NCBI RefSeq assembly: GCF_002206635.1
Contig: NZ_NGUO01000008.1
Span: 87,197-151,196 of the forward strand
Length of the DNA: 64,000 bases
Direction of reading: 5' to 3'
From: Polynucleobacter aenigmaticus
GTDB lineage: Bacteria; Pseudomonadota; Gammaproteobacteria; Burkholderiales; Burkholderiaceae
Position numbers and translations under genes: made by a program. Each line of letters opens with the position of its first letter. Position 1 is the first letter of the stretch. The notes under the pieces were generated by a model. That model was not told the origin of the DNA. It was given only the letters and a program-made list of their open reading frames with translations, and ran no database searches. This document shows, piece by piece, positions 1-64,000 of the stretch.

Positions 1-140
1 AGTTGGTTGGATTATTAATGCAAGTTGACCTAGATGATCACATTCCACCTGAGCTCTATACGGCGATTGCCGAAGTCTTGGCGTGGCTGTATCGTTTGGA
101 GCAGGAAAAACTTGACATCCTCCCCTCCCTAAGACCCTGA
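1..140 (+). pseudogene. 3' end of FlhB C-terminal-like protein gene (flhX/fhlB type), interrupted by IS
   Basis: An open frame enters from the left edge (codons in phase with position 3). It encodes a segment with VDLDDHIPPELYTAIAEVLA, which aligns with the C-terminal cytoplasmic tail of FlhB (compare DQEIPEALYLAVAEILAF in the full FlhB at 44157-45317). Small FlhB-C-terminal paralogues of this kind are common near fliK in beta- and gammaproteobacteria and can substitute for FlhBC in export switching. Native coding sequence runs to about position 110. The remaining codons up to a TGA at 138-140 lie inside the transposon end, so the C-terminus is chimeric. The gene start lies outside the window, so its length cannot be judged. 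The insertion is near the natural 3' end, so the protein may still work. Confidence 0.7.
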
Positions 141-290
141 AGGTCTTCGCCAGCAATCTAAGTGCTAAAGCACGATATTACTGCGAAAGGGAAGGGGATT
201 CCTAAAGCTAGACGCGAATGTCCTCGCGCAAGAATATTCCTGGCCGCATTGAGGTCACGGTCATTGACCGAACCACAATCTGAACAAGTC
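111..290 (-). ncRNA. Candidate guide (reRNA/omega RNA) region at the tnpB 3' end
   Basis: In this family the guide scaffold is made from the 3' end of tnpB through the right end of the element, with the guide taken from the flanking DNA. Here that is the minus strand from about 290 down to 111, including the hairpin 131-147. The 20 bases beyond the end (minus strand of 91-110) would be the guide. The boundaries are inferred from family knowledge only, and no promoter or processing site was identified. Confidence 0.35.
131..147. repeat. Right-end hairpin of the IS element
   Basis: A perfect 6-base stem AAGACC/GGTCTT with a 5-base loop lies 20 bases inside the right end. IS200/IS605 ends are recognised as single-stranded hairpins, and this one also falls in the predicted guide-RNA scaffold. 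Confidence 0.65.
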
Positions 291-1261
291 CATTCTCTTA
301 TTCCAAGTCCTGCTCTACCTTTCGGACTACTGACGGCTATAGAGCCACAGCACGAACAAGTCTGGGTTGTAAAAGCCTCATCAATCACCTCATAGACTAC
401 GCCAGCGTGATCGCTTTTATATTCCAACATGGTTTTGAGTGATGACCAACCCGCATCGAGCGTGGATTTAGCCATCTTGGTTTTGATGAGTTTGCTACTG
501 GATACATTTCCAACAAATATTGCCCCATAGTGCTGCGTCAGCATGGTCGAGAACTTGTGGAGCTCGTCTTTACGACGATTCTTGATCTTGGCATGAAGCG
601 CTTTAACTAAGGACTTCTTATTGGCTCTTTGTGCCATGCCCAGTGATTGCTCTAGCTTTCGGTAATGACGCCCAACAAGACGCTGGCCGTCACTGGTTAC
701 GGCGCATTCTTTGAGCCCGAGATCAATCCCGATGGACTGAGTAGCGGTATTGGGCTTCTTCTCTACTTTGACCGTGGTGTTGAAATACCAGTGTCCACGG
801 GAGTCTTCCGAGAAGGTACCAGAACCCAGTTCATAATCCGCTAGGCCGTAACTGTCCCAAATATTGAACTTGTAGCCAGCATAGCGAATTTGTCCTCCGC
901 GATAACTAATGCAGTCATGACGAAAGGGTATCCAGCCAAGCGATCTTCGTGATCCATTGCTTTTGCGCCAGGATAATTTGACCTTTTTGAATTGTTTTCG
1001 CCTGGTGGCTAGTTCATGACCAATCATTTGGACGGTGGCGCTATTAAGCAATAAACCTTCTTTGCAGGCGCCAGCAGTATATTTTTGCAAATCATAGCCA
1101 CTCATGAACTTTCCCGTTCTTTGCGTATGACGCAAAGAGAGTTCATTGCAAAAGTTCCAAACAAAGTTCGTCTCACGCGCAAGGGTATTCAACACTTTGG
1201 CATGCTTATCTTTGATGCGAAGGCGCAGCGTTCTAGTAACGATCGGAGTACTCCCTGACAT
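158..1261 (-). CDS. tnpB: TnpB, RNA-guided RuvC-like nuclease of IS200/IS605 group
   Basis: A 367-residue protein with the TnpB layout: an N-terminal helix-turn-helix/REC region, then a split RuvC domain with a zinc ribbon. RuvC-I has D180 in IGIDLGLKECAV. RuvC-III has D336 in DRDLNAARN. The zinc ribbon uses C302, C305, C326 and C329. At the usual RuvC-II glutamate position the sequence is IFVGNVSS (G251/N252), so the canonical Glu is missing. A glutamate at 295 (VIDEAFTTQTC) is a candidate replacement. Members of the family are guided by an RNA from the element's right end and cut DNA next to a short motif, helping the element persist. No tnpA is present, so transposition would need a partner elsewhere. 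The ATG at 1261 is the only sensible start. Confidence 0.93.
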   Translation of the reverse strand: MSGSTPIVTRTLRLRIKDKHAKVLNTLARETNFVWNFCNELSLRHTQRTGKFMSGYDLQKYTAGACKEGLLLNSATVQMIGHELATRRKQFKKVKLSWRKSNGSRRSLGWIPFRHDCISYRGGQIRYAGYKFNIWDSYGLADYELGSGTFSEDSRGHWYFNTTVKVEKKPNTATQSIGIDLGLKECAVTSDGQRLVGRHYRKLEQSLGMAQRANKKSLVKALHAKIKNRRKDELHKFSTMLTQHYGAIFVGNVSSSKLIKTKMAKSTLDAGWSSLKTMLEYKSDHAGVVYEVIDEAFTTQTCSCCGSIAVSSPKGRAGLGIREWTCSDCGSVNDRDLNAARNILARGHSRLALGIPFPFAVISCFST

Positions 1262-1329
1262 ACTGTAATTATATACAGTAGTAAGCAGTAGGCAATTTTA
1301 TTTTTGGTAAGCAAATCGAAAATTCATCA

Positions 1330-1345
1330 CCCGCCAGAACGCGGG
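1330..1345. repeat. Left-end hairpin of the IS element
   Basis: An inverted repeat CCCGC/GCGGG with the 6-base loop CAGAAC lies upstream of tnpB, close to the fliE stop codon. Its position and shape fit the subterminal left-end hairpin of this IS group. Confidence 0.65.
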
Positions 1346-1367
1346 GGATTTCTTTTTGGAATTTTTG

Positions 1368-1748
1368 TTAAACCTGCATATTCATAATGTCGTGATAGGC
1401 CGAAACTAACTTATTTCTTACTTGCACGGTAGCTTGAAATGAGATGCTAGCCTTTTGTCCGGCAATCATGACATCGGAGAGGCCCACGCTATCGTCACCT
1501 AAAGCAAAACTTTTGCCCATTTCCTCGGCTTTGGATTGAGAGGAGTTAACTGAGTCTAGCGAAGACCTCAGTGCCGCAGCAAAGTCCACAGTAGGGGCGG
1601 ACTTACTCTTTTGGGTTTTAGTGATTAAGTCATGATCGCCAATTTTGCTGATGGCTTGACTTGGTATTGCAGGGCGATCGGCCGCAGCAGCTTTTAGTTG
1701 AGTAAGCATGGACTGGATACGACCAGAATCAATAGCCCCAATATTCAT
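1368..1748 (-). CDS. fliE: Flagellar hook-basal body protein FliE
   Basis: A 126-residue protein with the C-terminal FliE signature (DVMIAGQKASISFQATVQVR followed by NKLVSAYHDIMNMQV). FliE links the MS ring to the proximal rod and is among the first substrates of the flagellar export gate, acting in the periplasm. It is slightly longer than the usual 100-110 residues because of a polar N-terminal half. It is divergent from fliF across a 231-bp spacer, the standard FlhDC-controlled arrangement fliE<->fliFGHIJK. Its stop codon sits only a few bases from the left end of the IS element. Confidence 0.95.
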   Translation of the reverse strand: MNIGAIDSGRIQSMLTQLKAAAADRPAIPSQAISKIGDHDLITKTQKSKSAPTVDFAAALRSSLDSVNSSQSKAEEMGKSFALGDDSVGLSDVMIAGQKASISFQATVQVRNKLVSAYHDIMNMQV

Positions 1749-1979
1749 GATGTTCTTCCTCTGCCTTTGAAATCTCTATAAAAGGTAATGTAACAGCAGC
1801 AAATGGATTGGGATGAGGTAATAAGAAGGAAAAAAAGGGCTTATTCCTGCAATTGAAACAAGTTGGCCCTACTGATAATTACGTCAAATAATCTAATTAC
1901 TTAAGGGTCGGTCAAATTTATTTATGTGGATAAACCGCTCATATTGTTTTAAATCAGACTCTTTGTATATGGTGCCGAC

Positions 1980-3593
1980 ATGTTAGATCTAATAAAAGGC
2001 ATCAATAGCAAAATTCTTCTGGGTATCGGTAGTGCCGCAGTAATAGCTGTCATGGCAGCATTTTGGATGTGGTCCCAAGAGCCAAAGTACCGCGTAGTCT
2101 TTTCAAACTTTAGCGATAAAGACGGGGGCGCTATTGTCGCCGTATTGGAGCAGATGAATGTACCTTATAAAGTTGCTGATGGGGGTGGCGCCATTATGAT
2201 TCCCTCTGACCAAGTTCACCAAGCGCGCCTCAAATTAGCATCAATGGGCCTTCCTAAGGGCGGCAATGTTGGCTTTGAGCTCTTAGAAAATCAAAAGTTT
2301 GGCGTATCTCAGTTTGTTGAGCAGGTAAATTTTCAGCGTGCGCTAGAAGGGGAGATTGAAAAAAGTATACAAGCCATCTCAGTAGTTGAGAATGCGCGCG
2401 TTCATCTGGCCATTCCCAAATCAACTGTATTTGTAAGGGACATGCAAAAGGCTACAGCATCAGTATTAATCAAATTACAACCTGGGCGCTCTATGGATCC
2501 GCGTCAAGTCAGTGCCGTGGTGCACTTGGTATCGAGCAGCGTTCCCAATCTGGATATTTCCAATGTAAATGTCGTTGATCAGAATGGCAACTTACTATCG
2601 GACCCAAGCAAAAAAGGCGATGCGGAAATGCTTGATCCTAGTCGTCTTAAATACATTGAAGAGATGCAAAAGGGGATTGTTGCGCGAGTCGAGGCAATCA
2701 TTGCGCCGATTGTGGGTGAGAAAAATGTCCATGCTGAGGCGAATGCAGAAATTGACTTTTCACGCAGTGAGCAAGCTGATGAAATATTTAAACCCAACCA
2801 AAATCCTGAAACTGCTGTCATTCGCAGCCTACAAAAAAATGAGTCAATTGTTTCTGGTGCGGGTTCTGCCGGTTCTGGGGCTGCATCTGGCGTCCCTGGC
2901 GCTTTAAGCAATCAACCTCCAGCAAATGCGACCGCTCCACTTAGTACGGACCCAAAGGCTACTGCTAGCGCAGAAGCAGCCGGAAACTCTCAAAAGCACA
3001 CTACTACCAATTTTGAAGTGGATAAGACCGTGCGCTTCTCCCAAAAATCGATGGGCGGAATTAAGCGCCTATCAGTAGCGGTGGTAGTGAATCATAAGGA
3101 CGAGGTAGACAAGGATGGGAAGGTGACATCGCGTCCGCTGAACGAGGATGAAAAAAAACAAATTAACGAGTTGGCTAAACAGGCAATGGGCTACAGCGAA
3201 GAGCGTGGAGATTCGCTTAGCGTAGTGAACTCCCGTTTCTCCCCCGTGAAAACGGAAGAGGTTCCTGACTTACCGATCTGGAAAAATCCCGCCTATATTG
3301 AAATGGCTAAAGATGCTGCTAAGTTGCTCTTGGGTATTGCAGCAATGTTCTTGCTGTATAAAAAAGCACTCAGTCCAATGATCACCAAGCTTTTGACTCA
3401 TGAACCCAAGGCGCGGACTTTGACCCAGAGTCTAGGAAGTGCAAATGATGACCCAAGCAACTACCAGGCGGGCTCAGCACAATTATCGGGACAAGGGTAT
3501 CAGCAAGACTTGCAAAATGCCAAGTTACTGGCAAAAGACAATCCCAAAATGGTTGCTAACGTAGTGACATCATGGGTGAGTGGTAATGGCTGA
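1980..3593 (+). CDS. fliF: Flagellar MS-ring protein FliF
   Basis: A 537-residue protein that assembles into the inner-membrane MS ring, the platform for rod, export gate and C ring. A transmembrane helix is visible near residues 13-30. It is followed by the YscJ/FliF ring-building motifs (RALEGEIEKSIQAI, ENARVHLAIPK). A Gly/Ser/Ala-rich linker lies around residues 290-340. A second transmembrane helix near 445-465 leads to a cytoplasmic tail that binds FliG. The length is typical. It is first in the fliFGHIJK operon and its stop codon overlaps the fliG start. Confidence 0.97.
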   Translation: MLDLIKGINSKILLGIGSAAVIAVMAAFWMWSQEPKYRVVFSNFSDKDGGAIVAVLEQMNVPYKVADGGGAIMIPSDQVHQARLKLASMGLPKGGNVGFELLENQKFGVSQFVEQVNFQRALEGEIEKSIQAISVVENARVHLAIPKSTVFVRDMQKATASVLIKLQPGRSMDPRQVSAVVHLVSSSVPNLDISNVNVVDQNGNLLSDPSKKGDAEMLDPSRLKYIEEMQKGIVARVEAIIAPIVGEKNVHAEANAEIDFSRSEQADEIFKPNQNPETAVIRSLQKNESIVSGAGSAGSGAASGVPGALSNQPPANATAPLSTDPKATASAEAAGNSQKHTTTNFEVDKTVRFSQKSMGGIKRLSVAVVVNHKDEVDKDGKVTSRPLNEDEKKQINELAKQAMGYSEERGDSLSVVNSRFSPVKTEEVPDLPIWKNPAYIEMAKDAAKLLLGIAAMFLLYKKALSPMITKLLTHEPKARTLTQSLGSANDDPSNYQAGSAQLSGQGYQQDLQNAKLLAKDNPKMVANVVTSWVSGNG

Positions 3594-4584
3594 AGAGGGG
3601 ATTATGCGGGCCGCGATTTTGATGCTAGCGTTGGGTGAAGACGAGGCTTCTGAGGTAATGAAGCATCTTGGCCAGCGAGAGGTACAAAAACTCGGCGCTG
3701 CCATGGCTACACTGAAAAGTGTAGAGCATGCACAGGTTCAAGAGGCCTTAGGTGAATTTAGGTCGGCTACCAGCGAGACTTCGACATTTGGACAAGACTC
3801 TGATGAGTTTATTCGGTCGGTATTAACTAAAGCCTTGGGCGATGATATTGCTTCGGGCTTATTAAATCGCATTTTACAAAGTAGGGATGCGAGCGGCATT
3901 GAGAGTTTGAAATGGATAGATGCCCAAACAGTAGCAGATTTAATTCGCAACGAGCACCCGCAGATCATTGCAACAATTTTGGTGCATCTTGAGCCCGATC
4001 AGGCTTCTGAAATTCTTGGCTTCTTTACCGATCGTCTACGTCAGGACGCTATGCTGCGGATTGCCACTTTAGATGGGGTAAAGCCGACAGCACTCAAAGA
4101 ATTAAATGACGTACTCACGAAATTGCTTTCGGGTAATGAAAGTCTCAATAAGAAACAAATTGGGGGTATACGTGCCGCTGCCGAGATCATGAATTTTATG
4201 GGCGGCGGTAACGAAGTGACGGTGATGGACGGATTAAAAGAGTACGACAGTGAGATGGCTCAAAAAATATTGGATGAGATGTTCATCTTTGACGACATTA
4301 TTAATATTGACGATAAAGGGATTCAGGTCCTGTTGCGCGAAGTGTCTTCAGAGATATTAATTGTCGCCCTTAAGGGGTCAACAGAAGAACTCCGTGAGAA
4401 GATATTCAAGAATATGTCTACACGTGCAGCTGAGATGATGAAAGAAGATTTAGAAACCAAGGGCCCCGTTAAGCTTTCGGAAGTTGAGACTCAGCAAAAG
4501 GCAATCTTGCAGATTGTACGTAAGTTAGCTGAGGAAGATCAGATTATGCTGGGTGGAAAAGGTGGGGATGACCAGTATGTCTAG
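3586..4584 (+). CDS. fliG: Flagellar motor switch protein FliG
   Basis: A 332-residue C-ring protein that couples the stators to rotation and reversal. The N-terminal FliF-binding part (GIMRAAILMLALGEDEASEV), the middle EHPQ-type motif (NEHPQIIATILVHLEPDQAS) and the C-terminal torque helix with charged residues (VLLREVSSEILIVALKG, then EELREKIFKNMSTRAAEM) are all visible. The ATG at 3586 is preferred over a GTG at 3580. Either overlaps the fliF stop, implying translational coupling. Confidence 0.97.
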   Translation: MAEEGIMRAAILMLALGEDEASEVMKHLGQREVQKLGAAMATLKSVEHAQVQEALGEFRSATSETSTFGQDSDEFIRSVLTKALGDDIASGLLNRILQSRDASGIESLKWIDAQTVADLIRNEHPQIIATILVHLEPDQASEILGFFTDRLRQDAMLRIATLDGVKPTALKELNDVLTKLLSGNESLNKKQIGGIRAAAEIMNFMGGGNEVTVMDGLKEYDSEMAQKILDEMFIFDDIINIDDKGIQVLLREVSSEILIVALKGSTEELREKIFKNMSTRAAEMMKEDLETKGPVKLSEVETQQKAILQIVRKLAEEDQIMLGGKGGDDQYV

Positions 4585-5242
4585 TGGTGCAACGCCCAAA
4601 GAGCAGCAGCGCGCTGCCGGACAATCAATTTTTGCTGACCTCAATCCCAAGCGCACTTCCAGTTCTGATGGCCAAAAAAAACCGGCTCCAGACCCCATAT
4701 TTTCTCCTGAAAAAGTTAAGGTTATATTGGAGAAATCGTATCGCGACGGCTATGAACGCGGCATGAAAGAGGGCTATGCTAACGGTATGGATTTAGCCAG
4801 GCAAAGTGTGACTAATGATAAAAAATCTTTGCTTGAAATGACGTCGCACTTTAGTGGCGCATTGGGCCTTAAGGCAGAGCAAATATCTGAAGAGGTTCTT
4901 AGTTTATCGCTCGATATTGCCAAGGCCATGCTAAGGGCCCAGTTAAAAGTAAAGCCAGAGGCCATTCTGTCGCTTATTCAAGAGGTGCTTAGCAAAACAC
5001 CGATTGTTGCAAAGCCTTTGCAGCTGTTTTTACATCCGCACGATGCGACTATTATCCGCACGCATATGCAAGAGGACTTAGCCCAGAGTGGCTGGGTTGT
5101 GTTTGATGACATCAAAATCGAACGCGGGGGCTGCCGAGTTGAAACATCAGCCAATACTATTGATGCTAGCAACAAAAACCGTTGGCAATATATTTGTCAT
5201 GCCCTCGGCACCCAAAATGATTGGCTTGAAAGTATCTCATGA
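4568..5242 (+). CDS. fliH: Flagellar assembly protein FliH
   Basis: A protein of about 224 residues, the FliI ATPase regulator and stalk of the type III export apparatus. The central part has the glycine-spaced helix typical of FliH ([20 protein letters not shown]). The C-terminal part resembles V-ATPase subunit E. The chosen ATG at 4568 is preceded by AGGTGGGG and overlaps fliG by 17 bases. A GTG at 4553 and an ATG at 4577 are alternatives. It is followed by fliI with an ATGA overlap. Confidence 0.92.
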
Positions 5243-6711
5243 GCGCAATTGATAGCTTATTGCCTATCGAGGGAACTGATGGGCTGATGAGCGAGTATTC
5301 CGAGCCATCTCACGAGAGCTTCTGGAAATACTTTTTAACTAATTGCAAAGACGTCTTGGGCTCTGTTGACGCGTTTGAGATTGCTGGGCGGGTAACCAAA
5401 GTGACAGGTTTGGTGATTGAGGTATCTGGCCTATTTTTACCCATTGGCAGTGTGTGTTCCATTCCGATGCAAGATGGGCGTCAACTTGAGGCAGAGGTAG
5501 TGGGGTTTGATGATGGACGCTTATTTTTAATGCCCCAAAGTGGTATTGAGGGGATCGGACCTAAAACACAAGTATTCGTTAAGTCAATCTCTGGGGCCAT
5601 GAATTTGCATCAAGAAAAAAAGTCTAGTTCTAAACCTGCGGCAGGTGGTATCAGTCAATTACCAGTGGGCATTGCTTTACTAGGTCGAGTCCTTGATGCC
5701 GCTGGAGCCCCTTTGGATGGACTTGGTCCTATAGGCACCAGTGAGTATGCCCCTTTAAACTCAAGTCCACTTAATCCCCTCAATCGTGCACCGATTGAGA
5801 AAATATTAGATGTGGGTGTACGCGCTATTAATAGTATGTTGACCGTGGGTCGAGGTCAGCGCATGGGATTATTTGCCGGATCAGGTGTTGGTAAAAGTGT
5901 ATTACTGGGCATGATGGCGCGCTATACCGATGCCGATGTTATTGTGGTCGGGCTTATCGGCGAGCGTGGTCGTGAGGTAAAAGAATTTATTGAAAATATT
6001 CTTGGTAAAGAAGGTTTGGCGCGATCAGTAGTGATAGCCGCTCCAGCTGATGCTTCTCCGCTGATGCGCTTACAGGGCGCCAACTATACCTCTGCCATCG
6101 CTGAATATTTCCGAGATCAGGGTAAACATGTTTTGCTCATCATGGATTCGCTCACACGTTTTGCCATGGCGCAACGTGAGATTGGTTTAGCAGTGGGTGA
6201 ACCCCCTGCTACAAAAGGATATCCACCTTCAGTATTTGCAAAACTCCCGGTCCTGGTAGAGCGTGCCGGTAATAGTGAGGAGGGCGGCGGTTCTATTACC
6301 GCCTTTTATACCGTGTTAACGGAAGGGGATGATCAACAAGATCCGATTGCGGATGCTGCTCGCGCTATTTTAGATGGCCATATTGTGCTTAATAGATCAT
6401 TAGCTGAGGCTGGCCATTATCCTGCGATTGATATTGAGCAGTCCATTAGCCGTGTTATGCATAGCATTGTTGGTGTAAAACATCAGCAATTAGCGCGTAA
6501 ATTAAAGCAACTCAATTCTCGCTTTAGTCGAAGCAGAGATTTAATCAATGTAGGTGCATATATTTCTGGCACTGACTTGGTGTTAGATGAGGCAATCCGT
6601 AAAAATGCTGCTATTGATATGTTCTTACAGCAAGATTTTCATGAGAAGTCTAGCGTTCAAGAGAGCTTAGAGGAGCTTGCTGTCATCATGAGCGAGGGGG
6701 TTACCACATGA
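5239..6711 (+). CDS. fliI: Flagellum-specific export ATPase FliI
   Basis: A 490-residue hexameric F1-beta-like ATPase that powers and orders flagellar type III secretion at the cytoplasmic face. Walker A is at residues 213-220 (AGSGVGKS, Lys219). Walker B is in [18 protein letters not shown]. The export-ATPase signature [18 protein letters not shown] follows. An N-terminal FliH-binding extension precedes the beta-barrel. It is longer than the roughly 440-460 typical residues, mostly in the first 45. The start overlaps the fliH stop by 4 bases. Confidence 0.98.
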
Positions 6712-7154
6712 GCCGCAACTTAACTAGCATGACAACCTTATTGGAGCTAGCAGAACGCGAGTTAACTGAAGCTGGCGAACGCTTAGCTAAAACCAATCAG
6801 CTCATTACAGAAGCAAAAGCCCAGCGGGAACAGCTTGGCACCTACCGAGATGAGTACGTCACGCGTAATCAATTGATTCTGACATCCGGCATGGAGGTGA
6901 TGGACCTGTTAAATTACCGGGCTTTTCTAAAAAATCTTGATCGGGCTATTATCGGTCAAGAACAGATAGTAGAGGGCTATAGCAATCTGGCTAAAAACCA
7001 TCTTGCATTATGGCAGGCCAGTCAAAGCAAAAAACGCTCGTATGAAGTTCTGATTGAGCGTGAGAAACTAAAAATGCACCATCAGGAGCTCAAAAGAGAG
7101 CAAAAGATGATGGATGAATTTTCCAGCAATCAAAAACGTTTTTTCCCTACTTAA
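6708..7154 (+). CDS. fliJ: Flagellar export chaperone FliJ
   Basis: A 148-residue highly charged coiled-coil protein between fliI and fliK. FliJ is the central stalk of the FliI hexamer and links it to FlhA. The sequence is heptad-rich ([20 protein letters not shown] near the start) and shows the charged C-terminal helix typical of the family ([17 protein letters not shown]). The ATG overlaps the fliI stop. Identification rests on position and coiled-coil character, as FliJ sequences are weakly conserved. Confidence 0.9.
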
Positions 7155-7168
7155 GCGGGTGAGCAATC

Positions 7169-8398
7169 ATGTTAAATATGGCAACAGTTTCAATTAAGCC
7201 GATCAAGGAGGATAGGGATTTAATCGGCCCCAATCAGACCCCTCGAAATCTGGATAGATCACATTTTTCAACGTTTGGCCGTCTACTTTTAAAAAAAATG
7301 AGCGACACAAATGAAGCTACGGCGGATCAGAAGCTGGCTACTCACGTTAATGCAATAAGAGCGAGGCCCAATGAGGAGAAGTTGGACGATGAGGAATCCA
7401 AAAACACTTTAGCGATAGTTGATGAGGCCAATCTGGATCCAGCGGCACGCCAGTTATTCAATGCATCTGAGGGCATTACACCTACTGCGCAAGAGACTGC
7501 TACGCTTGATCCCAATGGGAAGTACGACCCGATCACTCAAGCTTTACTGGCATCATTGACTCAGGGCTTAAATATAGATCAAATCCCAGTGGCCAATTCC
7601 TTATCCCCAGTTCATGCGGCATCGAAGGTGGCCGGAATGCTCAATACATCCATTCAGTTTGCCCCTGATGAGGTGATGCATGATGTTGCTGGCTCTCAGG
7701 AGTTACCCGTAAACAACATGGCGATGCCACTGCCTACTTCATCTGCCGCTAATAACTTCACCCTGAATGTAAAAGGCAGCTTGCAAACCGATATGGATAT
7801 GGGTGCACAAGGCAGCGCAGCGATCTCGGTAGACATGAATGTCTCAGCGCAGGCTTTACAAGTAGCATCAGCCTTGGCAGAACTGCAACCCAAGTTATTT
7901 ACTATGGGCGATATACAAGCGCAAGCTAGTACTGTGCTAGCTCATGAGGCAATCAACGCCCCCTTAGGGTCTAGTGCCTGGCCTAAGGAGGTCGGTCAGA
8001 AAATCGTGTGGATGCTGGGTGGGGCGGAGCAGTCTGCCACTCTAACCCTAAACCCCCCTGATTTAGGTCCGCTTCAGGTGATTATTCAGGTGAATAATGA
8101 CATGGTAAACACGGCCTTTATATCTAATAATTCTGACGTACGCCAAGCCCTCCAGGACGGCCTTGAGCATCTACGTCAATCTATGTCGCAATCCGGAATG
8201 ACTTTGGGGCAGATTCATGTAAGCTCAGGAAATGCACAAGGTCAAAATGCATCTGAACAAAAGCCCACTTCAGGTGGTAGGGCTGATTTAGGCACGGCTT
8301 CTGACTTAGGCATTCAGTTGATTGGGGATAAATCAGCATCTGTTTCGATGCAAAGACAAATCCGAATCTCAGATGGCCTGGTCAATACATTTGCATAG
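7169..8398 (+). CDS. fliK: Flagellar hook-length control protein FliK
   Basis: A 409-residue secreted molecular ruler that stops hook growth and switches export specificity through FlhB. The N-terminal two-thirds are low-complexity and poorly conserved. The C-terminal domain (about residues 270-365) carries the Flg_hook motif ATLTLNPPDLGPLQVIIQV with DVRQALQDGLEHLRQSM, followed by a Gln/Ser-rich tail. It is the last classical gene of the fliF operon. A BLUF gene follows after 14 bases. Confidence 0.93.
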   Translation: MLNMATVSIKPIKEDRDLIGPNQTPRNLDRSHFSTFGRLLLKKMSDTNEATADQKLATHVNAIRARPNEEKLDDEESKNTLAIVDEANLDPAARQLFNASEGITPTAQETATLDPNGKYDPITQALLASLTQGLNIDQIPVANSLSPVHAASKVAGMLNTSIQFAPDEVMHDVAGSQELPVNNMAMPLPTSSAANNFTLNVKGSLQTDMDMGAQGSAAISVDMNVSAQALQVASALAELQPKLFTMGDIQAQASTVLAHEAINAPLGSSAWPKEVGQKIVWMLGGAEQSATLTLNPPDLGPLQVIIQVNNDMVNTAFISNNSDVRQALQDGLEHLRQSMSQSGMTLGQIHVSSGNAQGQNASEQKPTSGGRADLGTASDLGIQLIGDKSASVSMQRQIRISDGLVNTFA

Positions 8399-8412
8399 GG
8401 ATCTAGTAGCTT

Positions 8413-8748
8413 ATGTACCAACTCATCTACGTTAGTTCAGCAGTGATGAATTTTGCTAGACCAGAATTTATGGAGTTGGCACTTCATACTGGTGCTAGAA
8501 ATGTAAAGTTTGGTATTACGGGCATGCTCGTATTTAAAGACGGATCGTTCATGCAAGTGCTTGAGGGTAATGAAGAAATTATAAAAACACTCTATGCGAA
8601 GATTGAAGTAGACCCAAGGCATACTCTCGTCAGTGTGATTCATGAAGGCGAAATTAGTATGCGCGAGTATGGTAGCTGGGCAATGACCTACTTTAATCAC
8701 GATACAGAGCAATACGATCACATTGCCTACCCCACTCAGGTTTTATAA
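8413..8748 (+). CDS. Short BLUF-domain blue-light photoreceptor
   Basis: A 111-residue stand-alone BLUF protein, a flavin-binding blue-light sensor expected in the cytoplasm. The residues that form the flavin hydrogen-bond network are present: Tyr6 (LIYVSS), Asn30 (ARNVKFGITGML) and Gln48 (FMQVLEGNEE). The conserved DPRH motif (67-70) and the Trp89/Met91 pair (GSWAMTYF) are also present. There is no output domain, so it must act through a partner protein. It lies 14 bases after fliK and 141 bases before fliL, so co-transcription with fliK is likely. This placement suggests light input into motility, but the partner is unknown. Confidence 0.93.
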   Translation: MYQLIYVSSAVMNFARPEFMELALHTGARNVKFGITGMLVFKDGSFMQVLEGNEEIIKTLYAKIEVDPRHTLVSVIHEGEISMREYGSWAMTYFNHDTEQYDHIAYPTQVL

Positions 8749-8889
8749 GGCCGAACCTAGAATTGCATAGTTAATTATTTTGCACGCCATCTAAGCCTGT
8801 ATTAAGGGTAAATTCCCCCGTCTTTTCTTCGTTTTTGCGGCACCGTTTGCAACCCATAATCACTCTGTAAATCAATATTGGGTATTACT

Positions 8890-9399
8890 ATGGCGCAAGC
8901 ACCAGCGGTAGCAACGGCAGAATCGGTAGAAGTCCCACCCAAATCAAGCAAGAAAATCTTGTTCATCATTATTGCTGTTGTGGTGCTGGCAATTGGTGGT
9001 GGCGCTGCTTATTACTTTTTGGGTGGTAAGCATGCTGAGGAGGCTGATCAGGCCGTGGCAAAAGAAAAAGAGGCAAAACCAGAGGTGTATTTGCCGATGG
9101 AGGTTTTTACAGTTAATTTACATTCAGACGTAGATATGCAGCAACAATTTTTGCAAGTTTCAATGACCTTGCAAATGCCTACCGACAAAGACGTTGAAAA
9201 AATTAAAGAGCGCATGCCAGAAGTGAGAAATCGCATTTTGTATGTACTTTCGACTAAAAAAGCATCTGAAATTAATACCGTAGAGGGTAAAGATCGATTG
9301 GTAAAGGAAATTATCGATCAAATTAATCTACCCTTTTACGGTAGCGAAAAATCGCAAGCCGTCACTACACTTTTCTTTACTTCATTCATTATTCAGTGA
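8890..9399 (+). CDS. fliL: Flagellar basal body-associated protein FliL
   Basis: A single-pass inner-membrane protein of about 169 residues that surrounds and supports the stator units. After a short cytoplasmic N-terminus there is a transmembrane helix (KKILFIIIAVVVLAIGGGAA). A periplasmic FliL domain ends in VTTLFFTSFIIQ, the conserved C-terminus. I chose the ATG at 8890. An in-frame TTG at 8878 is less likely. It is first in the fliLMNOPQR set. Confidence 0.96.
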   Translation: MAQAPAVATAESVEVPPKSSKKILFIIIAVVVLAIGGGAAYYFLGGKHAEEADQAVAKEKEAKPEVYLPMEVFTVNLHSDVDMQQQFLQVSMTLQMPTDKDVEKIKERMPEVRNRILYVLSTKKASEINTVEGKDRLVKEIIDQINLPFYGSEKSQAVTTLFFTSFIIQ

Positions 9400-9416
9400 G
9401 CTCAGAATAGATAATC

Positions 9417-10424
9417 ATGGCCGAAGGATTTTTATCGCAAGATGAAGCGGATGCCCTTTTAAAGGGTTTGGATGGTGATCAAGATGAATCCACCTCTTCA
9501 CAGTACACAGATCAAGGAATTCGCTCGTATAACCTAGCAACACAAGAGCGCATTGTGCGGGGGCGGATGCCCACGCTGGAGATTATCAATGAACGTTTTG
9601 CACGTTTATTTCGAATTGGATTATTTAATTTTTTAAGGCGCACTGCCGAGGTATCGGTTGGGCCCTTGCGCACATGTAAGTACAGCGAATTCGTGCGTAA
9701 TTTAGTGGTGCCAGCTAATCTCAATTTGGTTCAATTAAAGCCATTACGTGGAACTAGCTTATTCGTTTTTGATCCTAGCTTAGTGTTTTTAATTGTTGAC
9801 AATATGTTTGGGGGGGATGGGCGTTTTCATTCGCGTGTCGAGGGGAGGGACTTTACTCTCACAGAGCAACGCATTATTCAGCGCACTCTCGAGATTTTAT
9901 TTGATGCCTACTCTCAATCCTGGGAGCCTGTGTATCCAATAGAATTTGAATACATTCGCTCAGAAATGAATACCCAGTTTGCCAATATTGCCACGCCAAA
10001 TGAGGTAGTCGTTGCTACAACATTTACCGTTGAGTTGGGAGGTGTGAGCGGTGAAATCCATGTTTGCATGCCTTACGCCACGATTGAGCCTATCCGGGAC
10101 TTGCTGACCTCTCCACTGCAAGGGGAAGCCCTTGGTGTCGATAAGCGTTGGGTCAGACTCATGACCCAACAAATCCAAAGTGCTGAAGTCGAGTTAGTGG
10201 CAAACCTGAGCTCCAAGACAGTAACTTTAGAAGATATTTTGGCGATGGAAGTGGGCGATATGATTCCCCTGTCTATTGCCCAAGAGGTAGAGGTAAAGGT
10301 CGATAGCGTACCAGTCCTGTCTTGTCGATATGGAACCTTCAATGGGCAGTACGCCTTGAGAGTGGATAAATTTTTGAAATCGAATTCGAGTGAGTACATT
10401 AAGGGAGAAAAAAATGGCGAATGA
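9417..10424 (+). CDS. fliM: Flagellar motor switch protein FliM
   Basis: A 335-residue C-ring protein that receives phospho-CheY. The N-terminal CheY-binding motif FLSQDEADALLKGL is intact. The CheC/FliM-like middle domain contains the GGDGR motif (VDNMFGGDGRFHSRVEGRDF). The C-terminal SpoA/FliN-like domain binds FliN. Length is normal. It overlaps fliN by 11 bases. Confidence 0.98.
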   Translation: MAEGFLSQDEADALLKGLDGDQDESTSSQYTDQGIRSYNLATQERIVRGRMPTLEIINERFARLFRIGLFNFLRRTAEVSVGPLRTCKYSEFVRNLVVPANLNLVQLKPLRGTSLFVFDPSLVFLIVDNMFGGDGRFHSRVEGRDFTLTEQRIIQRTLEILFDAYSQSWEPVYPIEFEYIRSEMNTQFANIATPNEVVVATTFTVELGGVSGEIHVCMPYATIEPIRDLLTSPLQGEALGVDKRWVRLMTQQIQSAEVELVANLSSKTVTLEDILAMEVGDMIPLSIAQEVEVKVDSVPVLSCRYGTFNGQYALRVDKFLKSNSSEYIKGEKNGE

Positions 10425-10848
10425 GACTGATCCAATTGAAGAAAAAAAAGAAACGATTGGCGAAGAGGATTGGGGTGCCGCCATGAATGAGCAAATGGAG
10501 TCTGAAGGTAGCGCTGTCGGTGAAGCGCAAAAAACACCAGAAGTATTTAATGAATTTGTTGGCAACAATAAAGCGAGTAAACCGACGAATGATATTGAGT
10601 TCATTCTAGATATTCCAGTACAACTTACTGTTGAGCTAGGTCGCACCAAAATTGCCATCAAAAATCTCCTGCAATTGGCACAGGGTTCAGTTGTTGAGTT
10701 GGATGGTATGGCTGGAGAGCCTATGGATGTTTTAGTCAATGGCTGCATCGTTGCTCAAGGCGAGGTTGTAGTGGTTAATGAAAAGTTTGGTATACGCCTA
10801 ACAGACATCATTACGCCTTCAGAACGCATTCGAAAACTCAATAAGTAA
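10414..10848 (+). CDS. fliN: Flagellar motor switch protein FliN
   Basis: A C-ring protein of about 144 residues with the SpoA domain at the C-terminus (IPVQLTVELGRTKIAIKNLL, then GSVVELDGMAGEPMDVLVNG). The N-terminal half is acidic and variable. The ATG at 10414 is preceded by AAGGGAG at 10401-10407, which decides the start over an in-frame GTG at 10390. FliN docks the FliH-FliI complex and, with FliM, sets rotation direction. Confidence 0.97.
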   Translation: MANETDPIEEKKETIGEEDWGAAMNEQMESEGSAVGEAQKTPEVFNEFVGNNKASKPTNDIEFILDIPVQLTVELGRTKIAIKNLLQLAQGSVVELDGMAGEPMDVLVNGCIVAQGEVVVVNEKFGIRLTDIITPSERIRKLNK

Positions 10849-10856
10849 TCAATCAA

Positions 10857-11375
10857 ATGAGCTATTTTTCTATAAATAGGGGTACGAGCTTTTTATTGGC
10901 CTCTATCGCGATGGTGCCAGGCGCGTCGTTTGCTCAAGCCACTAAAGTTCCTGTGAGTGATGGCAGCCCCCTTAAGGTGCTGTTTGGTTTACTGGTGGTA
11001 CTTGCCACGATTGCTGCGTTAGCTTGGGTAATGAAAAAGATGGGCCATACCAAGTTAGGCGGCCAATCGGTTGCCCGAATTGTTGGTGGGGTAAGTGTGG
11101 GTTCTCGTGAGCGTGTTGTGGTTGTTGAGATAGCCGGGCGCTGGATTGTGCTTGGCGTAGCGTCTGGACGTGTCAACGGTATAGCGAATTTGGATATTCC
11201 AAGTCGTTTTCCAGAATTGGAAGGAGGGCGTCAATCGCAAGCAGATGACTCTACCGACTTCAAGAAAAACTTAAGCCAATATGAATATAAAGAGGGAGAT
11301 GAGTCTAGTGCGCTAGCAAACCCAGCGCTCACCTCATTGCTTAAAAAAAATATTAAAAAAAAATTGAGAAATTGA
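10857..11375 (+). CDS. fliO: Flagellar biosynthesis protein FliO
   Basis: A 172-residue protein with an N-terminal signal-like segment (residues 8-25), a transmembrane helix near 40-60 (LKVLFGLLVVLATIAALAWV) and a cytoplasmic domain with the FliO motif VGGVSVGSRERVVVVEIAGR. FliO helps assemble the FliP ring of the export gate. It lies 8 bases after fliN and before fliP. It ends in a lysine-rich tail. Confidence 0.93.
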   Translation: MSYFSINRGTSFLLASIAMVPGASFAQATKVPVSDGSPLKVLFGLLVVLATIAALAWVMKKMGHTKLGGQSVARIVGGVSVGSRERVVVVEIAGRWIVLGVASGRVNGIANLDIPSRFPELEGGRQSQADDSTDFKKNLSQYEYKEGDESSALANPALTSLLKKNIKKKLRN

Positions 11376-11404
11376 ATGAAGACTTTGGCTTTTAGGGGAA
11401 ATAA

Positions 11405-12169
11405 ATGCAGCTAAAAAATAGCAATTGGACTGTATTGGGTATAACAGCTGCACTAGCATTACTCGCTTTTCCTGCTATTGCTGCGGATAGTGCTGCTTTA
11501 AGCTTCATTTCTAGTAAGGCGACTGCCGGCGGCGGTCAAAACTACAGTTTGAGTTTGCAGACATTAATCCTGCTGACTTCACTCTCATTTTTACCAGCCG
11601 TTTTGTTGATGATGACCAGCTTTACTCGAATCATCATTGTGCTATCTCTATTACGTCAGGCCATTGGGGCACAGTCCTCACCTCCGAATCAGGTGCTCTT
11701 AGGGCTAGCCTTATTCCTCACTTTTTTTGTGATGGGACCTGTATTTGACCGTATTTATGCAGACGCTTATCAGCCCTTAAGTGAAAACAAAATCACAATG
11801 CAGCAAGCGCTTGAAAAAGGGGCTGTACCTTTGAAGGAATTCATGCTCAAGCAAACCCGAGAAGCTGACCTCGCTTTGTTTGTCAACATGTCGGGCAATA
11901 GCACTAAGCTAGACAAGCCGGAGGATGTGCCTATGGCTGTTTTGGTCCCAAGTTTCATGACCAGTGAGCTGAAAACTGCCTTTCAGATTGGATTTAGCAT
12001 CTTCATCCCATTTTTAATTGTGGATATGGTTGTTGCGAGCGTCTTGATGGCAATGGGCATGATGATGGTGTCGCCCTCGATTGTTTCCCTGCCATTTAAA
12101 TTAATGCTCTTTGTATTGGTTGATGGCTGGCAGCTATTGCTTGGCTCATTAGCCTCGAGCTTTGCTTAG
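11405..12169 (+). CDS. fliP: Flagellar export gate protein FliP
   Basis: A 254-residue core export-gate protein. It has a cleavable signal peptide (about residues 1-27, ending AIA) followed by four transmembrane helices. Family signatures [40 protein letters not shown] and [18 protein letters not shown] are present. An AGGGGAAATA ribosome site precedes the ATG. FliP5-FliQ4-FliR1 forms the channel inside the MS ring. Confidence 0.98.
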
Positions 12170-12181
12170 GTTCAGTAGAGC

Positions 12182-12451
12182 ATGAGTCCGGAATCCGTTA
12201 TGAATATCGGCCGTTCTGCCATGGAAACTACCTTGATGGTGGCAGGACCTCTGTTGCTTGTTGCATTAGTAGTGGGATTGGTGATCAGTATTTTTCAGGC
12301 GGCCACCCAAATTAACGAAGCTACTTTGTCGTTTATCCCTAAGCTCTTGGGAATCATGCTCACCTTATTATTGGCCGGTCCCTGGATGCTCTCTGTCTTA
12401 GTAGATTACATGCGCCAGATGCTGAGCAATTTTTCTGTATTGATGGGATAG
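12182..12451 (+). CDS. fliQ: Flagellar export gate protein FliQ
   Basis: An 89-residue protein with two transmembrane hairpin helices and the FliQ signature QAATQINEATLSFIPKLLG. Length is typical. It sits between fliP (13 bases upstream) and fliR. Confidence 0.97.
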   Translation: MSPESVMNIGRSAMETTLMVAGPLLLVALVVGLVISIFQAATQINEATLSFIPKLLGIMLTLLLAGPWMLSVLVDYMRQMLSNFSVLMG

Positions 12452-12475
12452 GGCGGACAAGCTAGATCATTACTC

Positions 12476-13252
12476 ATGATTGATATCAATACCGATTTAC
12501 TCCAAGCATGGGTTACGGGTTTATTAATTCCATTAACCAGAATATTGGCATTTATTAGTATTGCGCCATTCTTTGGGAATAAATCTATTTCTTTGCCCAT
12601 GAAGGTGGCTATGGGGTTTATGTTGGCTGTTGCAATTGCTCCCGCGATTCCAGGTATGCCAACTGTCGACTTGCTTTCACTGCAAGGCGTTCTCACCATT
12701 ACCCAACAAATGATTATAGGGTTGGCAATGGGGTTGATGGTGCAGATCATTTTTACCGCTATAGAGATGGCTGGTCAAATTAGTGGATTGACTATGGGGT
12801 TTGGATTTGCCACCTTTTTTGATCATCAGTCACAGGGCAGTACTGCCGTCATTAGCCAGTTTCTTAATGTATTGGCGATGCTGGTATTTCTGAGTATGGA
12901 TGGTCACCTCATGATGATTTCAGCCTTGTTAGAGAGCTTTTATTCTTTCCCGGTCTCCGATATTCCGGGCAGTATTGATGGCATGCGCATTGCCTTATGG
13001 GGTGAAAATATTTTTAGCATTGGCTTGCAGTTAGCGCTGCCTGTAGTTGCCACGCTGTTAATCACTAATATGGCGCTAGGAGTGTTAACTCGCTCGGCAC
13101 CCCAGCTCAATATCTTTGGCATTGGTTTTCCGCTGACGCTCTGCGTGGGATTTATCGTGATTGCCTTGATGCTTCCCTCTATGGCCTTGCCTTACAGCTA
13201 CTTTATTGAAAAGGGTATTACGGCCAGCAAGTCAGTACTGAAGTTAAGGTAA
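12476..13252 (+). CDS. fliR: Flagellar export gate protein FliR
   Basis: A 258-residue, six-helix inner-membrane protein. It has the FliR pattern: an N-terminal WVTGLLIPLTRILAFISIAP segment, a central FAIEMAGQISGLTMGFGFAT-like stretch (here TAIEMAGQISGLTMGFGFA) and a PQLNIFGIGFPLTL motif. It is the last gene of the fliL operon. No clear terminator was seen in the 171 bases that follow. Confidence 0.97.
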   Translation: MIDINTDLLQAWVTGLLIPLTRILAFISIAPFFGNKSISLPMKVAMGFMLAVAIAPAIPGMPTVDLLSLQGVLTITQQMIIGLAMGLMVQIIFTAIEMAGQISGLTMGFGFATFFDHQSQGSTAVISQFLNVLAMLVFLSMDGHLMMISALLESFYSFPVSDIPGSIDGMRIALWGENIFSIGLQLALPVVATLLITNMALGVLTRSAPQLNIFGIGFPLTLCVGFIVIALMLPSMALPYSYFIEKGITASKSVLKLR

Positions 13253-13423
13253 TTTATTAATTTGCGATCCCGAAAAGCAAGATCAAGGCAAAAGGTCAAG
13301 CCGATTAAGCAATCACTACATCAAAAAAAGTTGGTTTATGCTCAGCTTTTTCTACACACCCATTACTACCTGAAAGTATCGGAACAGAATTAAGGCCGCT
13401 TGTGTAGCGACATCTTTTTGGTA

Positions 13424-13795
13424 TTAAGCGACTGCTTCGGCCTTCTTATAGTAGGGCTGAGTGATGGTTTCAATCGAGGCAATCACAATGGTTAAGAAAT
13501 CCATATTTTTAGTCTGAATGGCCCCATTGAGAATCTGAATATTGGTGCTGTAGATATTTTTTAGCATAGTGCGATGTTGAGAGTTTAATTTCTCATTGAG
13601 GTTCTCTTGAACCCATTGCAAACCCTCGCAAACCTCAAGTAATTTTTTATGCGTCACAACTGCATCAAATTCACCACCTTGAATTCGCTTTAGAATGATC
13701 ACAACCGATTCAAACCAGCGTTGCTCAAAGCTAGCTCCAGACAGGTTATCGTCAATGCTAACGTAGGATTTGAGAGCGTTTTGAGTTCCAAACAT
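13424..13795 (-). CDS. Divergent FliS-like flagellin export chaperone (putative)
   Basis: A 123-residue all-alpha protein. It begins MFGTQNALKSYVSIDDN, like the FliS N-terminus (a short MY...YxxV lead). Helices follow, with FESVVIILKRIQGGEFD and a late NIQILNGAIQTKNMDFL segment in the positions where FliS has its AN and helix-4 motifs. It lies directly downstream of the flagellin genes on the same strand, the usual place for fliS. Conservation is weak, so FliT or another helical chaperone is possible. A terminator separates it from the flagellin upstream, so it may have its own promoter. Confidence 0.5.
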   Translation of the reverse strand: MFGTQNALKSYVSIDDNLSGASFEQRWFESVVIILKRIQGGEFDAVVTHKKLLEVCEGLQWVQENLNEKLNSQHRTMLKNIYSTNIQILNGAIQTKNMDFLTIVIASIETITQPYYKKAEAVA

Positions 13796-13875
13796 AGTGC
13801 TTCCTTAGGTATCGAGGGAATGAAAAAAAACTTGTATAGATCTATGCTATTCCTAGGTCACAATTTTCAATCCAT

Positions 13876-13903
13876 AAAAAAAGCCGGGATATACCCAGCT
13901 TTT
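13876..13903 (-). terminator. Rho-independent terminator after the downstream flagellin gene
   Basis: The inverted repeat GCCGGG/CCCAGC (one mismatch) has a 5-base ATATA loop and a T-run on the minus strand. It starts about 28 bases after the flagellin stop codon. It is a decayed copy of the terminator at 14791-14819, with the same loop and the same preceding bases. Confidence 0.75.
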
Positions 13904-13930
13904 CTCTAAGACGGAAAAATTAACCGACAA

Positions 13931-14704
13931 TCAGCGGAAGATAGTTTGCACGGCAGCAGCAGCTGTATTCATCTGGCTAACCAAGTAGTAGTCAATGGAC
14001 TGTTGGTTATTCAATTGTTGTAATTCAGCTTGCATTGCTGTTTGATCTACGTTTTGAATAGAATCAATGGTGTTTTGCAGGTTAGTACCCAATGCAGCTG
14101 CATTTGTACCTTGAGCGTTCAATGTTGCAAGTGAAGCGTTAACACCAGATTGACCTGTGGAAATAGCGTCAAGAGCAAGTTTAACGGCGGCGATGGCAGC
14201 AGTAGCGCCTGTGGATACGTCCTCTCCGGTTACATCAAGAGCTGTTACAACTGTGGCAGCAATCGTAGTTGTATTTGAGGATACAGGACCTGTTTGTACT
14301 GTCATAGCGGCAAATACATCAATATTATTTAACATGGTATTTATGGATATTGCATTCACTTGGCTAGCCAGAGAGCTAAAAGTCGCTTGCAATGCAGTTT
14401 TATCTGAAGCTTGCAAACCAGCATTGCTTGCTTGAGTAGCAATTTGACTCATTTGTTGCAAGAGGTTAGCCATTGAGTTCAGTGCTGTGTTGGCAACATC
14501 TAAAGTATTCGAAGCTTGACCAATGTTTTGGCCAGCCTGCGTGTAACCTGTTACTTGGGTTGTCAAACGGGTTACTTGGCCACTTTCAGCTGAGTTCAAA
14601 TTCTTTTTGCCGGTAGCTAATTGGTTTTGTACATCAGCAATTTTTGACTGGACGTCATTGATGCTGCTTGAAAGTGTTGATGCTAATGCTGTAATTGCGC
14701 TCAT
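13931..14704 (-). CDS. fliC: Flagellin (downstream tandem copy)
   Basis: A 257-residue short flagellin with only the D0/D1 helices and a small variable middle, exported to build the filament. Flagellin motifs include QLATGKKNLNSAESGQVTRL near the N-terminus, NTALNSMANLLQQMSQIATQ, and a C-terminal helix with LQQLNNQQSIDYYLVSQMN. The usual C-terminal LSLL-type ending is replaced by AAVQTIFR. It is nearly identical to the next copy over residues 1-113 and the last 70. It differs in the middle third and by two residues in length. A transcription terminator lies between the copies and no sigma28 promoter is visible in front of this one. Confidence 0.9.
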   Translation of the reverse strand: MSAITALASTLSSSINDVQSKIADVQNQLATGKKNLNSAESGQVTRLTTQVTGYTQAGQNIGQASNTLDVANTALNSMANLLQQMSQIATQASNAGLQASDKTALQATFSSLASQVNAISINTMLNNIDVFAAMTVQTGPVSSNTTTIAATVVTALDVTGEDVSTGATAAIAAVKLALDAISTGQSGVNASLATLNAQGTNAAALGTNLQNTIDSIQNVDQTAMQAELQQLNNQQSIDYYLVSQMNTAAAAVQTIFR

Positions 14705-14731
14705 GATAGTTCCTCTATAGGTAAATATTAA

Positions 14732-14750
14732 GCAGTCAATTTCAGACTGC
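14732..14750 (-). repeat. Hairpin in the leader of the downstream flagellin
   Basis: A perfect 6-base stem GCAGTC/GACTGC with a 7-base loop lies 28 bases upstream of the ATG. The other flagellin has a similar hairpin in the same place, so it may affect mRNA stability or translation. Confidence 0.5.
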
Positions 14751-14790
14751 GAAACCTATTTTGATGTTAGAAACTCTATTTCAATCCATA

Positions 14791-14819
14791 AAAAAAGCCG
14801 GGATATACCCGGCTTTTTT
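14791..14819 (-). terminator. Rho-independent terminator between the two flagellin genes
   Basis: A perfect GCCGGG/CCCGGC stem is extended by A:T pairs to 12 bp, with an ATATA loop and T-runs on both strands. It is therefore a strong terminator for the upstream flagellin on the minus strand and would work in either direction. Confidence 0.85.
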
Positions 14820-14846
14820 AGCCTACATTACTTAACTGTTTAGGGA

Positions 14847-15626
14847 TTAACGGAAAATCGTCAAAACTGCAGCTGCAGCCGTATTCATCTGGCTAATCAA
14901 GTAGTAGTCAATAGACTGTTGATTATTCAATTGTTGTAACTCGGCTTGCATTGCTGTTTGATCAATATCTTGAATAGAGTCAATCGTTTTTTGCAAGTTA
15001 CTACCCAATGCAGCTGCATTTGTACCCTGAGCGTTCAATGTTGCAAGTGAAGCGTTAACACCAGATTGACCTGTGGAAATGGCGTCAAGAGCAAGCTTAA
15101 CGAAGGCGATGGCAGCAGTAGCGCCCGCAGTAGTGGCTACGGTCTGTGCGGTTGCATCAAGAGCTGTTACATCTGTGGCAGCAATCGTAGTTGTATTTGT
15201 GGATACAGGACCTGTTTGTACTGTCATAGCGGCAAATACATCGGCGCCATTTAGCTCGGTTGCAGTGGAAAGGCTCTCCACTTGCGTCGCTAATGAGCTA
15301 AAAGTCGCTTGCAATGCAGTTTTATCTGAAGCTTGCAAACCAGCATTGCTTGCTTGAGTAGCAATTTGACTCATTTGTTGCAAGAGGTTAGCCATTGAGT
15401 TCAGTGCTGTGTTGGCAACATCTAAAGTATTTGAAGCTTGACCAATATTTTGGCCAGCCTGCGCGTAACCTGTTACTTGGGTTGACAAACGTGTTACTTG
15501 ACCACTTTCAGCTGAGTTCAAATTCTTTTTGCCGGTAGCCAATTGGTTTTGTACATCAGCAATTTTTGACTGGACGTCATTGATGCCGCTTGAAAGTGTT
15601 GATGCTAATGCTGTAATTGCGCTCAT
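14847..15626 (-). CDS. fliC: Flagellin (upstream tandem copy, sigma28 promoter)
   Basis: A 259-residue short flagellin, paralogue of the gene at 13931-14704. The N- and C-terminal helices match closely. The surface-exposed middle (about residues 115-170) carries most of the differences (for example TQVESLSTATELNGADVFAA). It is preceded by a leader of about 194 bases and a consensus sigma28 promoter at 15827-15853, so this is likely the main expressed flagellin. It starts MSAITALASTLSSGINDVQS rather than with the enterobacterial MAQVINTN type. Confidence 0.92.
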   Translation of the reverse strand: MSAITALASTLSSGINDVQSKIADVQNQLATGKKNLNSAESGQVTRLSTQVTGYAQAGQNIGQASNTLDVANTALNSMANLLQQMSQIATQASNAGLQASDKTALQATFSSLATQVESLSTATELNGADVFAAMTVQTGPVSTNTTTIAATDVTALDATAQTVATTAGATAAIAFVKLALDAISTGQSGVNASLATLNAQGTNAAALGSNLQKTIDSIQDIDQTAMQAELQQLNNQQSIDYYLISQMNTAAAAVLTIFR

Positions 15627-15650
15627 GATAGTTCCTTAAGTTTAAGTAAA

Positions 15651-15670
15651 GCAAACCACTATTGGTCTGC
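15651..15670 (-). repeat. Hairpin in the leader of the upstream flagellin
   Basis: GCAGACCA and TGGTTTGC pair with one wobble on the minus strand and enclose a 4-base loop, 25 bases before the ATG. It is the positional counterpart of the hairpin at 14732-14750. Confidence 0.45.
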
Positions 15671-15826
15671 AATAAAAATAAAGCATGGTCATACCCAATG
15701 TATAAACATACCAACCTACTACAAGGACATCAGTGCGTGATACGTAGACCACATCAACAGTGCCATTTGCCAGTCTTACGACTAACTTGTTTCTAACTTC
15801 TAGTGAAGTTAAGTTCTATATACTCT

Positions 15827-15853
15827 TTATCGGCGGTGCTCTTAAGAACTTTA
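15827..15853 (-). promoter_or_regulatory. Consensus sigma28 (FliA) promoter of flagellin
   Basis: On the minus strand the sequence is TAAA, a 15-base spacer, then GCCGATAA. All 12 bases match the sigma28 consensus and the spacing is exact. The start of transcription would be near 15820. Confidence 0.93.
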
Positions 15854-15937
15854 GGGTTCATTTGAATATTTATTAGATCTTTCACAACTTTTTTCTTTTT
15901 TAAGATTTAAGGAGAAAGATTTCGAATGATTGTCCAC

Positions 15938-16711
15938 TTACCCCAGCTTGCTAAGTAGGGTGTAGACCTCTAGCTTATTGTTTAGCATCTGCAGTTGTGA
16001 TTGCAGTGCAGGCTTATCTAGATTTTGCAATATGGTAAGTTGCTTTTGTGAGCTAGTGGCCATGTTATTAATGCTATCTGCCTTAGCGTTCAACTTATTG
16101 ACGCTCGATCTAAGCATCATCTGGCCATTGCTAACGGTAGCAATGGCGCTAGAAATAGATGCTACCGCCATATTCGCATCAGAAACAGATTCGAGTCTAA
16201 TTCCCCCCAAAGCGCCCATAGTGATCATTCCATAAATATTTACTGGCTGTATATGGGTGCGAGAGCTGGGGGTATTATCAGAACCCGTTTTGACATTGAC
16301 GCCAGCAGTTCCGCTCAACAGGTTTGAGCCATTGACGCCAGCCGATGTAGCTATTTTTCCTATCTCAGTCACTAGCTTTTGGAAGCGATTATTTAAATAA
16401 ATCGCATCTAAATTTGAAAGGCTTGGATTGGTAGCTTGATTGGCTAACATCTGCATTTGCCTGAGTAAACTCTCAATTGAGGTTAAGCCCTTTTGAGCAC
16501 TTTTAATAACGCCTTGGGCGTTTGTAATGCTTTGAAGTGTTGCCGTTTGAGTAGTGGCGTTATTAGATAGGCGAGTAATTGTGCTTTGATCGCTTGGGCT
16601 AATAATCTTTTTGCCGGTATTTAATTGTGTTTGAACGAGGTTGATTTTCGACTGAGTATCTGTCAAATAGCTTGAATAGATAGAAAAAGAGAAGTTATTG
16701 AAAGTGCGCAT
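15938..16711 (-). CDS. Third flagellin-like protein
   Basis: A 257-residue protein with flagellin D0/D1 features: VQTQLNTGKKIISPSDQSTI at residues 26-45, a central NGSNLLSG followed by VNVKTGSDN (compare the flagellin GxNLLxG...QIG motif), and a C-terminal LQMLNNKLEVYTLLSKLG matching the tandem flagellins. It lacks clear FlgL features and is only distantly similar to its neighbours. It starts 30 bases after flgM, so it is probably transcribed with flgM from the sigma28-like promoter. It could be a minor flagellin (cap- or hook-proximal) or a HAP3-type protein. I favour a minor flagellin. Confidence 0.75.
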   Translation of the reverse strand: MRTFNNFSFSIYSSYLTDTQSKINLVQTQLNTGKKIISPSDQSTITRLSNNATTQTATLQSITNAQGVIKSAQKGLTSIESLLRQMQMLANQATNPSLSNLDAIYLNNRFQKLVTEIGKIATSAGVNGSNLLSGTAGVNVKTGSDNTPSSRTHIQPVNIYGMITMGALGGIRLESVSDANMAVASISSAIATVSNGQMMLRSSVNKLNAKADSINNMATSSQKQLTILQNLDKPALQSQLQMLNNKLEVYTLLSKLG

Positions 16712-16741
16712 TCATCCTATCCTTTTCTATTGATGACCTAT

Positions 16742-17050
16742 TTAGGGCTTAAGTAAGCCAACTGCATTTGCAATCAGGCCATCTGCAACTTTGGCTGTAT
16801 CGACAGTAAAGCTGCCGTCTTGAATCGCCATCTTGATTGAATCAACTTTTGTAGCATCAAATGCTGGGCTAGCTGCAATAGCGGATTCCAGGGCTTTTAA
16901 TGAGTCCGATTTGCTTATGGCAGTCTGGCTGACAGCAGAATTTTTTGTATCAGCTTTAGTAGTAGGGGCTGAATTTGCGTTATTCGTTACTGCATCAGTT
17001 TTATCGATGCCAGCATTCATAATACTTTTTAGGGAGTTATTGATATTCAT
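16742..17050 (-). CDS. flgM: Anti-sigma28 factor FlgM
   Basis: A 102-residue protein with a disordered, Asn/Thr/Ala-rich N-terminus for export. The C-terminal sigma-binding helices carry the FlgM pattern AFDATKVDSIKMAIQDGSFT and AKVADGLIANAV. It binds FliA in the cytoplasm until the hook is complete and is then secreted. It lies downstream of flgA with a 112-base gap containing a sigma28-like promoter, giving the known feedback loop. No flgN follows, and a flagellin-like gene is in that place. Confidence 0.93.
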   Translation of the reverse strand: MNINNSLKSIMNAGIDKTDAVTNNANSAPTTKADTKNSAVSQTAISKSDSLKALESAIAASPAFDATKVDSIKMAIQDGSFTVDTAKVADGLIANAVGLLKP

Positions 17051-17086
17051 AAGGTTCGCTTTGCGTGATGGTCGATTACCTATCCT

Positions 17087-17113
17087 TTAACGGTATGGAT
17101 ATGGAATTCTTTA
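17087..17113 (-). promoter_or_regulatory. Sigma28-like promoter of flgM
   Basis: Minus strand: TAAA, a 15-base spacer, ACCGTTAA (two differences from GCCGATAA). It lies 37 bases upstream of the flgM ATG. The exact spacing and gene context support it. Confidence 0.6.
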
Positions 17114-17162
17114 ATGGCTAATTCGTATCTACGCTCTAAGTCCCTGTTTTCAATGTATAAAT

Positions 17163-17924
17163 CTATTTTGAATTGACAATCACTTGCCCGCTAGCATTGG
17201 CCGTGCCGGTAATGACTTGTCCGCTTACCATTCTGACTTGGACTGCTTGGTCCTCTGTGGCTGAGCTTAAAGCTTGACCTTCAGTGCTAATACTAAAGCC
17301 CTGGCCAATGCTCAGAACTCTCACGGTCTGATTTTGCTGGACTACAGACTGTAATTTAATCATATCTTGCCTAATGACCGACCCAGCAGCAAGAGACATC
17401 TTGACGCTTTTACCAATGACTTGAGCCGGGTTGGTAAAGATGCCGGCGGGCAGAATAGTTAAATCACCTTTTTGCATCTGCAAGTCATTGTTTTTTAATA
17501 CTTGGCCCTGAGCAAGTGGTGCTGCAGCAACACTATATTCTGCGTAAATACTGACATTGGCTTGAATGTAAATGGTCCAGGCGCTAGGGGCGCTACAACG
17601 AATTCCTACCGAGGTTTTCCCCCAGGCACGACTACCAACCGGAAAAAAGGCCTCTGGGGCAGGGCAAAAGTTGAGTCTGAGGTTGGGGTCAATGGGGGTT
17701 GTGCTCACCTCGACCTTACCCGGAGATCCCGCACTCTGAGTCATTAAGAATTCTTTTACTTTTTGATTGAGAGCCCCTAAGTCTTGTTGGACCTCCTGAG
17801 TAGCCTGCCCAGCGGATGCTTCTACTTTGGATTGTGCCTGGGCATTAGAAAGAAGAGTAGTCATGCCGGCTAGCAAATACACGGTTAGCAAATGGAGCGG
17901 GGTGGACTTCAGGTGGCGGTTCAT
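17163..17924 (-). CDS. flgA: Flagellar P-ring assembly chaperone FlgA
   Basis: A 253-residue periplasmic protein with a Sec signal peptide (residues 1-31, ending AQAQ) and a SAF/ChapFlgA domain in the C-terminal half (LAQGQVLKNNDLQMQKGDLT, SVKMSLAAGSVIRQDMIK, QVRMVSGQVITGTANASGQV). It assists FlgI polymerisation around the rod. It is divergent from flgB, the usual arrangement, with a sigma28-like promoter in the spacer. Confidence 0.95.
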   Translation of the reverse strand: MNRHLKSTPLHLLTVYLLAGMTTLLSNAQAQSKVEASAGQATQEVQQDLGALNQKVKEFLMTQSAGSPGKVEVSTTPIDPNLRLNFCPAPEAFFPVGSRAWGKTSVGIRCSAPSAWTIYIQANVSIYAEYSVAAAPLAQGQVLKNNDLQMQKGDLTILPAGIFTNPAQVIGKSVKMSLAAGSVIRQDMIKLQSVVQQNQTVRVLSIGQGFSISTEGQALSSATEDQAVQVRMVSGQVITGTANASGQVIVNSK

Positions 17925-18057
17925 ATGAAGATTTTACGAACGCCCTATGGGATCAATAGGCAAATTAGCCCAGCAATTCCCTCTTTAATCCTCAGATTGC
18001 CATAAGCGCATACCTTATACATTACTTCACATAGAAGTAAGCGCGCTCATGAACTCT

Positions 18058-18084
18058 TTATCGGTAGTAAATAGGTTTTCTTTA
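18058..18084 (-). promoter_or_regulatory. Sigma28-like promoter upstream of flgA
   Basis: Minus strand: TAAA, a 15-base spacer, ACCGATAA (one difference from consensus). It lies in the flgA/flgB divergent spacer, 133 bases before the flgA ATG, and points towards flgA-flgM. Confidence 0.68.
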
Positions 18085-18104
18085 GATCTAAAGGAAAAAA
18101 ATGT

Positions 18105-18530
18105 ATGAATAATTTAGATACACTTTTTGGTTTTCATCAAACTGCCCTAAAGGTAAGGGAGCAGCGTCAAGAATTATTGGCTGCCAACATTGCCAATTCT
18201 GACACACCCAATTATAAAGCGCGTGACATTGACTTTGCTAAGGCATTGCAGGTTGCCCTAGCCAGCAATGGTCAGGCTGCTGGTACTAAAGGTGCGATTG
18301 CTACAAGTTCCCCTTTGCATTTAACCCCAGATAGTTCAAAAGCGGGGGCGGTCGGTGATTTTGGAGAGGTTTTATATCGATCATCGATACAAGGCAGCGT
18401 AGACGGAAACACCGTAGACGGTGATGTGGAGCGCAACGCCTTTACTGACAACGCAATCCGTTACGAGGCTAGCTTAACAATGCTCAAGTTAGAGATCCGA
18501 GATATGTTGGCGGCCATTCAGAATCAGTAA
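18105..18530 (+). CDS. flgB: Flagellar proximal rod protein FlgB
   Basis: A 141-residue rod protein. It has the FlgB N-terminal signature (RQELLAANIANSDTPNYKAR, DIDFAKAL) and the C-terminal helix (FTDNAIRYEASLTMLKLEIR). It is exported and incorporated next to FliE. First gene of flgBCDEFGHIJ, preceded by AAAGGAAAAA. Confidence 0.97.
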   Translation: MNNLDTLFGFHQTALKVREQRQELLAANIANSDTPNYKARDIDFAKALQVALASNGQAAGTKGAIATSSPLHLTPDSSKAGAVGDFGEVLYRSSIQGSVDGNTVDGDVERNAFTDNAIRYEASLTMLKLEIRDMLAAIQNQ

Positions 18531-18547
18531 TTTAAAAGGAGATCAAT

Positions 18548-18958
18548 ATGTCATCCCTATTTAATGTATTTAATATTTCCGGTTCGGCAATGAGTGCGCA
18601 ATCACAGCGACTTAATACTGTGGCTAGTAATTTGGCCAACGTGGATAGCGCTACCAGTGCAAATGGCCAGCCATATAAGGCAAAGCAGGTCGTTTTTAGT
18701 TCTACGCCAACTGGGCCTGGCCAATCGCATGGTGTGAAGGTGGAAAAAATTATTGAAGATAGCTCTCCGGCAAAGCTAGTTCATGATCCCCATCATCCTA
18801 TGGCCAATGCAGACGGTTTTGTCTCGATGCCAAACGTCAACGTCACGCAAGAAATGGTCAACATGATTTCGACATCGCGTGCCTACCAAAACAACGTAGA
18901 AACCATGAATGCTGCAAAAACCATGCTGCAAAAAACATTGGCCATCGGCCAGCCTTAA
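18548..18958 (+). CDS. flgC: Flagellar proximal rod protein FlgC
   Basis: A 136-residue protein with the rod N-terminal motif (RLNTVASNLANVDSATSANG) and the conserved C-terminal NVNVTQEMVNMISTSRAYQN. Length is typical. It follows flgB by 17 bases with an AAAGGAGA ribosome site. Confidence 0.97.
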   Translation: MSSLFNVFNISGSAMSAQSQRLNTVASNLANVDSATSANGQPYKAKQVVFSSTPTGPGQSHGVKVEKIIEDSSPAKLVHDPHHPMANADGFVSMPNVNVTQEMVNMISTSRAYQNNVETMNAAKTMLQKTLAIGQP

Positions 18959-18972
18959 CAAGGAGAGTGTAA

Positions 18973-19686
18973 ATGACGACAATTCAAAATCAATCCATGC
19001 CTAGCAGTTTGATGAGCTCCATGAATGGAACCAAGGTTCCGGCAGGATCGGCTAGTGCAACTAGCGCCGCTGCAGCTGCAGCATCAGCCAATTCCACTCA
19101 GGGAATTAAAGATAATTTTATGAAGATGTTGGTTGCGCAGATGCAATACCAAGATCCCACTCAGCCGGTGGATAGTGCGCAGATGACCAGTCAGTTGGCG
19201 CAGCTATCTAGCGTTGATGGCATCAATAAATTGAATGACTCAATGGCATCTATGGTTGCAAGCTTGCAATCGAGCCAAGCTTATCAAGCATCGACCATGA
19301 TAGGTCATACCGTGATGGTGTCTGGTTCATCTTTACAGCTTACAAAAGGGCAGGGTTCATTTAGCGTGCAACTGCCATCATCTGCCGATAAGGTGAGTGT
19401 AAATGTGCTCAATGCATCTGGACAGACTGTGAAAACCATCAACCTGGGCTCTAATTCTAGCGGCACAATTCCGGTAGCTTGGAATGGTAAAGATGCTGGT
19501 GGCAACGTCTTACCCGATGGCGCATACACCTTGCAAGTCATGGCCTCGTCTGGTGGTAAGTCTATTAGTGCAAGTGCTGCAACTTATGCAACGGTTAACA
19601 GCGTTTCAAACGCTGGTGGCAGTGTCATGCTCAACCTCAATAACAACACATCTGTTGGCGCTGCCAATGTGATACAAATTCTGTAA
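18973..19686 (+). CDS. flgD: Hook cap protein FlgD
   Basis: A 237-residue hook-assembly scaffold. The N-terminal FlgD motif NFMKMLVAQMQYQDPTQPVD with MTSQLAQLSSVDGINKL is followed by FlgD Ig-like/tudor domains (GTIPVAWNGKDAGGNVLPDG). It starts 14 bases after flgC. Confidence 0.97.
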   Translation: MTTIQNQSMPSSLMSSMNGTKVPAGSASATSAAAAAASANSTQGIKDNFMKMLVAQMQYQDPTQPVDSAQMTSQLAQLSSVDGINKLNDSMASMVASLQSSQAYQASTMIGHTVMVSGSSLQLTKGQGSFSVQLPSSADKVSVNVLNASGQTVKTINLGSNSSGTIPVAWNGKDAGGNVLPDGAYTLQVMASSGGKSISASAATYATVNSVSNAGGSVMLNLNNNTSVGAANVIQIL

Positions 19687-19703
19687 ATCATTAGGAGATC
19701 ACT

Positions 19704-21047
19704 ATGTTTTTTGAACAAGGATTAAGCGGATTAAATGCGGCAGCACAAAGTCTGAGCGTGGTTGGCAAGAATATTGCTAATGCAAATACGGTTGGATATA
19801 AATCGGCGAGCATTAACTTTAGCGATGTGATGTCAAACTCATTAGGTGCGAATAGTTCTGGCCTAAGCCTTCAAACTGGAGCTGGCCCTACAAACTCCCA
19901 TATTCAGCAGTCATTCTCACAAGGTACCATTAGTGCATCCACCAATCCGCTGGATGTGGCGATTAATGGCAACGGCTTTTTTCGCATGGTTGACGGGACT
20001 ACTAGCGATATTTCATATACACGTGCAGGCCAATTTCAACTAGATGCTACTGGTGGAATTGTCAATGCCATCGGGCAGAAATTATCGGGCTATATGGCCA
20101 CTAATGGCGTTATTAATACTGGTGCATTAACGCCATTAAATCTCTCTGAGTTTCAGACGATGGCGCAAAGTATTACTTCGGAAGTAAGGGCGGATTTGAA
20201 TTTACACGCAGGAACCACTGGTATTGACGCAACCACTAGTACAACAGTTAGTGGCGTTACAAGTTTTGCAAGTACATTTGATCCTACTGACTCTACTAAG
20301 TACAATTTTTCTGCTCCAACAACCGTCTATGATTCATTGGGTGTAAGTCATAATCTGCAACTCTATTTCACAAAAAATTCAACTACAAATACTGGCGCAG
20401 ATAGCACTTGGAACGTCTATAGCACTCCTGCAACAACCACCTCTGGAAGTGATTTTAGTACCTTGGGACAGGTCAATTTTGATGCTGATGGTGTAGTTAC
20501 TTCTGCCAATACTATTGGGGTTGATTCTGCAAAGGGTATAGCTTCGAGTGCAGGTGTGGCTTTTGGCATAAATACTTTTACAGGCGTGCCTATTGATGGT
20601 AGTGGCGATCTCGCCACTATTGATCTATCCGCACTTACGCAACAGGGTGCACAGTCCTATACCAATAACATGACCCAAAATGGATATCCAGCTGGGATTA
20701 TGAGTAAATTTCACATTGGTAATGATGGTCAAATTATTGGAACCTATACCAATGGAGAAAGCCAAACGCTTGGTCAGGTAGCACTAGCAACTTTTGCGAG
20801 TACTGCTGGTTTGCAAGCGCTGGGCAACAATTCTTGGCTGCAAACTTCTTATTCAGGTATAGCAACTACAGGTGCGCCTGGTGCTGGTGGCCTGGGTGCA
20901 CTGCAATCATCCGCCTTAGAGATGTCCAACGTTGATCAAACGGCTGATATGGTTGCATTACTTGCGGCGCAGCGGGCTTTTCAAGCAAATGCACAGACCA
21001 TTAAGGCAGAGGATCAAATCGCACAAACCTTAGTCAATATGGCTTAA
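19704..21047 (+). CDS. flgE: Flagellar hook protein FlgE
   Basis: A 447-residue hook subunit. The N-terminal LSGLNAAAQSLSVVGKNIAN motif, the middle PLDVAINGNGFF motif and the C-terminal SNVDQTADMVALLAAQRAFQ helix are present. The D2 region is Thr/Ser-rich (residues 170-290). Length is in the normal range for betaproteobacteria. Confidence 0.97.
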   Translation: MFFEQGLSGLNAAAQSLSVVGKNIANANTVGYKSASINFSDVMSNSLGANSSGLSLQTGAGPTNSHIQQSFSQGTISASTNPLDVAINGNGFFRMVDGTTSDISYTRAGQFQLDATGGIVNAIGQKLSGYMATNGVINTGALTPLNLSEFQTMAQSITSEVRADLNLHAGTTGIDATTSTTVSGVTSFASTFDPTDSTKYNFSAPTTVYDSLGVSHNLQLYFTKNSTTNTGADSTWNVYSTPATTTSGSDFSTLGQVNFDADGVVTSANTIGVDSAKGIASSAGVAFGINTFTGVPIDGSGDLATIDLSALTQQGAQSYTNNMTQNGYPAGIMSKFHIGNDGQIIGTYTNGESQTLGQVALATFASTAGLQALGNNSWLQTSYSGIATTGAPGAGGLGALQSSALEMSNVDQTADMVALLAAQRAFQANAQTIKAEDQIAQTLVNMA

Positions 21048-21101
21048 AGCCTAATTTACTTGGTTAATGATAAATAGCTAAAAGCACGAAAAGGAACTGA
21101 T

Positions 21102-21842
21102 ATGGATCGCATGATTTACACGGCTATGACGGGCGCTCAGCACATCCTAGATCAGCAGGCGACTAATTCTCATAATTTAGCAAATGCTACATCTACAGGA
21201 TTTAAGGCGCAGATTGATTCTTTCCGGGCGGTTCCTGTAGTTGGAGGGGACTTAGATACCCGCACCTTTGCTGTCAGCACAACATCTGGCGCCGACTTTA
21301 CTCCCGGGGCAATTCAGCAGACTGGTCGTAGTTTAGATGTTGCGGTGGAGGGCAAGGGCTGGTTTTGTGTACAGCGTGCCAATGGTACTGAGGGCTATAC
21401 ACGCAATGGATCATTTAAGGTAAACGCAAACGGTGTGCTGCAAACTGCTACCGGATTGAGTGTACTGGGCGATGGTGGCCCAATCAGTATTCCACCAAAT
21501 GCATTAATTACGGTAGCTGGTGATGGCTCTATATCTAGTGTGAATGATGGCGTCCTTCCTGGGCCATCCACACCCATGGATAGATTAAAGCTCGTCAACC
21601 CAAACGAAAAGAATTTAGTGCGTGGTGATGACGGTTTATTTAATGTCCGAAGTGGTGGCCCAGCGCAAGCGGATGCTACTGTCAAAGTCGTACACGGGGC
21701 CTTGGAAAGTTCGAACGTCAATGTAGTGCAAGGCATGGTCAATATGATTTCACTGGCACGTCAATTTGATATTCAAATGAAGCTTTTGCAAAACGCTGAG
21801 AATAATGATAGCAAAGCAGCTCAGTTCTATAGTTTGGCTTGA
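21102..21842 (+). CDS. flgF: Flagellar proximal rod protein FlgF
   Basis: A 246-residue rod protein starting MDRMIYTAMTGAQHILDQQA, the FlgF-specific start. It has the SLDVAVEGKGWF motif and a C-terminal SSNVNVVQGMVNMISLARQF. It lies 54 bases after flgE with an AAGGAACTG ribosome site. Confidence 0.97.
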   Translation: MDRMIYTAMTGAQHILDQQATNSHNLANATSTGFKAQIDSFRAVPVVGGDLDTRTFAVSTTSGADFTPGAIQQTGRSLDVAVEGKGWFCVQRANGTEGYTRNGSFKVNANGVLQTATGLSVLGDGGPISIPPNALITVAGDGSISSVNDGVLPGPSTPMDRLKLVNPNEKNLVRGDDGLFNVRSGGPAQADATVKVVHGALESSNVNVVQGMVNMISLARQFDIQMKLLQNAENNDSKAAQFYSLA

Positions 21843-21906
21843 GTGCACGTGTGACAAGATAAGAATAATTGCTGAGAAGTCGTTAGCTTAAATAAAAGGA
21901 AACAAA

Positions 21907-22695
21907 ATGATTAGGTCCTTGTGGATTTCAAAAACAGGTTTAGATGCGCAACAAACGCAAATGGATGTGATTACCAACAACTTGGCAAACGTCAGCACTA
22001 ATGGTTTTAAGCGTTCACGTGCTGTTTTTGAGGATTTGCTCTATCAAAATATGCGTCAAGCGGGAGCCCAATCATCACAGCAAACCCAATTACCATCAGG
22101 TATGCAATTGGGTACGGGTGTAAGGCCAGTGGCTACAGAGCGTATTTTTTCACAAGGTAATTTGCAGCAAACAAGTAATAACACGGATATTGCGATTAAT
22201 GGTGGCGGATTCTTTCAAGTGCTCATGCCAGATGGTAGTGCTGCCTATACACGTGATGGCAGTTTTCAAGTGAACTCCACTGGGCAGTTGGTTACTGCTA
22301 GTGGCTATACCGTGCAACCAGCTATTACCATTCCCGCCAATACACAAAGTGTTACTGTAGGTCGTGATGGTGTGGTTTCAGTCACCTTACCAAACTCTAC
22401 GGCAATTACCCAGGTAGGCACTATTCAGTTATCCACGTTTATGAATCCCGCTGGTTTGAGTGCCAAAGGTGAAAACCTGTACGTAGAAACATCTGCCTCC
22501 GGTAATCCGAATACGACAACACCAGGATTAAATGGATCTGGTGTCTTACAGCAAGGTTACGTTGAAACATCCAATGTGAACGTTGTTGAGGAAATGGTCA
22601 ACATGATTCAAACGCAGCGTGCCTATGAGATCAATAGTAAAGCGGTAACAGCGTCTGATCAAATGCTCCAAAAACTATCGCAACTTGGCGGTTAA
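21907..22695 (+). CDS. flgG: Flagellar distal rod protein FlgG
   Basis: A 262-residue rod protein starting [20 protein letters not shown], with the FlgG N-terminus, [19 protein letters not shown] and the C-terminal [20 protein letters not shown]. The 262-residue length is the conserved size. It is preceded by AAAGGAAAC. Confidence 0.98.
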
Positions 22696-22727
22696 TTTTT
22701 AAAGAATATTTAAATTCTCAGTTGAAA

Positions 22728-23411
22728 ATGACGCTTCTAAAAAATTACACGGTATCAAGATGTGGATTCTTTGCATTGTCAGCATATTTAATATGCGGGT
22801 TAAGTGCGTGCTCCATTACGCCAAGCACGATTACACAGAATCCAGGTACCTCGAAGGTAACCAATTACGAATTACCACCACCAAACCCTGGCTCCATTTA
22901 TAGCTCTGCCTCCTATCGACCGATGTTTGAGGGTAGGCGTGCACGAATGGTCGGTGATGTTTTGACGATTACCATCAATGAAAATACAGCGGCAAGCAAA
23001 GATGGTGGCGGCTCGGCAAGTAAAAAAGGCGCAGCTAATAGTGCCTTTAGCAATATGTTTGGTACAACTATAGAGCCTACATTTAAAACTAGTAATGACA
23101 GTGGATACGAGGCAAAAGCCGCTAACAATACTAGCAATACCTTTAATGGGTACATTACAGCTACCGTCATCGATGTCAGACCTAATGGCCATTTAGTGGT
23201 TACGGGTGAGAAACAGGTTGCATTTGACCAGGGGATTGAGTTCGTCCGATTCTCCGGAGTGGTAAATCCGGACATGATCACTACTGGTAATTCGGTGTCA
23301 TCCAATACGATTGCTGACGCCCGTTTTGAATATCGCACCAATACCACTTTAGATCTGGCCAATATCGGCAGCATGCTCAATCGCTTTTTCTTAAGCATAG
23401 TCCCTTTTTAA
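22728..23411 (+). CDS. flgH: Flagellar L-ring lipoprotein FlgH
   Basis: An outer-membrane lipoprotein of about 227 residues with a signal peptide and lipobox LSAC (Cys28). The FlgH pattern SYRPMFEGRRARMVGDVLTI with ENTAASKDGGGSASKKGA and a C-terminal YRTNTTLDLANIGSMLNRFF is present. The ATG at 22728 is preferred to the TTG two codons earlier. There is no strong ribosome site, so expression may be coupled to flgG. Confidence 0.96.
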   Translation: MTLLKNYTVSRCGFFALSAYLICGLSACSITPSTITQNPGTSKVTNYELPPPNPGSIYSSASYRPMFEGRRARMVGDVLTITINENTAASKDGGGSASKKGAANSAFSNMFGTTIEPTFKTSNDSGYEAKAANNTSNTFNGYITATVIDVRPNGHLVVTGEKQVAFDQGIEFVRFSGVVNPDMITTGNSVSSNTIADARFEYRTNTTLDLANIGSMLNRFFLSIVPF

Positions 23412-23423
23412 ATTGATGTGCGC

Positions 23424-24548
23424 ATGAATCGTTTGTTCAAATTGGTTTCTCATTTCGGGTTAATAATCTTGACCGCCATGATCGTTGTGGGGCCCGTATA
23501 TGCTGAGCGTTTAAAGGATTTGGCAACCATACAGGGTGTTCGAAGTAACCAATTAATTGGCTATGGTTTGGTAGTGGGTTTAGAGGGTACAGGCGACCAA
23601 ACTACGCAAACACCATTTACACTGCAGACAACTATCAGTATGTTGCAGTCAATGGGGATTACATTACCGCCAGGCACCAATATGATGATGCAATTAAAGA
23701 ATATTGCTGCTGTGATGGTAACTACTACATTACCGCCATTTGCGCAGATAGGACAAACGCTTGATGTCACGGTCTCATCGATGGCTAATGCTAAAAGTAT
23801 TAAAGGCGGCACTCTATTGATGACGCCCTTGAAGGGTGCAGATGGTCAAAATTACGCTATTGCGCAGGGTAATTTAGTGGTGGCGGGTGCTGGAGCTTCG
23901 GCTAATGGCAGTTCAACAACGATTAATCAATTAAGTGTGGGCCGAATTTCAGCGGGCGCTACCGTTGAGAGAGTGATTCCCAATAATTTGACACAGCTTT
24001 CGACCATTAGCCTGGAGCTAAAGGATTCCGATTTTTCAACTGCCAGTTTGGTAGCTAAAGAAATTAATCGATCCTTTGGGCAGGATATTGCATTTGCTCA
24101 AGATGGCCGCGTGATTCATGTTCGTCCGAATAACGCTGATGGTAATCGTGTAGCTTTTTTAGCGGCGCTTGAGTCGATTAATGTGAACCCAGGTAAGGGG
24201 GCCGCAAAGGTAATACTTAATGCACGCACCGGATCTATCGTCTTAAATCAAACAGTTACACTCGAAAACTGTGCAGTAGCACACGGGAACTTAAGTGTAG
24301 TCATTGGTACCGCACCAGTGGTTAGTCAGCCTAATGCATTTGCTTCTGGTAGAACTGTAGAGTCCAAGGTCTCTCAAATTTCTATCAATCAAGATCCAGG
24401 CAACGTAATTCAATTGGGTGCCGGCACTTCCTTATCTGATGTGGTTAGGGGTCTCAATGCTATTGGAGCAACACCACAAGATTTATTGGCAATCTTGCAA
24501 GCAATTAAAGCAGCTGGATCCTTACGAGCTGATCTTGAAATTATTTAA
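23424..24548 (+). CDS. flgI: Flagellar P-ring protein FlgI
   Basis: A periplasmic protein of about 374 residues forming the peptidoglycan-level bushing. The signal peptide ends VYA before ERLKDLATIQGVRSNQLIGY, the conserved mature start. The rest shows typical FlgI blocks (NIAAVMVTTTLPPFAQIGQT, LSDVVRGLNAIGATPQDLLA). The ATG at 23424 is preferred. An in-frame GTG lies at 23418. Confidence 0.97.
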   Translation: MNRLFKLVSHFGLIILTAMIVVGPVYAERLKDLATIQGVRSNQLIGYGLVVGLEGTGDQTTQTPFTLQTTISMLQSMGITLPPGTNMMMQLKNIAAVMVTTTLPPFAQIGQTLDVTVSSMANAKSIKGGTLLMTPLKGADGQNYAIAQGNLVVAGAGASANGSSTTINQLSVGRISAGATVERVIPNNLTQLSTISLELKDSDFSTASLVAKEINRSFGQDIAFAQDGRVIHVRPNNADGNRVAFLAALESINVNPGKGAAKVILNARTGSIVLNQTVTLENCAVAHGNLSVVIGTAPVVSQPNAFASGRTVESKVSQISINQDPGNVIQLGAGTSLSDVVRGLNAIGATPQDLLAILQAIKAAGSLRADLEII

Positions 24549-24562
24549 TCCCATTTAATTTG

Positions 24563-25630
24563 ATGAGCTCAATACTGAATACTTCTGGACTTGCCGATTT
24601 GAGCGGTCAATTGGCAATGGATGCTAATGGATTAGGCGCTTTAAAGCGGTCGGCAAAAGAAAACTCTCCGCAAGCAATTAAGGAAGTGGCAAAGCAGTTT
24701 GAAGCGATATTTATGAATATGATGCTCAAAAGCATGCGTGATGCATCACCGCAAGATGGCTTATTTGATAGTGAGCAGAGTAAAACATTTACCTCGATGC
24801 TAGATCAGCAGTTAAGTCAGAAATTGGCATCCAAGGGGATTGGTTTGGCCAATGTATTGGTTCGTCAATTGACTAAGTCTGACATTTCACCTGAAAAGGC
24901 ACTCGGCACTGATTTAACTAAGCAATTAAATAATCACTTTAATCATCATAGCCCGATTGTAGGGGGTGGAGCATTGCCGACACCAGTGCCTTCCTTGCAA
25001 CATGATGGCTATTCAACAGTGCATCAGTTAGTCGGCATGGATAAGACAGGGCTGAATAGGGCCAACGGTGTTGCTGGAGTGATTGAAAATACTGGTCCAG
25101 TAGAAAATGGTCTTGTTGATGAGCTTAAAAAAGTAGTTAGTAAAGCTGTTGCTAAAGATCAAGTCTCTTTACGCAGCATTAGCGATGAGTTCACTAGCAA
25201 AATGGCTTCTTATGCAAAGATCGCTAGCTTAGCTACAGGATTGCCCATGAATTTTATGATGGGTCAAGCGGCCCTAGAGACTGGTTGGGGTAAAAAAGAA
25301 ATCAAAGGCCTTGATGGCGCAGTAAGTAATAACCTATTTGCTATTAAGGCCTCGGCCAATTGGACGGGGAAGGTTGTTTCGACCATCACTAGTGAGTATA
25401 TTCATGGAGTAAAACAGCAGCGCATTGAAAGATTCCGCGCCTACGACTCTTATGCAGACTCTTTTAAGGATTTTGCCAATATGATTAAAAATAGCCCGCG
25501 CTATCAACAGGTCATGAATAATTTACATAGCGCTACTGACTATGCTCAGGCGCTCCAGAGTGCAGGTTACGCTACAGATCCCCAATATGCTCTAAAGTTG
25601 GCCGGTACAATTAAGCAAATTCGGCCTTAA
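24563..25630 (+). CDS. flgJ: Peptidoglycan hydrolase / rod cap protein FlgJ
   Basis: A dual-domain protein of about 355 residues. The N-terminal rod-binding domain (KQFEAIFMNMMLKSMRDASP) caps the rod. The C-terminal glucosaminidase domain (about 210-350) has the catalytic Glu in GQAALETGWGKKE and the SNNLFAIKA motif, and opens the cell wall for the rod. The long central linker (about 110-200) makes it somewhat larger than the E. coli protein. The ATG at 24563 is preferred over a TTG one codon earlier. Last gene of this flg run; flgK and flgL do not follow. Confidence 0.96.
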   Translation: MSSILNTSGLADLSGQLAMDANGLGALKRSAKENSPQAIKEVAKQFEAIFMNMMLKSMRDASPQDGLFDSEQSKTFTSMLDQQLSQKLASKGIGLANVLVRQLTKSDISPEKALGTDLTKQLNNHFNHHSPIVGGGALPTPVPSLQHDGYSTVHQLVGMDKTGLNRANGVAGVIENTGPVENGLVDELKKVVSKAVAKDQVSLRSISDEFTSKMASYAKIASLATGLPMNFMMGQAALETGWGKKEIKGLDGAVSNNLFAIKASANWTGKVVSTITSEYIHGVKQQRIERFRAYDSYADSFKDFANMIKNSPRYQQVMNNLHSATDYAQALQSAGYATDPQYALKLAGTIKQIRP

Positions 25631-26131
25631 AAAACTGTTTAGACTTAGTAGACTATCTTAGCCAGTCCTATACAAAATAGTAAATCCAAATTTAAAGTGC
25701 TGCAAATGATCTTCAGAGCAGATCACTCCTTTGTAACCCACATCAATACGAACATCCCAAGTAAGCGACCTTACTAGAGCAGACCATGTTGTCTTAATTG
25801 AGCTATGTGACGGAGCTGGCTCTTGATCATGTAGGGCCTTGTCTTACGCTTTGTTCAGTAGCTGACCTTCATTCACATTTATTAAAACATTTCAACGTAA
25901 ACCTATGAGATAGCTGGGTTTCCTCGCTCTTATTCGCTAATTCAATTTGTCATTCAAATAGTAAAGTCATCCCTAAATCTCGGTGAAGGCGTATGAAATC
26001 TGGAGGCAAAGGGGATTTGGTGGTGAGGAAAAATACGGAAGCTTAATCATTTCAATTTTTATATTAAGAAGTCATAAACACAGCATTATTTTTAAACTTA
26101 TTTAACGAATAAACCTCTTTAGGAGAAATAC
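25631..26131. other. 501-base spacer after flgJ; possible relic frame, no clear gene
   Basis: This is the place where flgK and flgL usually lie. No start-to-stop gene is supported. On the minus strand a stop-free frame of 62 codons (25658-25843), without a start codon, gives a sequence with alternating hydrophobic residues (SLTWDVRIDVGYKG). It could be a relic of a beta-barrel protein gene or chance. The last part must hold the promoter of the chemosensory operon starting at 26132, but I could not identify a convincing one. A GGAG ribosome site lies at 26121-26124. Confidence 0.5.
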
Positions 26132-28048
26132 ATGGCACTAGTTAAAAAACCAACCGCATCAACTGCAAGTTTAGGCGCAGATATTAAGGGTAATGCAGCT
26201 TCCAATCGCGAGGCTGATGCCGCGCGTAAAAAAGCAAGAACCCTGGGCAAGCAACAACAGGCTGCTGAGCGTATTGCCGCTGCAACTGCCGAATTGGCTT
26301 CGGGTATTGCTGAAGCTGCCGCTGCAACCGAAGAGTTAAAGCGTATATCAGATCAAATTGCCACGGTCGCAGAAGAAGCGTCTGGCGCGGCCCAGGAATC
26401 ATTAGCTGGGTTTACGCAGGTAGCGGGCGCTATTGATCGCCAGCTACAAAATGCTGACATTAGCCAGTCTAAATTAGAGGCAACTCAAGGTTTGATCGTT
26501 TCAACTAGCAATGATATTGCTGAGCTTATTACTAATGTAGGTATTGCCGCTCAACGTCAAGCAGCTTCAGTAACAATGGTTATCGAGCTGGAAAAGCAAG
26601 CGGCTAACATCGGAGATATCGTTAAAGCTGTTGCCCGTATTGCTGATCAAACTAATCTATTGGCATTGAACGCTGCAATCGAAGCAGCTCGGGCTGGGCA
26701 GCATGGCAAGGGATTTGCTGTTGTTGCTGATGAAGTCAGAACTTTGGCAGAAACTTCAGAAAAGAGCGCCAAACAGATTCAAGAGTTAGTCGGTCAAATT
26801 CAAGATGATGTGAAGAATATTGCAACGGGTATTAATACTTCTGCAGAAACTATGGAATCTGAGGCAGTTAAAGCTCAAGTAATCACAGTTCAGAATGAAC
26901 AAATTCGTTTAGATACAATCGCTTGCGTTGTCGGTATTCAGGAAATTGCAACGGGCGCAACCCAATCTAACGCTGCCGCTGAACAGGCATTGAAGGGCTC
27001 ACAGGATATAGCTGCTGCTGCAGAAGAGCAATCTGCTGCTGCCGAAGAGGGTGCTAAAACCGTTGATGAGCAAGGCTCAGCATTAGCCCAAGCAGAACAA
27101 GCAGCTCAGTCTTTAGCTGAATTGAGTGAAGATCTTAAAAACTCTACCGATGTGGCTAAGAGCGCTGAAGAGGTAGCTTCTTCTGCCGAACAATTATCTT
27201 CTGCAGTACAAGAAATTAATCGTGCTGCTGCGCAAGTAATGACTGCCATAGAGCAAATTAGTAGAGCTGCTGGAACACAGTCTGCAGCCGCTGATCAATC
27301 TGCCGCTGCCATTACCCAAATTGAAACTGGTTTAGAGGTTTCACAGGCTCGTGCAACAGACATTGGCTCAAAAATTACAACCATTCAATCTCTCTTGGGA
27401 GTTAATAAGACAAGTGTTGATGCTTTGATCGTTGGAATTACTACCTCTGTAGAGGCAACTATTGAAAGTGTTAAGAAGGTCAAAGATTTAGAGCTGGTAT
27501 CCCGTCGTATTGATAAGATCGTTGAAGCAATTTCAACTGTATCCATTCAAACCAATATGTTAGCTGTTAACGGTGCTATTGAAGCGGCTCGTGCCGGTGA
27601 GTTCGGTAAGGGTTTTGTAGTAGTTGCCACTGACATTCGTAATCTGGCACATGATTCCTCTGAAAATGCTGATCGCATTAAAGATTTGGTTAAGGCAGTT
27701 CAGGATCAAATTACAGTCGTGGGACGTGATTTAGAGGAGATTGCAGTAACTGCAAATACTGAGATTGAAAGAGCAAAAGCAAGCACTACCAACTTAGTCA
27801 TTATTGAATCTGACATGGGTATTGTAGATAAAGGTACTCAGGAAATCTTAGCTGCCTCTAATGAAATAGCCACTACTATTGGCCAGGTCAAAAAAGGTAT
27901 TGAGCAAATTGCGAATGCGGCTACTGAAGCCTCTACAGCAGCTGCTCAAGCAGCGAGCGCTGCTAAGCAACAATCTGATGGTGCCGAAGAATTAGCCTCC
28001 GCGATCGAGGAAATTGCTTCTTTGGCTGATGAATTACAAAGCGCTTAA
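26132..28048 (+). CDS. Soluble chemoreceptor with two signalling hairpin tips (DosM-like)
   Basis: A 638-residue, almost entirely helical protein without any transmembrane segment or ligand domain. It contains two copies of the MCP hairpin tip, 300 residues apart. Tip 1 is near residues 167-205 ([20 protein letters not shown]). Tip 2 is near 467-505 ([20 protein letters not shown]). Glu/Gln-Ala-rich helices that could carry methylation sites flank each (for example [14 protein letters not shown]). Vibrio cholerae DosM is the known precedent for a double-signalling-domain receptor, which bridges the two CheA/CheW layers of a cytoplasmic array. Tip 2 departs more from consensus. First gene of a tight 11-gene operon. 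Confidence 0.9.
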
Positions 28049-28069
28049 TAGCTTAAGGAAATCCATAAC

Positions 28070-29653
28070 ATGACAAACGATACCCAAATGAATGGGATTG
28101 ATGAGTCGATGGTGCTGGAGGGGGCGGCTGAAGTTAGCCGCACCGATACCCGTCAATTTGTTACTTTCATAGCTGGTAATGAAGTATTTGCAGTAGATAT
28201 GGCGCCTGTGCAAGAAATTATTCGTGTACCGGATGTTGTACGCGTGCCATTGGCGCCTAGCACTTTAAACGGGCTTGCCAACTTACGTGGCAAGGTACTC
28301 CCAATCATTTCTTTGCGCCGGATGTTTGGTTTTGAAGATTTAGCGCATGATGACTCTACCCGTGCTGTTGTGGTTGATTTAGGCCAGCCACTGGGTTTCG
28401 TGGTGGATCGCGTGGCTAGCGTGGTTGGAGTGGACGTGAGCAAGATCGAGGGCGTTGGTGGTATTAGCAGTGCGATTAATACCGAATTGCTTTCCGGCAT
28501 GATCAAAGACGTAGGCGGTCATGCCATGATTATGATTCTCAACTTTGAGAAATTGATCGAGCATGAATTTTCCCAAATTGCCTTGATTGCTAAAACAGCT
28601 AATCTAGGCGATGCGCATGCAAGCGGGATGAATGCTGAAGCTGAGATTGCAGAGTCTAATGATGAATTGCAATTAGTCAGCTTTGATGTGGCTGATCAAG
28701 AGTATGCAATTGACATTAATGATGTGCAGGAAATCGTTCAGGTTCCTGACAATATTATTCATGTGCCACGTTCACAAGCCCATGTAATTGGTGTAATGAC
28801 TTTACGTAATCGTCTTTTGCCACTAGTCTCTTTGCGCAAAATGTTTGCATTGCCTGATAAGCAGCTTGATGAAACTAGCCGTATTGTCATTTTGACCTTA
28901 GGCGGTGTTTCTGTTGGTATTGCAGTTGATGGCGTTAGTGAAGTCTTGCGTGTGGCCAAGGCTCACGTAGATGCGATGCCTGCCATGTTAGCGCGCGAAG
29001 GCAATCTCTCAGATATTTCAGAAATCTGCCGATTGGATGACGGTAAGCGTTTGGTATCCATTATTACTGCGCGCAATCTTTTCGACCACTCTGCAATTAA
29101 AGAGGCATTGAATGCCGTGAATAATATGGATCAAGATAATACTCAAGAAGTCCTTACGCACGAAGAGGGCATTGACGATGACGAACAAGTAGTCATTTTC
29201 TTACTCGATAAAGAAGAGTTTGGCGCAGCTATCACTAGCGTGCAAGAAATCGTTCGCGTTCCAGAGGATTTAGTTCGTGTGCCACATGCAGCAGACTTTG
29301 TTGAGGGCGTTATTAATTTGCGCGGTAGTGTATTGCCCGTGATTGATTTAAGAACTCGTTTAGGTTTGGAAGTAGTGGAGCGTTCTGATGGTCAGCGCAT
29401 TATGGTGTTCTTAATTAACGGAATGCGTACAGGGTTCATTGTTGATCATGTCGCAGAAGTTCTTAGAATACCTAAAGCAGCGATTGAGCAGTCTCCAAAA
29501 TTGTCAGTAGAACATGGCAAGCTCTTGTCTCGTATGGCTAATCTTGAGAAGCAAAAACGCATGATTCAGTTAATTGACACTGAGCATTTGATTGCCGGTG
29601 ATGATTTACTGAAGTTGGCAGCGGTGACCAAGACTCAAGCGAGTGTGGAGTAA
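28070..29653 (+). CDS. Triple-CheW-domain scaffold protein
   Basis: A 527-residue protein made of three consecutive CheW domains (about residues 20-165, 200-345 and 370-510). Each has the CheW core (VQEIIRVPDVVRVPLAPS, VQEIVQVPDNIIHVPRSQ, VQEIVRVPEDLVRVPHAA) and the N-L-R-G/N motif that contacts receptors and CheA. Repeat 2 has TLRNR instead of NLRGK, so its binding may differ. CheW normally has one domain of about 160 residues, so this is a multi-domain scaffold. It is probably a structural part of the array formed with the two-tip receptor 21 bases upstream. Confidence 0.93.
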   Translation: MTNDTQMNGIDESMVLEGAAEVSRTDTRQFVTFIAGNEVFAVDMAPVQEIIRVPDVVRVPLAPSTLNGLANLRGKVLPIISLRRMFGFEDLAHDDSTRAVVVDLGQPLGFVVDRVASVVGVDVSKIEGVGGISSAINTELLSGMIKDVGGHAMIMILNFEKLIEHEFSQIALIAKTANLGDAHASGMNAEAEIAESNDELQLVSFDVADQEYAIDINDVQEIVQVPDNIIHVPRSQAHVIGVMTLRNRLLPLVSLRKMFALPDKQLDETSRIVILTLGGVSVGIAVDGVSEVLRVAKAHVDAMPAMLAREGNLSDISEICRLDDGKRLVSIITARNLFDHSAIKEALNAVNNMDQDNTQEVLTHEEGIDDDEQVVIFLLDKEEFGAAITSVQEIVRVPEDLVRVPHAADFVEGVINLRGSVLPVIDLRTRLGLEVVERSDGQRIMVFLINGMRTGFIVDHVAEVLRIPKAAIEQSPKLSVEHGKLLSRMANLEKQKRMIQLIDTEHLIAGDDLLKLAAVTKTQASVE

Positions 29654-29658
29654 TAAAG

Positions 29659-30729
29659 GTGATTCGATTATTGATCGTTGATGATTCGGCGCTGATGCGC
29701 CGTCAATTAACAACCTTATTTGAGGCTGAAGGGGATTTTGATATCCGCCATGCCAGAAATGGGCGTGAGGCTGTCGAACTCAATCGCGAGTTTGAGCCTC
29801 ACGTGATCAGTTTAGATATAAATATGCCCGATATGGATGGCTTAACGGCCTTATCCCTGATTATGGCCCAACGTCCTGTTGGGGTGGTGATGGTGTCATC
29901 CCTTACTGAAAAGGGCGCATTAGCTACTTTTGAAGCCTTACATTTAGGTGCGATTGATTATGTCGCTAAACCTGGCGGTACGATTTCATTGTCGATTGAT
30001 GTCATTAAAGACGATCTGATCTCGAAAATTCGGGCCGCTTCGCGTGCTCGCCTCAAGGGTAAGACTTCTGTAAAGACTTTATCTGAGCGCATGCGCGATG
30101 ATCGGGCTAGAACTATTAGCAATGCCAAGAAGATGCGACCTAAAAGTCAGCATGGTGATGGCTTGGTATTAATTGGCGTATCGACAGGCGGACCACGAAC
30201 CTTAGAAGAAATTTTGCCGCAGTTACCAGCGGATTTTCCGTGGCCCATTTTAGTAGCACAACATATGCCAGCTGCATTTACTAAGTCTTTTGCAGATCGC
30301 TTAAATAACGTTTGCCCATTGAGGGTATCAGAGTTATCGCAGCCCACTGTCATTGAGCCTGGCCATATTTATATCGGTAAGGGCGGTGCGGACATGCTGG
30401 TAGCCAATAGGGTTGGTCGATTGATGGCAATACCTAAGCCAGAAAATACGGATTTCTTGTGGCACCCTTCGGTTGAGTTATTGGGGCGTTCAGCACTTGA
30501 GCACGTTAATCCTGAGGCCATCATTGGAGTGATGTTGACGGGTATGGGCTATGACGGAGCGGATGCATTTTCTGAAATTAAGAGTCGAGGTGGCAAGACG
30601 ATTGCTGAATCAGAAGAGTCGGCAGTGGTATTTGGTATGCCAGCCGAATTAATCGAACGCAAAGGCGCGAGCGTCATTTGTACATCGGACAAAGTAGCAT
30701 CGCAGCTCAATCGTTGGGCTGGGTTTTAA
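29659..30729 (+). CDS. cheB: Chemoreceptor methylesterase/deamidase CheB (second system)
   Basis: A 356-residue response regulator-methylesterase. REC domain: Asp8/Asp9 and phospho-acceptor Asp53 (LDINMPDMDG). Esterase domain: Ser175 (GVSTGG), His202 (AQHMP) and Asp299 (TGMGYDG), so the catalytic triad is complete. It removes methyl groups from receptor glutamates, giving adaptation. The GTG start at 29659 lies 5 bases after the triple-CheW gene. Paralogue of the cheB at 47003-48073. Confidence 0.96.
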   Translation: MIRLLIVDDSALMRRQLTTLFEAEGDFDIRHARNGREAVELNREFEPHVISLDINMPDMDGLTALSLIMAQRPVGVVMVSSLTEKGALATFEALHLGAIDYVAKPGGTISLSIDVIKDDLISKIRAASRARLKGKTSVKTLSERMRDDRARTISNAKKMRPKSQHGDGLVLIGVSTGGPRTLEEILPQLPADFPWPILVAQHMPAAFTKSFADRLNNVCPLRVSELSQPTVIEPGHIYIGKGGADMLVANRVGRLMAIPKPENTDFLWHPSVELLGRSALEHVNPEAIIGVMLTGMGYDGADAFSEIKSRGGKTIAESEESAVVFGMPAELIERKGASVICTSDKVASQLNRWAGF

Positions 30730-30741
30730 AAGGAAATTATT

Positions 30742-31365
30742 GTGGCATTAATTAAAAGTAAAGCCTTGCCCCAAGCTGTTGAGTTAACTGCTGAAGAAAA
30801 ACCTAGCTGTGAAAGTTTGCTTGCACAACTGTCAGATGAAAATCCGGAAACACGTCGCTGGGCAGCACGCGATATGTTGCATTGCGAAGATGCCAGCGAA
30901 GCATTGGTATCGCGCCTAAAAATAGAGTCTGAACTTTCTGTCCGAGAAGTCATTTTGACAGCCTTAATTCACTTAAAGAGCCCCAACTCGATTGCTGGAC
31001 TGGTTGAATGTTTACGCAGCGAGGACCCATCCTTGAGGAACGAAGCTCTGGAAGCGATGAAGCAGCTTCCTGACTTGGTTGCCCCAATTATGGTCGATCT
31101 TCTCAATGATGAGGATCCTGATGTCAGAATTTTCTCAGTCAATATTTTGGAGTCCTTACGTCATTCCGATGTTGAATCGTGGTTAATCGGCGTAGTTGAA
31201 GAGGATCCCCATGTCAATGTCTGCGCTACAGCTTTGGATTTACTCAGTGAAGTGGGTACTGAGGCTGCGATGGTAGCAATTCCAAAAATAAAGGCTCGTT
31301 TTGCTGATGAACCTTATATCCAATTTGCTGCCGATTTGGCTTTCAAACGCATAACAGAATGCTAA
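30742..31365 (+). CDS. HEAT-repeat protein of the chemosensory operon
   Basis: A 207-residue alpha-solenoid protein of about five HEAT-like repeats (ETRRWAARDML, SVREVILTALIHL, SLRNEALEAMKQL, DVRIFSVNILESL, NVCATALDLLSEV). HEAT repeats are protein-protein interaction surfaces. No enzymatic motif is visible. The start is a GTG with AAAGGAAA just before it. It lies between cheB and cheR, so a role in assembling or regulating this array is likely. Its exact job is unknown. Confidence 0.8.
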   Translation: MALIKSKALPQAVELTAEEKPSCESLLAQLSDENPETRRWAARDMLHCEDASEALVSRLKIESELSVREVILTALIHLKSPNSIAGLVECLRSEDPSLRNEALEAMKQLPDLVAPIMVDLLNDEDPDVRIFSVNILESLRHSDVESWLIGVVEEDPHVNVCATALDLLSEVGTEAAMVAIPKIKARFADEPYIQFAADLAFKRITEC

Positions 31366-31373
31366 AAAATACG

Positions 31374-32246
31374 ATGTCTAGGACCGCCTTACGTAAGACG
31401 GGCGAAATTACTATTAGCGAAGAGGACTTTAATAAGTTTCGGGAATTCTTCTATCGCAAAACAGGAATTAGTTTTGAGTCAAGCAAACGTTATTTTGTTG
31501 ATAAACGCTTGATTGACCGTGTCAATGCTACTGGTAGTGAAAATTTCCGTAGTTATTTCATTATGCTGCGCTTTCAAGCCTCTGGCGAAGAGCTGCAATT
31601 TTTAACCAATGCAATGACTGTGAATGAAACCTATTTCATGCGTGAGGAAGATCAATTTAAGTGCTTAGTTGATTCTATCTTGCCGGAAATTATGAAGCGT
31701 AAAGCTGCCACTAGAAACAGGCTCATTCGAATTTGGAGTATTCCTTCATCCTCCGGAGAGGAGCCATATTCAATTGCAATGTGTCTACTAGAGCGATGGG
31801 CTGATATTCACGAGTGGGATATTGAAATCATCTCCTCAGATATTGATACGGGTATTTTGCATAAGGCGAAGATTGGGCGCTATTCCGAGCGCTCAATTCA
31901 AAAATTACCCAAGGCATGGCTCAATAAATACTTCCGCCGCGTTGGTGAGGGGTATCAGATTAATGATGACTTGAGGGAGGCGGTTGAGTTCACCCGTGTA
32001 AACCTTACTGAACCTGCCGATACACGTCCTTACCGGAACTTCGATGTTATTTTCTGTCGTAATTTACTTATTTACTTTGATGACGTTTCACGCAAAACAG
32101 CGGCTGAATGTTTCTATGATGCGCTAACACCTGGCGGCTTTATATGTTTAGGACATTCTGAATCCATGAGTCGCATCTCCCCGCTATTTAAACCGCGTAA
32201 ATTCCCTGAAGCCGTCATTTACCAAAGACCCCTGGAGGCAAGATGA
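31374..32246 (+). CDS. cheR: Chemoreceptor methyltransferase CheR (second system)
   Basis: A protein of about 290 residues: N-terminal CheR helical domain and C-terminal SAM-binding domain (IRIWSIPSSSGEEPYSIAMC, then DIEIISSDIDTGILHKAK, then FDVIFCRNLLIYFD). It methylates receptor glutamates. The SAM motif I reads SIPSSSGEEP where most CheR have (C/S)AGCSTGEEPYS. I prefer the ATG at 31374, because the ATG at 31359 would overlap the upstream gene. It ends in an ATGA overlap with the next gene. Confidence 0.95.
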   Translation: MSRTALRKTGEITISEEDFNKFREFFYRKTGISFESSKRYFVDKRLIDRVNATGSENFRSYFIMLRFQASGEELQFLTNAMTVNETYFMREEDQFKCLVDSILPEIMKRKAATRNRLIRIWSIPSSSGEEPYSIAMCLLERWADIHEWDIEIISSDIDTGILHKAKIGRYSERSIQKLPKAWLNKYFRRVGEGYQINDDLREAVEFTRVNLTEPADTRPYRNFDVIFCRNLLIYFDDVSRKTAAECFYDALTPGGFICLGHSESMSRISPLFKPRKFPEAVIYQRPLEAR

Positions 32247-32611
32247 AGCGCATCCTAATTGTGGACGATGCTGCCACTGTACGTATGTACCACCGAAATA
32301 TTCTCGAATCCGCCGGCTTTGTAGTTGAAGAAGCGGTGAATGGATTAGAGGCACTCGAAAAAGCATTACAAACACCATTTGATTTGTACTTGGTAGATAT
32401 TAATATGCCGAAATTGGATGGATTTGGTTTCTTGCGCGAGCTGCGTAGTGAAGCAATTCCTCAAGCCCCGGCGATTATGGTTTCAACTGAATCTGAGGCG
32501 AATGATCGGTTAAATGCTTATAAAGCTGGTGCTAATGTGTATTTAGTGAAGCCAGTGAAGCCGGTGCAACTCCTAACGCATGCCCACTTATTATTAGGGG
32601 AGTCACGCTAA
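32243..32611 (+). CDS. CheY-like response regulator
   Basis: A 122-residue single REC domain. Acidic pocket D8/D9, phospho-acceptor D52 (VDINMPKLDG), switch region VSTES and Lys near 104 (VKPVKP). It overlaps cheR at the start, and its TAA shares an A with the ATG of the cheA that follows. It is one of two stand-alone receivers in this operon, so phosphoryl groups may be split between outputs or one may be a sink. Confidence 0.95.
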   Translation: MKRILIVDDAATVRMYHRNILESAGFVVEEAVNGLEALEKALQTPFDLYLVDINMPKLDGFGFLRELRSEAIPQAPAIMVSTESEANDRLNAYKAGANVYLVKPVKPVQLLTHAHLLLGESR

Positions 32612-35355
32612 TGAATCCGCTTCTAGAGCAATTTCTAGCTGAGGCACGTGAATTTCTCCAGGGAATTGGAGAGAAGCTCATAGAGTTGGAGCGCACTCCA
32701 GATGATGCTGATTTAGTAAATGAATTATTCCGACTGGTGCACACACTGAAGGGAAATAGCGGTTTATTTGATTTTCCGGAAATGATTCGCGTATTACATG
32801 CCGGTGAAGATTTAATGGATGTTGTGCGAAATGGTAAGACCCTGTATTCACAAGAGCTAGCGGATCGATTGCTAGATGCAATGGATTTTGTCGGTTTGCT
32901 GTGTGACGAGATTGAGAGTGGCGGCGTAATCGCACCATCAAGAGCGACGGATTCTGTCAAGTTGGTGGAATCTTTGCGCGCCTTGATTACATTTCACCCA
33001 TCAGATCATGATTCCGCCCCAAAAGATGCTGCAATAGGCGCTTCAGAAGTAGTGGAACTACCATCCGCACAATTGTTGAGCAGTATTCCGGAATCTGCAC
33101 GTATGTCAGCCTACGTAGATGGAGGATCGCTTTATTGGATTCGCTACACTCCGATTTCTGAATGCTTCTTCCAGGGTGAAGATCCTTTTTACACCTCTAG
33201 AAGAGTGCCGGGATTATTGTGGGGAAGAGGTAGTTCACGTGCGGATTGGCCTGCGATGGCAGATTTCAATGCCTATGAATGCGCGCTTGATTTTTATGTA
33301 CTTAGCAATGCATCAAAAGAAGAATTGCTAGCCCATTATCGCTATGTCCCTGATCAAATTCAGATCTGCGCAATCGACCCACTCTTTTTGGTTATCCCCC
33401 AGGGGGACCCAAACGGCGGTCCAGTATACGAGGACTTCGTAATCGAGGCATTGCAGCTCTTAGACGCAGATGATTTTGAGGGTTTAAACCAAGCTGCTCA
33501 AACTATGATTGAGCTCAGTAGCCCAGATTTATGGTTTTCTTCTGCTTTACGTTGGTTAATTGTTCTACTTCAATCTGAACCAAAGAATTGTTCTGCCATT
33601 TGCGCATTGATTTTCTCTTTACGCACTTTGGATACGCCAAATTGGTGCGATATAAAGATGGAGTCTACCGATCTTGCAATAAATAATGATGCTTCATCAG
33701 CGTCCAATGTGATTGAATTGGTGACCAACCCAACACCAGCCAACATTATTTTTGATGACCTTTCAGAGGAAGAAGTTGAGGCCTTAGAGGACATCCTGGT
33801 TGATCAACGGCAAATTTTACTCTTAGAAGATCGCCCAAATTGGGTTGCTGGGCGATGGACATCTGTTGCCGGCACCTTAGTTAATTGTTTTGTGGCTAGT
33901 GGAAACGCAGATGCAAAAGGGGAGATTGAGGATGCACTAGCGCAATCTATCGCCACAATGAATCCGACCCCTTTATTGTATTGGCTCGACTCCCGCCTAG
34001 GTCTCATTGGCAAAGAGAGCTCTGGGCAAACCCCGGACTCAGCGTTATCCACGGAGGATGATGCTTTGTATGCGGCAATGATGGAGGACTCCGGTACTGC
34101 TATAGAAGGCACTATTCCTGTGGCCACAAAGAGTCAGGATACGCAGAAATTTGGTAAGCGTACAGATGAAACTATAGCTGCTCCGAAGAGTCTTAAGGTT
34201 GATCAAGTCAAGATTGATCGTTTGATGAATCTCATTGGCGAGATGGTTGTCTCTAAGAATGCATTGCCATATTTAGCGCAACGTGCTGAAGATCAATTTG
34301 GTGTTCGTGAGTTATCGCGTGAAATCAAAACACAATATGCGGTAATCAACCGTATTGCTGAAGAGATGCAAGATGCCATCATGCAGGTTCGTATGATGCC
34401 CGTATCGTTTGTATTTCAGAGATTCCCGCGGCTAGTACGTGATATATCGCGCAAGCTAGGAAAAGAGGTTAACCTGGTTTTAGAGGGTGAAGATACCGAG
34501 GCAGATAAAAATATTATCGAATCTTTAGCAGACCCATTAATTCATATTCTTCGCAATAGTTTGGACCATGGCCTAGAGACACCTGATATTCGTAAGGCTG
34601 CCAAAAAACCCACTACGGGCACCTTAACTATCCGCGCTGCACAAGAGGCCGATCAAGTCATTATTGAGATCCAGGATGATGGCAAAGGAATTGACCCGGT
34701 TGCAATTAAGCGCAAGGCTTATGAAAAGGGGATCATTGACGAGGCAACTTTCGAACGCATTACCGATGCTCAAGCCGTCAACTTAGTATTCACAGCAGGC
34801 TTTTCAACTGCTGAAACCATTTCAGATCTTTCTGGTCGTGGCGTTGGGATGGATGTAGTGAGATCTGCTGTAGAAGGAGTGAATGGCACTATTGTTTTGG
34901 ACAGTGAAGTGGGTAAGGGTACTCGTATCCGCATCTCATTACCCCTCTCTATGGCCGTTACCAAGGTGATGATTGTGGAGTCTGACCAACAGATATTTGG
35001 TGTACCAATGGATCATGTGGTGGAAACTGTGCGCGTACCACGTCATGCCATTCGCGCCATTAAAAATAATCTGACAACTCTATTAAGGGGGCGACTCATT
35101 CCCTTGAAAAATCTTAATGCACTTTTAGATATTCCCGCCAATCAATTATCTAATGAACATGATGAGTTGGCGGTACTGGTTGTTCGAATAGGGTCTGAGT
35201 CAGTAGGTCTTGTGGTGGATAACTTTAATGAAACGATAGACGTGATTCAAAAGCCGCTGGATGGTGTGTTGGGTGGCTTATCGGCTTACTCTGGTTCCGC
35301 CTTGATGGGCAATGGATCCGTTTTGATGGTGTTGAATGTGAAGGAGATTGTGTAA
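32611..35355 (+). CDS. cheA: Chemotaxis histidine kinase CheA (second system), with large extra region
   Basis: A 914-residue kinase. N-terminal HPt with His44 (RLVHTLKGNSGLFDF), dimerisation domain from about residue 525 (KIDRLMNLIGEMVV), and an ATPase domain with N box (DPLIHILRNSLDHGLE), G1 (DDGKGI) and G2 ([10 protein letters not shown]). A C-terminal CheW-like domain (about 785-910) closes the protein. Catalytic motifs are complete. Between HPt and dimerisation domain there are about 400 residues instead of a short P2 domain. The first part (YWIRYTPISECFFQGEDPFY) resembles a P2-like regulator-binding fold. The rest is unrecognised and rich in aromatic and acidic residues. Confidence 0.96.
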   Translation: MNPLLEQFLAEAREFLQGIGEKLIELERTPDDADLVNELFRLVHTLKGNSGLFDFPEMIRVLHAGEDLMDVVRNGKTLYSQELADRLLDAMDFVGLLCDEIESGGVIAPSRATDSVKLVESLRALITFHPSDHDSAPKDAAIGASEVVELPSAQLLSSIPESARMSAYVDGGSLYWIRYTPISECFFQGEDPFYTSRRVPGLLWGRGSSRADWPAMADFNAYECALDFYVLSNASKEELLAHYRYVPDQIQICAIDPLFLVIPQGDPNGGPVYEDFVIEALQLLDADDFEGLNQAAQTMIELSSPDLWFSSALRWLIVLLQSEPKNCSAICALIFSLRTLDTPNWCDIKMESTDLAINNDASSASNVIELVTNPTPANIIFDDLSEEEVEALEDILVDQRQILLLEDRPNWVAGRWTSVAGTLVNCFVASGNADAKGEIEDALAQSIATMNPTPLLYWLDSRLGLIGKESSGQTPDSALSTEDDALYAAMMEDSGTAIEGTIPVATKSQDTQKFGKRTDETIAAPKSLKVDQVKIDRLMNLIGEMVVSKNALPYLAQRAEDQFGVRELSREIKTQYAVINRIAEEMQDAIMQVRMMPVSFVFQRFPRLVRDISRKLGKEVNLVLEGEDTEADKNIIESLADPLIHILRNSLDHGLETPDIRKAAKKPTTGTLTIRAAQEADQVIIEIQDDGKGIDPVAIKRKAYEKGIIDEATFERITDAQAVNLVFTAGFSTAETISDLSGRGVGMDVVRSAVEGVNGTIVLDSEVGKGTRIRISLPLSMAVTKVMIVESDQQIFGVPMDHVVETVRVPRHAIRAIKNNLTTLLRGRLIPLKNLNALLDIPANQLSNEHDELAVLVVRIGSESVGLVVDNFNETIDVIQKPLDGVLGGLSAYSGSALMGNGSVLMVLNVKEIV

Positions 35356-35594
35356 TGTCAATTGAATTCAAGAAAAAAAAGGCCTTCTTTAAGGAAGTGG
35401 TTGGGGTTGAGGAGGCCGAGAGTCTATTGCAGTGGATTTCAGATAACCCTAGCGGCAAGATTGATTTGAATTCCTGTACCCATCTGCATTCAGCAAATCT
35501 ACAAGTGCTCGTTGCTTGTAAACCCTTTATTTCTGCCTGGCCACAGGATGCATCTCTACGTGTGTGGCTAGAAAACTCTTTAATTAATAAGTAA
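35355..35594 (+). CDS. Small STAS-like protein
   Basis: A 79-residue protein. The core KIDLNSCTHLHSANLQVLVA resembles the STAS pattern (LDLSgVxxiDSaGLqvL) with Ser46 at the place of the phosphorylatable serine of anti-sigma-factor antagonists. It is shorter than usual STAS domains (about 100). The ATG overlaps the cheA stop. Similar small STAS-like proteins occur in other chemosensory clusters, but the role is not clear. The fold assignment is tentative. Confidence 0.6.
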   Translation: MSIEFKKKKAFFKEVVGVEEAESLLQWISDNPSGKIDLNSCTHLHSANLQVLVACKPFISAWPQDASLRVWLENSLINK

Positions 35595-35606
35595 GGACTG
35601 ATTTCC

Positions 35607-35984
35607 ATGTCAAAAAAAATATTCCTAGTAGATGACTCAGCGACTATGCTGAGCACTCTTAAAACATCCCTCATGATGAATGGGTTTGAAGTTGATACTG
35701 CCTGCGATGGTGTTGATGCCTTGAGCAAACTAAAGGCAGGCGCATTCAAACCAGACTTGATCATTACGGATGTCAATATGCCCAATATGGATGGCTTAGA
35801 ACTAATTAAAAACCTACGGTCTTTACCAGCCTTTCGTTTTATGCCAATACTCATTTTTACTACAGAGAGTCAATCTGCTAAACGTGAAGAGGGTAAAAAA
35901 TTAGGTGCCACTGGCTGGTTGGTGAAGCCAACTTCCGCTCCAACTCTCGTGGGAATTATTAAGGAAGTGCTTCCTGGGGCTTAA
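35607..35984 (+). CDS. cheY: CheY response regulator (second system)
   Basis: A 125-residue single REC domain with D9/D10, phospho-acceptor D55 (ITDVNMPNMDG), Thr in FTTES and Lys in LVKPTS. It lies 12 bases after the STAS-like gene and 4 bases before the CheZ-like gene, an arrangement similar to cheYZ. Its closest look-alike in the window is the CheY at 54242-54607 (both have GATGWL(V/I)KP). Confidence 0.95.
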   Translation: MSKKIFLVDDSATMLSTLKTSLMMNGFEVDTACDGVDALSKLKAGAFKPDLIITDVNMPNMDGLELIKNLRSLPAFRFMPILIFTTESQSAKREEGKKLGATGWLVKPTSAPTLVGIIKEVLPGA

Positions 35985-35988
35985 TTTT

Positions 35989-36771
35989 ATGGAAATTCAA
36001 AAAAAACTCCATTTCGGCGCACTTCCCAGCTACACCATTTCCCTCGGTGTAGGGATTGTTTTGTCTGTACTTGCTTTTAAGTTGGCGCAAAACTTGCCTG
36101 AGAATTCGATTTTGCCCTATGCAACTGGAGCGATTGTCTTGGTTGGTTTGGCTGTTTATCACATCCTATTTACCCGCTCAATTAATCGGCATATCGAAGA
36201 GGCTATTAAGACTCAGCAGATATGGGATAAAAGTCGTCAGTTAAACGATGAGAACTACAGACGCTTACAAGTTTTTTTAGGCTCTATTCCTGAGTTAAAT
36301 AAGTTGTTAGAGGCTCACTTGGCATTTATTAATGAATCCACTGAAAAAGCTTCTTTAGCCATTATTTCTAAACTTTTCTTGATGGAGGAGCGGGTTGCGC
36401 AAATTTTGAAGGAGTTAGATGGCCAGAAATTGCAGATCCCATCGGCGATCCTGTCACATGAATCTTTTATTGAAATGCGACATGCCATTATTGATATTCT
36501 TTCACATACCCAATTTCAGGATATTAGTAGACAGCAAATTGAAGTAGTGACAAAGGGTCTCGCTCTATGCGCGCAGTACTCTGATGAGGTGGCTCATATT
36601 CTGGACTCAAATAATCCTGAACCTTTGACTACTCCGAATTTACAGAGTGAGTCGATGAAGGCCTTACGTGAGAGCTACACCATGGAAGCGCAGCGTATTG
36701 TGCACTTTAATGCTACGGGTGATGACTCTGCATTAGATGTGGCAGGACGCCCGGCGATCGAATTATTTTAA
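35989..36771 (+). CDS. Membrane-anchored CheZ-like phosphatase (putative)
   Basis: A 260-residue protein. Two predicted transmembrane helices lie at about 15-32 and 43-62, followed by a long helical cytoplasmic part. Near residues 174-188 it has HTQFQDISRQQIEVV, which matches the CheZ active-site region ([15 protein letters not shown] in the CheZ of this window), including the catalytic Asp178 and Gln182 in DxxxQ. It directly follows cheY. It lacks the C-terminal CheY-binding peptide of CheZ (DDLLDSFGF) and ends AIELF. I infer a membrane-tethered phosphatase for the CheY proteins of this operon. Sequence identity outside the motif is low. Confidence 0.65.
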   Translation: MEIQKKLHFGALPSYTISLGVGIVLSVLAFKLAQNLPENSILPYATGAIVLVGLAVYHILFTRSINRHIEEAIKTQQIWDKSRQLNDENYRRLQVFLGSIPELNKLLEAHLAFINESTEKASLAIISKLFLMEERVAQILKELDGQKLQIPSAILSHESFIEMRHAIIDILSHTQFQDISRQQIEVVTKGLALCAQYSDEVAHILDSNNPEPLTTPNLQSESMKALRESYTMEAQRIVHFNATGDDSALDVAGRPAIELF

Positions 36772-36780
36772 GAGTGGTTT

Positions 36781-37569
36781 GTGTTTAAGCTCGTCATATC
36801 GAATCGCAAAGGCGGTACAGGAAAGACAACTGTATCGGTCAATTTAGCCGCAGAGCTTGCGGCTATTGGTAAGAGGGTGCTTCTGATTGACTTGGACTCT
36901 CAAGGACATTGCGCGGTAGGTTTAGGTTTGAAATTGACTTCAGATTCACCGACCATTCATGATCTTTTTTCTAAGCCTGGAACACCTCTATCAAAAACCA
37001 TTCATATTACTAATTTTGCTAATTTAAGTATCGCCCCAGCAGATACCTTATTTGAGCATGGTAGTGGACTGCGAGACCCTCGCTTATTGGTTAATAGCTT
37101 CGCCGAACTGGAGCTAGCCTCTAGTTATGATGTGGTGATTATGGATACACCGCCGTCGCATGACGTTCTCTTATTAAACGCATTGACAGCAGCTAATTTC
37201 ATTCTGGTTCCGTTTGTCCCTCACCCACTGTCATACGAAGGATTGCGACAGCTGATGCGAGTACTATTTAAGGTAATTTCTCGAGAAAATCGAACATTAA
37301 AGATTGCCGGTTTTTTACCGATTATGAGCTCTCAGAAAGTTCGTCAACATCATGCCACTAAGGGGGATGTCAGTAGGCAATTCGGAGCCTCGAGGGTCTT
37401 ACGGGGTATTCGCAATGACATTGCTCTTGCTGAGGCATTTGCTGTAGGAAAGCCGATCCGCTATCATTCGCCTAAAAGTCGTGGCGCAAAAGATTTTGCT
37501 GATTTGGCTCAAGGCATATTAGACTTAATCGAAGCTAGACAAGCCATCTCCATTAACCAAATCCTTTAG
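36781..37569 (+). CDS. ParA/MinD-type ATPase, probable array-positioning protein
   Basis: A 262-residue P-loop ATPase with the deviant Walker A KGGTGKTT (residues 10-17, signature Lys10 and Lys15), the switch segment LLIDLDSQGH, and Walker B VVIMDTPPSHD. No parB or centromere-like repeats are seen beside it, so plasmid or chromosome partition is unlikely. ParA homologues at the end of che operons (PpfA of Rhodobacter, ParC of Vibrio) distribute chemosensory arrays. This gene closes the operon of the soluble receptor, fitting that role. The start codon is GTG, 9 bases after the CheZ-like gene. Confidence 0.9.
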   Translation: MFKLVISNRKGGTGKTTVSVNLAAELAAIGKRVLLIDLDSQGHCAVGLGLKLTSDSPTIHDLFSKPGTPLSKTIHITNFANLSIAPADTLFEHGSGLRDPRLLVNSFAELELASSYDVVIMDTPPSHDVLLLNALTAANFILVPFVPHPLSYEGLRQLMRVLFKVISRENRTLKIAGFLPIMSSQKVRQHHATKGDVSRQFGASRVLRGIRNDIALAEAFAVGKPIRYHSPKSRGAKDFADLAQGILDLIEARQAISINQIL

Positions 37570-37663
37570 GGAAAAAATCTGCTCCCATTTTTTTTGGGGT
37601 TGGTTGAGGGATAGAGCGCCAAAAAGAGGTCCCTAAACTTGAAGAGGGGGTGGGCTCTTAGAT

Positions 37664-38464
37664 CTACTCCCCCTTTGTTTGCAGCAAATCCGACCCTGGC
37701 TGCTCAGCTTTATCTCGCAAAATCATGATGGAAACTCTGCGATTGCTCGCCTTGCTCTCAGCGGTATCGTTTGAGGCGATTGGCCGAGATGCCCCAAAGC
37801 CGCTTGCGCTTAGGCGGTCTTCGCTAATACCTTTTTGAGAAAAGACATTGAGAACGGTTGTGGCACGAATTGCAGAAAGCTCCCAGTTGGATGGAAATGA
37901 TTTGTTTTTAATTGGAGCATTGTCTGTATGCCCTTCAATTGCAATAGATTGGCCACTATTTAGGAGTATGGGTGCGATTTGCTCTAAGGTGTCCAAGCCT
38001 TCTGTATTGGCGATTTTGGTGGACCCAGGATTAAAGAGGTAGCTGTCTTTAATGTCGATACGGATCCCTCTCGGGGTTTGTGATACTCCAATTTTCCCGG
38101 CAAGAATGAGAGGCTTTAGAGCCTTAGTTAGGTCTTTTTCCATCTTGATCAATGCGAGATTGTTTTTTGATTTAGAGGAGAGGATGGGATCGATTATTGC
38201 GGGAATTTTACTGATTTGCTTATCTTTAAACTCTGAATTCTCGGTCGAACCCCCAGGTTCTTTATTGTCAAGTGATTTACTTTTAGTAGGATTGAAGGCG
38301 CTATTCATGGAGCTAGATAATTGACTATATTTGCTTTGATTGACCGAAGAGCTCGAGTACATCACCACAAAAAAGGCAAACAATAAGGTAATAAAGTCGG
38401 AATACGATACAAGCCACCGATCATGGTGCTCTATCTCTTCTGGTTGCCGAACTCTTCGCTTCAT
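37664..38464 (-). CDS. motD: Stator protein MotD (MotB family, second stator)
   Basis: A 266-residue MotB-type protein: cytoplasmic N-terminus, one transmembrane helix with proton-binding Asp23 (SYSDFITLLFAFFVVMYSS), a linker, and an OmpA-like peptidoglycan-binding domain (SIAIEGHTDNAPI, NWELSAIRATTVLNVF, ASNRRVSIMIL). It pairs with the MotA-type protein 7 bases upstream. The flhG-fliA-motC-motD order matches the MotCD locus of pseudomonads. The aspartate indicates H+ rather than Na+ coupling only weakly. Confidence 0.93.
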   Translation of the reverse strand: MKRRVRQPEEIEHHDRWLVSYSDFITLLFAFFVVMYSSSSVNQSKYSQLSSSMNSAFNPTKSKSLDNKEPGGSTENSEFKDKQISKIPAIIDPILSSKSKNNLALIKMEKDLTKALKPLILAGKIGVSQTPRGIRIDIKDSYLFNPGSTKIANTEGLDTLEQIAPILLNSGQSIAIEGHTDNAPIKNKSFPSNWELSAIRATTVLNVFSQKGISEDRLSASGFGASRPIASNDTAESKASNRRVSIMILRDKAEQPGSDLLQTKGE

Positions 38465-38471
38465 TGCCGAC

Positions 38472-39212
38472 TTAGATTAAGTATCCAGAAAGACGCTCAT
38501 CAATAATGATAGTGTGTTCGCCATTAGCTATCGATGAGAGGGAATCGATAATCATTTCATATCTTGAAACCTCAGTTTGGGTAATCCCTTTTAACTTATT
38601 GGCAATTGGTATAAAAACAAGATTAGCTAAACCTACACCGTAGATAGTTGCTACAAAAGCAACTGCAATACCGCTACCAAGCATCGCTGGATCAGCTAGA
38701 TTTTCCATGACGTGAATGAGCCCAATGACCGCCGCCAAGATGCCAATGGTAGGGGCATAGCTTCCTGCAGAATCCCATACTTTAATTGCGCTACGCTGAT
38801 TCACTTCGTATTGATGTAATTCGTTCTCACAAATATCACGGATGGTTTGAGGGGCTATTCCATCAATCACTAGGCGTAGACATTTTTGGGTTAGAGGATC
38901 TGGCTCATCATCTAAAAAGCGCTCTAAGTGGAGCGTGCCTTCTTTTCGGGCTACTGAGCTCCACATAGAAATGCGATGTGCAATCTCCAAGCGATTATCG
39001 ACTGGGTTGATAAAAATCCAGCGAATTTGATTTAGGGCGCTAAGGAAATTGGCGGACTTGCTTTGCAATAAAACCGCCCCGAACGTTCCGAAAACAACAA
39101 TCACAAATGCTGAGGGCTGTAGAAGGGACGAAAGTTTTCCGCCATCAATGGATTGGCCAATAAAAATACCTAGTAGTGCGAGGGTTAAACCGCCTATGCT
39201 GGCCCAGTCCAT
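38472..39212 (-). CDS. motC: Stator protein MotC (MotA family, second stator)
   Basis: A 246-residue MotA/ExbB-type protein with four transmembrane helices (GLTLALLGIFIGQSIDGG; SYAPTIGILAAVIGLIHVME; GSGIAVAFVATIYGVGLANL). It has the conserved prolines of the channel. It overlaps fliA by 19 bases. Together with MotD it forms a second stator besides MotAB (54699-56533). Confidence 0.94.
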   Translation of the reverse strand: MDWASIGGLTLALLGIFIGQSIDGGKLSSLLQPSAFVIVVFGTFGAVLLQSKSANFLSALNQIRWIFINPVDNRLEIAHRISMWSSVARKEGTLHLERFLDDEPDPLTQKCLRLVIDGIAPQTIRDICENELHQYEVNQRSAIKVWDSAGSYAPTIGILAAVIGLIHVMENLADPAMLGSGIAVAFVATIYGVGLANLVFIPIANKLKGITQTEVSRYEMIIDSLSSIANGEHTIIIDERLSGYLI

Positions 39213-39928
39213 AATTGCTCTTTAAGTATTGAGCGTATCCGGGCCACTGCTTGGCTATGCAGTTGGGATACGCGCGATTCAGTCACATTCATGACGGCGC
39301 CAATTTCTTTCAAATTTAGTTCTTGCTCGTAATACAGTCCCATCAGTAATTTTTCACGTTCAGGTAGCTTATCCACGGCATCTTTAAGGGCACCCTTAAA
39401 GCCCCTTGCGAGCAATACATTGATCACATCGCTCGAGTCATTTTTGACATGGCGATCTAAAAAATGATCTTCGTCATCCGTTTTTTGAAAATCCTCAAAG
39501 TAAATAAGTTGATGGCCACCACATTCGGTAAGAAGTTGGTGGTAGTCGCTAATGCTGATTTTTAATTGCATTGCGACTTCTGACTCAGTGGGCGCTCTGC
39601 CCAAGCGTTGTTGTAGCCCATGTATAGCCTTTTCTACATCACGCATTTGCTTTCTAATGCCTCTTGGCAACCAATCCGCACTTCGTAATTCATCCATCAT
39701 CGACCCATGAATACGTTGCGATGCATAGGTTTTAAATTGAGCGCCTTTATTTTCCTGATATCGGCTAGCGGCATCAAGCAGACCTATCATGCCGGCCTGG
39801 ATCAGGTCGTCAATCTCTACGCTAGCAGGAAGTTTGGCCTTGACTTGATAGGCCATTTTTTTGACTAGATCGGCATATTGAATGACTATACCTTCAGCAT
39901 CGTTGATCTTGCCCGTAGCCGTATACAT
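39194..39928 (-). CDS. fliA: Flagellar sigma factor FliA (sigma28)
   Basis: A 244-residue sigma70-family group 3 factor. Region 2 (DDLIQAGMIGLLDAASRYQE, FKTYASQRIHGSMMDELRSA), region 3 and region 4 (LKEIGAVMNVTESRVSQLHS) are complete. It directs late flagellar genes from TAAA-N15-GCCGATAA promoters, several of which are visible in this window, and is inhibited by FlgM. It is co-transcribed with flhF-flhG (8-base gap) and motC. Confidence 0.98.
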   Translation of the reverse strand: MYTATGKINDAEGIVIQYADLVKKMAYQVKAKLPASVEIDDLIQAGMIGLLDAASRYQENKGAQFKTYASQRIHGSMMDELRSADWLPRGIRKQMRDVEKAIHGLQQRLGRAPTESEVAMQLKISISDYHQLLTECGGHQLIYFEDFQKTDDEDHFLDRHVKNDSSDVINVLLARGFKGALKDAVDKLPEREKLLMGLYYEQELNLKEIGAVMNVTESRVSQLHSQAVARIRSILKEQLWTGPA

Positions 39929-39936
39929 AGATGACC

Positions 39937-40755
39937 TTATTTAGCGGTAAGGCTGTATGGATAGTTGCTAGGGCCCATGCTAGCGAGTAGCTGCTGGATG
40001 GCAGCGCCCGATGATTGGTTAACGCGGCTTTCAATATTGATTCTTGATGGCCAATTTTCAGTATGTACTTGATGGCTTGGGACAATATTTCCAATAAATT
40101 CTAGAGGGGTTTGCAAATAAGACAGTGCAACTCGCTCAATATTTTTAAAGACTCTGCGTGAAATGGATTCATTCTCAGCGCTAATGAGTACTCCAAATGG
40201 GCGTGAACCAAGCCCTGACCTCAGTTGCTTAATAATGCCGTACGCACGCTTTATAGATTCAGGCTGGTCATTAAGATGAACCACAATTTCACCTAAATTC
40301 ATAATTCCCAGTAGAGGTGCGCTTTTAGTGGTCACTTCCGCATCAATTAAAACAAGGTCGTAGAGTGCGGCTAATTTTGAGAAATAATCATTAAGATTTG
40401 AAATGAAGGCCACATCTCGTGTATTTCCTTCACTATGCCTTGGGAAAAGACGCAAGCTCGCAAACTGACCAACTTTTTGAGCGGCTAAATTATGTGGCTC
40501 TGTTCCATATAGGAGGTGCTCTACGATCGAGGATTGCGCCCCTAGCTTATAAGCCAATATTTCTTGATTTGAGTTTGCTTTAGCGAAGGTGAGTAGGACA
40601 TTGACACCTTGTTGTGCTAATGCTGTGGCTATATTTGAAAAGACGCCGGACTCATCTTTTTCTCCGGTTGCGGTAATTAAGGAGATGACGCGCTGCTTTG
40701 GGCCATTCATCACTTTGCGCAAGCTATCAGCTTGATCACGTGAAAAATCAAGCAT
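39937..40755 (-). CDS. flhG: FlhG-like flagellar number regulator with degenerate P-loop
   Basis: A MinD/ParA-family protein of about 272 residues between flhF and fliA, the flhG place. The N-terminal DQADSLRKVM helix matches the DQAxxLR motif with which FlhG stimulates the FlhF GTPase. The Walker A loop is lost: where FlhG has SGKGGVGKT the sequence is LITATGEKDESGVFSN, with neither the signature nor the catalytic lysine. The switch II DAPAG-type motif reads DAEVTTK. ATP binding is therefore doubtful, while the FlhF-activating helix is kept. The ATG at 40755 is chosen over a TTG at 40788 because the motif begins right after it. Confidence 0.85.
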   Translation of the reverse strand: MLDFSRDQADSLRKVMNGPKQRVISLITATGEKDESGVFSNIATALAQQGVNVLLTFAKANSNQEILAYKLGAQSSIVEHLLYGTEPHNLAAQKVGQFASLRLFPRHSEGNTRDVAFISNLNDYFSKLAALYDLVLIDAEVTTKSAPLLGIMNLGEIVVHLNDQPESIKRAYGIIKQLRSGLGSRPFGVLISAENESISRRVFKNIERVALSYLQTPLEFIGNIVPSHQVHTENWPSRINIESRVNQSSGAAIQQLLASMGPSNYPYSLTAK

Positions 40756-42085
40756 GGCTAACTCGATATTCTCGTTCGCTATTGGCAACTATGTACGGCA
40801 AATCGTCATCACTGAGACTCGATAGGTCAATGCGACCTCTATTGGTATTGAAAGCCTGAAAAAGAATATCCTCTTTATTCATTAGTTCAATATCCTCAGG
40901 AACTCGTTGACCATTTGTAAGGTAATGCACCTTTAGCTTGTGCTGCATCACGACATTGAGTACGCCACCCAAGGTTACTGCCTCGTCTATTTTGGTAATA
41001 ATGCATCCATCAAAACCTCTACCAAGGTAGGCTTTAGTAACGTCATTCAATGTTTCAATCGCATTACCGGCATTTAGACAGAGTAATTTTTTTATGCGAC
41101 TATCTGCATTAAAGAGCATGGTGAGTTGCTCACTTACCATGGCATCTTTTTGGCTAAGTCCGACTGTATCGATTAATACCGTATGCTTTCCTTTGAATTC
41201 CCGTAGTGCCAACTTGAGATCTGCCTCATCTTTGACTGCATGAACCATCACTCCTAATATCTTGCCGTAAATACGTAGTTGCTCGTGACCACCAATGCGA
41301 TATGCATCAGTGGTGATAAGGGCTAAATTTTCAGGACCATGTTTCATAACATAACGAGCTGCCATTTTTGCTACGGTCGTCGTTTTGCCAACTCCAGTTG
41401 GGCCAAGCAAGGCAAATATGCCGCCAGAATCCAGAATTTCAGCTTCATCACTAATTACTTGTATATTTCTTGAGATCAATTTTTTTGCCCAGGGAAGAGC
41501 TTCACCTTGAGAGTAATCGCTTGGGCATTTATCTGTAATTCGTTTTGCTAAACCAGCGCTAAATCCTGCTGACATCATTGTGCGCAACAATTCTTTTTTT
41601 ACCGGGTTACGGTGTTGTGTAGTGCCCCAAGATATTTCGGTCAGCTGACTTGAGAATAAGTCACGCATTTGACGAATTTCATCGACTACAGCCGCGATTT
41701 CTGGTGTTTTAGATGGCTCATTTTTTTGGGTCAGAGGCCTTGAAGGGGGTACGTCTGCCTGAATAGTTTTACGCAAGCTCGGCTTAATATTAAAAATAGT
41801 AGCTAGTTCCTGGAGCTTTTGAGTATCTACTTTTTTTCTGCTGAAATTGATTGGACTGGCCTGCGTATGAACAATACCCACTTCAAATTGATGCTCTGCT
41901 TTTGCATTAGGGGTTACTTTTGCACTATTGATTAAATGATTCATTTCCTCGCTGTGCATTGCTAATATTTCATTTCCGCCAGCTACCAAGCGGTTTGAGA
42001 TGATGGTGGCATCTTCGCCTAGTTCGTTTCGAACCATGTTCATTGCTTCACGTGAACTTTTGGCCAGGAATCGTTTGATGTTCAT
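40748..42085 (-). CDS. flhF: Flagellar biosynthesis GTPase FlhF
   Basis: A 445-residue SRP-type GTPase that sets flagellar position. It has a basic N-terminal B domain (MNIKRFLAKSSREAMNMVRN), a helical N domain and a G domain with G1 at residues 228-236 (GPTGVGKTT). DTVGLSQKD and TKIDEA mark the later G motifs. It overlaps flhA and flhG. Its presence implies polar flagellation. Confidence 0.97.
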   Translation of the reverse strand: MNIKRFLAKSSREAMNMVRNELGEDATIISNRLVAGGNEILAMHSEEMNHLINSAKVTPNAKAEHQFEVGIVHTQASPINFSRKKVDTQKLQELATIFNIKPSLRKTIQADVPPSRPLTQKNEPSKTPEIAAVVDEIRQMRDLFSSQLTEISWGTTQHRNPVKKELLRTMMSAGFSAGLAKRITDKCPSDYSQGEALPWAKKLISRNIQVISDEAEILDSGGIFALLGPTGVGKTTTVAKMAARYVMKHGPENLALITTDAYRIGGHEQLRIYGKILGVMVHAVKDEADLKLALREFKGKHTVLIDTVGLSQKDAMVSEQLTMLFNADSRIKKLLCLNAGNAIETLNDVTKAYLGRGFDGCIITKIDEAVTLGGVLNVVMQHKLKVHYLTNGQRVPEDIELMNKEDILFQAFNTNRGRIDLSSLSDDDLPYIVANSEREYRVSHA

Positions 42086-44160
42086 GCTGCACCTCCAATG
42101 AGATTAGTAACGCGGATTGTTTTTGAATCTGGTAATTCTTCATGAGAAAGTACGCGCAAGTTTGGGATGACGCGTCTTAGAAATTTAGCCAAAGTAGTTC
42201 GCAATGGCGCTGCCACTAATAGCACTGGAGTAAACCCCATCTGCTCTTGTAGTCGTGAGGCTTGCTCTGCTTGTCGAGCTAATGTTTGGGCAAGGCCAGG
42301 CTCAATAGAGCTTCCCTCATTATTGTTTTGCATTGCTTGCATGAGTAGGCGCTCTAATCCGTTATCTAATGAGATAACAGACATTTCATTAGTATTTGGA
42401 AATAGCTGCTGCACAATAGCTCTGCCAAGGCGGATGCGTACCTTGCTAGTCAGCTCGGTAGCATCTTGGATTTGATGTGCATTTTCTGATAAGGCTTCCA
42501 CGATGGTACGCATATCCCGAATGGGTACACCTTCCACCAGCAAGTTTTGCAATACTTTTTGTAAAGTTCCAAGGGGGAGCATTTTGGGTATGAAGTCTTC
42601 TGCAAGCTTGGGAGACTCTTTGGCAAGCATATCCATCAACTGCTGCACTTCTTGCCGTCCTAGTAGTTCAGAGGCATTCATGCCAATAACGTGATTGAGG
42701 TGAGTGGCAATCACCGTACTGGCATCCACCACGGTATACCCCATACTTTGTGCTTGTTCACGCATCTTGTTATCAATCCAGGTGGCTGGCAAGCCAAATG
42801 CGGGATCAGTTGTGACTGGGCCAGGGAGTTGCCCTTGCACAAAGCCGGGATTAATAGCTAGGAACTGACCGTTAAATGATTCACCGGAGGCTAGCTCGAC
42901 CCCCTTTAGCTTGATGCTGTAGGCGTTTGGTTTTAATTCTAAGTTATCGCAAATGTGTACTGCTGACGTAAGAAAACCGACATCTTGTGCAAATTTTTTG
43001 CGCAAGGCTTTAATGCGCTTTAATAAATCCCCGCCTTGATTAATATCAACTAAGGGCACCAATCTAAAGCCCACCTCTAGACCCAAAATATCTACTGGGA
43101 CTACATCACTCCAGGTGGCTTCTTTGCCTTCAGGGGCGGGCTCTGTCATTGTTATATCACTGGCTATAGCCATCTTCCGTTCTTGTTTTTCAGTTAAATA
43201 TGAGATTCCGTAGAGAAGGGCGGCCAATAAAATAAAGGCTAAATGCGGCATCCCGGGTATAAGGCCCATCCCGCCAAGGATGACGGCCGTAGCCTTCAAT
43301 ACCTTCGGGTTTGAAAATAATTGCTTGGTGAGCTGCGTCCCTAGATCTTGACTATTGCCAACGCGTGAAACAACCACACCAGCAGCAACGGAAATAATCA
43401 GTGAGGGAATTTGGGCAACCAAACCATCGCCGATGGCCAGCAAGGTGTAGTTCTTTACGGCTTCCGTAAAACTCAGATTATGTTGAACAACACCCACAAT
43501 CAGACCGCCCAGAATATTGATGATGATTACGAGAATGCCGGCAATCGCATCACCTCGGACGTATTTACTGGCTCCATCCATGGCGCCATAGAATTCTGCT
43601 TCCTGCCCAACTTCGGTACGGCGTTTACGTGCATCATCTTCACCGATGAGGCCAGCATTTAAATCAGCATCAATGGCCATCTGTTTACCGGGCATTGCAT
43701 CTAAGGTAAATCGAGCTCCTACTTCAGCAATGCGGCCAGCACCCTTGGTGATTACCGTAAAATTGACAATGGTCAGAATGATAAAAACTACGATACCTAC
43801 GGTGTAGTTGCCACCAATCAAAACATGGCCAAATGCCTCAATGACCTTGCCGGCAGCATCGGGACCATTGTGGCCTTCTGTCAGAACCACACGTGTGGAT
43901 GCCACGTTGAGCGAAAGGCGCAACAATGTGGTTACCAATAGAACGGTTGGAAAGGCTAAGAAATCGAGTGGTTTTGAGGTTTGCAGACCAATTAATAGCA
44001 CCATGATGGATAGTGCAATATTGAATGTAAATAGAATATCTAGTGCGATTGCTGGTAAAGGCAAAATCATCATCGACAACAAAAGTACGATGATTAATGG
44101 GCCAGCTAGTAACTTGGTATTCAGTTTTTCTGTCCATGCACTAAATGCAATATTACTCAT
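42082..44160 (-). CDS. flhA: Flagellar export gate protein FlhA
   Basis: A 692-residue export-gate protein. N-terminal region with about eight transmembrane helices, the FHIPEP-type cytoplasmic loop (GRIAEVGARFTLDAMPGKQM, IDADLNAGLIGEDDARKRR), and a C-terminal cytoplasmic nonameric ring for chaperone-substrate docking. Length is typical. ATGA overlap with flhB upstream and flhF downstream. Confidence 0.98.
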   Translation of the reverse strand: MSNIAFSAWTEKLNTKLLAGPLIIVLLLSMMILPLPAIALDILFTFNIALSIMVLLIGLQTSKPLDFLAFPTVLLVTTLLRLSLNVASTRVVLTEGHNGPDAAGKVIEAFGHVLIGGNYTVGIVVFIILTIVNFTVITKGAGRIAEVGARFTLDAMPGKQMAIDADLNAGLIGEDDARKRRTEVGQEAEFYGAMDGASKYVRGDAIAGILVIIINILGGLIVGVVQHNLSFTEAVKNYTLLAIGDGLVAQIPSLIISVAAGVVVSRVGNSQDLGTQLTKQLFSNPKVLKATAVILGGMGLIPGMPHLAFILLAALLYGISYLTEKQERKMAIASDITMTEPAPEGKEATWSDVVPVDILGLEVGFRLVPLVDINQGGDLLKRIKALRKKFAQDVGFLTSAVHICDNLELKPNAYSIKLKGVELASGESFNGQFLAINPGFVQGQLPGPVTTDPAFGLPATWIDNKMREQAQSMGYTVVDASTVIATHLNHVIGMNASELLGRQEVQQLMDMLAKESPKLAEDFIPKMLPLGTLQKVLQNLLVEGVPIRDMRTIVEALSENAHQIQDATELTSKVRIRLGRAIVQQLFPNTNEMSVISLDNGLERLLMQAMQNNNEGSSIEPGLAQTLARQAEQASRLQEQMGFTPVLLVAAPLRTTLAKFLRRVIPNLRVLSHEELPDSKTIRVTNLIGGAA

Positions 44161-45317
44161 GCAGCTATACCCAAGGCATTGACATTGTGATGGGGATCTA
44201 ATTCATCGGGAATGTCCATATTGGTAGGTTGATTTGGGTAAGTACCATCGCGACCGTTGTAATTTCGTACTTGAAATACAAAGGCTAAAATTTCAGCGAC
44301 TGCAAGATATAAGGCCTCTGGGATCTCCTGATCAAGCTCGGTATGTGTATAAATAGCGCGAGCCAATTTAGGCGACTCCAATATGAGCACCTTATTGTCT
44401 TTGGCGATCTCCCGAATGCGAAGTGCAACCGCATCCGACCCCTTGGCAATTACTTTGGGTGCTCGCATGCTACCTTCAGCATATTGAATGGCAACGGCGT
44501 AGTGAGTTGGGTTGGTGATGATGACATCTGCATTGGGGATTTGCGACATCATGCGGCGTCTCGCCATCTCTCGTTGCTGTTGGCGTAAGCGAGCTTTAAT
44601 TTCGGGATTACCGTTACTTTCCTTAGATTCCTGCTTTATCTCCTCTTTGCTCATTTTCATTTTGTTTGCATAGTGGTAAAGCTGATAGGGCACATCTAGT
44701 GCAGCAACAAATACTAGGGCGCCCACAGTAATCAAGAAGGCGCGAATTAAAAAATCCTCGGTTTGGGCGATGCCTGCATCCAGTGGAATAAGGGAAAGAT
44801 GAATTAAGGAGGGAAAGTAGCTAGAGATAACCAGATAAGCAACAATACCAACCAAACTTGCTTTAACAATTGCCTTAATGAGCTCAACCAAGGCGTTTGT
44901 CGATACTAAGTTGGTGATGCCCTTAATTGGGTTAAGGCGATTAAAATTGGGCATCAGGAGCTTGCCACTGAAATTCCAGCCGCCAACCAGAATGGGTGAT
45001 CCAATAGCAACTGCCATCAGGATCAGCCCTAAAGGAGCGAAAGAAAATAAAACATCGCTCACAAGCTCAGTCATGCGTGTAAGGGGCAAGGTATTGCTAA
45101 ACGCCATTTCACGATCAAATGTTAGTCCGCTACCCAGTACACCCTTGAGGGTTTTATTAAATTGCCCGCCGAGCGACAACATACTCAGACCTGCGGCAAA
45201 AAGGACTGCACAAGTAGCAAGCTCCCTGGAGCGGGGAATATCACCTTCCTCGCGTGCTTTTTCAATACGCGAGGGCGAGGCATCTTCAGTCTTTTCTAAA
45301 TCGCTTTCTTCCGACAC
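44157..45317 (-). CDS. flhB: Flagellar export switch protein FlhB
   Basis: A 386-residue membrane protein with four transmembrane helices and a cytoplasmic tail with the autocleavage motif NPTH (residues 269-272). Cleavage there, prompted by FliK, switches export from hook to filament substrates. The tail resembles the clipped paralogue at positions 1-110. First gene of the flhBAFG-fliA-motCD run. Confidence 0.98.
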   Translation of the reverse strand: MSEESDLEKTEDASPSRIEKAREEGDIPRSRELATCAVLFAAGLSMLSLGGQFNKTLKGVLGSGLTFDREMAFSNTLPLTRMTELVSDVLFSFAPLGLILMAVAIGSPILVGGWNFSGKLLMPNFNRLNPIKGITNLVSTNALVELIKAIVKASLVGIVAYLVISSYFPSLIHLSLIPLDAGIAQTEDFLIRAFLITVGALVFVAALDVPYQLYHYANKMKMSKEEIKQESKESNGNPEIKARLRQQQREMARRRMMSQIPNADVIITNPTHYAVAIQYAEGSMRAPKVIAKGSDAVALRIREIAKDNKVLILESPKLARAIYTHTELDQEIPEALYLAVAEILAFVFQVRNYNGRDGTYPNQPTNMDIPDELDPHHNVNALGIAA

Positions 45318-45393
45318 TACGCTTCCTTAGACTTACGTCAATGACTAATAAAGGAAATTGTCGGTGATGGGCCGCTATCTGAATTGATGGAAT

Positions 45394-45415
45394 AAGAGGG
45401 TAAAGCCCTCTTTTT
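45394..45415 (+). terminator. Hairpin with T-run, plus-strand orientation
   Basis: A perfect 7-base stem AAGAGGG/CCCTCTT with a 5-base loop is followed by TTTTT on the plus strand. The flanking genes are on the minus strand, so it would stop antisense transcription coming out of flhB. It sits just before the sigma28-like promoter. Confidence 0.65.
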
Positions 45416-45417
45416 AT

Positions 45418-45444
45418 TAAAGTTCGAGAAATTTTTGCCGTTAA
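45418..45444 (+). promoter_or_regulatory. Orphan sigma28-like promoter on the plus strand
   Basis: TAAA, exactly 15 bases, then GCCGTTAA: one difference from the consensus matched by the flagellin promoter. It points to the right, into a region without a clear gene and towards the 3' end of cheZ on the opposite strand. Confidence 0.6.
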
Positions 45445-45450
45445 TAGGTC

Positions 45451-45756
45451 GGAGTAGCTGACATGGAAATAATATAGAGGGGGTAAATGCTGCGACCGCC
45501 ATACTGATTTCATATGTTTGATCTTCTATCAATTTGGCGATAGCTGCTGTTGCCACTACTCAGACTGTGCTAGCTCCGTATCCATTTTGAAGTTGTGCAT
45601 TTATTTTGTGAATTGCAGGCAATACAATGCCCCAACTGAAGTGATAACTGTAGATGGCATCCTTATGAGGATCATTAAACGCGTTGATATTTTGAATTGT
45701 TATACGATTCTTGCGGATCAGTTGTGTGTGTGGGGGGGGGTCTAAGCTGAGTGCAA
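45451..45756 (+). ncRNA. Possible sigma28-driven transcript (sRNA or cheZ antisense)
   Basis: This is the region that would be transcribed from the promoter at 45418-45444. No credible coding sequence follows, and no clear terminator was found before cheZ, so the transcript could extend antisense into cheZ. It is inferred from the promoter match alone. Confidence 0.25.
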
Positions 45757-46410
45757 CTAAAAACCAAAGCTATCTAATAAATCATCCACTTGTTCTTGGG
45801 AGGACACTATATCTTTGGTCTGTTCAGGGTTAATCTGCGGTCCGTTCATGAGGCTTTTTTCAGTATCGTCTTTAGCGGAGCTTGGAGAAAAATCAATGAG
45901 GACTTGAACAAGTTGCTGCTCAATTTCTTGTGCCAATACAGTTACCCGCTTAATAACTTGACCTGTTAAATCTTGGAAGTCCTGAGCCATCATGATCTCC
46001 ATGAGGAGCTCTTTGGTTCGGGTTGTACTCTCTTCTGTTTTTTGAAGAAAAAAAACTGTTTTTTCAGCTGCTGCGCTGTACTCGCTCTGAACTGATGGTA
46101 CTAAAAGGGTTTCCTCCCAACATTGCTTCAGTTCCCGAGCTTGTCTTGCTAACCCATCTTGCAAGGGGTTAGCAAGGTCAGTGGCATTAAGAACCCTAAC
46201 TGCGGCTTGCTCAGTCATACGCGCAACGTAATTAAGTCTATCTCGGGCATCAGGTATTTTAGTGGCCACTTGCTCGAGTATTTTATCGAACCCTAAATCA
46301 CTAAGATTGTCATGGAGCATCCGCGTAACATGACCGACACGATTAAGAATTATTTCATGATCTGTAGCTACGGCTGATGCATCAGGGCTAACTTCAATGG
46401 AATCACTCAC
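45757..46410 (-). CDS. cheZ: CheY-P phosphatase CheZ
   Basis: A 217-residue dimeric four-helix phosphatase. The active site [15 protein letters not shown] contains catalytic Asp147 and Gln151. The C-terminal CheY-binding peptide [10 protein letters not shown] is intact. It overlaps cheY by 4 bases. It ends the CheY signal at the flagellar motor. Confidence 0.97.
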
Positions 46411-46826
46411 ACTGAAGCCTTTACTTTACTCATTTTTTCAAAGATTTTCACAAGCTTTTCATCCAGGGTTGCTGCGGTGAAGGGCTTGACAATGTAACCG
46501 TTGGCACCAGCCTGTGCTGCTGAGATGATATTTTCTTTTTTGGCTTCTGCTGTAACCATGAGAAATGGAACGGTGGATAAATCTGAATCAGCTCTCACTT
46601 TCTTAAGCAAGGTGAGGCCATCCATATTGGGCATATTCCAGTCACAAAGAATAAACTCAAAAGTGCTGTTTTTGAGTTTATTTAAAGCAATAACTCCATC
46701 TTCAGCTTCATCTACATTAGTAAATCCCAGCTCTTTAAGTATATTGCGAATGATTCTGCGCATGGTGGAGAAATCATCCACTATCAGGAATCTGGTGTTT
46801 GGATCTGCGACCGTTGCCTGCTCCAT
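46407..46826 (-). CDS. cheY: Chemotaxis response regulator CheY (motor-directed)
   Basis: A 139-residue REC protein highly like E. coli CheY ([69 protein letters not shown]). All CheY residues (two Asp, phospho-Asp, Thr, Lys) are present. The pair with cheZ and the similarity mark it as the regulator that binds FliM. Confidence 0.98.
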
Positions 46827-47002
46827 GGAAAAGTCTTTCGAAGGAATTAAATAAGTGGGGTGTAATTGCCCTTATTCGAGTTAGTGACAGTTACGCAAAT
46901 TGGAAATTATTAACCAAGGTATATCGTTTTAAAACTGAAATCTAAGCAGTAAAATTGGCTTAATTTAGGATATGAATTAGCGTCGGTTGTAGGTCTAAAT
47001 AT

Positions 47003-48073
47003 CTAATTTGTTGATGCTCGTCCAGACCGATTTAAGTGGCTTATGACTAAGTTGGGTATATCGCCAATACCAGCAATTTGATGTACACCACCAGCGGCAA
47101 TAGCTTCTTTTGGCATGCCATACACAACACAAGTTTCTTCATTCTGCGCAAGATTAAATGCGCCTGCTTCTTTCATATGCATCATTCCTACTGCGCCATC
47201 CTTGCCCATACCCGTAAGAATGATGCCGATGGCATTTTTTCCAACCACTGCAGCAGCAGAGCTAAATAGCACATCAACCGAAGGTTTATGACGATTTACG
47301 GGGCTATTGTTATCGATTTTCGTACAAAAATTATCACCAACTCTCGTAACGCTCATATGCATTCCGCCTGGGGCGATATAGGCATGACCAGGCTTGATGA
47401 CATCACCATCCTCCGCCTCTTTAACGTGGATTTCGCATATTGAATCCAATCTATTTGCAAAGGATTTGGTAAAGCCTGCTGGCATATGCTGGGTGATTAA
47501 TATACCAGGGCAATCTGATGGCATTTCAGTAAGGAAGGACTTAATGGCAACGGTGCCTCCTGTTGAGGCGCCAATAATAATGAGCTTCTCATTGCTTAAA
47601 TTTTGATTCTTTAAAGCGGTATTTGGAGTATTTGATTTCCCCAGCTCTATAGATGGTGCTGCAGTAGCTTTTATCTTCGCTTTTGAGGCGGCGCGAATTT
47701 TATCTGCAATGAGATCCGAGTACTCTCGGATCCCATCAACAATCGCTAGTTTTGGTTTGGTAACAAAGTCAACGGCGCCAAGCTCTAGAGCGCGCATAGT
47801 TATTTCAGAGCCACGCTCCGTTAGGGTGGAAACCATCACTACTGGCATAGGGCGAAGTCGCATCAATCGCTCAAGAAAATCCAAGCCATCCATCTTTGGC
47901 ATTTCAATATCCAGTGTGAGTACATCGGGATTATGTAGCTTGATCAGATCTCGAGCAATTAAGGGGTCGGGAGCAGTGGCAACTACCTGCATGTCGGGAT
48001 AGCTATTGATAATCTCGGATAGAAGGCTACGAATTAGCGCAGAGTCATCAATGACAAGTACTTTAGTTTTCAT
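47003..48073 (-). CDS. cheB: Chemoreceptor methylesterase/deamidase CheB
   Basis: A 356-residue protein: REC domain with Asp55 ([10 protein letters not shown]), a linker, and an esterase domain with Ser170 (GASTGG), His196 (TQHMP) and Asp292 (TGMGKDG). It is last in the main che operon, 39 bases after cheD. Works with CheR on the transmembrane receptor at 49621-51660. Confidence 0.98.
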
Positions 48074-48112
48074 TTATAAGATGGTATTTTGGAGTAAGAG
48101 TTCGTACGCAGA

Positions 48113-48742
48113 TTAAAATAATTCAATATCACCGGAAATACTTTTAGTATTGATGTGTTGAGCGTATTTCTTTTCGCGTTTGATGAGTTTGAGGTTGCTG
48201 GAGAGCTTAATTTTTTTTACAAAAACTTCGGCAGTTTTCGGGAAGAAATATACTTTGCGGGAATAGGACTCTACTAAATCCTCACCGGTGATTCGTATAC
48301 CTTCATCCATTAAATATTTGCGTACAAAAATGGCATTACGCTCCCCGATATTTAAGGCGTTAAATCCATGAAGAACGTTACCTCCACCGAATATCTTTGC
48401 CTCCAAATTTTCTCGCCGTCCTCCATTTTTTAGGATTTCATTAATTAAAATTTCCATTGCATATGATCCATAGCGCATCATCTCTGATGAGGGGTCATCT
48501 TTTTTATGGATAGCACTATCGGGCAACATATAGTGATTCATGCCGCCAATACCGTTTTTAATATCAGTAATACAGGCCGAGACACACGATCCTAGGACGG
48601 TAACGATTGCCATATTTTTATTGGTGAAATAATATTCACCCGGCGCGATCTTCACCGCTTCACAATTAAAGGTTTTATCAAAGTAGAGGTTTTGAGAGAT
48701 CGCTTCGGTAGGGGGGTTTAAGGCTGTACGTTTAGAGAGCAT
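48113..48742 (-). CDS. cheD: Chemoreceptor glutamine deamidase CheD
   Basis: A 209-residue protein. CheD catalytic Cys53 in LGSCVSACITD and His70 in GGMNHYMLP have the same spacing (17) as in characterised CheD. It deamidates receptor Gln to Glu. The C-terminus ends GDIELF, resembling the tail of the receptor in this operon. It overlaps cheR by 11 bases. Confidence 0.96.
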   Translation of the reverse strand: MLSKRTALNPPTEAISQNLYFDKTFNCEAVKIAPGEYYFTNKNMAIVTVLGSCVSACITDIKNGIGGMNHYMLPDSAIHKKDDPSSEMMRYGSYAMEILINEILKNGGRRENLEAKIFGGGNVLHGFNALNIGERNAIFVRKYLMDEGIRITGEDLVESYSRKVYFFPKTAEVFVKKIKLSSNLKLIKREKKYAQHINTKSISGDIELF

Positions 48743-49586
48743 GATGCGTATTTGCTTGCTGTTTTAGTTTGTAAACGGTCTTACCGCAAAGCTTGAGGTC
48801 TTCCGACTGATACATAAAATTTTCTGAGTGACCAAAAAAAATTAGTGCATGAGGCTTCATCAGAGGTAGAAATTGATGTAGGATTTTCGTTTGTGTAGTT
48901 TTGTCAAAATAAATCATGACATTACGGCAAAAAATAGCGTCAAATGCATTATGAAGCGGCCAGCGATGATTTAATAAGTTGAGATGCTGGTAGCTAACTA
49001 AATTCCTCAGTTCTTGACGGATCTTAACAAATCCCTCCTGTTTGCCAGTTCCCCTGAGGAAAAATTGTTCGCGACGATCCTCTGATAGCTTGCTTATGCG
49101 ATGAGAAGAGAAAATGCCACTTTCTGCTTGTAGCAACACGTTGGTATCGATATCAGTGGCAATAATTTTGACTGGTGGGGTAACGGTTTCAAATACCTCG
49201 CAAGCAGTCATGGCAATGGAGTAGGGCTCCTCTCCTGTGGAGGCAGCGCAGCACCAAATGGTGATTGGTGCATTCAGGCTGGCTAGGTGTTCAGCCAGAA
49301 TGGGGAAATGGTGATTCTCGCGGAAGAAGGAGGTTAAATTAGTTGTGAGCGCATTAATAAACTCTTCCAGGGCTCTCTGGTTGTGTGTGCCCATCAAGGA
49401 ATCTAGATACTCTTTAAAAGATCGAATTCCTTGGTTGCGAAGAATGCGACTTAAGCGCCCATATACTAACTCTGCTTTTGTTTCTGCTAGTGCAATTCCT
49501 GCATATTGATAAATTAACTTTCTCGCTCTAGTAAAATCCTCATTCGTAAAATCAAATTCTCGGTCAGATTTATTTAAAATATTCAT
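48732..49586 (-). CDS. cheR: Chemoreceptor methyltransferase CheR
   Basis: A 284-residue CheR: N-terminal helical domain (RKLIYQYAGIALAETKAELV, GRLSRILRNQGI) and SAM-binding domain with ITIWCCAASTGEEPYSIAMT and DAIFCRNVMIYFDKTTQ. It is in the main che operon after the receptor, whose C-terminal WxxF pentapeptide would tether it. Confidence 0.97.
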   Translation of the reverse strand: MNILNKSDREFDFTNEDFTRARKLIYQYAGIALAETKAELVYGRLSRILRNQGIRSFKEYLDSLMGTHNQRALEEFINALTTNLTSFFRENHHFPILAEHLASLNAPITIWCCAASTGEEPYSIAMTACEVFETVTPPVKIIATDIDTNVLLQAESGIFSSHRISKLSEDRREQFFLRGTGKQEGFVKIRQELRNLVSYQHLNLLNHRWPLHNAFDAIFCRNVMIYFDKTTQTKILHQFLPLMKPHALIFFGHSENFMYQSEDLKLCGKTVYKLKQQANTHHAL

Positions 49587-49620
49587 AGCATGAACTTGCT
49601 TAACTTAATCTCTTTGACGA

Positions 49621-51660
49621 TTAAAATAATTCCCAATCGGCATCTTCGGTTGAATTTTTTGTTGCCGCTGAGATGTGAGGTTTAGCCAGTTTCTCGGCTA
49701 CGGCTTCGCTTCTAAACGTGGGGCGTAGAGTTTCTCGAGATGGGCGATGATCGTCACCCTTGACGGTAAATTGACTAACTGACTGGGAGAGCATATTAGA
49801 TTGCTCCATAAGAGATTCCGCAGCCGCTGCAGCTTGTTCAACTAAGGCAGCATTTTGCTGGGTAACGCTATCCATTTGACCAACCGCATTATTAACCTGA
49901 TCAATTCCCGAGCTTTGCTCTAACGAAGCAGCGGTAATTTCTGCGATGATATCGGATACACGCTGGGTAGAAATTACAATCTCTTCCATAGTTTGACCCG
50001 CCTTTTCAACTTGATCGTAGCCTTGGGCAGTATTTTTTACTGAGGCACCAATGAGCCCTTTAATTTCTTTAGCAGCTGAAGCAGAGCGCTGCGCAAGATT
50101 TCGCACTTCAGCGGCCACCACAGCAAATCCACGACCTTGCTCACCTGCTCTGGCTGCTTCAACAGCCGCATTCAAAGCCAAGATATTGGTTTGAAATGCA
50201 ATGCCATCAATTACAGAAACGATATCTTCAATTTTGCTGGCACTATTATTGATGTTGACCATGGTAGCAACCACATCTTTGATTGCTTTACCACCTCGAA
50301 GCGCAACTTCCGAGGCGGTAATGGCGGATAGGTTAGCCTGTTTGGCATTTTCTGCATTTTGTTTAACTGTTGATGCGAGCTCTTCCATACTCGAGGCGGT
50401 TTCTTCTAAAGACGCAGCCTGCTCCTCTGTTCGTTGAGAGAGATCTGCGTTTCCGATGGATATTTCCTTGGTGGCGGTATTAATTGTTTCGCTAGCATCT
50501 TTAATTTGCGAAATAATTTCTTCCATACTATCGAGAAGTTCATTGAGGCTATTGCAGAGAAGCCCAATTTCACCGGTCTTTCCACTCATGGGGATTCGCA
50601 GTGTAAGGTTATTATTCTTTGCCGCCATCACAATGGTTTGTATTTCCTCCACATAATTCATCAGAATTTGCTTATTTACAGCATGATGGTCTGCCTCAAG
50701 GCTTAAGGCAGCTTGCGCGGTAGTATCAAGCGTAGAATTAATGCGCTCAACCATAATTTTGAAATCACCTTGATGTTGTTCGGCGTGAATACGCGTATTC
50801 GTATGGCCCTCGATAACGGATTTTTCTAAAATCTGGGTATCGAGATATAGTAGTTTGAATTTTTCCTGTATAGATTTAATGGCTGCAAGAGCGCTAGAGT
50901 GGTCGCCATGCTCTAGCTGAATCCTAAAATCGAGATCTCCACTGGCGATGCGATTTAAAGTTTTGGTTAACTCCTCCGGTTCACCACCCAAGCTTCGTTT
51001 GAGAGATTGGGTAATATTGAATCCAAACCAAGTCATTACTCCAAAGCTAGAGAGTGTTATTAATAGGCTAATAATTAGGGCGCTCTGAAAGCGGCTGACG
51101 CTCTCCCTATACGCTTCAAGTGCAAGATCAAATTGAAGCTTTACCAATCCATCAATCTCTAGGTTGGCTCCATTAATTAATTCGGTAATATGCGAGCTTA
51201 ATTTAACTGCCTCATTCACATTGTTACCCTGTATATACACCATCGCTGGTTTTAAAACAGTATTAAGTAATTTTGTATAACTCTCAGAAAATTTCTTAGC
51301 CAATAACTTCTCTTCAGGCGTTAAGGCTGTAGCTAGAAAATTTTTCCACAATCCATCCGATGAGGATATATTCTTTTCTAAGATGCCCATCAATTGGAGG
51401 GTGCCCTCAGATTCAGGCGAACCAGCCATTGGCTTACTGTCATAAATGGCAGATTTTAGTAAATTTTGGTCATCCAGCAAAAGGCCTGAAATAGCATTTA
51501 AATTACGAATAGGAACCATCCGATCTTCGTAAATCGATTTGATATTTTCTGCAGAATGGTAAAGCCCAATATTGGCCAGCATGGTGATAGCAGCCATAGC
51601 TAGAGTGGCAATGGCAACAATGCCCATTAATTTTTTTCTCGCGCTCAAATTTGAGAACAT
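49621..51660 (-). CDS. Transmembrane methyl-accepting chemotaxis protein
   Basis: A 679-residue receptor: TM1 (about residues 11-31), a periplasmic four-helix-bundle domain (about 32-190), TM2 (about 194-215, [20 protein letters not shown]), HAMP and a long poly-HAMP-like linker. The signalling domain has the tip [20 protein letters not shown] and methylation helices ([20 protein letters not shown]). The last five residues DWELF fit the xWxxF pentapeptide that tethers CheR and CheB. It is the only transmembrane receptor in the window. The ligand is unknown. Confidence 0.96.
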
Positions 51661-51702
51661 GATGATTTCCTATAAATTACTAAAATGATGGCGGTCGATT
51701 GA

Positions 51703-52209
51703 TTAAATGACGGCCGCTGATTCGAACAATGCCATTTCGTGGCTATCCATTAGCTGCTCAATGTCGACAAGAATGAGCATCCTATCCTCGATACTGGCTA
51801 GACCTATGATGTATCTGGTATCGATGCCGGAAACAATGTCCGGTACAGGGCGAATTTCGTTCACACCAAGATGCAATACATCAGATACCCCATCTACAAC
51901 GATGCCAACAATGCGATCACTCATATTTAAGATGATCACAACGGTAAATTCATCGTAAGCGATTCTTTCAAGGTGAAACTTGATTCGCAAGTCAACGATC
52001 GGAACTATATGTCCCCGAAGGTTGATAACACCTTTAATAAATTCTGGAGTATTGGCAATACTCGTCACAGAGTCGTACCCACGGATTTCCTGCACCTTCA
52101 GAATATCGATGCCGTATATTTCACTACCAAGTACAAAAGTAAGAAATTCTTGGGATTCTAATGATGGGTTGGTCATCTTGTTGTTTTCTAATTCACCGTT
52201 CAGATTCAT
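51703..52209 (-). CDS. cheW: Coupling protein CheW
   Basis: A 168-residue single CheW domain ([52 protein letters not shown]). It joins CheA to the receptor. ATGA overlap with cheA. An internal ATG 11 codons later is an alternative start. Confidence 0.97.
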
Positions 52210-54221
52210 TGAAAGGCGCCTTCTAATTGATTGTGTTGACCCATCTTGAGAATGGCTGGTACGTCAAGAATTAACGCTACCGAGCCGTCGCCCATAATGG
52301 TTGCGCCAGATATGCCCTGAATTTTTTTAAAATTAGTTTCAAGACTCTTAATGACAACTTGCTGTTGACCTACTAGACCATCAACAAATAGCGCTGCTTT
52401 ATTGCCCTCCGCTTCAATAATGACGAGAACGCCATCAGCGGGATTTTTAACTAGGGTTGCATGATTAAAAATTGCGTGCAACGGGATTATTGGGAGATAT
52501 TCGCCTCTCACATGAATCATTAATCCCTCGCCAGCCACGGTATTAATATCTTCTGCTCGCGGTTTCATGGTTTCGATGATTAAACCCAATGGAACGATAA
52601 AGATATTCCCCCCTAATGAAAGGGACATTCCATCCATAATGGCCAACGTTAAGGGCATTGAGATGGATATGGTTGTTCCATACCCAGCAGAAGATTTAAT
52701 TTGGATGCTACCGCCAAGTGCAGCAACATTTCTCTTGACTACATCCATGCCAACACCGCGACCCGATACATCGGTAATGGCCTCAGCGGTTGTGAATCCA
52801 GGCGCAAAAATCAACTGCCATACATCTTGATCTGAGGCATCATCGGACACGGGGATGCCATTTTGATAAGCCCTACTCAAAATGCGCTCACGGTTTAATC
52901 CTGCACCATCATCGCTTACCTCGATGACGATATTACCGCCCCGATTGGATGCCGAAAGAGTGAGTCGACCAGTTTCATTCTTGCCTTGTGATTTCCTAAT
53001 CTCTGGTAATTCAATGCCATGGTCGATGCTATTTTTAACGAGGTGCGTTAGTGGATCGATAATGCGCTCAATGAGGCCTTTATCTAATTCCGTACTAGCA
53101 CCGTCGGTAGCAAGTTCAATTTTCTTATTTAACTTTCCAGCTAAATCACGAACTAGCCTGGGGAATCGTGAAAATACATACTCCATCGGCATCATCCGAA
53201 TGGACATTACAGCTTCTTGTAGGTCACGCGTATTGCGATTCAGTTGGCCAATGCTTTGAGCAAGTATTTCATTCTCTGTGGGATCTAGTTGCATTACCTT
53301 TTGCTCAATCATTGCTTGGGTGATGACTAGTTCGCCGATAAGATTAATGAGTTGATCTACCTTTTCGATGCCTACACGAATTGAAGCTGCCTCTTGAGTA
53401 ACTAAGGTCTTGGGATCCAATTTTTTTTCTGGGCTTACATCATTAGATGAAACTCCCACTTCTGGTATTACGTGTGCTTGAGGTATGGGGGCGGTGGTAT
53501 CTACAAATAATTCAAAACCATCTTCCTCACCCTCAGCTGTTAATTTAGAATCTGACTCTTGAGTAGTTTCAGTAAGGATGAGATCTTCCGGCTCAACAAT
53601 AAAAGAGCAGATAGATACAATACTTTCAGGTGTATCGCTTGTATCGAGTGAAAATACGGTAATACCGTTTTTCATTTTGATATGACTGACTTTTCCTAAT
53701 AATTCTAGTTCGGCATGGAGATTGAGAACGTCATTATCTTTGATCGTTGGTAATTCAAGTCGAAAGTATCGGATGTCCGCAATAATTTTAGCGCCCACAT
53801 CTCTCTTTGCATTTGTGCTGTATCCAGATTCCTCAATATTCGTAAGGGCCTGTAATTGCATCTTGATTTGTGCTTCAGCATCACGATCTACGGAGTCTCC
53901 TGAGCGATAGCCATTCAATTGTGACTGGATAACATCTTTTGCCATAAGCAGGGTGTCAATATGCTGCTGCGTGACAGTAATTTCATGGTTGCGTATTTTG
54001 TCCAATAGATTTTCAAAGATATGGGTGAGTTCAGTTACATTATTAAATCCAAATGTAGTGGCGCCGCCCTTAATCGAATGCGCAGCCCTAAAAATGGCAT
54101 TGAGATTCTCCATATCAGGATCTTCGACATTGAGTGATATGAGGTGTTGCTCTGCTTGTGCGAGCAGATCCTCAGCCTCTTCATAAAAGGCTTGATAAAA
54201 CTGGCTCATGTCGATAGTCAT
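52206..54221 (-). CDS. cheA: Chemotaxis histidine kinase CheA
   Basis: A 671-residue CheA of standard size: HPt His48 ([15 protein letters not shown]), P2 region (about 150-240), dimerisation ([20 protein letters not shown]), ATPase ([40 protein letters not shown]) and CheW-like domain. It phosphorylates CheY and CheB. It lies in the order cheY-cheA-cheW-mcp, as in other Burkholderiales. Confidence 0.98.
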
Positions 54222-54241
54222 AACTGTCTATATCTCAGGCG

Positions 54242-54607
54242 TTAGTTAATCACTTTTTGAATCACCTCAATCAGGCGGATGGGGTCAAATGGCTTTATTA
54301 GCCAACCAGTTGCTCCTGCTGCCTTCCCCTTTAACTTCATGTCATCACTTGATTCTGTGGTGAGCATGAGAATGGGGGTCTTTTGATACAAGGGCAATTC
54401 CCGTAAATTTTGAATGAGGGTGAGGCCATCCATGATTGGCATATTCTGATCTGTTAAAACCAAATCTACTTGCTGCTCATTTGCTTTTTCAAGCGCATCC
54501 TGACCATCTAACGCTTGGATTACTGTGTACCCAGAGGATGTGAGCGTAAATGCAACCATTTGCCGCATTGAGCTGGAATCGTCTACCACTAGTATTATTT
54601 TCGACAT
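54242..54607 (-). CDS. CheY-like response regulator upstream of cheA
   Basis: A 121-residue single REC domain with D9/D10, phospho-Asp in LTDQNMPIMDG, TTES and LIKPFD. It is the third of four stand-alone receivers in the window. Its place just before cheA is typical of the Burkholderiales cluster. It may act as a phosphate sink or second CheY. It lacks the close E. coli CheY resemblance seen at 46407. Confidence 0.95.
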   Translation of the reverse strand: MSKIILVVDDSSSMRQMVAFTLTSSGYTVIQALDGQDALEKANEQQVDLVLTDQNMPIMDGLTLIQNLRELPLYQKTPILMLTTESSDDMKLKGKAAGATGWLIKPFDPIRLIEVIQKVIN

Positions 54608-54698
54608 TGAGTACTCGTATACACGGATGGATTTGAACCTATAGAAAATATCGCAGGTAGCGTGATATCAATTGATGGAATAGAGGTCATAGTTAGTC

Positions 54699-55643
54699 TT
54701 AATTTTCCTTTCTTGGATTGCTATCAACACTTTTAGCCGCCTTGCCTACCTCTTCGGCTGAGGTGGCCTCGATGACTGCGCCATCTCTTTCTACGCGTTC
54801 TTCAGCCCCCTTATTCATGACGATGATGGAAATTCGTCGATTCACTGGATTTAAGGGATCCTTTTTGTCTAATGGAATAGCCGAAGAAACCCCCAGCACT
54901 TGCAAGATCTTTTTTTCATCCATGCCGCCGTAGACTAATTCACGGCGAGAGGCATTTGCCCTATCAGCCGATAACTCCCAGTTGCTATATGATTTTTCAC
55001 CATTAGGGTAGGGCAGTGGATCCGTATGACCGGATAGGCTAATTTTGTTATTTACGCCATTAAGAGTTTTCCCAATCAAGCGTAATAGATCGCGTGCATA
55101 AGGTTGCAATTCAGCCTTCGATTTATCAAACATGGGTCGATTTTTCTCGTCGACAATCTGAATTCTCAATCCATCTTGCGTCAAATCTAGTAATAGCTGG
55201 TTTCTAAATTTACTTAATTTAGGATCTGCATCAATTGCTGCTTGTATTTTTGCTTTAAGTTGTTTTAATACTTCAAGCTCAGCTTTTGCTTGTTCAGCTT
55301 TACTAATATTGACGTTGGTTTTTTGGGTTAAGACATTTGAATTTTTATTAACTTGACCATCTTTTTTAGTAAGGTCTTTCCCTCCACCATTTAATATGCT
55401 GTCAGCTGATCCGGCGCCCGTGCCACCTGCTAGAGCAACCTTTAGTGGAGTTTTGAAATATTCAGCAATACCCTGAAGATCTCCTTGCGCTGTAGAGCCA
55501 AGCAACCACATTAGTAAAAAGAAAGCCATCATCGCCGTCACAAAGTCAGCGTAGGCGATTTTCCAAGCGCCACCATGGTGACCAGCCGCCACTTTCTTAA
55601 TCTTTTTTACAACGATCGAGGGTTTTTCGTCTGCTTTTGCCAT
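54699..55643 (-). CDS. motB: Flagellar motor stator protein MotB
   Basis: A 314-residue protein with a basic N-terminus, a transmembrane helix with proton-binding Asp33 (YADFVTAMMAFFLLMWLLG), a plug/linker and an OmpA-like domain (ISLSGHTDPLPYPNGEKSYS, NRRISIIVMNK). The N-terminal SIVVKKIKKVAAGHHGGAWK is the canonical MotB start. It pairs with motA 29 bases upstream. Confidence 0.97.
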   Translation of the reverse strand: MAKADEKPSIVVKKIKKVAAGHHGGAWKIAYADFVTAMMAFFLLMWLLGSTAQGDLQGIAEYFKTPLKVALAGGTGAGSADSILNGGGKDLTKKDGQVNKNSNVLTQKTNVNISKAEQAKAELEVLKQLKAKIQAAIDADPKLSKFRNQLLLDLTQDGLRIQIVDEKNRPMFDKSKAELQPYARDLLRLIGKTLNGVNNKISLSGHTDPLPYPNGEKSYSNWELSADRANASRRELVYGGMDEKKILQVLGVSSAIPLDKKDPLNPVNRRISIIVMNKGAEERVERDGAVIEATSAEEVGKAAKSVDSNPRKEN

Positions 55644-55672
55644 TGATCTATTTCAGTGCCTATGCAGATGGC

Positions 55673-56533
55673 TTACCTAGACTTGTTTTGCTTAATATGA
55701 TCTTCAAGCTCGATAAAGCTTGGGCGCTCGGTGGAGTAAAGCACCTTCCGTCCAAATTCAATCGCGATCGTGGGTGCATAGCCGTTTAGGCTAGCTAATA
55801 AGACCACTTTGACTGTTTGGTATATTTTGGTGGATTCATTCAGCTTTTGTTCGCACAGCGACGATAAGGGACCTACAAATCCATAGGCTAATAAAATTCC
55901 CAGGAAGGTGCCGACTAATGCATGAGCAATTAAAAGCCCTAACTCTGAGGGTGGAATTCCAATTGATTCCATGGTGTGCACAACACCCATCACAGCAGCC
56001 ACAATTCCAAAGGCCGGTAGCCCATCACCTAATCGTGCAATGCAATGGACGGGCACATGGCCTTCGTTATGATGCGTTTCAATTTCATTGTCCATGAGGT
56101 TTTCAATTTGAAACGCATCCATATTTCCTGAAAGCATGAGGCGCAGGTAGTCACAAATAAAGTCGATCAGGTGATGATCATGTAATAAATTGGGATATTT
56201 TGTGAAAATGGTGCTTTGCTCAGGATCTTCGACATCTTTCTCAATCGCCATCATTCCATCTTTGCGAATTTTGGTGAGAATATCGAACATCATTGCCAGC
56301 AAATCCAAATACAATTTCTTAGTGAATTTAGAGCCCTTGAATAATGTCGGGAAAGCGGCAGCCGTAGCTTTTATAGACTTCATGTCGTTACCGACAAAAA
56401 AGGCTCCTAGCGCTGCGCCGCCGATCATGAGCAGTTCAAGCGGCTGAAAGAGGGCGGCAAGATGTCCGCCTGCCATGGCAAATCCACCAAATACGCTCGC
56501 ACATACGACGATATAGCCAATAATTACGAACAC
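55673..56533 (-). CDS. motA: Flagellar motor stator protein MotA
   Basis: A 286-residue MotA starting from GTG at 56533 with GAGGAAAAG upstream. Four transmembrane helices (FVIIGYIVVCASVFGGFAMA at the start; GDGLPAFGIVAAVMGVVHTM). The cytoplasmic loop interacts with FliG. It is downstream of flhDC and the methyltransferase gene with a 108-base gap. Confidence 0.97.
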   Translation of the reverse strand: MFVIIGYIVVCASVFGGFAMAGGHLAALFQPLELLMIGGAALGAFFVGNDMKSIKATAAAFPTLFKGSKFTKKLYLDLLAMMFDILTKIRKDGMMAIEKDVEDPEQSTIFTKYPNLLHDHHLIDFICDYLRLMLSGNMDAFQIENLMDNEIETHHNEGHVPVHCIARLGDGLPAFGIVAAVMGVVHTMESIGIPPSELGLLIAHALVGTFLGILLAYGFVGPLSSLCEQKLNESTKIYQTVKVVLLASLNGYAPTIAIEFGRKVLYSTERPSFIELEDHIKQNKSR

Positions 56534-56641
56534 TACTTTTCCTCTTCTAACTCAAGTGACTCAGAGAATATCAATGGAGGCCCGCTTTTAATCCTTGGAA
56601 TAAAGGCTGATTACGCTCTCTTTATTTATTTATCTCGTTTT

Positions 56642-57424
56642 TTAATGGCTGATTTGATAAATGTACGTAGCGGTAGTCGTCAATGACTGATTGAGAACCC
56701 TTGATGGCGTGATATTCGGAATGGGAAACTCATGGCTAATGAGTAGTGACTGATTGACCATTTCTTGGGATGCTTTTTGCCACAGTGAAGGCATTGCTGC
56801 TGGCGATAGGTAGGCAAATATGAGGTCGTAATTACCAAAATTCAGTTTTTGATAATTGCCCAATGTAAATCTAGCGCTTGATCTTTTGAATTTGCTACGA
56901 AGGGTGCTAATTAACCACGGCAAAGGGGCTATTTCGATGCCGTTAACTTCGCATTGTGGTTTAAGCTGTGCAATCCTCATGGAAAAGTCACCAAGGCCGC
57001 TGCCAATCTCCATGATCCTCAGTTTCTTGTGCGCAGAAACCAGATTTGCAACTGCATCCCACGTGCGTGATTGTGATGGGTAAAAGGGAGCTTGGGTGTG
57101 AAAAGTATTCCAGAAGAGGCTGACACTAACTAGGAGGGCCACTAGGTATAAGAAACTTGGTATATCCCATCCAGTCAGCAGGCAGATTACTGGCGGAAAG
57201 AGGATTTGGATGTAGCGCCACCAAGAAGCCATTCCCAATATTGCTGTGAGCGCTCCCGCTACTAAACCCTGGCAAATATAGATGGCAAATATTGGTACTT
57301 CAGTATGGGTTTGCATCTCATAAAGCTCTTGGAGTATGGCGCAAATACAATAGGCAAATAACTGTATAGATAAGGCCACGAAAATCGGCGGTATACGCCT
57401 CCATTTGCTCTGAGTAGGCGGCAC
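56642..57424 (-). CDS. Membrane-anchored SAM-dependent methyltransferase (putative)
   Basis: A 260-residue protein with a GTG start. The N-terminal half has about four transmembrane helices (residues 12-110). The C-terminal half is a Rossmann methyltransferase: motif I LRIMEIGSGLGDFSMRIAQL, acidic residue in CEVNGIEIAPLPW, motif IV NYDLIFAYLSPAAMP. The substrate is unknown, and a membrane lipid or cell-envelope component is possible. It starts 2 bases after the flhC stop, so it is in the flhDC operon upstream of motA. Its role in motility is not established. Confidence 0.8.
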   Translation of the reverse strand: MPPTQSKWRRIPPIFVALSIQLFAYCICAILQELYEMQTHTEVPIFAIYICQGLVAGALTAILGMASWWRYIQILFPPVICLLTGWDIPSFLYLVALLVSVSLFWNTFHTQAPFYPSQSRTWDAVANLVSAHKKLRIMEIGSGLGDFSMRIAQLKPQCEVNGIEIAPLPWLISTLRSKFKRSSARFTLGNYQKLNFGNYDLIFAYLSPAAMPSLWQKASQEMVNQSLLISHEFPIPNITPSRVLNQSLTTTATYIYQISH

Positions 57425-57426
57425 AA

Positions 57427-58035
57427 TCAGATCCCCACACCCCGTCCTTGCTCAGCATTCTGTATAGCCAGATTCACTTTGGCAGGTATTTTTTTATATT
57501 TTTGATATTTTCCTGCGCGTGATGGGATGTGGCAGAGGTTGCAGCGATAATTTTGATGCAAATCATAGGTATCAACCACAAAGCTGCCGCTACAAGTAGT
57601 ACATGATTCCATCTTTAACAATTTTTGCTCTACAAATCGAACTAAAGTCCAGGCTCGGATCAGACTTAATACCGGCTCATCGCCAGCCGGCTGCTCATCA
57701 GTGAGATCTAAGCTGTGAGATTGCTCTAGGTATAGTTGATAGGATTTGGTGAGGGCATCAATACCTTTGGCGCCTGCGTTTTCTTTAAGGAAGAAATAAA
57801 TATTCATAAAAATTGAAGAATGAATATTCGGCTGCCACGTTAAGAACCAGTCAGTAGAAAAAGGAAGCATTCCCTTTGGCGGTGAAATACCTCTTAATTC
57901 CTTATATAGCTTGGTTAACTTCTCTCTGGATAGGGATGTATGTGATTCCAGCAACTGAAGGCGAGCCCCTAGCTTAATTAGCTGAATAGCTAATTGAAGT
58001 TGCTCCGCCTCATTTACTACGCTCTTGACCTTCAT
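57427..58035 (-). CDS. flhC: Flagellar master regulator subunit FlhC
   Basis: A DNA-binding partner of FlhD, about 202 residues. It has the FlhC N-terminal LIKLGARLQLLESHTSLSRE and the four-cysteine zinc site (ESCTTCSGSFVV and YRCNLC). FlhD4C2 activates class 2 flagellar promoters. The ATG at 58035 is preferred to a TTG at 58047. It follows flhD closely. Confidence 0.97.
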   Translation of the reverse strand: MKVKSVVNEAEQLQLAIQLIKLGARLQLLESHTSLSREKLTKLYKELRGISPPKGMLPFSTDWFLTWQPNIHSSIFMNIYFFLKENAGAKGIDALTKSYQLYLEQSHSLDLTDEQPAGDEPVLSLIRAWTLVRFVEQKLLKMESCTTCSGSFVVDTYDLHQNYRCNLCHIPSRAGKYQKYKKIPAKVNLAIQNAEQGRGVGI

Positions 58036-58052
58036 GTTTTGATCCAAAAAAA

Positions 58053-58385
58053 TTAACAGATTGCTTCAACAGCACGTCCTGCCATCAGGATGGAGCTATG
58101 GGCTAATGCTTGAGCATATCCTTTGGTGTGGCTGGTCAACATTCCCAAAATAGCCTTGTCATCAAATCTAAAGCGCGTCAACATCATATTTGCACTGGAT
58201 AGTTTGATTAACTGTGAATTGCTTAGGCCTTCAAGTAAGTCGGCGATATCTTGGTTAAGGCCAAGACGATAGATGGCTGAGACTTTATCTGCGCGAATCA
58301 TTTGTTGTGCAAGCATCAAATAATTTAAGTTGGCATCACGAATTTCCATCATGGTGTCTTCTTGAGATTTGTCGATCATTTTCAT
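58053..58385 (-). CDS. flhD: Flagellar master regulator subunit FlhD
   Basis: A 110-residue protein with the FlhD pattern (LNYLMLAQQMIRADKVSAIY, RLGLNQDIADLLEGLSNSQL, RFRFDD). It makes the heterohexamer with FlhC and gives DNA-binding specificity. It is divergent from a hybrid sensor kinase across 365 bases. Confidence 0.97.
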   Translation of the reverse strand: MKMIDKSQEDTMMEIRDANLNYLMLAQQMIRADKVSAIYRLGLNQDIADLLEGLSNSQLIKLSSANMMLTRFRFDDKAILGMLTSHTKGYAQALAHSSILMAGRAVEAIC

Positions 58386-58750
58386 ATTGGCCTCTTTCGT
58401 TTATCAAGTGCGCTTTAATTTCGCAGTACTGACAGTTTTATTCTTTTAGATGATCCTCTAAATGAGTGGAACGCTGTATTTTTCGTCAGAAGATCACGAT
58501 ATTTTTTGTTGGCCATATGGGCTTTAGTTTGTCAGTATTTGTCCTACAAATATTTAGCAAGATGCTTAGATCGTTGAATAAGAACATTAAATTGATGTCG
58601 CATTAGTCTTTTTTATATCTTTTTTAAAATTAAGCATCTAAAGTAGTGTTGTTTAGGTAATGGGCCAAGCTGCCATTCCTATAAATTCATGCAAATTAAT
58701 ACTTAAATTGAACGTAAATTTTAATATTTACTTCGCACGTCAAGAAGCCA
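58386..58750. other. 365-base divergent regulatory region flhD / hybrid kinase
   Basis: AT-rich spacer between two divergent genes, without an open frame of note. It should contain the flhDC promoter(s) and the kinase promoter. No sigma28-type element or clear operator was recognised. A long leader before flhD, common in this family, is possible. Confidence 0.6.
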
Positions 58751-61700
58751 ATGCCACAAGATCCTATTAATCCAAATGTTTCACATCAGGCTGATTCTGA
58801 AAATACCCCCCTTAAGCAGGAAAAATTAAAAATTCCATTGGGGGGCTTAGGTTTTTTTGGGAACTACTTTCAGGGTTTTAATTTTGCTCAAGAGTGCGTT
58901 GCTAAGCAGGCATCTAGCGAACTCTTGTCTAAGTCATTAACTCAGTATCCCGCAATGGGAGATCATCCGCCATTGAGTTACCAGACTGTTCTTGAAAGTG
59001 TTGGCGTTGGATACGGTAGGACCAATGTTGATGGTATCTGGATTGAGGTGAGTCCATTTCTATGTAATATGCTCGGTTATACAGAAGAAGAGCTCTTGCA
59101 ACTGAGTTATGAAGATGTCACGTACCCAGATGATATTGATCTGCATATAGAGGAGCGTAATAAACTCTTTTCTCGTGAAATTAACCGCATGGAGGTTGAG
59201 ACGCGCTACATCAGTAAATTTGGCAGTATTGTCTGGATTAATGCCTTTACCTCTGTTGTTTTCGGGACCGATGGTCAACCCCTTTATCGCTCCCACGTCA
59301 TTATTGATATTACTGAACGCAAACTATTTCAGAGGGCCTTAGGCGAGAGTCAGACTCGAATCAATAAAGTAACGCAATTTGCCCCAGGCATGGCATATCA
59401 GTTTCAGATGTTTCCAGATGGTAGTTCTTGTCTCCCTTTTGCAAGCGAACGCATTAGAGATATCTACGGCGTAACGCCTGAACAGGTGAAGTTCGATGCT
59501 TCATCTGTATATGGAATGATTCATCCGGAAGATATTGAGAGGATGTATATCTCAATTCAAGAATCCGCCCAATCTCTTAGTGAGTGGTCTGAGGATTTCA
59601 GGGTCAATCACCCTGAAAAAGGGCTCCTTTGGCTATCCGGTCGCTCCAATCCCGAAAGAATGGAGGACGGAAGCACTTTATGGCATGGTTTTATTCATGA
59701 TGTGACTAAGCAGAAAAAAATTAAGTTAGCGTTACTAGAATTAGTAGAGGAGCAGAGCGCTATCTTGCAAAGCAATTTGATTGGCGTGGTTCGCATGCGT
59801 AACCGCGTATATCAGTGGGCGAATGATTATTTTATTCACTTGCTTGGCTATGAATCCCATGAAATTATCGGCTCAACAGGTGCCCACATTTTTCCCGATG
59901 AAGGTGCATTTATCAACTTTGAGTTAGGGGCTGCCTCAGTAATTCAATCAGGAAACGTGTATCGAACAGAAGTCAAACTAAAAACTAAATCTGGAAATTT
60001 GCTTTGGTTTAATGTGGCGGGCTCACTCTATGGCAATGATTCCAACTTAACCTCTTGGGTTTTTGTGGATATTACTACACAGAAACAAACGCAACTGAGC
60101 ATGATGGAGGTGCAGCAAGCCGCTGAAGTGGCAAACTTGGCCAAGAGTCGTTTCCTGGCCATGATGAGTCATGAGATTCGCACTCCCATGAATGGCATTA
60201 TTGGTTTATCAACCCTAGCCTTAAATCATCCTGTGAGTAAAGAAGTGGGTGATTATCTCAACAAGATAGAGTCTTCTTCCAAGGCTTTATTGGGGATTCT
60301 GAATGATGTGCTGGATTTCTCGAAGATTGAAGCGTGCATGCTTTCAGTTGACTCTGAACCCTTTAGTCTGTCCGCTATGTTGCAAGAGGTCTATGGCCTA
60401 TTTTCTGCGAGCGCTCAGGATAAATCGATTGCCTATTGCTTAACGGTTGATGAAGAGTTGCCTTCAGGCCTGATTGGCGATGCATTGCGGATTAAGCAGG
60501 TACTCATTAATTTGCTGGGTAATGCCGTGAAGTTCACCCCCGTAGGTTTAGTAACAGTTGATGTGGCTTTGGTAGAGTTAAGTCAGTCACAGGCAACCAT
60601 TCGTTTTGCGATTAAGGATACGGGCATCGGTATGAGTCCCCAAGACTTAGAGAGGCTACTCATTCCATTTAGCCAGGCTGATAATTCGATTACCCGCCGC
60701 TTTGGCGGTACTGGATTAGGCTTGACCATTAGTAGTCAGCTCTTAGCGCTGATGGACTCTCGCTTGGTAATTGAGAGTGTTTCTGGTAAAGGTTCTCACT
60801 TTAGTTTTGAGCTTACTTTGCCAGTAGTTGCTTATGAGCCAGTGCAGATTCAAATGCAACAACGTCCACGTCAAGCCGGAACTCTAGGCATTAGTTTGCA
60901 GGCGCAAGGTAAGGCATTGGCTGGCACCAAGATATTGGTGGCAGAAGATAACCGCATTAACCAACAAGTGGTGGCAGAGTTCTTAAAACTTTCTGGGGCC
61001 AGTGTAGATATTGCCAATAATGGTATCGAGGCTTTAGGTCTCTTAGCTAAAAATACCTATGATGCCATCTTGATGGATGTGCAAATGCCTCAGATGGGGG
61101 GCTTAGAAGCCACCGCCCAAATCAGAACGAAGCCTGAGTATCAATCCTTGCCGATTGTGGGCTTAAGTGCGGGCGTTACCCAAGAAGAGCGCAATGCCTG
61201 CCTGCAAAGTGGCATGAATGATTTTTTGCCTAAACCAGTCAATCCCCAAGATTTAGTACAGACGCTCAGTAATTGGGTGAATCTACCCGAAGAGATGAGG
61301 AGCGCTCAAGTTGCAGCCATAATAAAACCAAACCCTCCATTAGACCCCACCTTTCCACATGGCTTAACTCCAGTCAATTTAGTTAAGTTACCTGGTTTTG
61401 ATGTAAAAAATGCTTTAGCCATGGTTGGCGATGAGTCTTTGGTTATGCAGTTGCTGCGCATGTTTTATGAGGATACGCAAGAGACCGCGCATGAACTTTC
61501 TCAAGAGATTGAGCGCGGGGATTATGTGGCAGCGCAAAAGCGGGTACATAGCCTAATCGGCTCCGCCGGTATCTTGGGTGCCGAGTCACTGCATACGGTA
61601 GCCGAAATATTTGATAGAAATTTAAAGCAAGGGCATTTTGATCGCTTTGCGTACGATGCGTTTACTGCTGAGTTGGAGAGTACGCGCATGGCTTTGGATT

Positions 61701-62575
61701 TGTTTTCACGAGCTGCGATTGAGCAAATACAGGAAGAAGCTTTACCGGTATCTGTCAAACAAAATCCACGTGGTCTTATGGGCCTTTATATTTTACTGGC
61801 AGATGACTCCCATTTTGCAAGAGAGGCTCTCAAGGAATTTTTAGAGCTCTCCGGTGCTAAGGTAGATCTTGCCAATAATGGGATAGAAGCATTAGATCTT
61901 TTATCAAAAAATGTTTATAGCGCAGTCTTGATGGATGTGCAAATGCCGCAGATGGGTGGGCTGGAAGCGTGCAAACTCATCCGCCAACAAGCGCAATTCA
62001 CTCACCTACCCATTATCGGTCTGAGTGCCGGCGTTGCTGAGGAGGAAGGTGTTGAATGCAAGGCTAGCGGCATGAATGATTTTGTACCCAAGCGCGTCAA
62101 TCCCCAAGATTTAGTACAGACGCTCAGTAATTGGGTGAATCTACCCGAAGAGATGAGGAGCACTCAAGTTGCAGCCATAACAAAACCAAACCCTCCTTTA
62201 GACCACCCCACCTTTCCACATGGCTTAACTCCAGTCAATTTAGTTAAGTTACCTGGTTTTGATGTAAAAAATGCTTTAGCCATGGTTGGCGATGAGTCTT
62301 TGGTTATGCAGTTGCTGCGCATGTTTTATGAGGATACGCAAGAGACCGCGCATGAACTTTCTCAAGAGATTGAGCGCGGGGATTATGTGGCAGCGCAAAA
62401 GCGGGTACATAGCTTAAAGGCTTCGGCAGCTACGCTAGGGGCCACTGAACTTCGTCACATTATTGATGCCTTAGAGCGGGACCTTCGAATTCATAACGTC
62501 TACCCCGTGAATTATGAGCAGTTTTTAATCATTTTGCAGAAAACCCGTAGCGTATTGGCGAATAGCTTTATTTAG
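58751..62575 (+). CDS. PAS-PAS-PAS hybrid histidine kinase with duplicated REC-HPt
   Basis: A 1274-residue soluble kinase. Three PAS domains (about 80-195, 200-325, 335-445). HisKA with His474 (MMSHEIRTPMNG). HATPase (about 580-695, with the motifs DTGIGM and GGTGLGL). REC1 with Asp776, HPt1 with His933, REC2 with Asp1062 and HPt2 with His1220. Thus two complete REC-HPt relays follow the kinase core. The stretches around 61238-61552 and 62096-62413 are almost identical at DNA level, showing recent duplication or gene conversion. There are no transmembrane segments, so it senses a cytoplasmic signal. It is divergent from flhDC, so control of motility is plausible but unproven. Confidence 0.94.
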   Translation: MPQDPINPNVSHQADSENTPLKQEKLKIPLGGLGFFGNYFQGFNFAQECVAKQASSELLSKSLTQYPAMGDHPPLSYQTVLESVGVGYGRTNVDGIWIEVSPFLCNMLGYTEEELLQLSYEDVTYPDDIDLHIEERNKLFSREINRMEVETRYISKFGSIVWINAFTSVVFGTDGQPLYRSHVIIDITERKLFQRALGESQTRINKVTQFAPGMAYQFQMFPDGSSCLPFASERIRDIYGVTPEQVKFDASSVYGMIHPEDIERMYISIQESAQSLSEWSEDFRVNHPEKGLLWLSGRSNPERMEDGSTLWHGFIHDVTKQKKIKLALLELVEEQSAILQSNLIGVVRMRNRVYQWANDYFIHLLGYESHEIIGSTGAHIFPDEGAFINFELGAASVIQSGNVYRTEVKLKTKSGNLLWFNVAGSLYGNDSNLTSWVFVDITTQKQTQLSMMEVQQAAEVANLAKSRFLAMMSHEIRTPMNGIIGLSTLALNHPVSKEVGDYLNKIESSSKALLGILNDVLDFSKIEACMLSVDSEPFSLSAMLQEVYGLFSASAQDKSIAYCLTVDEELPSGLIGDALRIKQVLINLLGNAVKFTPVGLVTVDVALVELSQSQATIRFAIKDTGIGMSPQDLERLLIPFSQADNSITRRFGGTGLGLTISSQLLALMDSRLVIESVSGKGSHFSFELTLPVVAYEPVQIQMQQRPRQAGTLGISLQAQGKALAGTKILVAEDNRINQQVVAEFLKLSGASVDIANNGIEALGLLAKNTYDAILMDVQMPQMGGLEATAQIRTKPEYQSLPIVGLSAGVTQEERNACLQSGMNDFLPKPVNPQDLVQTLSNWVNLPEEMRSAQVAAIIKPNPPLDPTFPHGLTPVNLVKLPGFDVKNALAMVGDESLVMQLLRMFYEDTQETAHELSQEIERGDYVAAQKRVHSLIGSAGILGAESLHTVAEIFDRNLKQGHFDRFAYDAFTAELESTRMALDLFSRAAIEQIQEEALPVSVKQNPRGLMGLYILLADDSHFAREALKEFLELSGAKVDLANNGIEALDLLSKNVYSAVLMDVQMPQMGGLEACKLIRQQAQFTHLPIIGLSAGVAEEEGVECKASGMNDFVPKRVNPQDLVQTLSNWVNLPEEMRSTQVAAITKPNPPLDHPTFPHGLTPVNLVKLPGFDVKNALAMVGDESLVMQLLRMFYEDTQETAHELSQEIERGDYVAAQKRVHSLKASAATLGATELRHIIDALERDLRIHNVYPVNYEQFLIILQKTRSVLANSFI
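61238..61552 (+). repeat. Repeat copy 1 (REC end/linker/HPt) in the hybrid kinase gene
   Basis: About 315 bases matched almost perfectly by 62096-62413. The second copy has one extra codon (PLDHPTF against PLDPTF) and two other changed residues. Outside these limits the two REC-HPt modules are much more diverged. Confidence 0.9.
62096..62413 (+). repeat. Repeat copy 2 (REC end/linker/HPt) in the hybrid kinase gene
   Basis: Direct-repeat partner of 61238-61552, in frame, 858-861 bases downstream. Sharp borders in otherwise diverged domains point to gene conversion. Confidence 0.9.
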
Positions 62576-62608
62576 TCGAGCTAGTTAATGCAATATTGAT
62601 TACGGAAA

Positions 62609-62638
62609 TTCTCTCTTCGGATGAAGGGTGAGATTTTT
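62609..62638 (+). terminator. Probable terminator of the hybrid kinase gene
   Basis: A hairpin with stem core CTTC/GAAG, extended through a wobble and one mismatch to CTC/GAG, is followed by ATTTTT. It lies 34 bases after the kinase stop codon. Confidence 0.5.
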
Positions 62639-62775
62639 AAGATGAAGAATAAGGCCTTAATCAGACTCTTTATTTCTAATTCAGAATCCTTTAGCATGGC
62701 CTGAGATGACACTCGATGACTAATTTATTCTCACTGCTGAGTTGTTGGTGAAAATTTTTTTCTGTTAATATTAAT

Positions 62776-63078
62776 TTAGTTGCAGGTTGTTTTTGAGCCA
62801 TTCGTAATGCAGTTTTTGCCATTGGAGTAGATGGTTTTGTTTCCATTAGTTATCGAACTTGGGCCGTTAGAGTAGTACGTCATACTTCCAGATTGTGTCG
62901 TAACTAAACCATTTGGACCGTTGGCGATGGTGCCATTTTGAGGCTGCGTTGGGATATTGGGAACGATTAGTAAATTATTGTTACCGGGATTTTGACCTCG
63001 TCCATCCAGTCCGGCTGAATGCGCATTTGTAGTGATGGCAAGTAGGGATGTGAAAGTGGCAAGATATAAGAATTTCAT
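62776..63078 (-). CDS. Small secreted Asn/Gly/Ser/Thr-rich protein
   Basis: A 100-residue protein with a Sec signal peptide (residues 1-22, ending AHSAG). The mature part is disordered or beta-rich with an internal repeat: TYYSNGPSSITNGNK and TIYSNGKNCITNGSK (two 15-residue units). It has two cysteines near the end that could form a disulphide. I do not recognise the family. An AAGGACTCC ribosome site precedes the ATG. No operon partner. Periplasmic or secreted by inference. Confidence 0.65.
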   Translation of the reverse strand: MKFLYLATFTSLLAITTNAHSAGLDGRGQNPGNNNLLIVPNIPTQPQNGTIANGPNGLVTTQSGSMTYYSNGPSSITNGNKTIYSNGKNCITNGSKTTCN

Positions 63079-63314
63079 AAGGACTCCATTTTTTTAGTGT
63101 AGCTAAGCTATGCCTAGGATTCAACTGACTTAGTTATTGTATGCGCTTCAAGCGTAATTTTAGGTAAGAAATTAATGGGATAAATCCAATGTCGTTAATT
63201 TTGGCTAGGGTATTGATAGGTTATGGTCATCACAACCTAGTACTAATTTAATTTTGTAAGAATGCAAATATTAGTGTTGCGTAATTATTTTCTCCATTTT
63301 TAAAAGTAGGTCAT

Positions 63315-63599
63315 GTGTATTCAAAACTCATTGCTGAATTAGCCATTGCCAATGAAGAGCTGCTGTTCCAGAACGAAGAAAAAGAAAAACGAGCTGCAGA
63401 GCTTTTAATCGCGAATGAAGAAAAAGCCAAACGTGCTGCAGAGCTTCTTTATGCCAATGAAGAGCTGCTATTCCAGAGTGATGAAAAAGAAAAACGAGCT
63501 GCAGAGCTTTTAATCGCGAATGAAGAAAAAGCCAAACGTGCTGCAGAGCTCTTAATCGCGAATGAAGAAAAAGCCAAACGTAGCTGCAGAGCTCTTTAA
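63315..63599 (+). CDS. Start of a repeat-rich coiled-coil protein (frameshifted, cut by window end)
   Basis: From a GTG at 63315 the reading frame encodes tandem units of 14 residues (LLIANEEKAKRAAE) and 21 residues (LLYANEELLFQSDEKEKRAAE). Such NEEK-RAAEL repeats are known as coiled-coil linkers at the front of PAS/GGDEF or histidine-kinase proteins, which would follow beyond the window. The frame stops at 63597-63599 because of one extra A before CTGCAG (about 63581). Repeats continue in other frames to the window end, so the true gene is longer, broken or mis-sequenced. Confidence 0.6.
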   Translation: MYSKLIAELAIANEELLFQNEEKEKRAAELLIANEEKAKRAAELLYANEELLFQSDEKEKRAAELLIANEEKAKRAAELLIANEEKAKRSCRAL

Positions 63600-64000
63600 T
63601 CGCGAATGAAGAAAAAGCCAAACGTGCTGCAGAGCTCTTAATCGCCAATGAGGAAAAAGCCAAGCGGGTAGATGAATTACTTATTGCCAATGAAGAAAAA
63701 GCTAAACGCGCTGCGGAGCTCCTTTATGCAAATGAAGAAAAAGCCAAGCGAGTAGATGAATTACTTATTGCCAATGAAGAAAAAGCCAAGCGGGTAGATG
63801 AATTAGTTATTGCCAATGAAGAGCTGCTATTCCAGAGTGAAAAAAAAGAAAAACGGGCTGCAGAGCTCTTAATTGCGAATGAAGAAAAAGAAAAACGAGA
63901 CTGCAGAGCTCTTAATCGCGAATGAAGAAAAAGCCAAACGTAGGCTGCAGAGCTTCTTCATGCCAATGAAGAAAAGCCAAGCGGGTAGATGAATTAGTCA
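63345..64000 (+). repeat. Tandem 42/63-bp coding repeats
   Basis: Imperfect tandem units of 42 and 63 bases, translating into NEEK(A/E)KR-type heptads, run to the window edge. Units ending RVDEL (GGGTAGATGAATTA) alternate with RAAEL units. At least five single- or double-base indels break the frame: near 63581, 63594, 63900, 63943 and 63967. Confidence 0.85.

Follow-up and report, generated by a model that had tools for sequence, protein, structure and literature searches.

Organization of the locus and its genomic setting

The window, a stretch of 64,000 nucleotides from a contig of Polynucleobacter aenigmaticus, contains, at 26132..37569, eleven open reading frames, all on the forward strand, that overlap or are separated by gaps of at most 21 bases (Table 1). 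Their coordinates agree with those given in a preliminary description of this DNA, as does their recognition as the second chemosensory operon of the genome, and Pfam searches matched CheB, the HEAT repeats, CheR, a receiver, CheA and a second receiver in the places where it had put them. It is plausible that the eleven genes form a single transcription unit. Between 25500 and 38000 there are fewer promoter-like sites than chance would give (9 against 23.7 expected). The ParA gene is followed, at 37646-37671, by a terminator-like stem, such stems being about as frequent as in shuffled sequences (14 found versus 11.5 expected). Control of the operon by a flagellar sigma-28 promoter is unsupported: at the single fixed spacing searched, 25631-26131 holds no site with at most two mismatches.

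Over 112 residues the CheY of the operon shares 44% identity with its E. coli counterpart, and in the alignment both it and the single-domain receiver (RR1) have, as in E. coli CheY, an asparagine two residues after the phosphorylated aspartate and a glutamate at position 89. An ordinary CheZ, recognised by a Pfam CheZ search, is also encoded in the genome (45757-46410) and could serve the operon's CheY; a gene at 48113-48742, which we take to be CheD, lies in the other chemosensory cluster. Besides DosM, the genome encodes only one further receptor.

Table 1. Genes of the operon and features within gene 10 (positions in the window).
Feature	Length (aa)	Position	Strand	Basis
DosM, soluble two-tip receptor	638	26132..28048	+	PF00015 twice
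CheW3, three concatenated CheW domains	527	28070..29653	+	PF01584, three stretches
CheB methylesterase	356	29659..30729	+	PF01339 + PF00072
HEAT-repeat protein	207	30742..31365	+	PF13646; slot conserved in 27/27 complete relatives
CheR methyltransferase	295	31359..32246	+	PF01739, PF03705
Single-domain receiver (RR1)	122	32243..32611	+	PF00072
CheA kinase, F9 type	914	32611..35355	+	Hpt, H-kinase_dim, HATPase, CheW; tree
STAS-like protein	79	35355..35594	+	No Pfam match; 20-row family alignment from F9 loci
CheY receiver	125	35607..35984	+	PF00072
Gene 10, hairpin-less receptor derivative; predicted membrane anchor, putative CheY-P phosphatase	260	35989..36771	+	
Two predicted transmembrane segments of gene 10, residues 12-30 and 41-59, short loop between		36022..36165	+	Hydrophobicity scan
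Junction in gene 10, about residues 143-157, where relatives have the signalling hairpin		36415..36459	+	Alignments
QFQDISRQQIE in gene 10, CheZ-like motif (D178, Q182)		36511..36543	+	Aligned with CheZ FQDLTGQ helix
ParA-family ATPase	262	36781..37569	+	ParA/Soj structures

Assignment to chemosensory class F9

The first gene product has two MCP signalling stretches and two intact tips (EAARAG, starting from residues 184 and 484 respectively), with no hydrophobic segment above the cut-off (highest 19-residue mean 1.22), and the second has three stretches of PF01584, findings that bear out their description as a soluble two-tip receptor and a triple CheW. According to passages of PMC9321776, DosM and the triple CheW are unique to class F9, and cluster I of Vibrio cholerae, which is described in PMC7534058 as having both, forms a double-layer cytoplasmic array. 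The sequence features of this class are present here, namely the tandem signalling domains of DosM, the triple CheW, and a CheA that groups with the CheAs of CheW3 operons. In the CheA tree, for which 55 of 69 rows were used, 29 F9 CheAs are split from 24 other CheAs, with the former being joined by L063, a contig cut before CheW3, and L092, a locus in which no CheW3 was found; within the F9 group the CheA of Polaromonas is the neighbour of the one studied here (99% SH-aLRT). The operon belongs to a known but poorly understood class, whose arrays are documented by imaging but not in terms of function; VC1394, the membrane receptor co-encoded in V. cholerae, is likewise little characterised (PMC7534058). 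By analogy, a double-layer cytoplasmic array is likely to be formed here, as the preliminary description proposed.

This assignment goes against the view that the combination of genes was one not previously recognised. DosM and the triple CheW are those of F9, and the order CheW3-CheB-HEAT-CheR-RR-CheA-STAS-CheY-receptor is identical in all 27 complete relatives, where a locus counts as complete only if its receptor carries the CheZ-like motif, and where nine of the 27 are from Actinoplanes or Paractinoplanes. Placement of CheA, by phylogeny, in an established class that has these genes had been named beforehand as a refutation, and the outcome speaks against novelty of the gene set; an undescribed gene combination is ruled out by the F9 signature, the CheA tree and the conserved order taken together. 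Two loci are off the common order in ways that a contig end does not account for: one (L069) has CheW3, CheB and the receptor, with the genes from HEAT to CheY not found between them and no run of N, and in the other (L092) CheW3, CheB, HEAT and CheR were not found.

Polaromonas sp. CG9_12 (L031) and a Nitrosomonadales MAG (L029) likewise have eleven genes in the same order with ParA at the 3' end, but their gene 10 is a receptor of 412 or 419 residues with an intact tip. Cluster I of V. cholerae is similar in its DosM (VC1403), triple CheW (VC1402), CheA (VC1397) and a receptor that includes a transmembrane region (VC1394), the last having the same topology as the McpA-like 24H membrane receptors of F7 systems, as stated in passages of PMC7534058. 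Its tag numbers would leave space for exactly the same ten genes, and HEAT and STAS proteins are not mentioned in the passages of PMC7534058 consulted. In contrast to that cluster, the operon described here has a receptor gene without a hairpin and an added ParA gene, and there is one further receptor in the genome. HEAT, STAS or ParA genes of F9 systems may already be listed in the supplement of PMC9321776.

The STAS-like protein and ParA

The 79-residue protein had been proposed to be STAS-like, which can be retained as a predicted fold: its AF2 model (mean pLDDT 94.8) gave fold matches of the RsbV/SpoIIAA/MlaB type, the best being RsbV (E 7.6e-4), and at the level of sequence a STAS profile found no match among PDB sequences (best E 0.71). 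The product of gene 11 was rightly seen as ParA-like, with matches to ParA/Soj structures (best E 1.7e-31), a Walker A motif KGGTGKTT, and matches to NF041546 and other models that fall below their cut-offs. The presence of ParA genes in che operons has been known for long; passages of PMC2829493 report a PpfA homologue without ParB in a che operon for 77 of 206 species, and PpfA of Rhodobacter sphaeroides, itself of the ParA family, is encoded in a che operon that also has a cytoplasmic receptor. Compared with these, the association of ParA with F9 is optional, as the gene is found in nine of the 27 complete loci and at two different positions. Recruitment of ParA through a DosM N-terminus specific to it is unsupported, because F9 loci of Actinoplanes and Rheinheimera that have no ParA show the basic N-terminal stretch equally recognisably.

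Gene 10 is derived from a receptor

In the relatives the slot of gene 10 is occupied by a receptor, with a length of 348-461 residues in 24 of 27. When aligned with it, the 260-residue form is seen to retain the anchor at the N-terminus, the two helical arms with the FQDISRQ motif, and the C-terminus, and to be short by about 158 residues, which correspond to the whole kinase-control hairpin. Receptors bind CheA and CheW through the tip of this hairpin, and it is in the hairpin that their methylation sites are located. Among 39 homologues, four have 260 residues and are without the PF00015 hairpin and its conserved tip, and PF00015 is found in 34 of the remaining 35, being absent from P0005. 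Pfam offers no credible family for gene 10 (two matches, with E 0.028 and 0.048, are below their cut-offs); that it has anchor, arms and tail in common with a receptor family is seen in alignments and trees. The spacing from NESTE/STE to QFQD is 56 in the four short forms and 213-214 in P0005, P0007, P0010 and Polaromonas, and from STE it is 198 in P0008 and 182 in P0009 (the figure for P0006, a false pattern match, was left out).

A recognisable tip is kept in all 80 loci surveyed. The sister group to the hairpin-less forms, consisting of P0005, P0040 and P0041, has retained the hairpin and lost the canonical tip. In a tree computed without the hairpin columns, the four hairpin-less and three tip-rewritten proteins form one group (100/99) that sits among intact receptors (83/87); with P0005 as the only tip-rewritten form, support was 100/100 for the group and 98/87 for its placement. 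The real novelty of the locus is gene 10 as a hairpin-less chemoreceptor. The statement that the operon has no transmembrane receptor was literally correct but missed that gene 10 descends from one; similarly, the label of a membrane CheZ-like protein was apt with regard to the motif but overlooked an origin as a chemoreceptor minus its signalling hairpin.

One could view gene 10 as a decaying receptor gene without function, given that the kinase-control hairpin is missing and that, among 186 genomes from the genus, only three (one of them the source genome) have this form, with no further one in samples of 398 genomes of the family and 399 of the order. This reading is already disfavoured, and we regard it as highly improbable: the databases contain four proteins with a length of exactly 260 residues that share 62-99% identity with that of the window and have kept the motif, arms and tail, and the maintenance of length and motif at 62-65% identity is hardly what one would expect of a decaying gene.

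Gene 10 is alone in the operon in having two neighbouring hydrophobic N-terminal helices, as predicted by a scan that is not specific for anchors, as CheW3 and ParA each pass its cut-off once; in P0002 and P0005 only one segment does. The AF2 model, which is weak (pLDDT 68.3, pTM 0.38), has helices at 11-34 and 38-145. Along with its place in the same gene cluster, the helix pair might suggest that the array does not lie free in the cytoplasm and that units made of DosM only are attached to the membrane through gene 10, acting as an F9 anchor. Such an arrangement seems improbable, for gene 10 is without the tip needed for contact with CheA/CheW or for packing in receptor trimers, and the F9 arrays of V. 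cholerae are described in PMC7534058 as purely cytoplasmic even though a receptor having a transmembrane region is encoded in that operon too.

Likeness of gene 10 to CheZ

The active-site motif of CheZ, DXXXQ as defined in passages of PMC7750401, is present in gene 10 and preceded by FQ, as FQDISRQ at residues 176-182. The hairpin-less profile (117 rows, the invariance of D and Q in these being largely forced by row selection) aligned modestly with 30 CheZ sequences, with a score of 38.2 (P 2.8e-5, probability 74%) and with both helices collinear, whereas all 60 shuffles scored lower (maximum 22.9). The C-terminal arm alone reached 36.7 (probability 78%; maximum of 100 shuffles 21.1), compared with 21.1 for 17 ordinary MCP/DosM arms, and the N-terminal arm alone 23.0 with a probability of only 12% (maximum of 60 shuffles 18.9). 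An early shuffle control in which gappy columns were kept had given 24 of 25 scores at or below 15.9 and one of 138.8; it was repeated without gappy columns on 100 shuffles, and the MCP-arm control was enlarged from 1 to 17 sequences. The link to CheZ rests on the wider receptor family, because five hairpin-less sequences alone reach only 19.4, with a probability of 1%.

In F9 operons found through CheW3 and not through the motif, all six gene-10 proteins contain Q[FY]QDxxRQ. Across 114 genomes, seven places scored under the Pfam CheZ cut-off; the six inspected included three receptors with QFQDxxxQ (L168, L169, L170), one ordinary receptor (L171) and two places with no gene like that of the window, and the scores at receptors are a weak hint from outside. 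Pfam CheZ (PF04344) itself does not match the 260-residue protein at E 0.1, Foldseek with the model returned nothing at E < 0.001 and no CheZ among the 50 matches listed, and the significant matches of the family profile to PDB sequences are all receptors, with no CheZ. Gene 10 resembles CheZ in having two helices, the first arm carrying TE-A-A and the second FQD(I/L)(S/T)xQ, an order common to both; it differs in its predicted membrane anchor, the spacing of about 56 residues between the motifs, a different C-terminal peptide and the lack of a Pfam match.

The C-terminus raises the question of whether the protein might be a tether or adaptor, and not an enzyme, its conserved RPAIELF tail holding CheR, CheB or CheY at the membrane, with FQD in a structural role. 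The final phenylalanine is present in 117 of 117 rows and the preceding Ile-Glu-Leu is dominant (103, 99 and 99 of 117), and the transmembrane MCP of the genome ends in WELF, which we take to resemble the pentapeptide by which E. coli receptors bind CheR. Nevertheless, the FQD helix aligns with the catalytic helix of CheZ, and self-methylation provides no reason for a CheR tether, because the hairpin with the methylation sites is gone; on balance a tether is unlikely.

A possible membrane-bound phosphatase and its implications

The loss of the signalling hairpin, together with the retention of a motif shared with CheZ, leads us to the view that in this F9 operon the receptor encoded by the tenth gene, having lost its entire hairpin, now probably serves only as a membrane-anchored CheY-P phosphatase, a reading drawn from sequence comparison. 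In such a system a flat double-layer array would be built in the cytoplasm from DosM, CheW3 and CheA, and ParA would position it and apportion it when the cell divides. Phosphate would pass from CheA to CheY, perhaps also to the second receiver, and the gene-10 protein, being unable to enter the array, would take it off at the membrane by means of D178 and Q182. The kinase in the cytoplasm would thereby be spatially separated from a phosphatase at the membrane. For the HEAT and STAS proteins we assume a role as array partners or input modules.

That a natural variant has discarded the hairpin but retained the arms, with their FQD..RQ motif, suggests that this receptor family acts as a phosphatase. 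It is conceivable, though we hold it only tentatively, that the membrane receptors of F9 are two proteins in one, with a kinase-control tip where the hairpin ends and, on the arms, a CheY-P phosphatase site of the CheZ type, that the operon presents the phosphatase half set free through deletion of the hairpin, and that CheZ arose in the same way long ago. If true, this would be an evolutionary route to CheZ from a chemoreceptor; no report of a receptor with a CheZ motif, or of a receptor origin of CheZ, was found among the titles and abstract openings searched. Because the genome has only one other receptor, the locus also represents a minimal F9 system, in which the question of the array's input can be posed cleanly.

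Operon content and class

The eleven genes of the operon lie on a single strand exactly as the preliminary description listed them, with overlaps or gaps of at most 21 bases, and its labels for nine of the eleven match the Pfam and NCBIfam results. The 260-residue protein encoded by gene 10, there called a membrane CheZ-like protein, has no credible Pfam match, and no family was found for the 79-residue protein at the sequence level in Pfam or NCBIfam. The STAS-like label of the latter is supported by its model, a STAS fold predicted with high confidence (mean pLDDT 94.8), for which the top match in a structure search was RsbV (E 7.6e-4), followed by further anti-sigma antagonists and MlaB. 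Since the residue after the conserved His varies in this family (Thr, Ser, Pro, Ala), a scaffold-type protein is more likely than a phosphorylated STAS protein. Promoter-like sites in the operon region are fewer than expected by chance, and stems like the terminator-like one 3' of ParA are about equally frequent in shuffles.

Positions of features in the window
Feature	Position	Strand
Open frame at flagellar island edge, presumably resembling a TnpB-type transposon protein	158-1261	
Mismatch-free fit to the searched sigma-28 pattern, 5' of a flagellin-like gene	15827-15853	-
Block shared with two other genomes of the genus	25201-42664	
Eleven-gene operon	26132-37569	+
Conserved basic stretch, DosM N-terminus	26132-26290	+
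Gene 10 (260 residues)	35989-36771	+
Terminator-like stem 3' of ParA	37646-37671	
Other che cluster	45757-54607	
Hybrid kinase (1274 residues)	58751-62575	

As described in PMC9321776, two features are unique to chemosensory class F9, a soluble receptor whose signalling domain is doubled (DosM) and a triple-domain CheW (CheW3); the class is recorded there in 72 of 2781 species (64 full, 8 partial) with many horizontal transfers. Both signatures are found in the window, and in a tree using 55 of 69 CheA rows the window CheA groups with the CheAs of F9; its closest neighbour there is the Polaromonas sp. CG9_12 protein (75% identity over 446 columns, 99% SH-aLRT). Judged by its sequence, the operon belongs to class F9, of which the imaged example, Vibrio cholerae cluster I, is reported to have two CheA/CheW layers with DosM as spacer, to be purely cytoplasmic and to be of unknown function (PMC7534058).

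Loci for gene order were fetched via the receptor motif discussed below and via CheW3. The order CheW3-CheB-HEAT-CheR-receiver-CheA-STAS-CheY-receptor holds in all 27 loci that have every one of these nine genes, the receptor bearing the motif, although nine of them come from Actinoplanes or Paractinoplanes and the 27 are not independent cases. DosM precedes CheW3 in 25; in L161 and L164 the fetched stretch or contig contains too little of it. ParA is present in nine, at the 3' end, as in the window, in L028, L029 and L031, and between STAS and CheY in L050, L068, L095 and L163 to L165. With HEAT and STAS in 27/27 complete loci and ParA in 9/27, this sample puts the first two in the F9 core and makes ParA an optional addition. 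Earlier work had already recorded che operons with ParA homologues in 77 of 206 species, 86% of these with a putative cytoplasmic receptor (PMC2829493).

Twelve more loci are incomplete, mostly cut by a contig end or stretch edge; L069 and L092 lack several operon genes without such a cause. In L069 (Glaciecola), which has DosM pieces, CheW3, CheB and a motif-bearing receptor, HEAT to CheY were not found in between, and there is no run of N. The basic DosM stretch, also seen in L029, L030, L031, L074, L084, L105 and others, is conserved in F9 loci both with and without ParA, and possibly binds the nucleoid or a partner.

A receptor without its signalling hairpin

Searched against 5.8 billion proteins, the 260-residue query found 39 homologues. 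Four of them have 260 residues, and 34 of the remaining 35 carry the receptor signalling domain PF00015. In alignment, the 260-residue protein consists of both receptor ends joined together: a hydrophobic N-terminus, a helix with ...N..STE..., a helix with QFQDISRQQIE and the tail RPAIELF. STE and QFQD lie 56 residues apart in each of the four 260-residue forms measured, versus 214 (Polaromonas, P0007, P0010), 198 (P0008) or 182 (P0009) in longer receptors, and about 158 residues are missing relative to the nearest relatives, that is, the entire kinase-control hairpin including the tip that binds CheA and CheW. Gene 10, as its alignment indicates, is a receptor stripped of its signalling hairpin.

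The tip is recognisable in all 80 loci fetched via the motif; a strict tip pattern matches 69, and in 66 of these the spacing from the tip to the following QFQD is exactly 110 residues. The gene-10 open frames in the 27 complete loci measure 348-461 residues in 24 and 522-675 in three. The hairpin-less form occurs in three of 186 genomes of the genus, the window's counted; among the 398 family and 399 order genomes sampled, only the window's own protein matched at full length, the remaining matches lying within open frames of 346-540 residues. The Actinoplanes and Paractinoplanes operons (L082-L084, L091, L094, L097, L100, L106, L107) encode receptors of 348-382 residues with the tip variant EAVRAG.

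A second search, with the homologue P0005 as query, yielded a trio (P0005, P0040 and P0041; 349-388 residues, P0041 lacking the anchor at the N-terminus) that keeps the hairpin length and has lost the canonical tip, with sequences such as LPTQVAEVALNGNPEPFYLI in its place. The whole hairpin is less conserved within the trio (48-59%) than the two arms, its flanking helices (65-78%). The former tip region is still 56-71% identical, and the tip was therefore rewritten and is not simply decaying. When the hairpin columns are left out, the tree shows two sister groups, the three proteins with a rewritten tip (100/99) and the four without a hairpin (96/94), jointly supported at 100/99 and adjoining intact receptors, including that of Polaromonas, at 83/87 (98/87 with P0005 as the only tip-rewritten member). 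The tree requires two state changes. This fits a history in which the canonical tip was lost once and the hairpin was then excised in one line; the tip-rewritten forms stand as sisters to the hairpin-less proteins, not as proven ancestors.

Likeness to CheZ

DXXXQ is given as the phosphatase motif, with AXXFQ beside it, in PMC7750401. Thirty CheZ proteins picked by motif, one of them the ordinary CheZ of this genome, share QD(L/I)TGQ within AQ..QD(L/I)TGQ, and the receptor arm has mostly FQD(I/V)(T/S)RQ as its counterpart. This motif is invariant in 117/117 receptor rows, a count biased by how the rows were found. A search based on CheW3 found operons in 11 of 369 genomes including the window's, of which 10 were fetched and six reached gene 10; all six gene-10 proteins carry the motif, two with Tyr replacing Phe.

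Aligned with the 30-row CheZ profile, the 117-row receptor profile, hairpin columns removed, matched over 96 columns that take in the two helices in their correct order (score 38.2, P 2.8e-5, probability 74%; 60 column shuffles at most 22.9). The C-arm alone scored 36.7 (probability 78%), versus at most 21.1 for 100 shuffles and 21.1 for 17 ordinary receptor arms; the N-arm alone, through TE-A-A, scored 23.0 (probability 12%; 60 shuffles at most 18.9). An earlier shuffle run with gappy columns retained (n=25) gave one outlier of 138.8. The CheZ likeness of the arms is suggestive and falls short of proof, since the hairpin-less proteins by themselves did not score appreciably against the CheZ profile, CheZ was absent from the Foldseek matches listed and from the PDB profile search results, and the AF2 model of gene 10 is of modest quality, although the anchor, the long helix and, after a loop, the return helix appear in it as expected.

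The receptors of L168 and L169 (about 400 residues, C-terminus FF) carry QFQDRTSQ or QFQDRVGQ, the latter even closer to the DLTGQ of CheZ, and perhaps belong to a broader receptor group whose arms resemble CheZ.

Mechanism, input and output

The most likely scheme is that F9 CheA phosphorylates CheY within a cytoplasmic array of two layers based on DosM, and that gene 10 would act as a membrane-anchored phosphatase for CheY-P or the phosphorylated single-domain receiver (RR1-P). Lacking the tip, gene 10 would not be expected to bind CheA or CheW, and kinase and phosphatase would therefore be spatially apart. Its anchor is predicted from two helices in the AF2 model and from two hydrophobic segments in a hydrophobicity scan, which CheW3 and ParA also pass with one segment each. 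CheY and RR1 both share with E. coli CheY the Asn and Glu adjacent to the active site. What is new is a receptor that, we infer, became a membrane phosphatase and of which a sister state is preserved; the operon itself is F9.

The genome holds only two receptor genes, DosM and a transmembrane receptor of the other che cluster; HEAT, STAS and this transmembrane receptor are candidates for signal input. Output to the flagellar motor is only a possibility: the operon lies between flagellar genes in the window, yet homologues of 20 flagellar proteins of the window were absent from 37 F9 or F9-like loci outside the genus within the stretches covered, 25 of them at least 16 kb.

Surroundings

Two other genomes of the genus (L114, L115) match the shared block at 99.2% identity over the reach of their stretches, and the similarity ends inside flgJ at the block's left edge, which together suggest that a block with the F9 operon was recently exchanged between species. 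The other che cluster, whose gene names, like those of its neighbours, are in part our assumption, consists of CheZ, CheY, CheB, CheD, CheR, transmembrane receptor, CheW, CheA and a second CheY, and adjoins flhA/flhB, motA/motB and likely flhC/flhD; its receptor ends in DADWELF, resembling the gene 10 tail. In the hybrid kinase a receiver and Hpt stretch is repeated almost word for word within the protein. Near matches to sigma-28 number 107 in the window, versus at most 91 in each of 100 shuffles.
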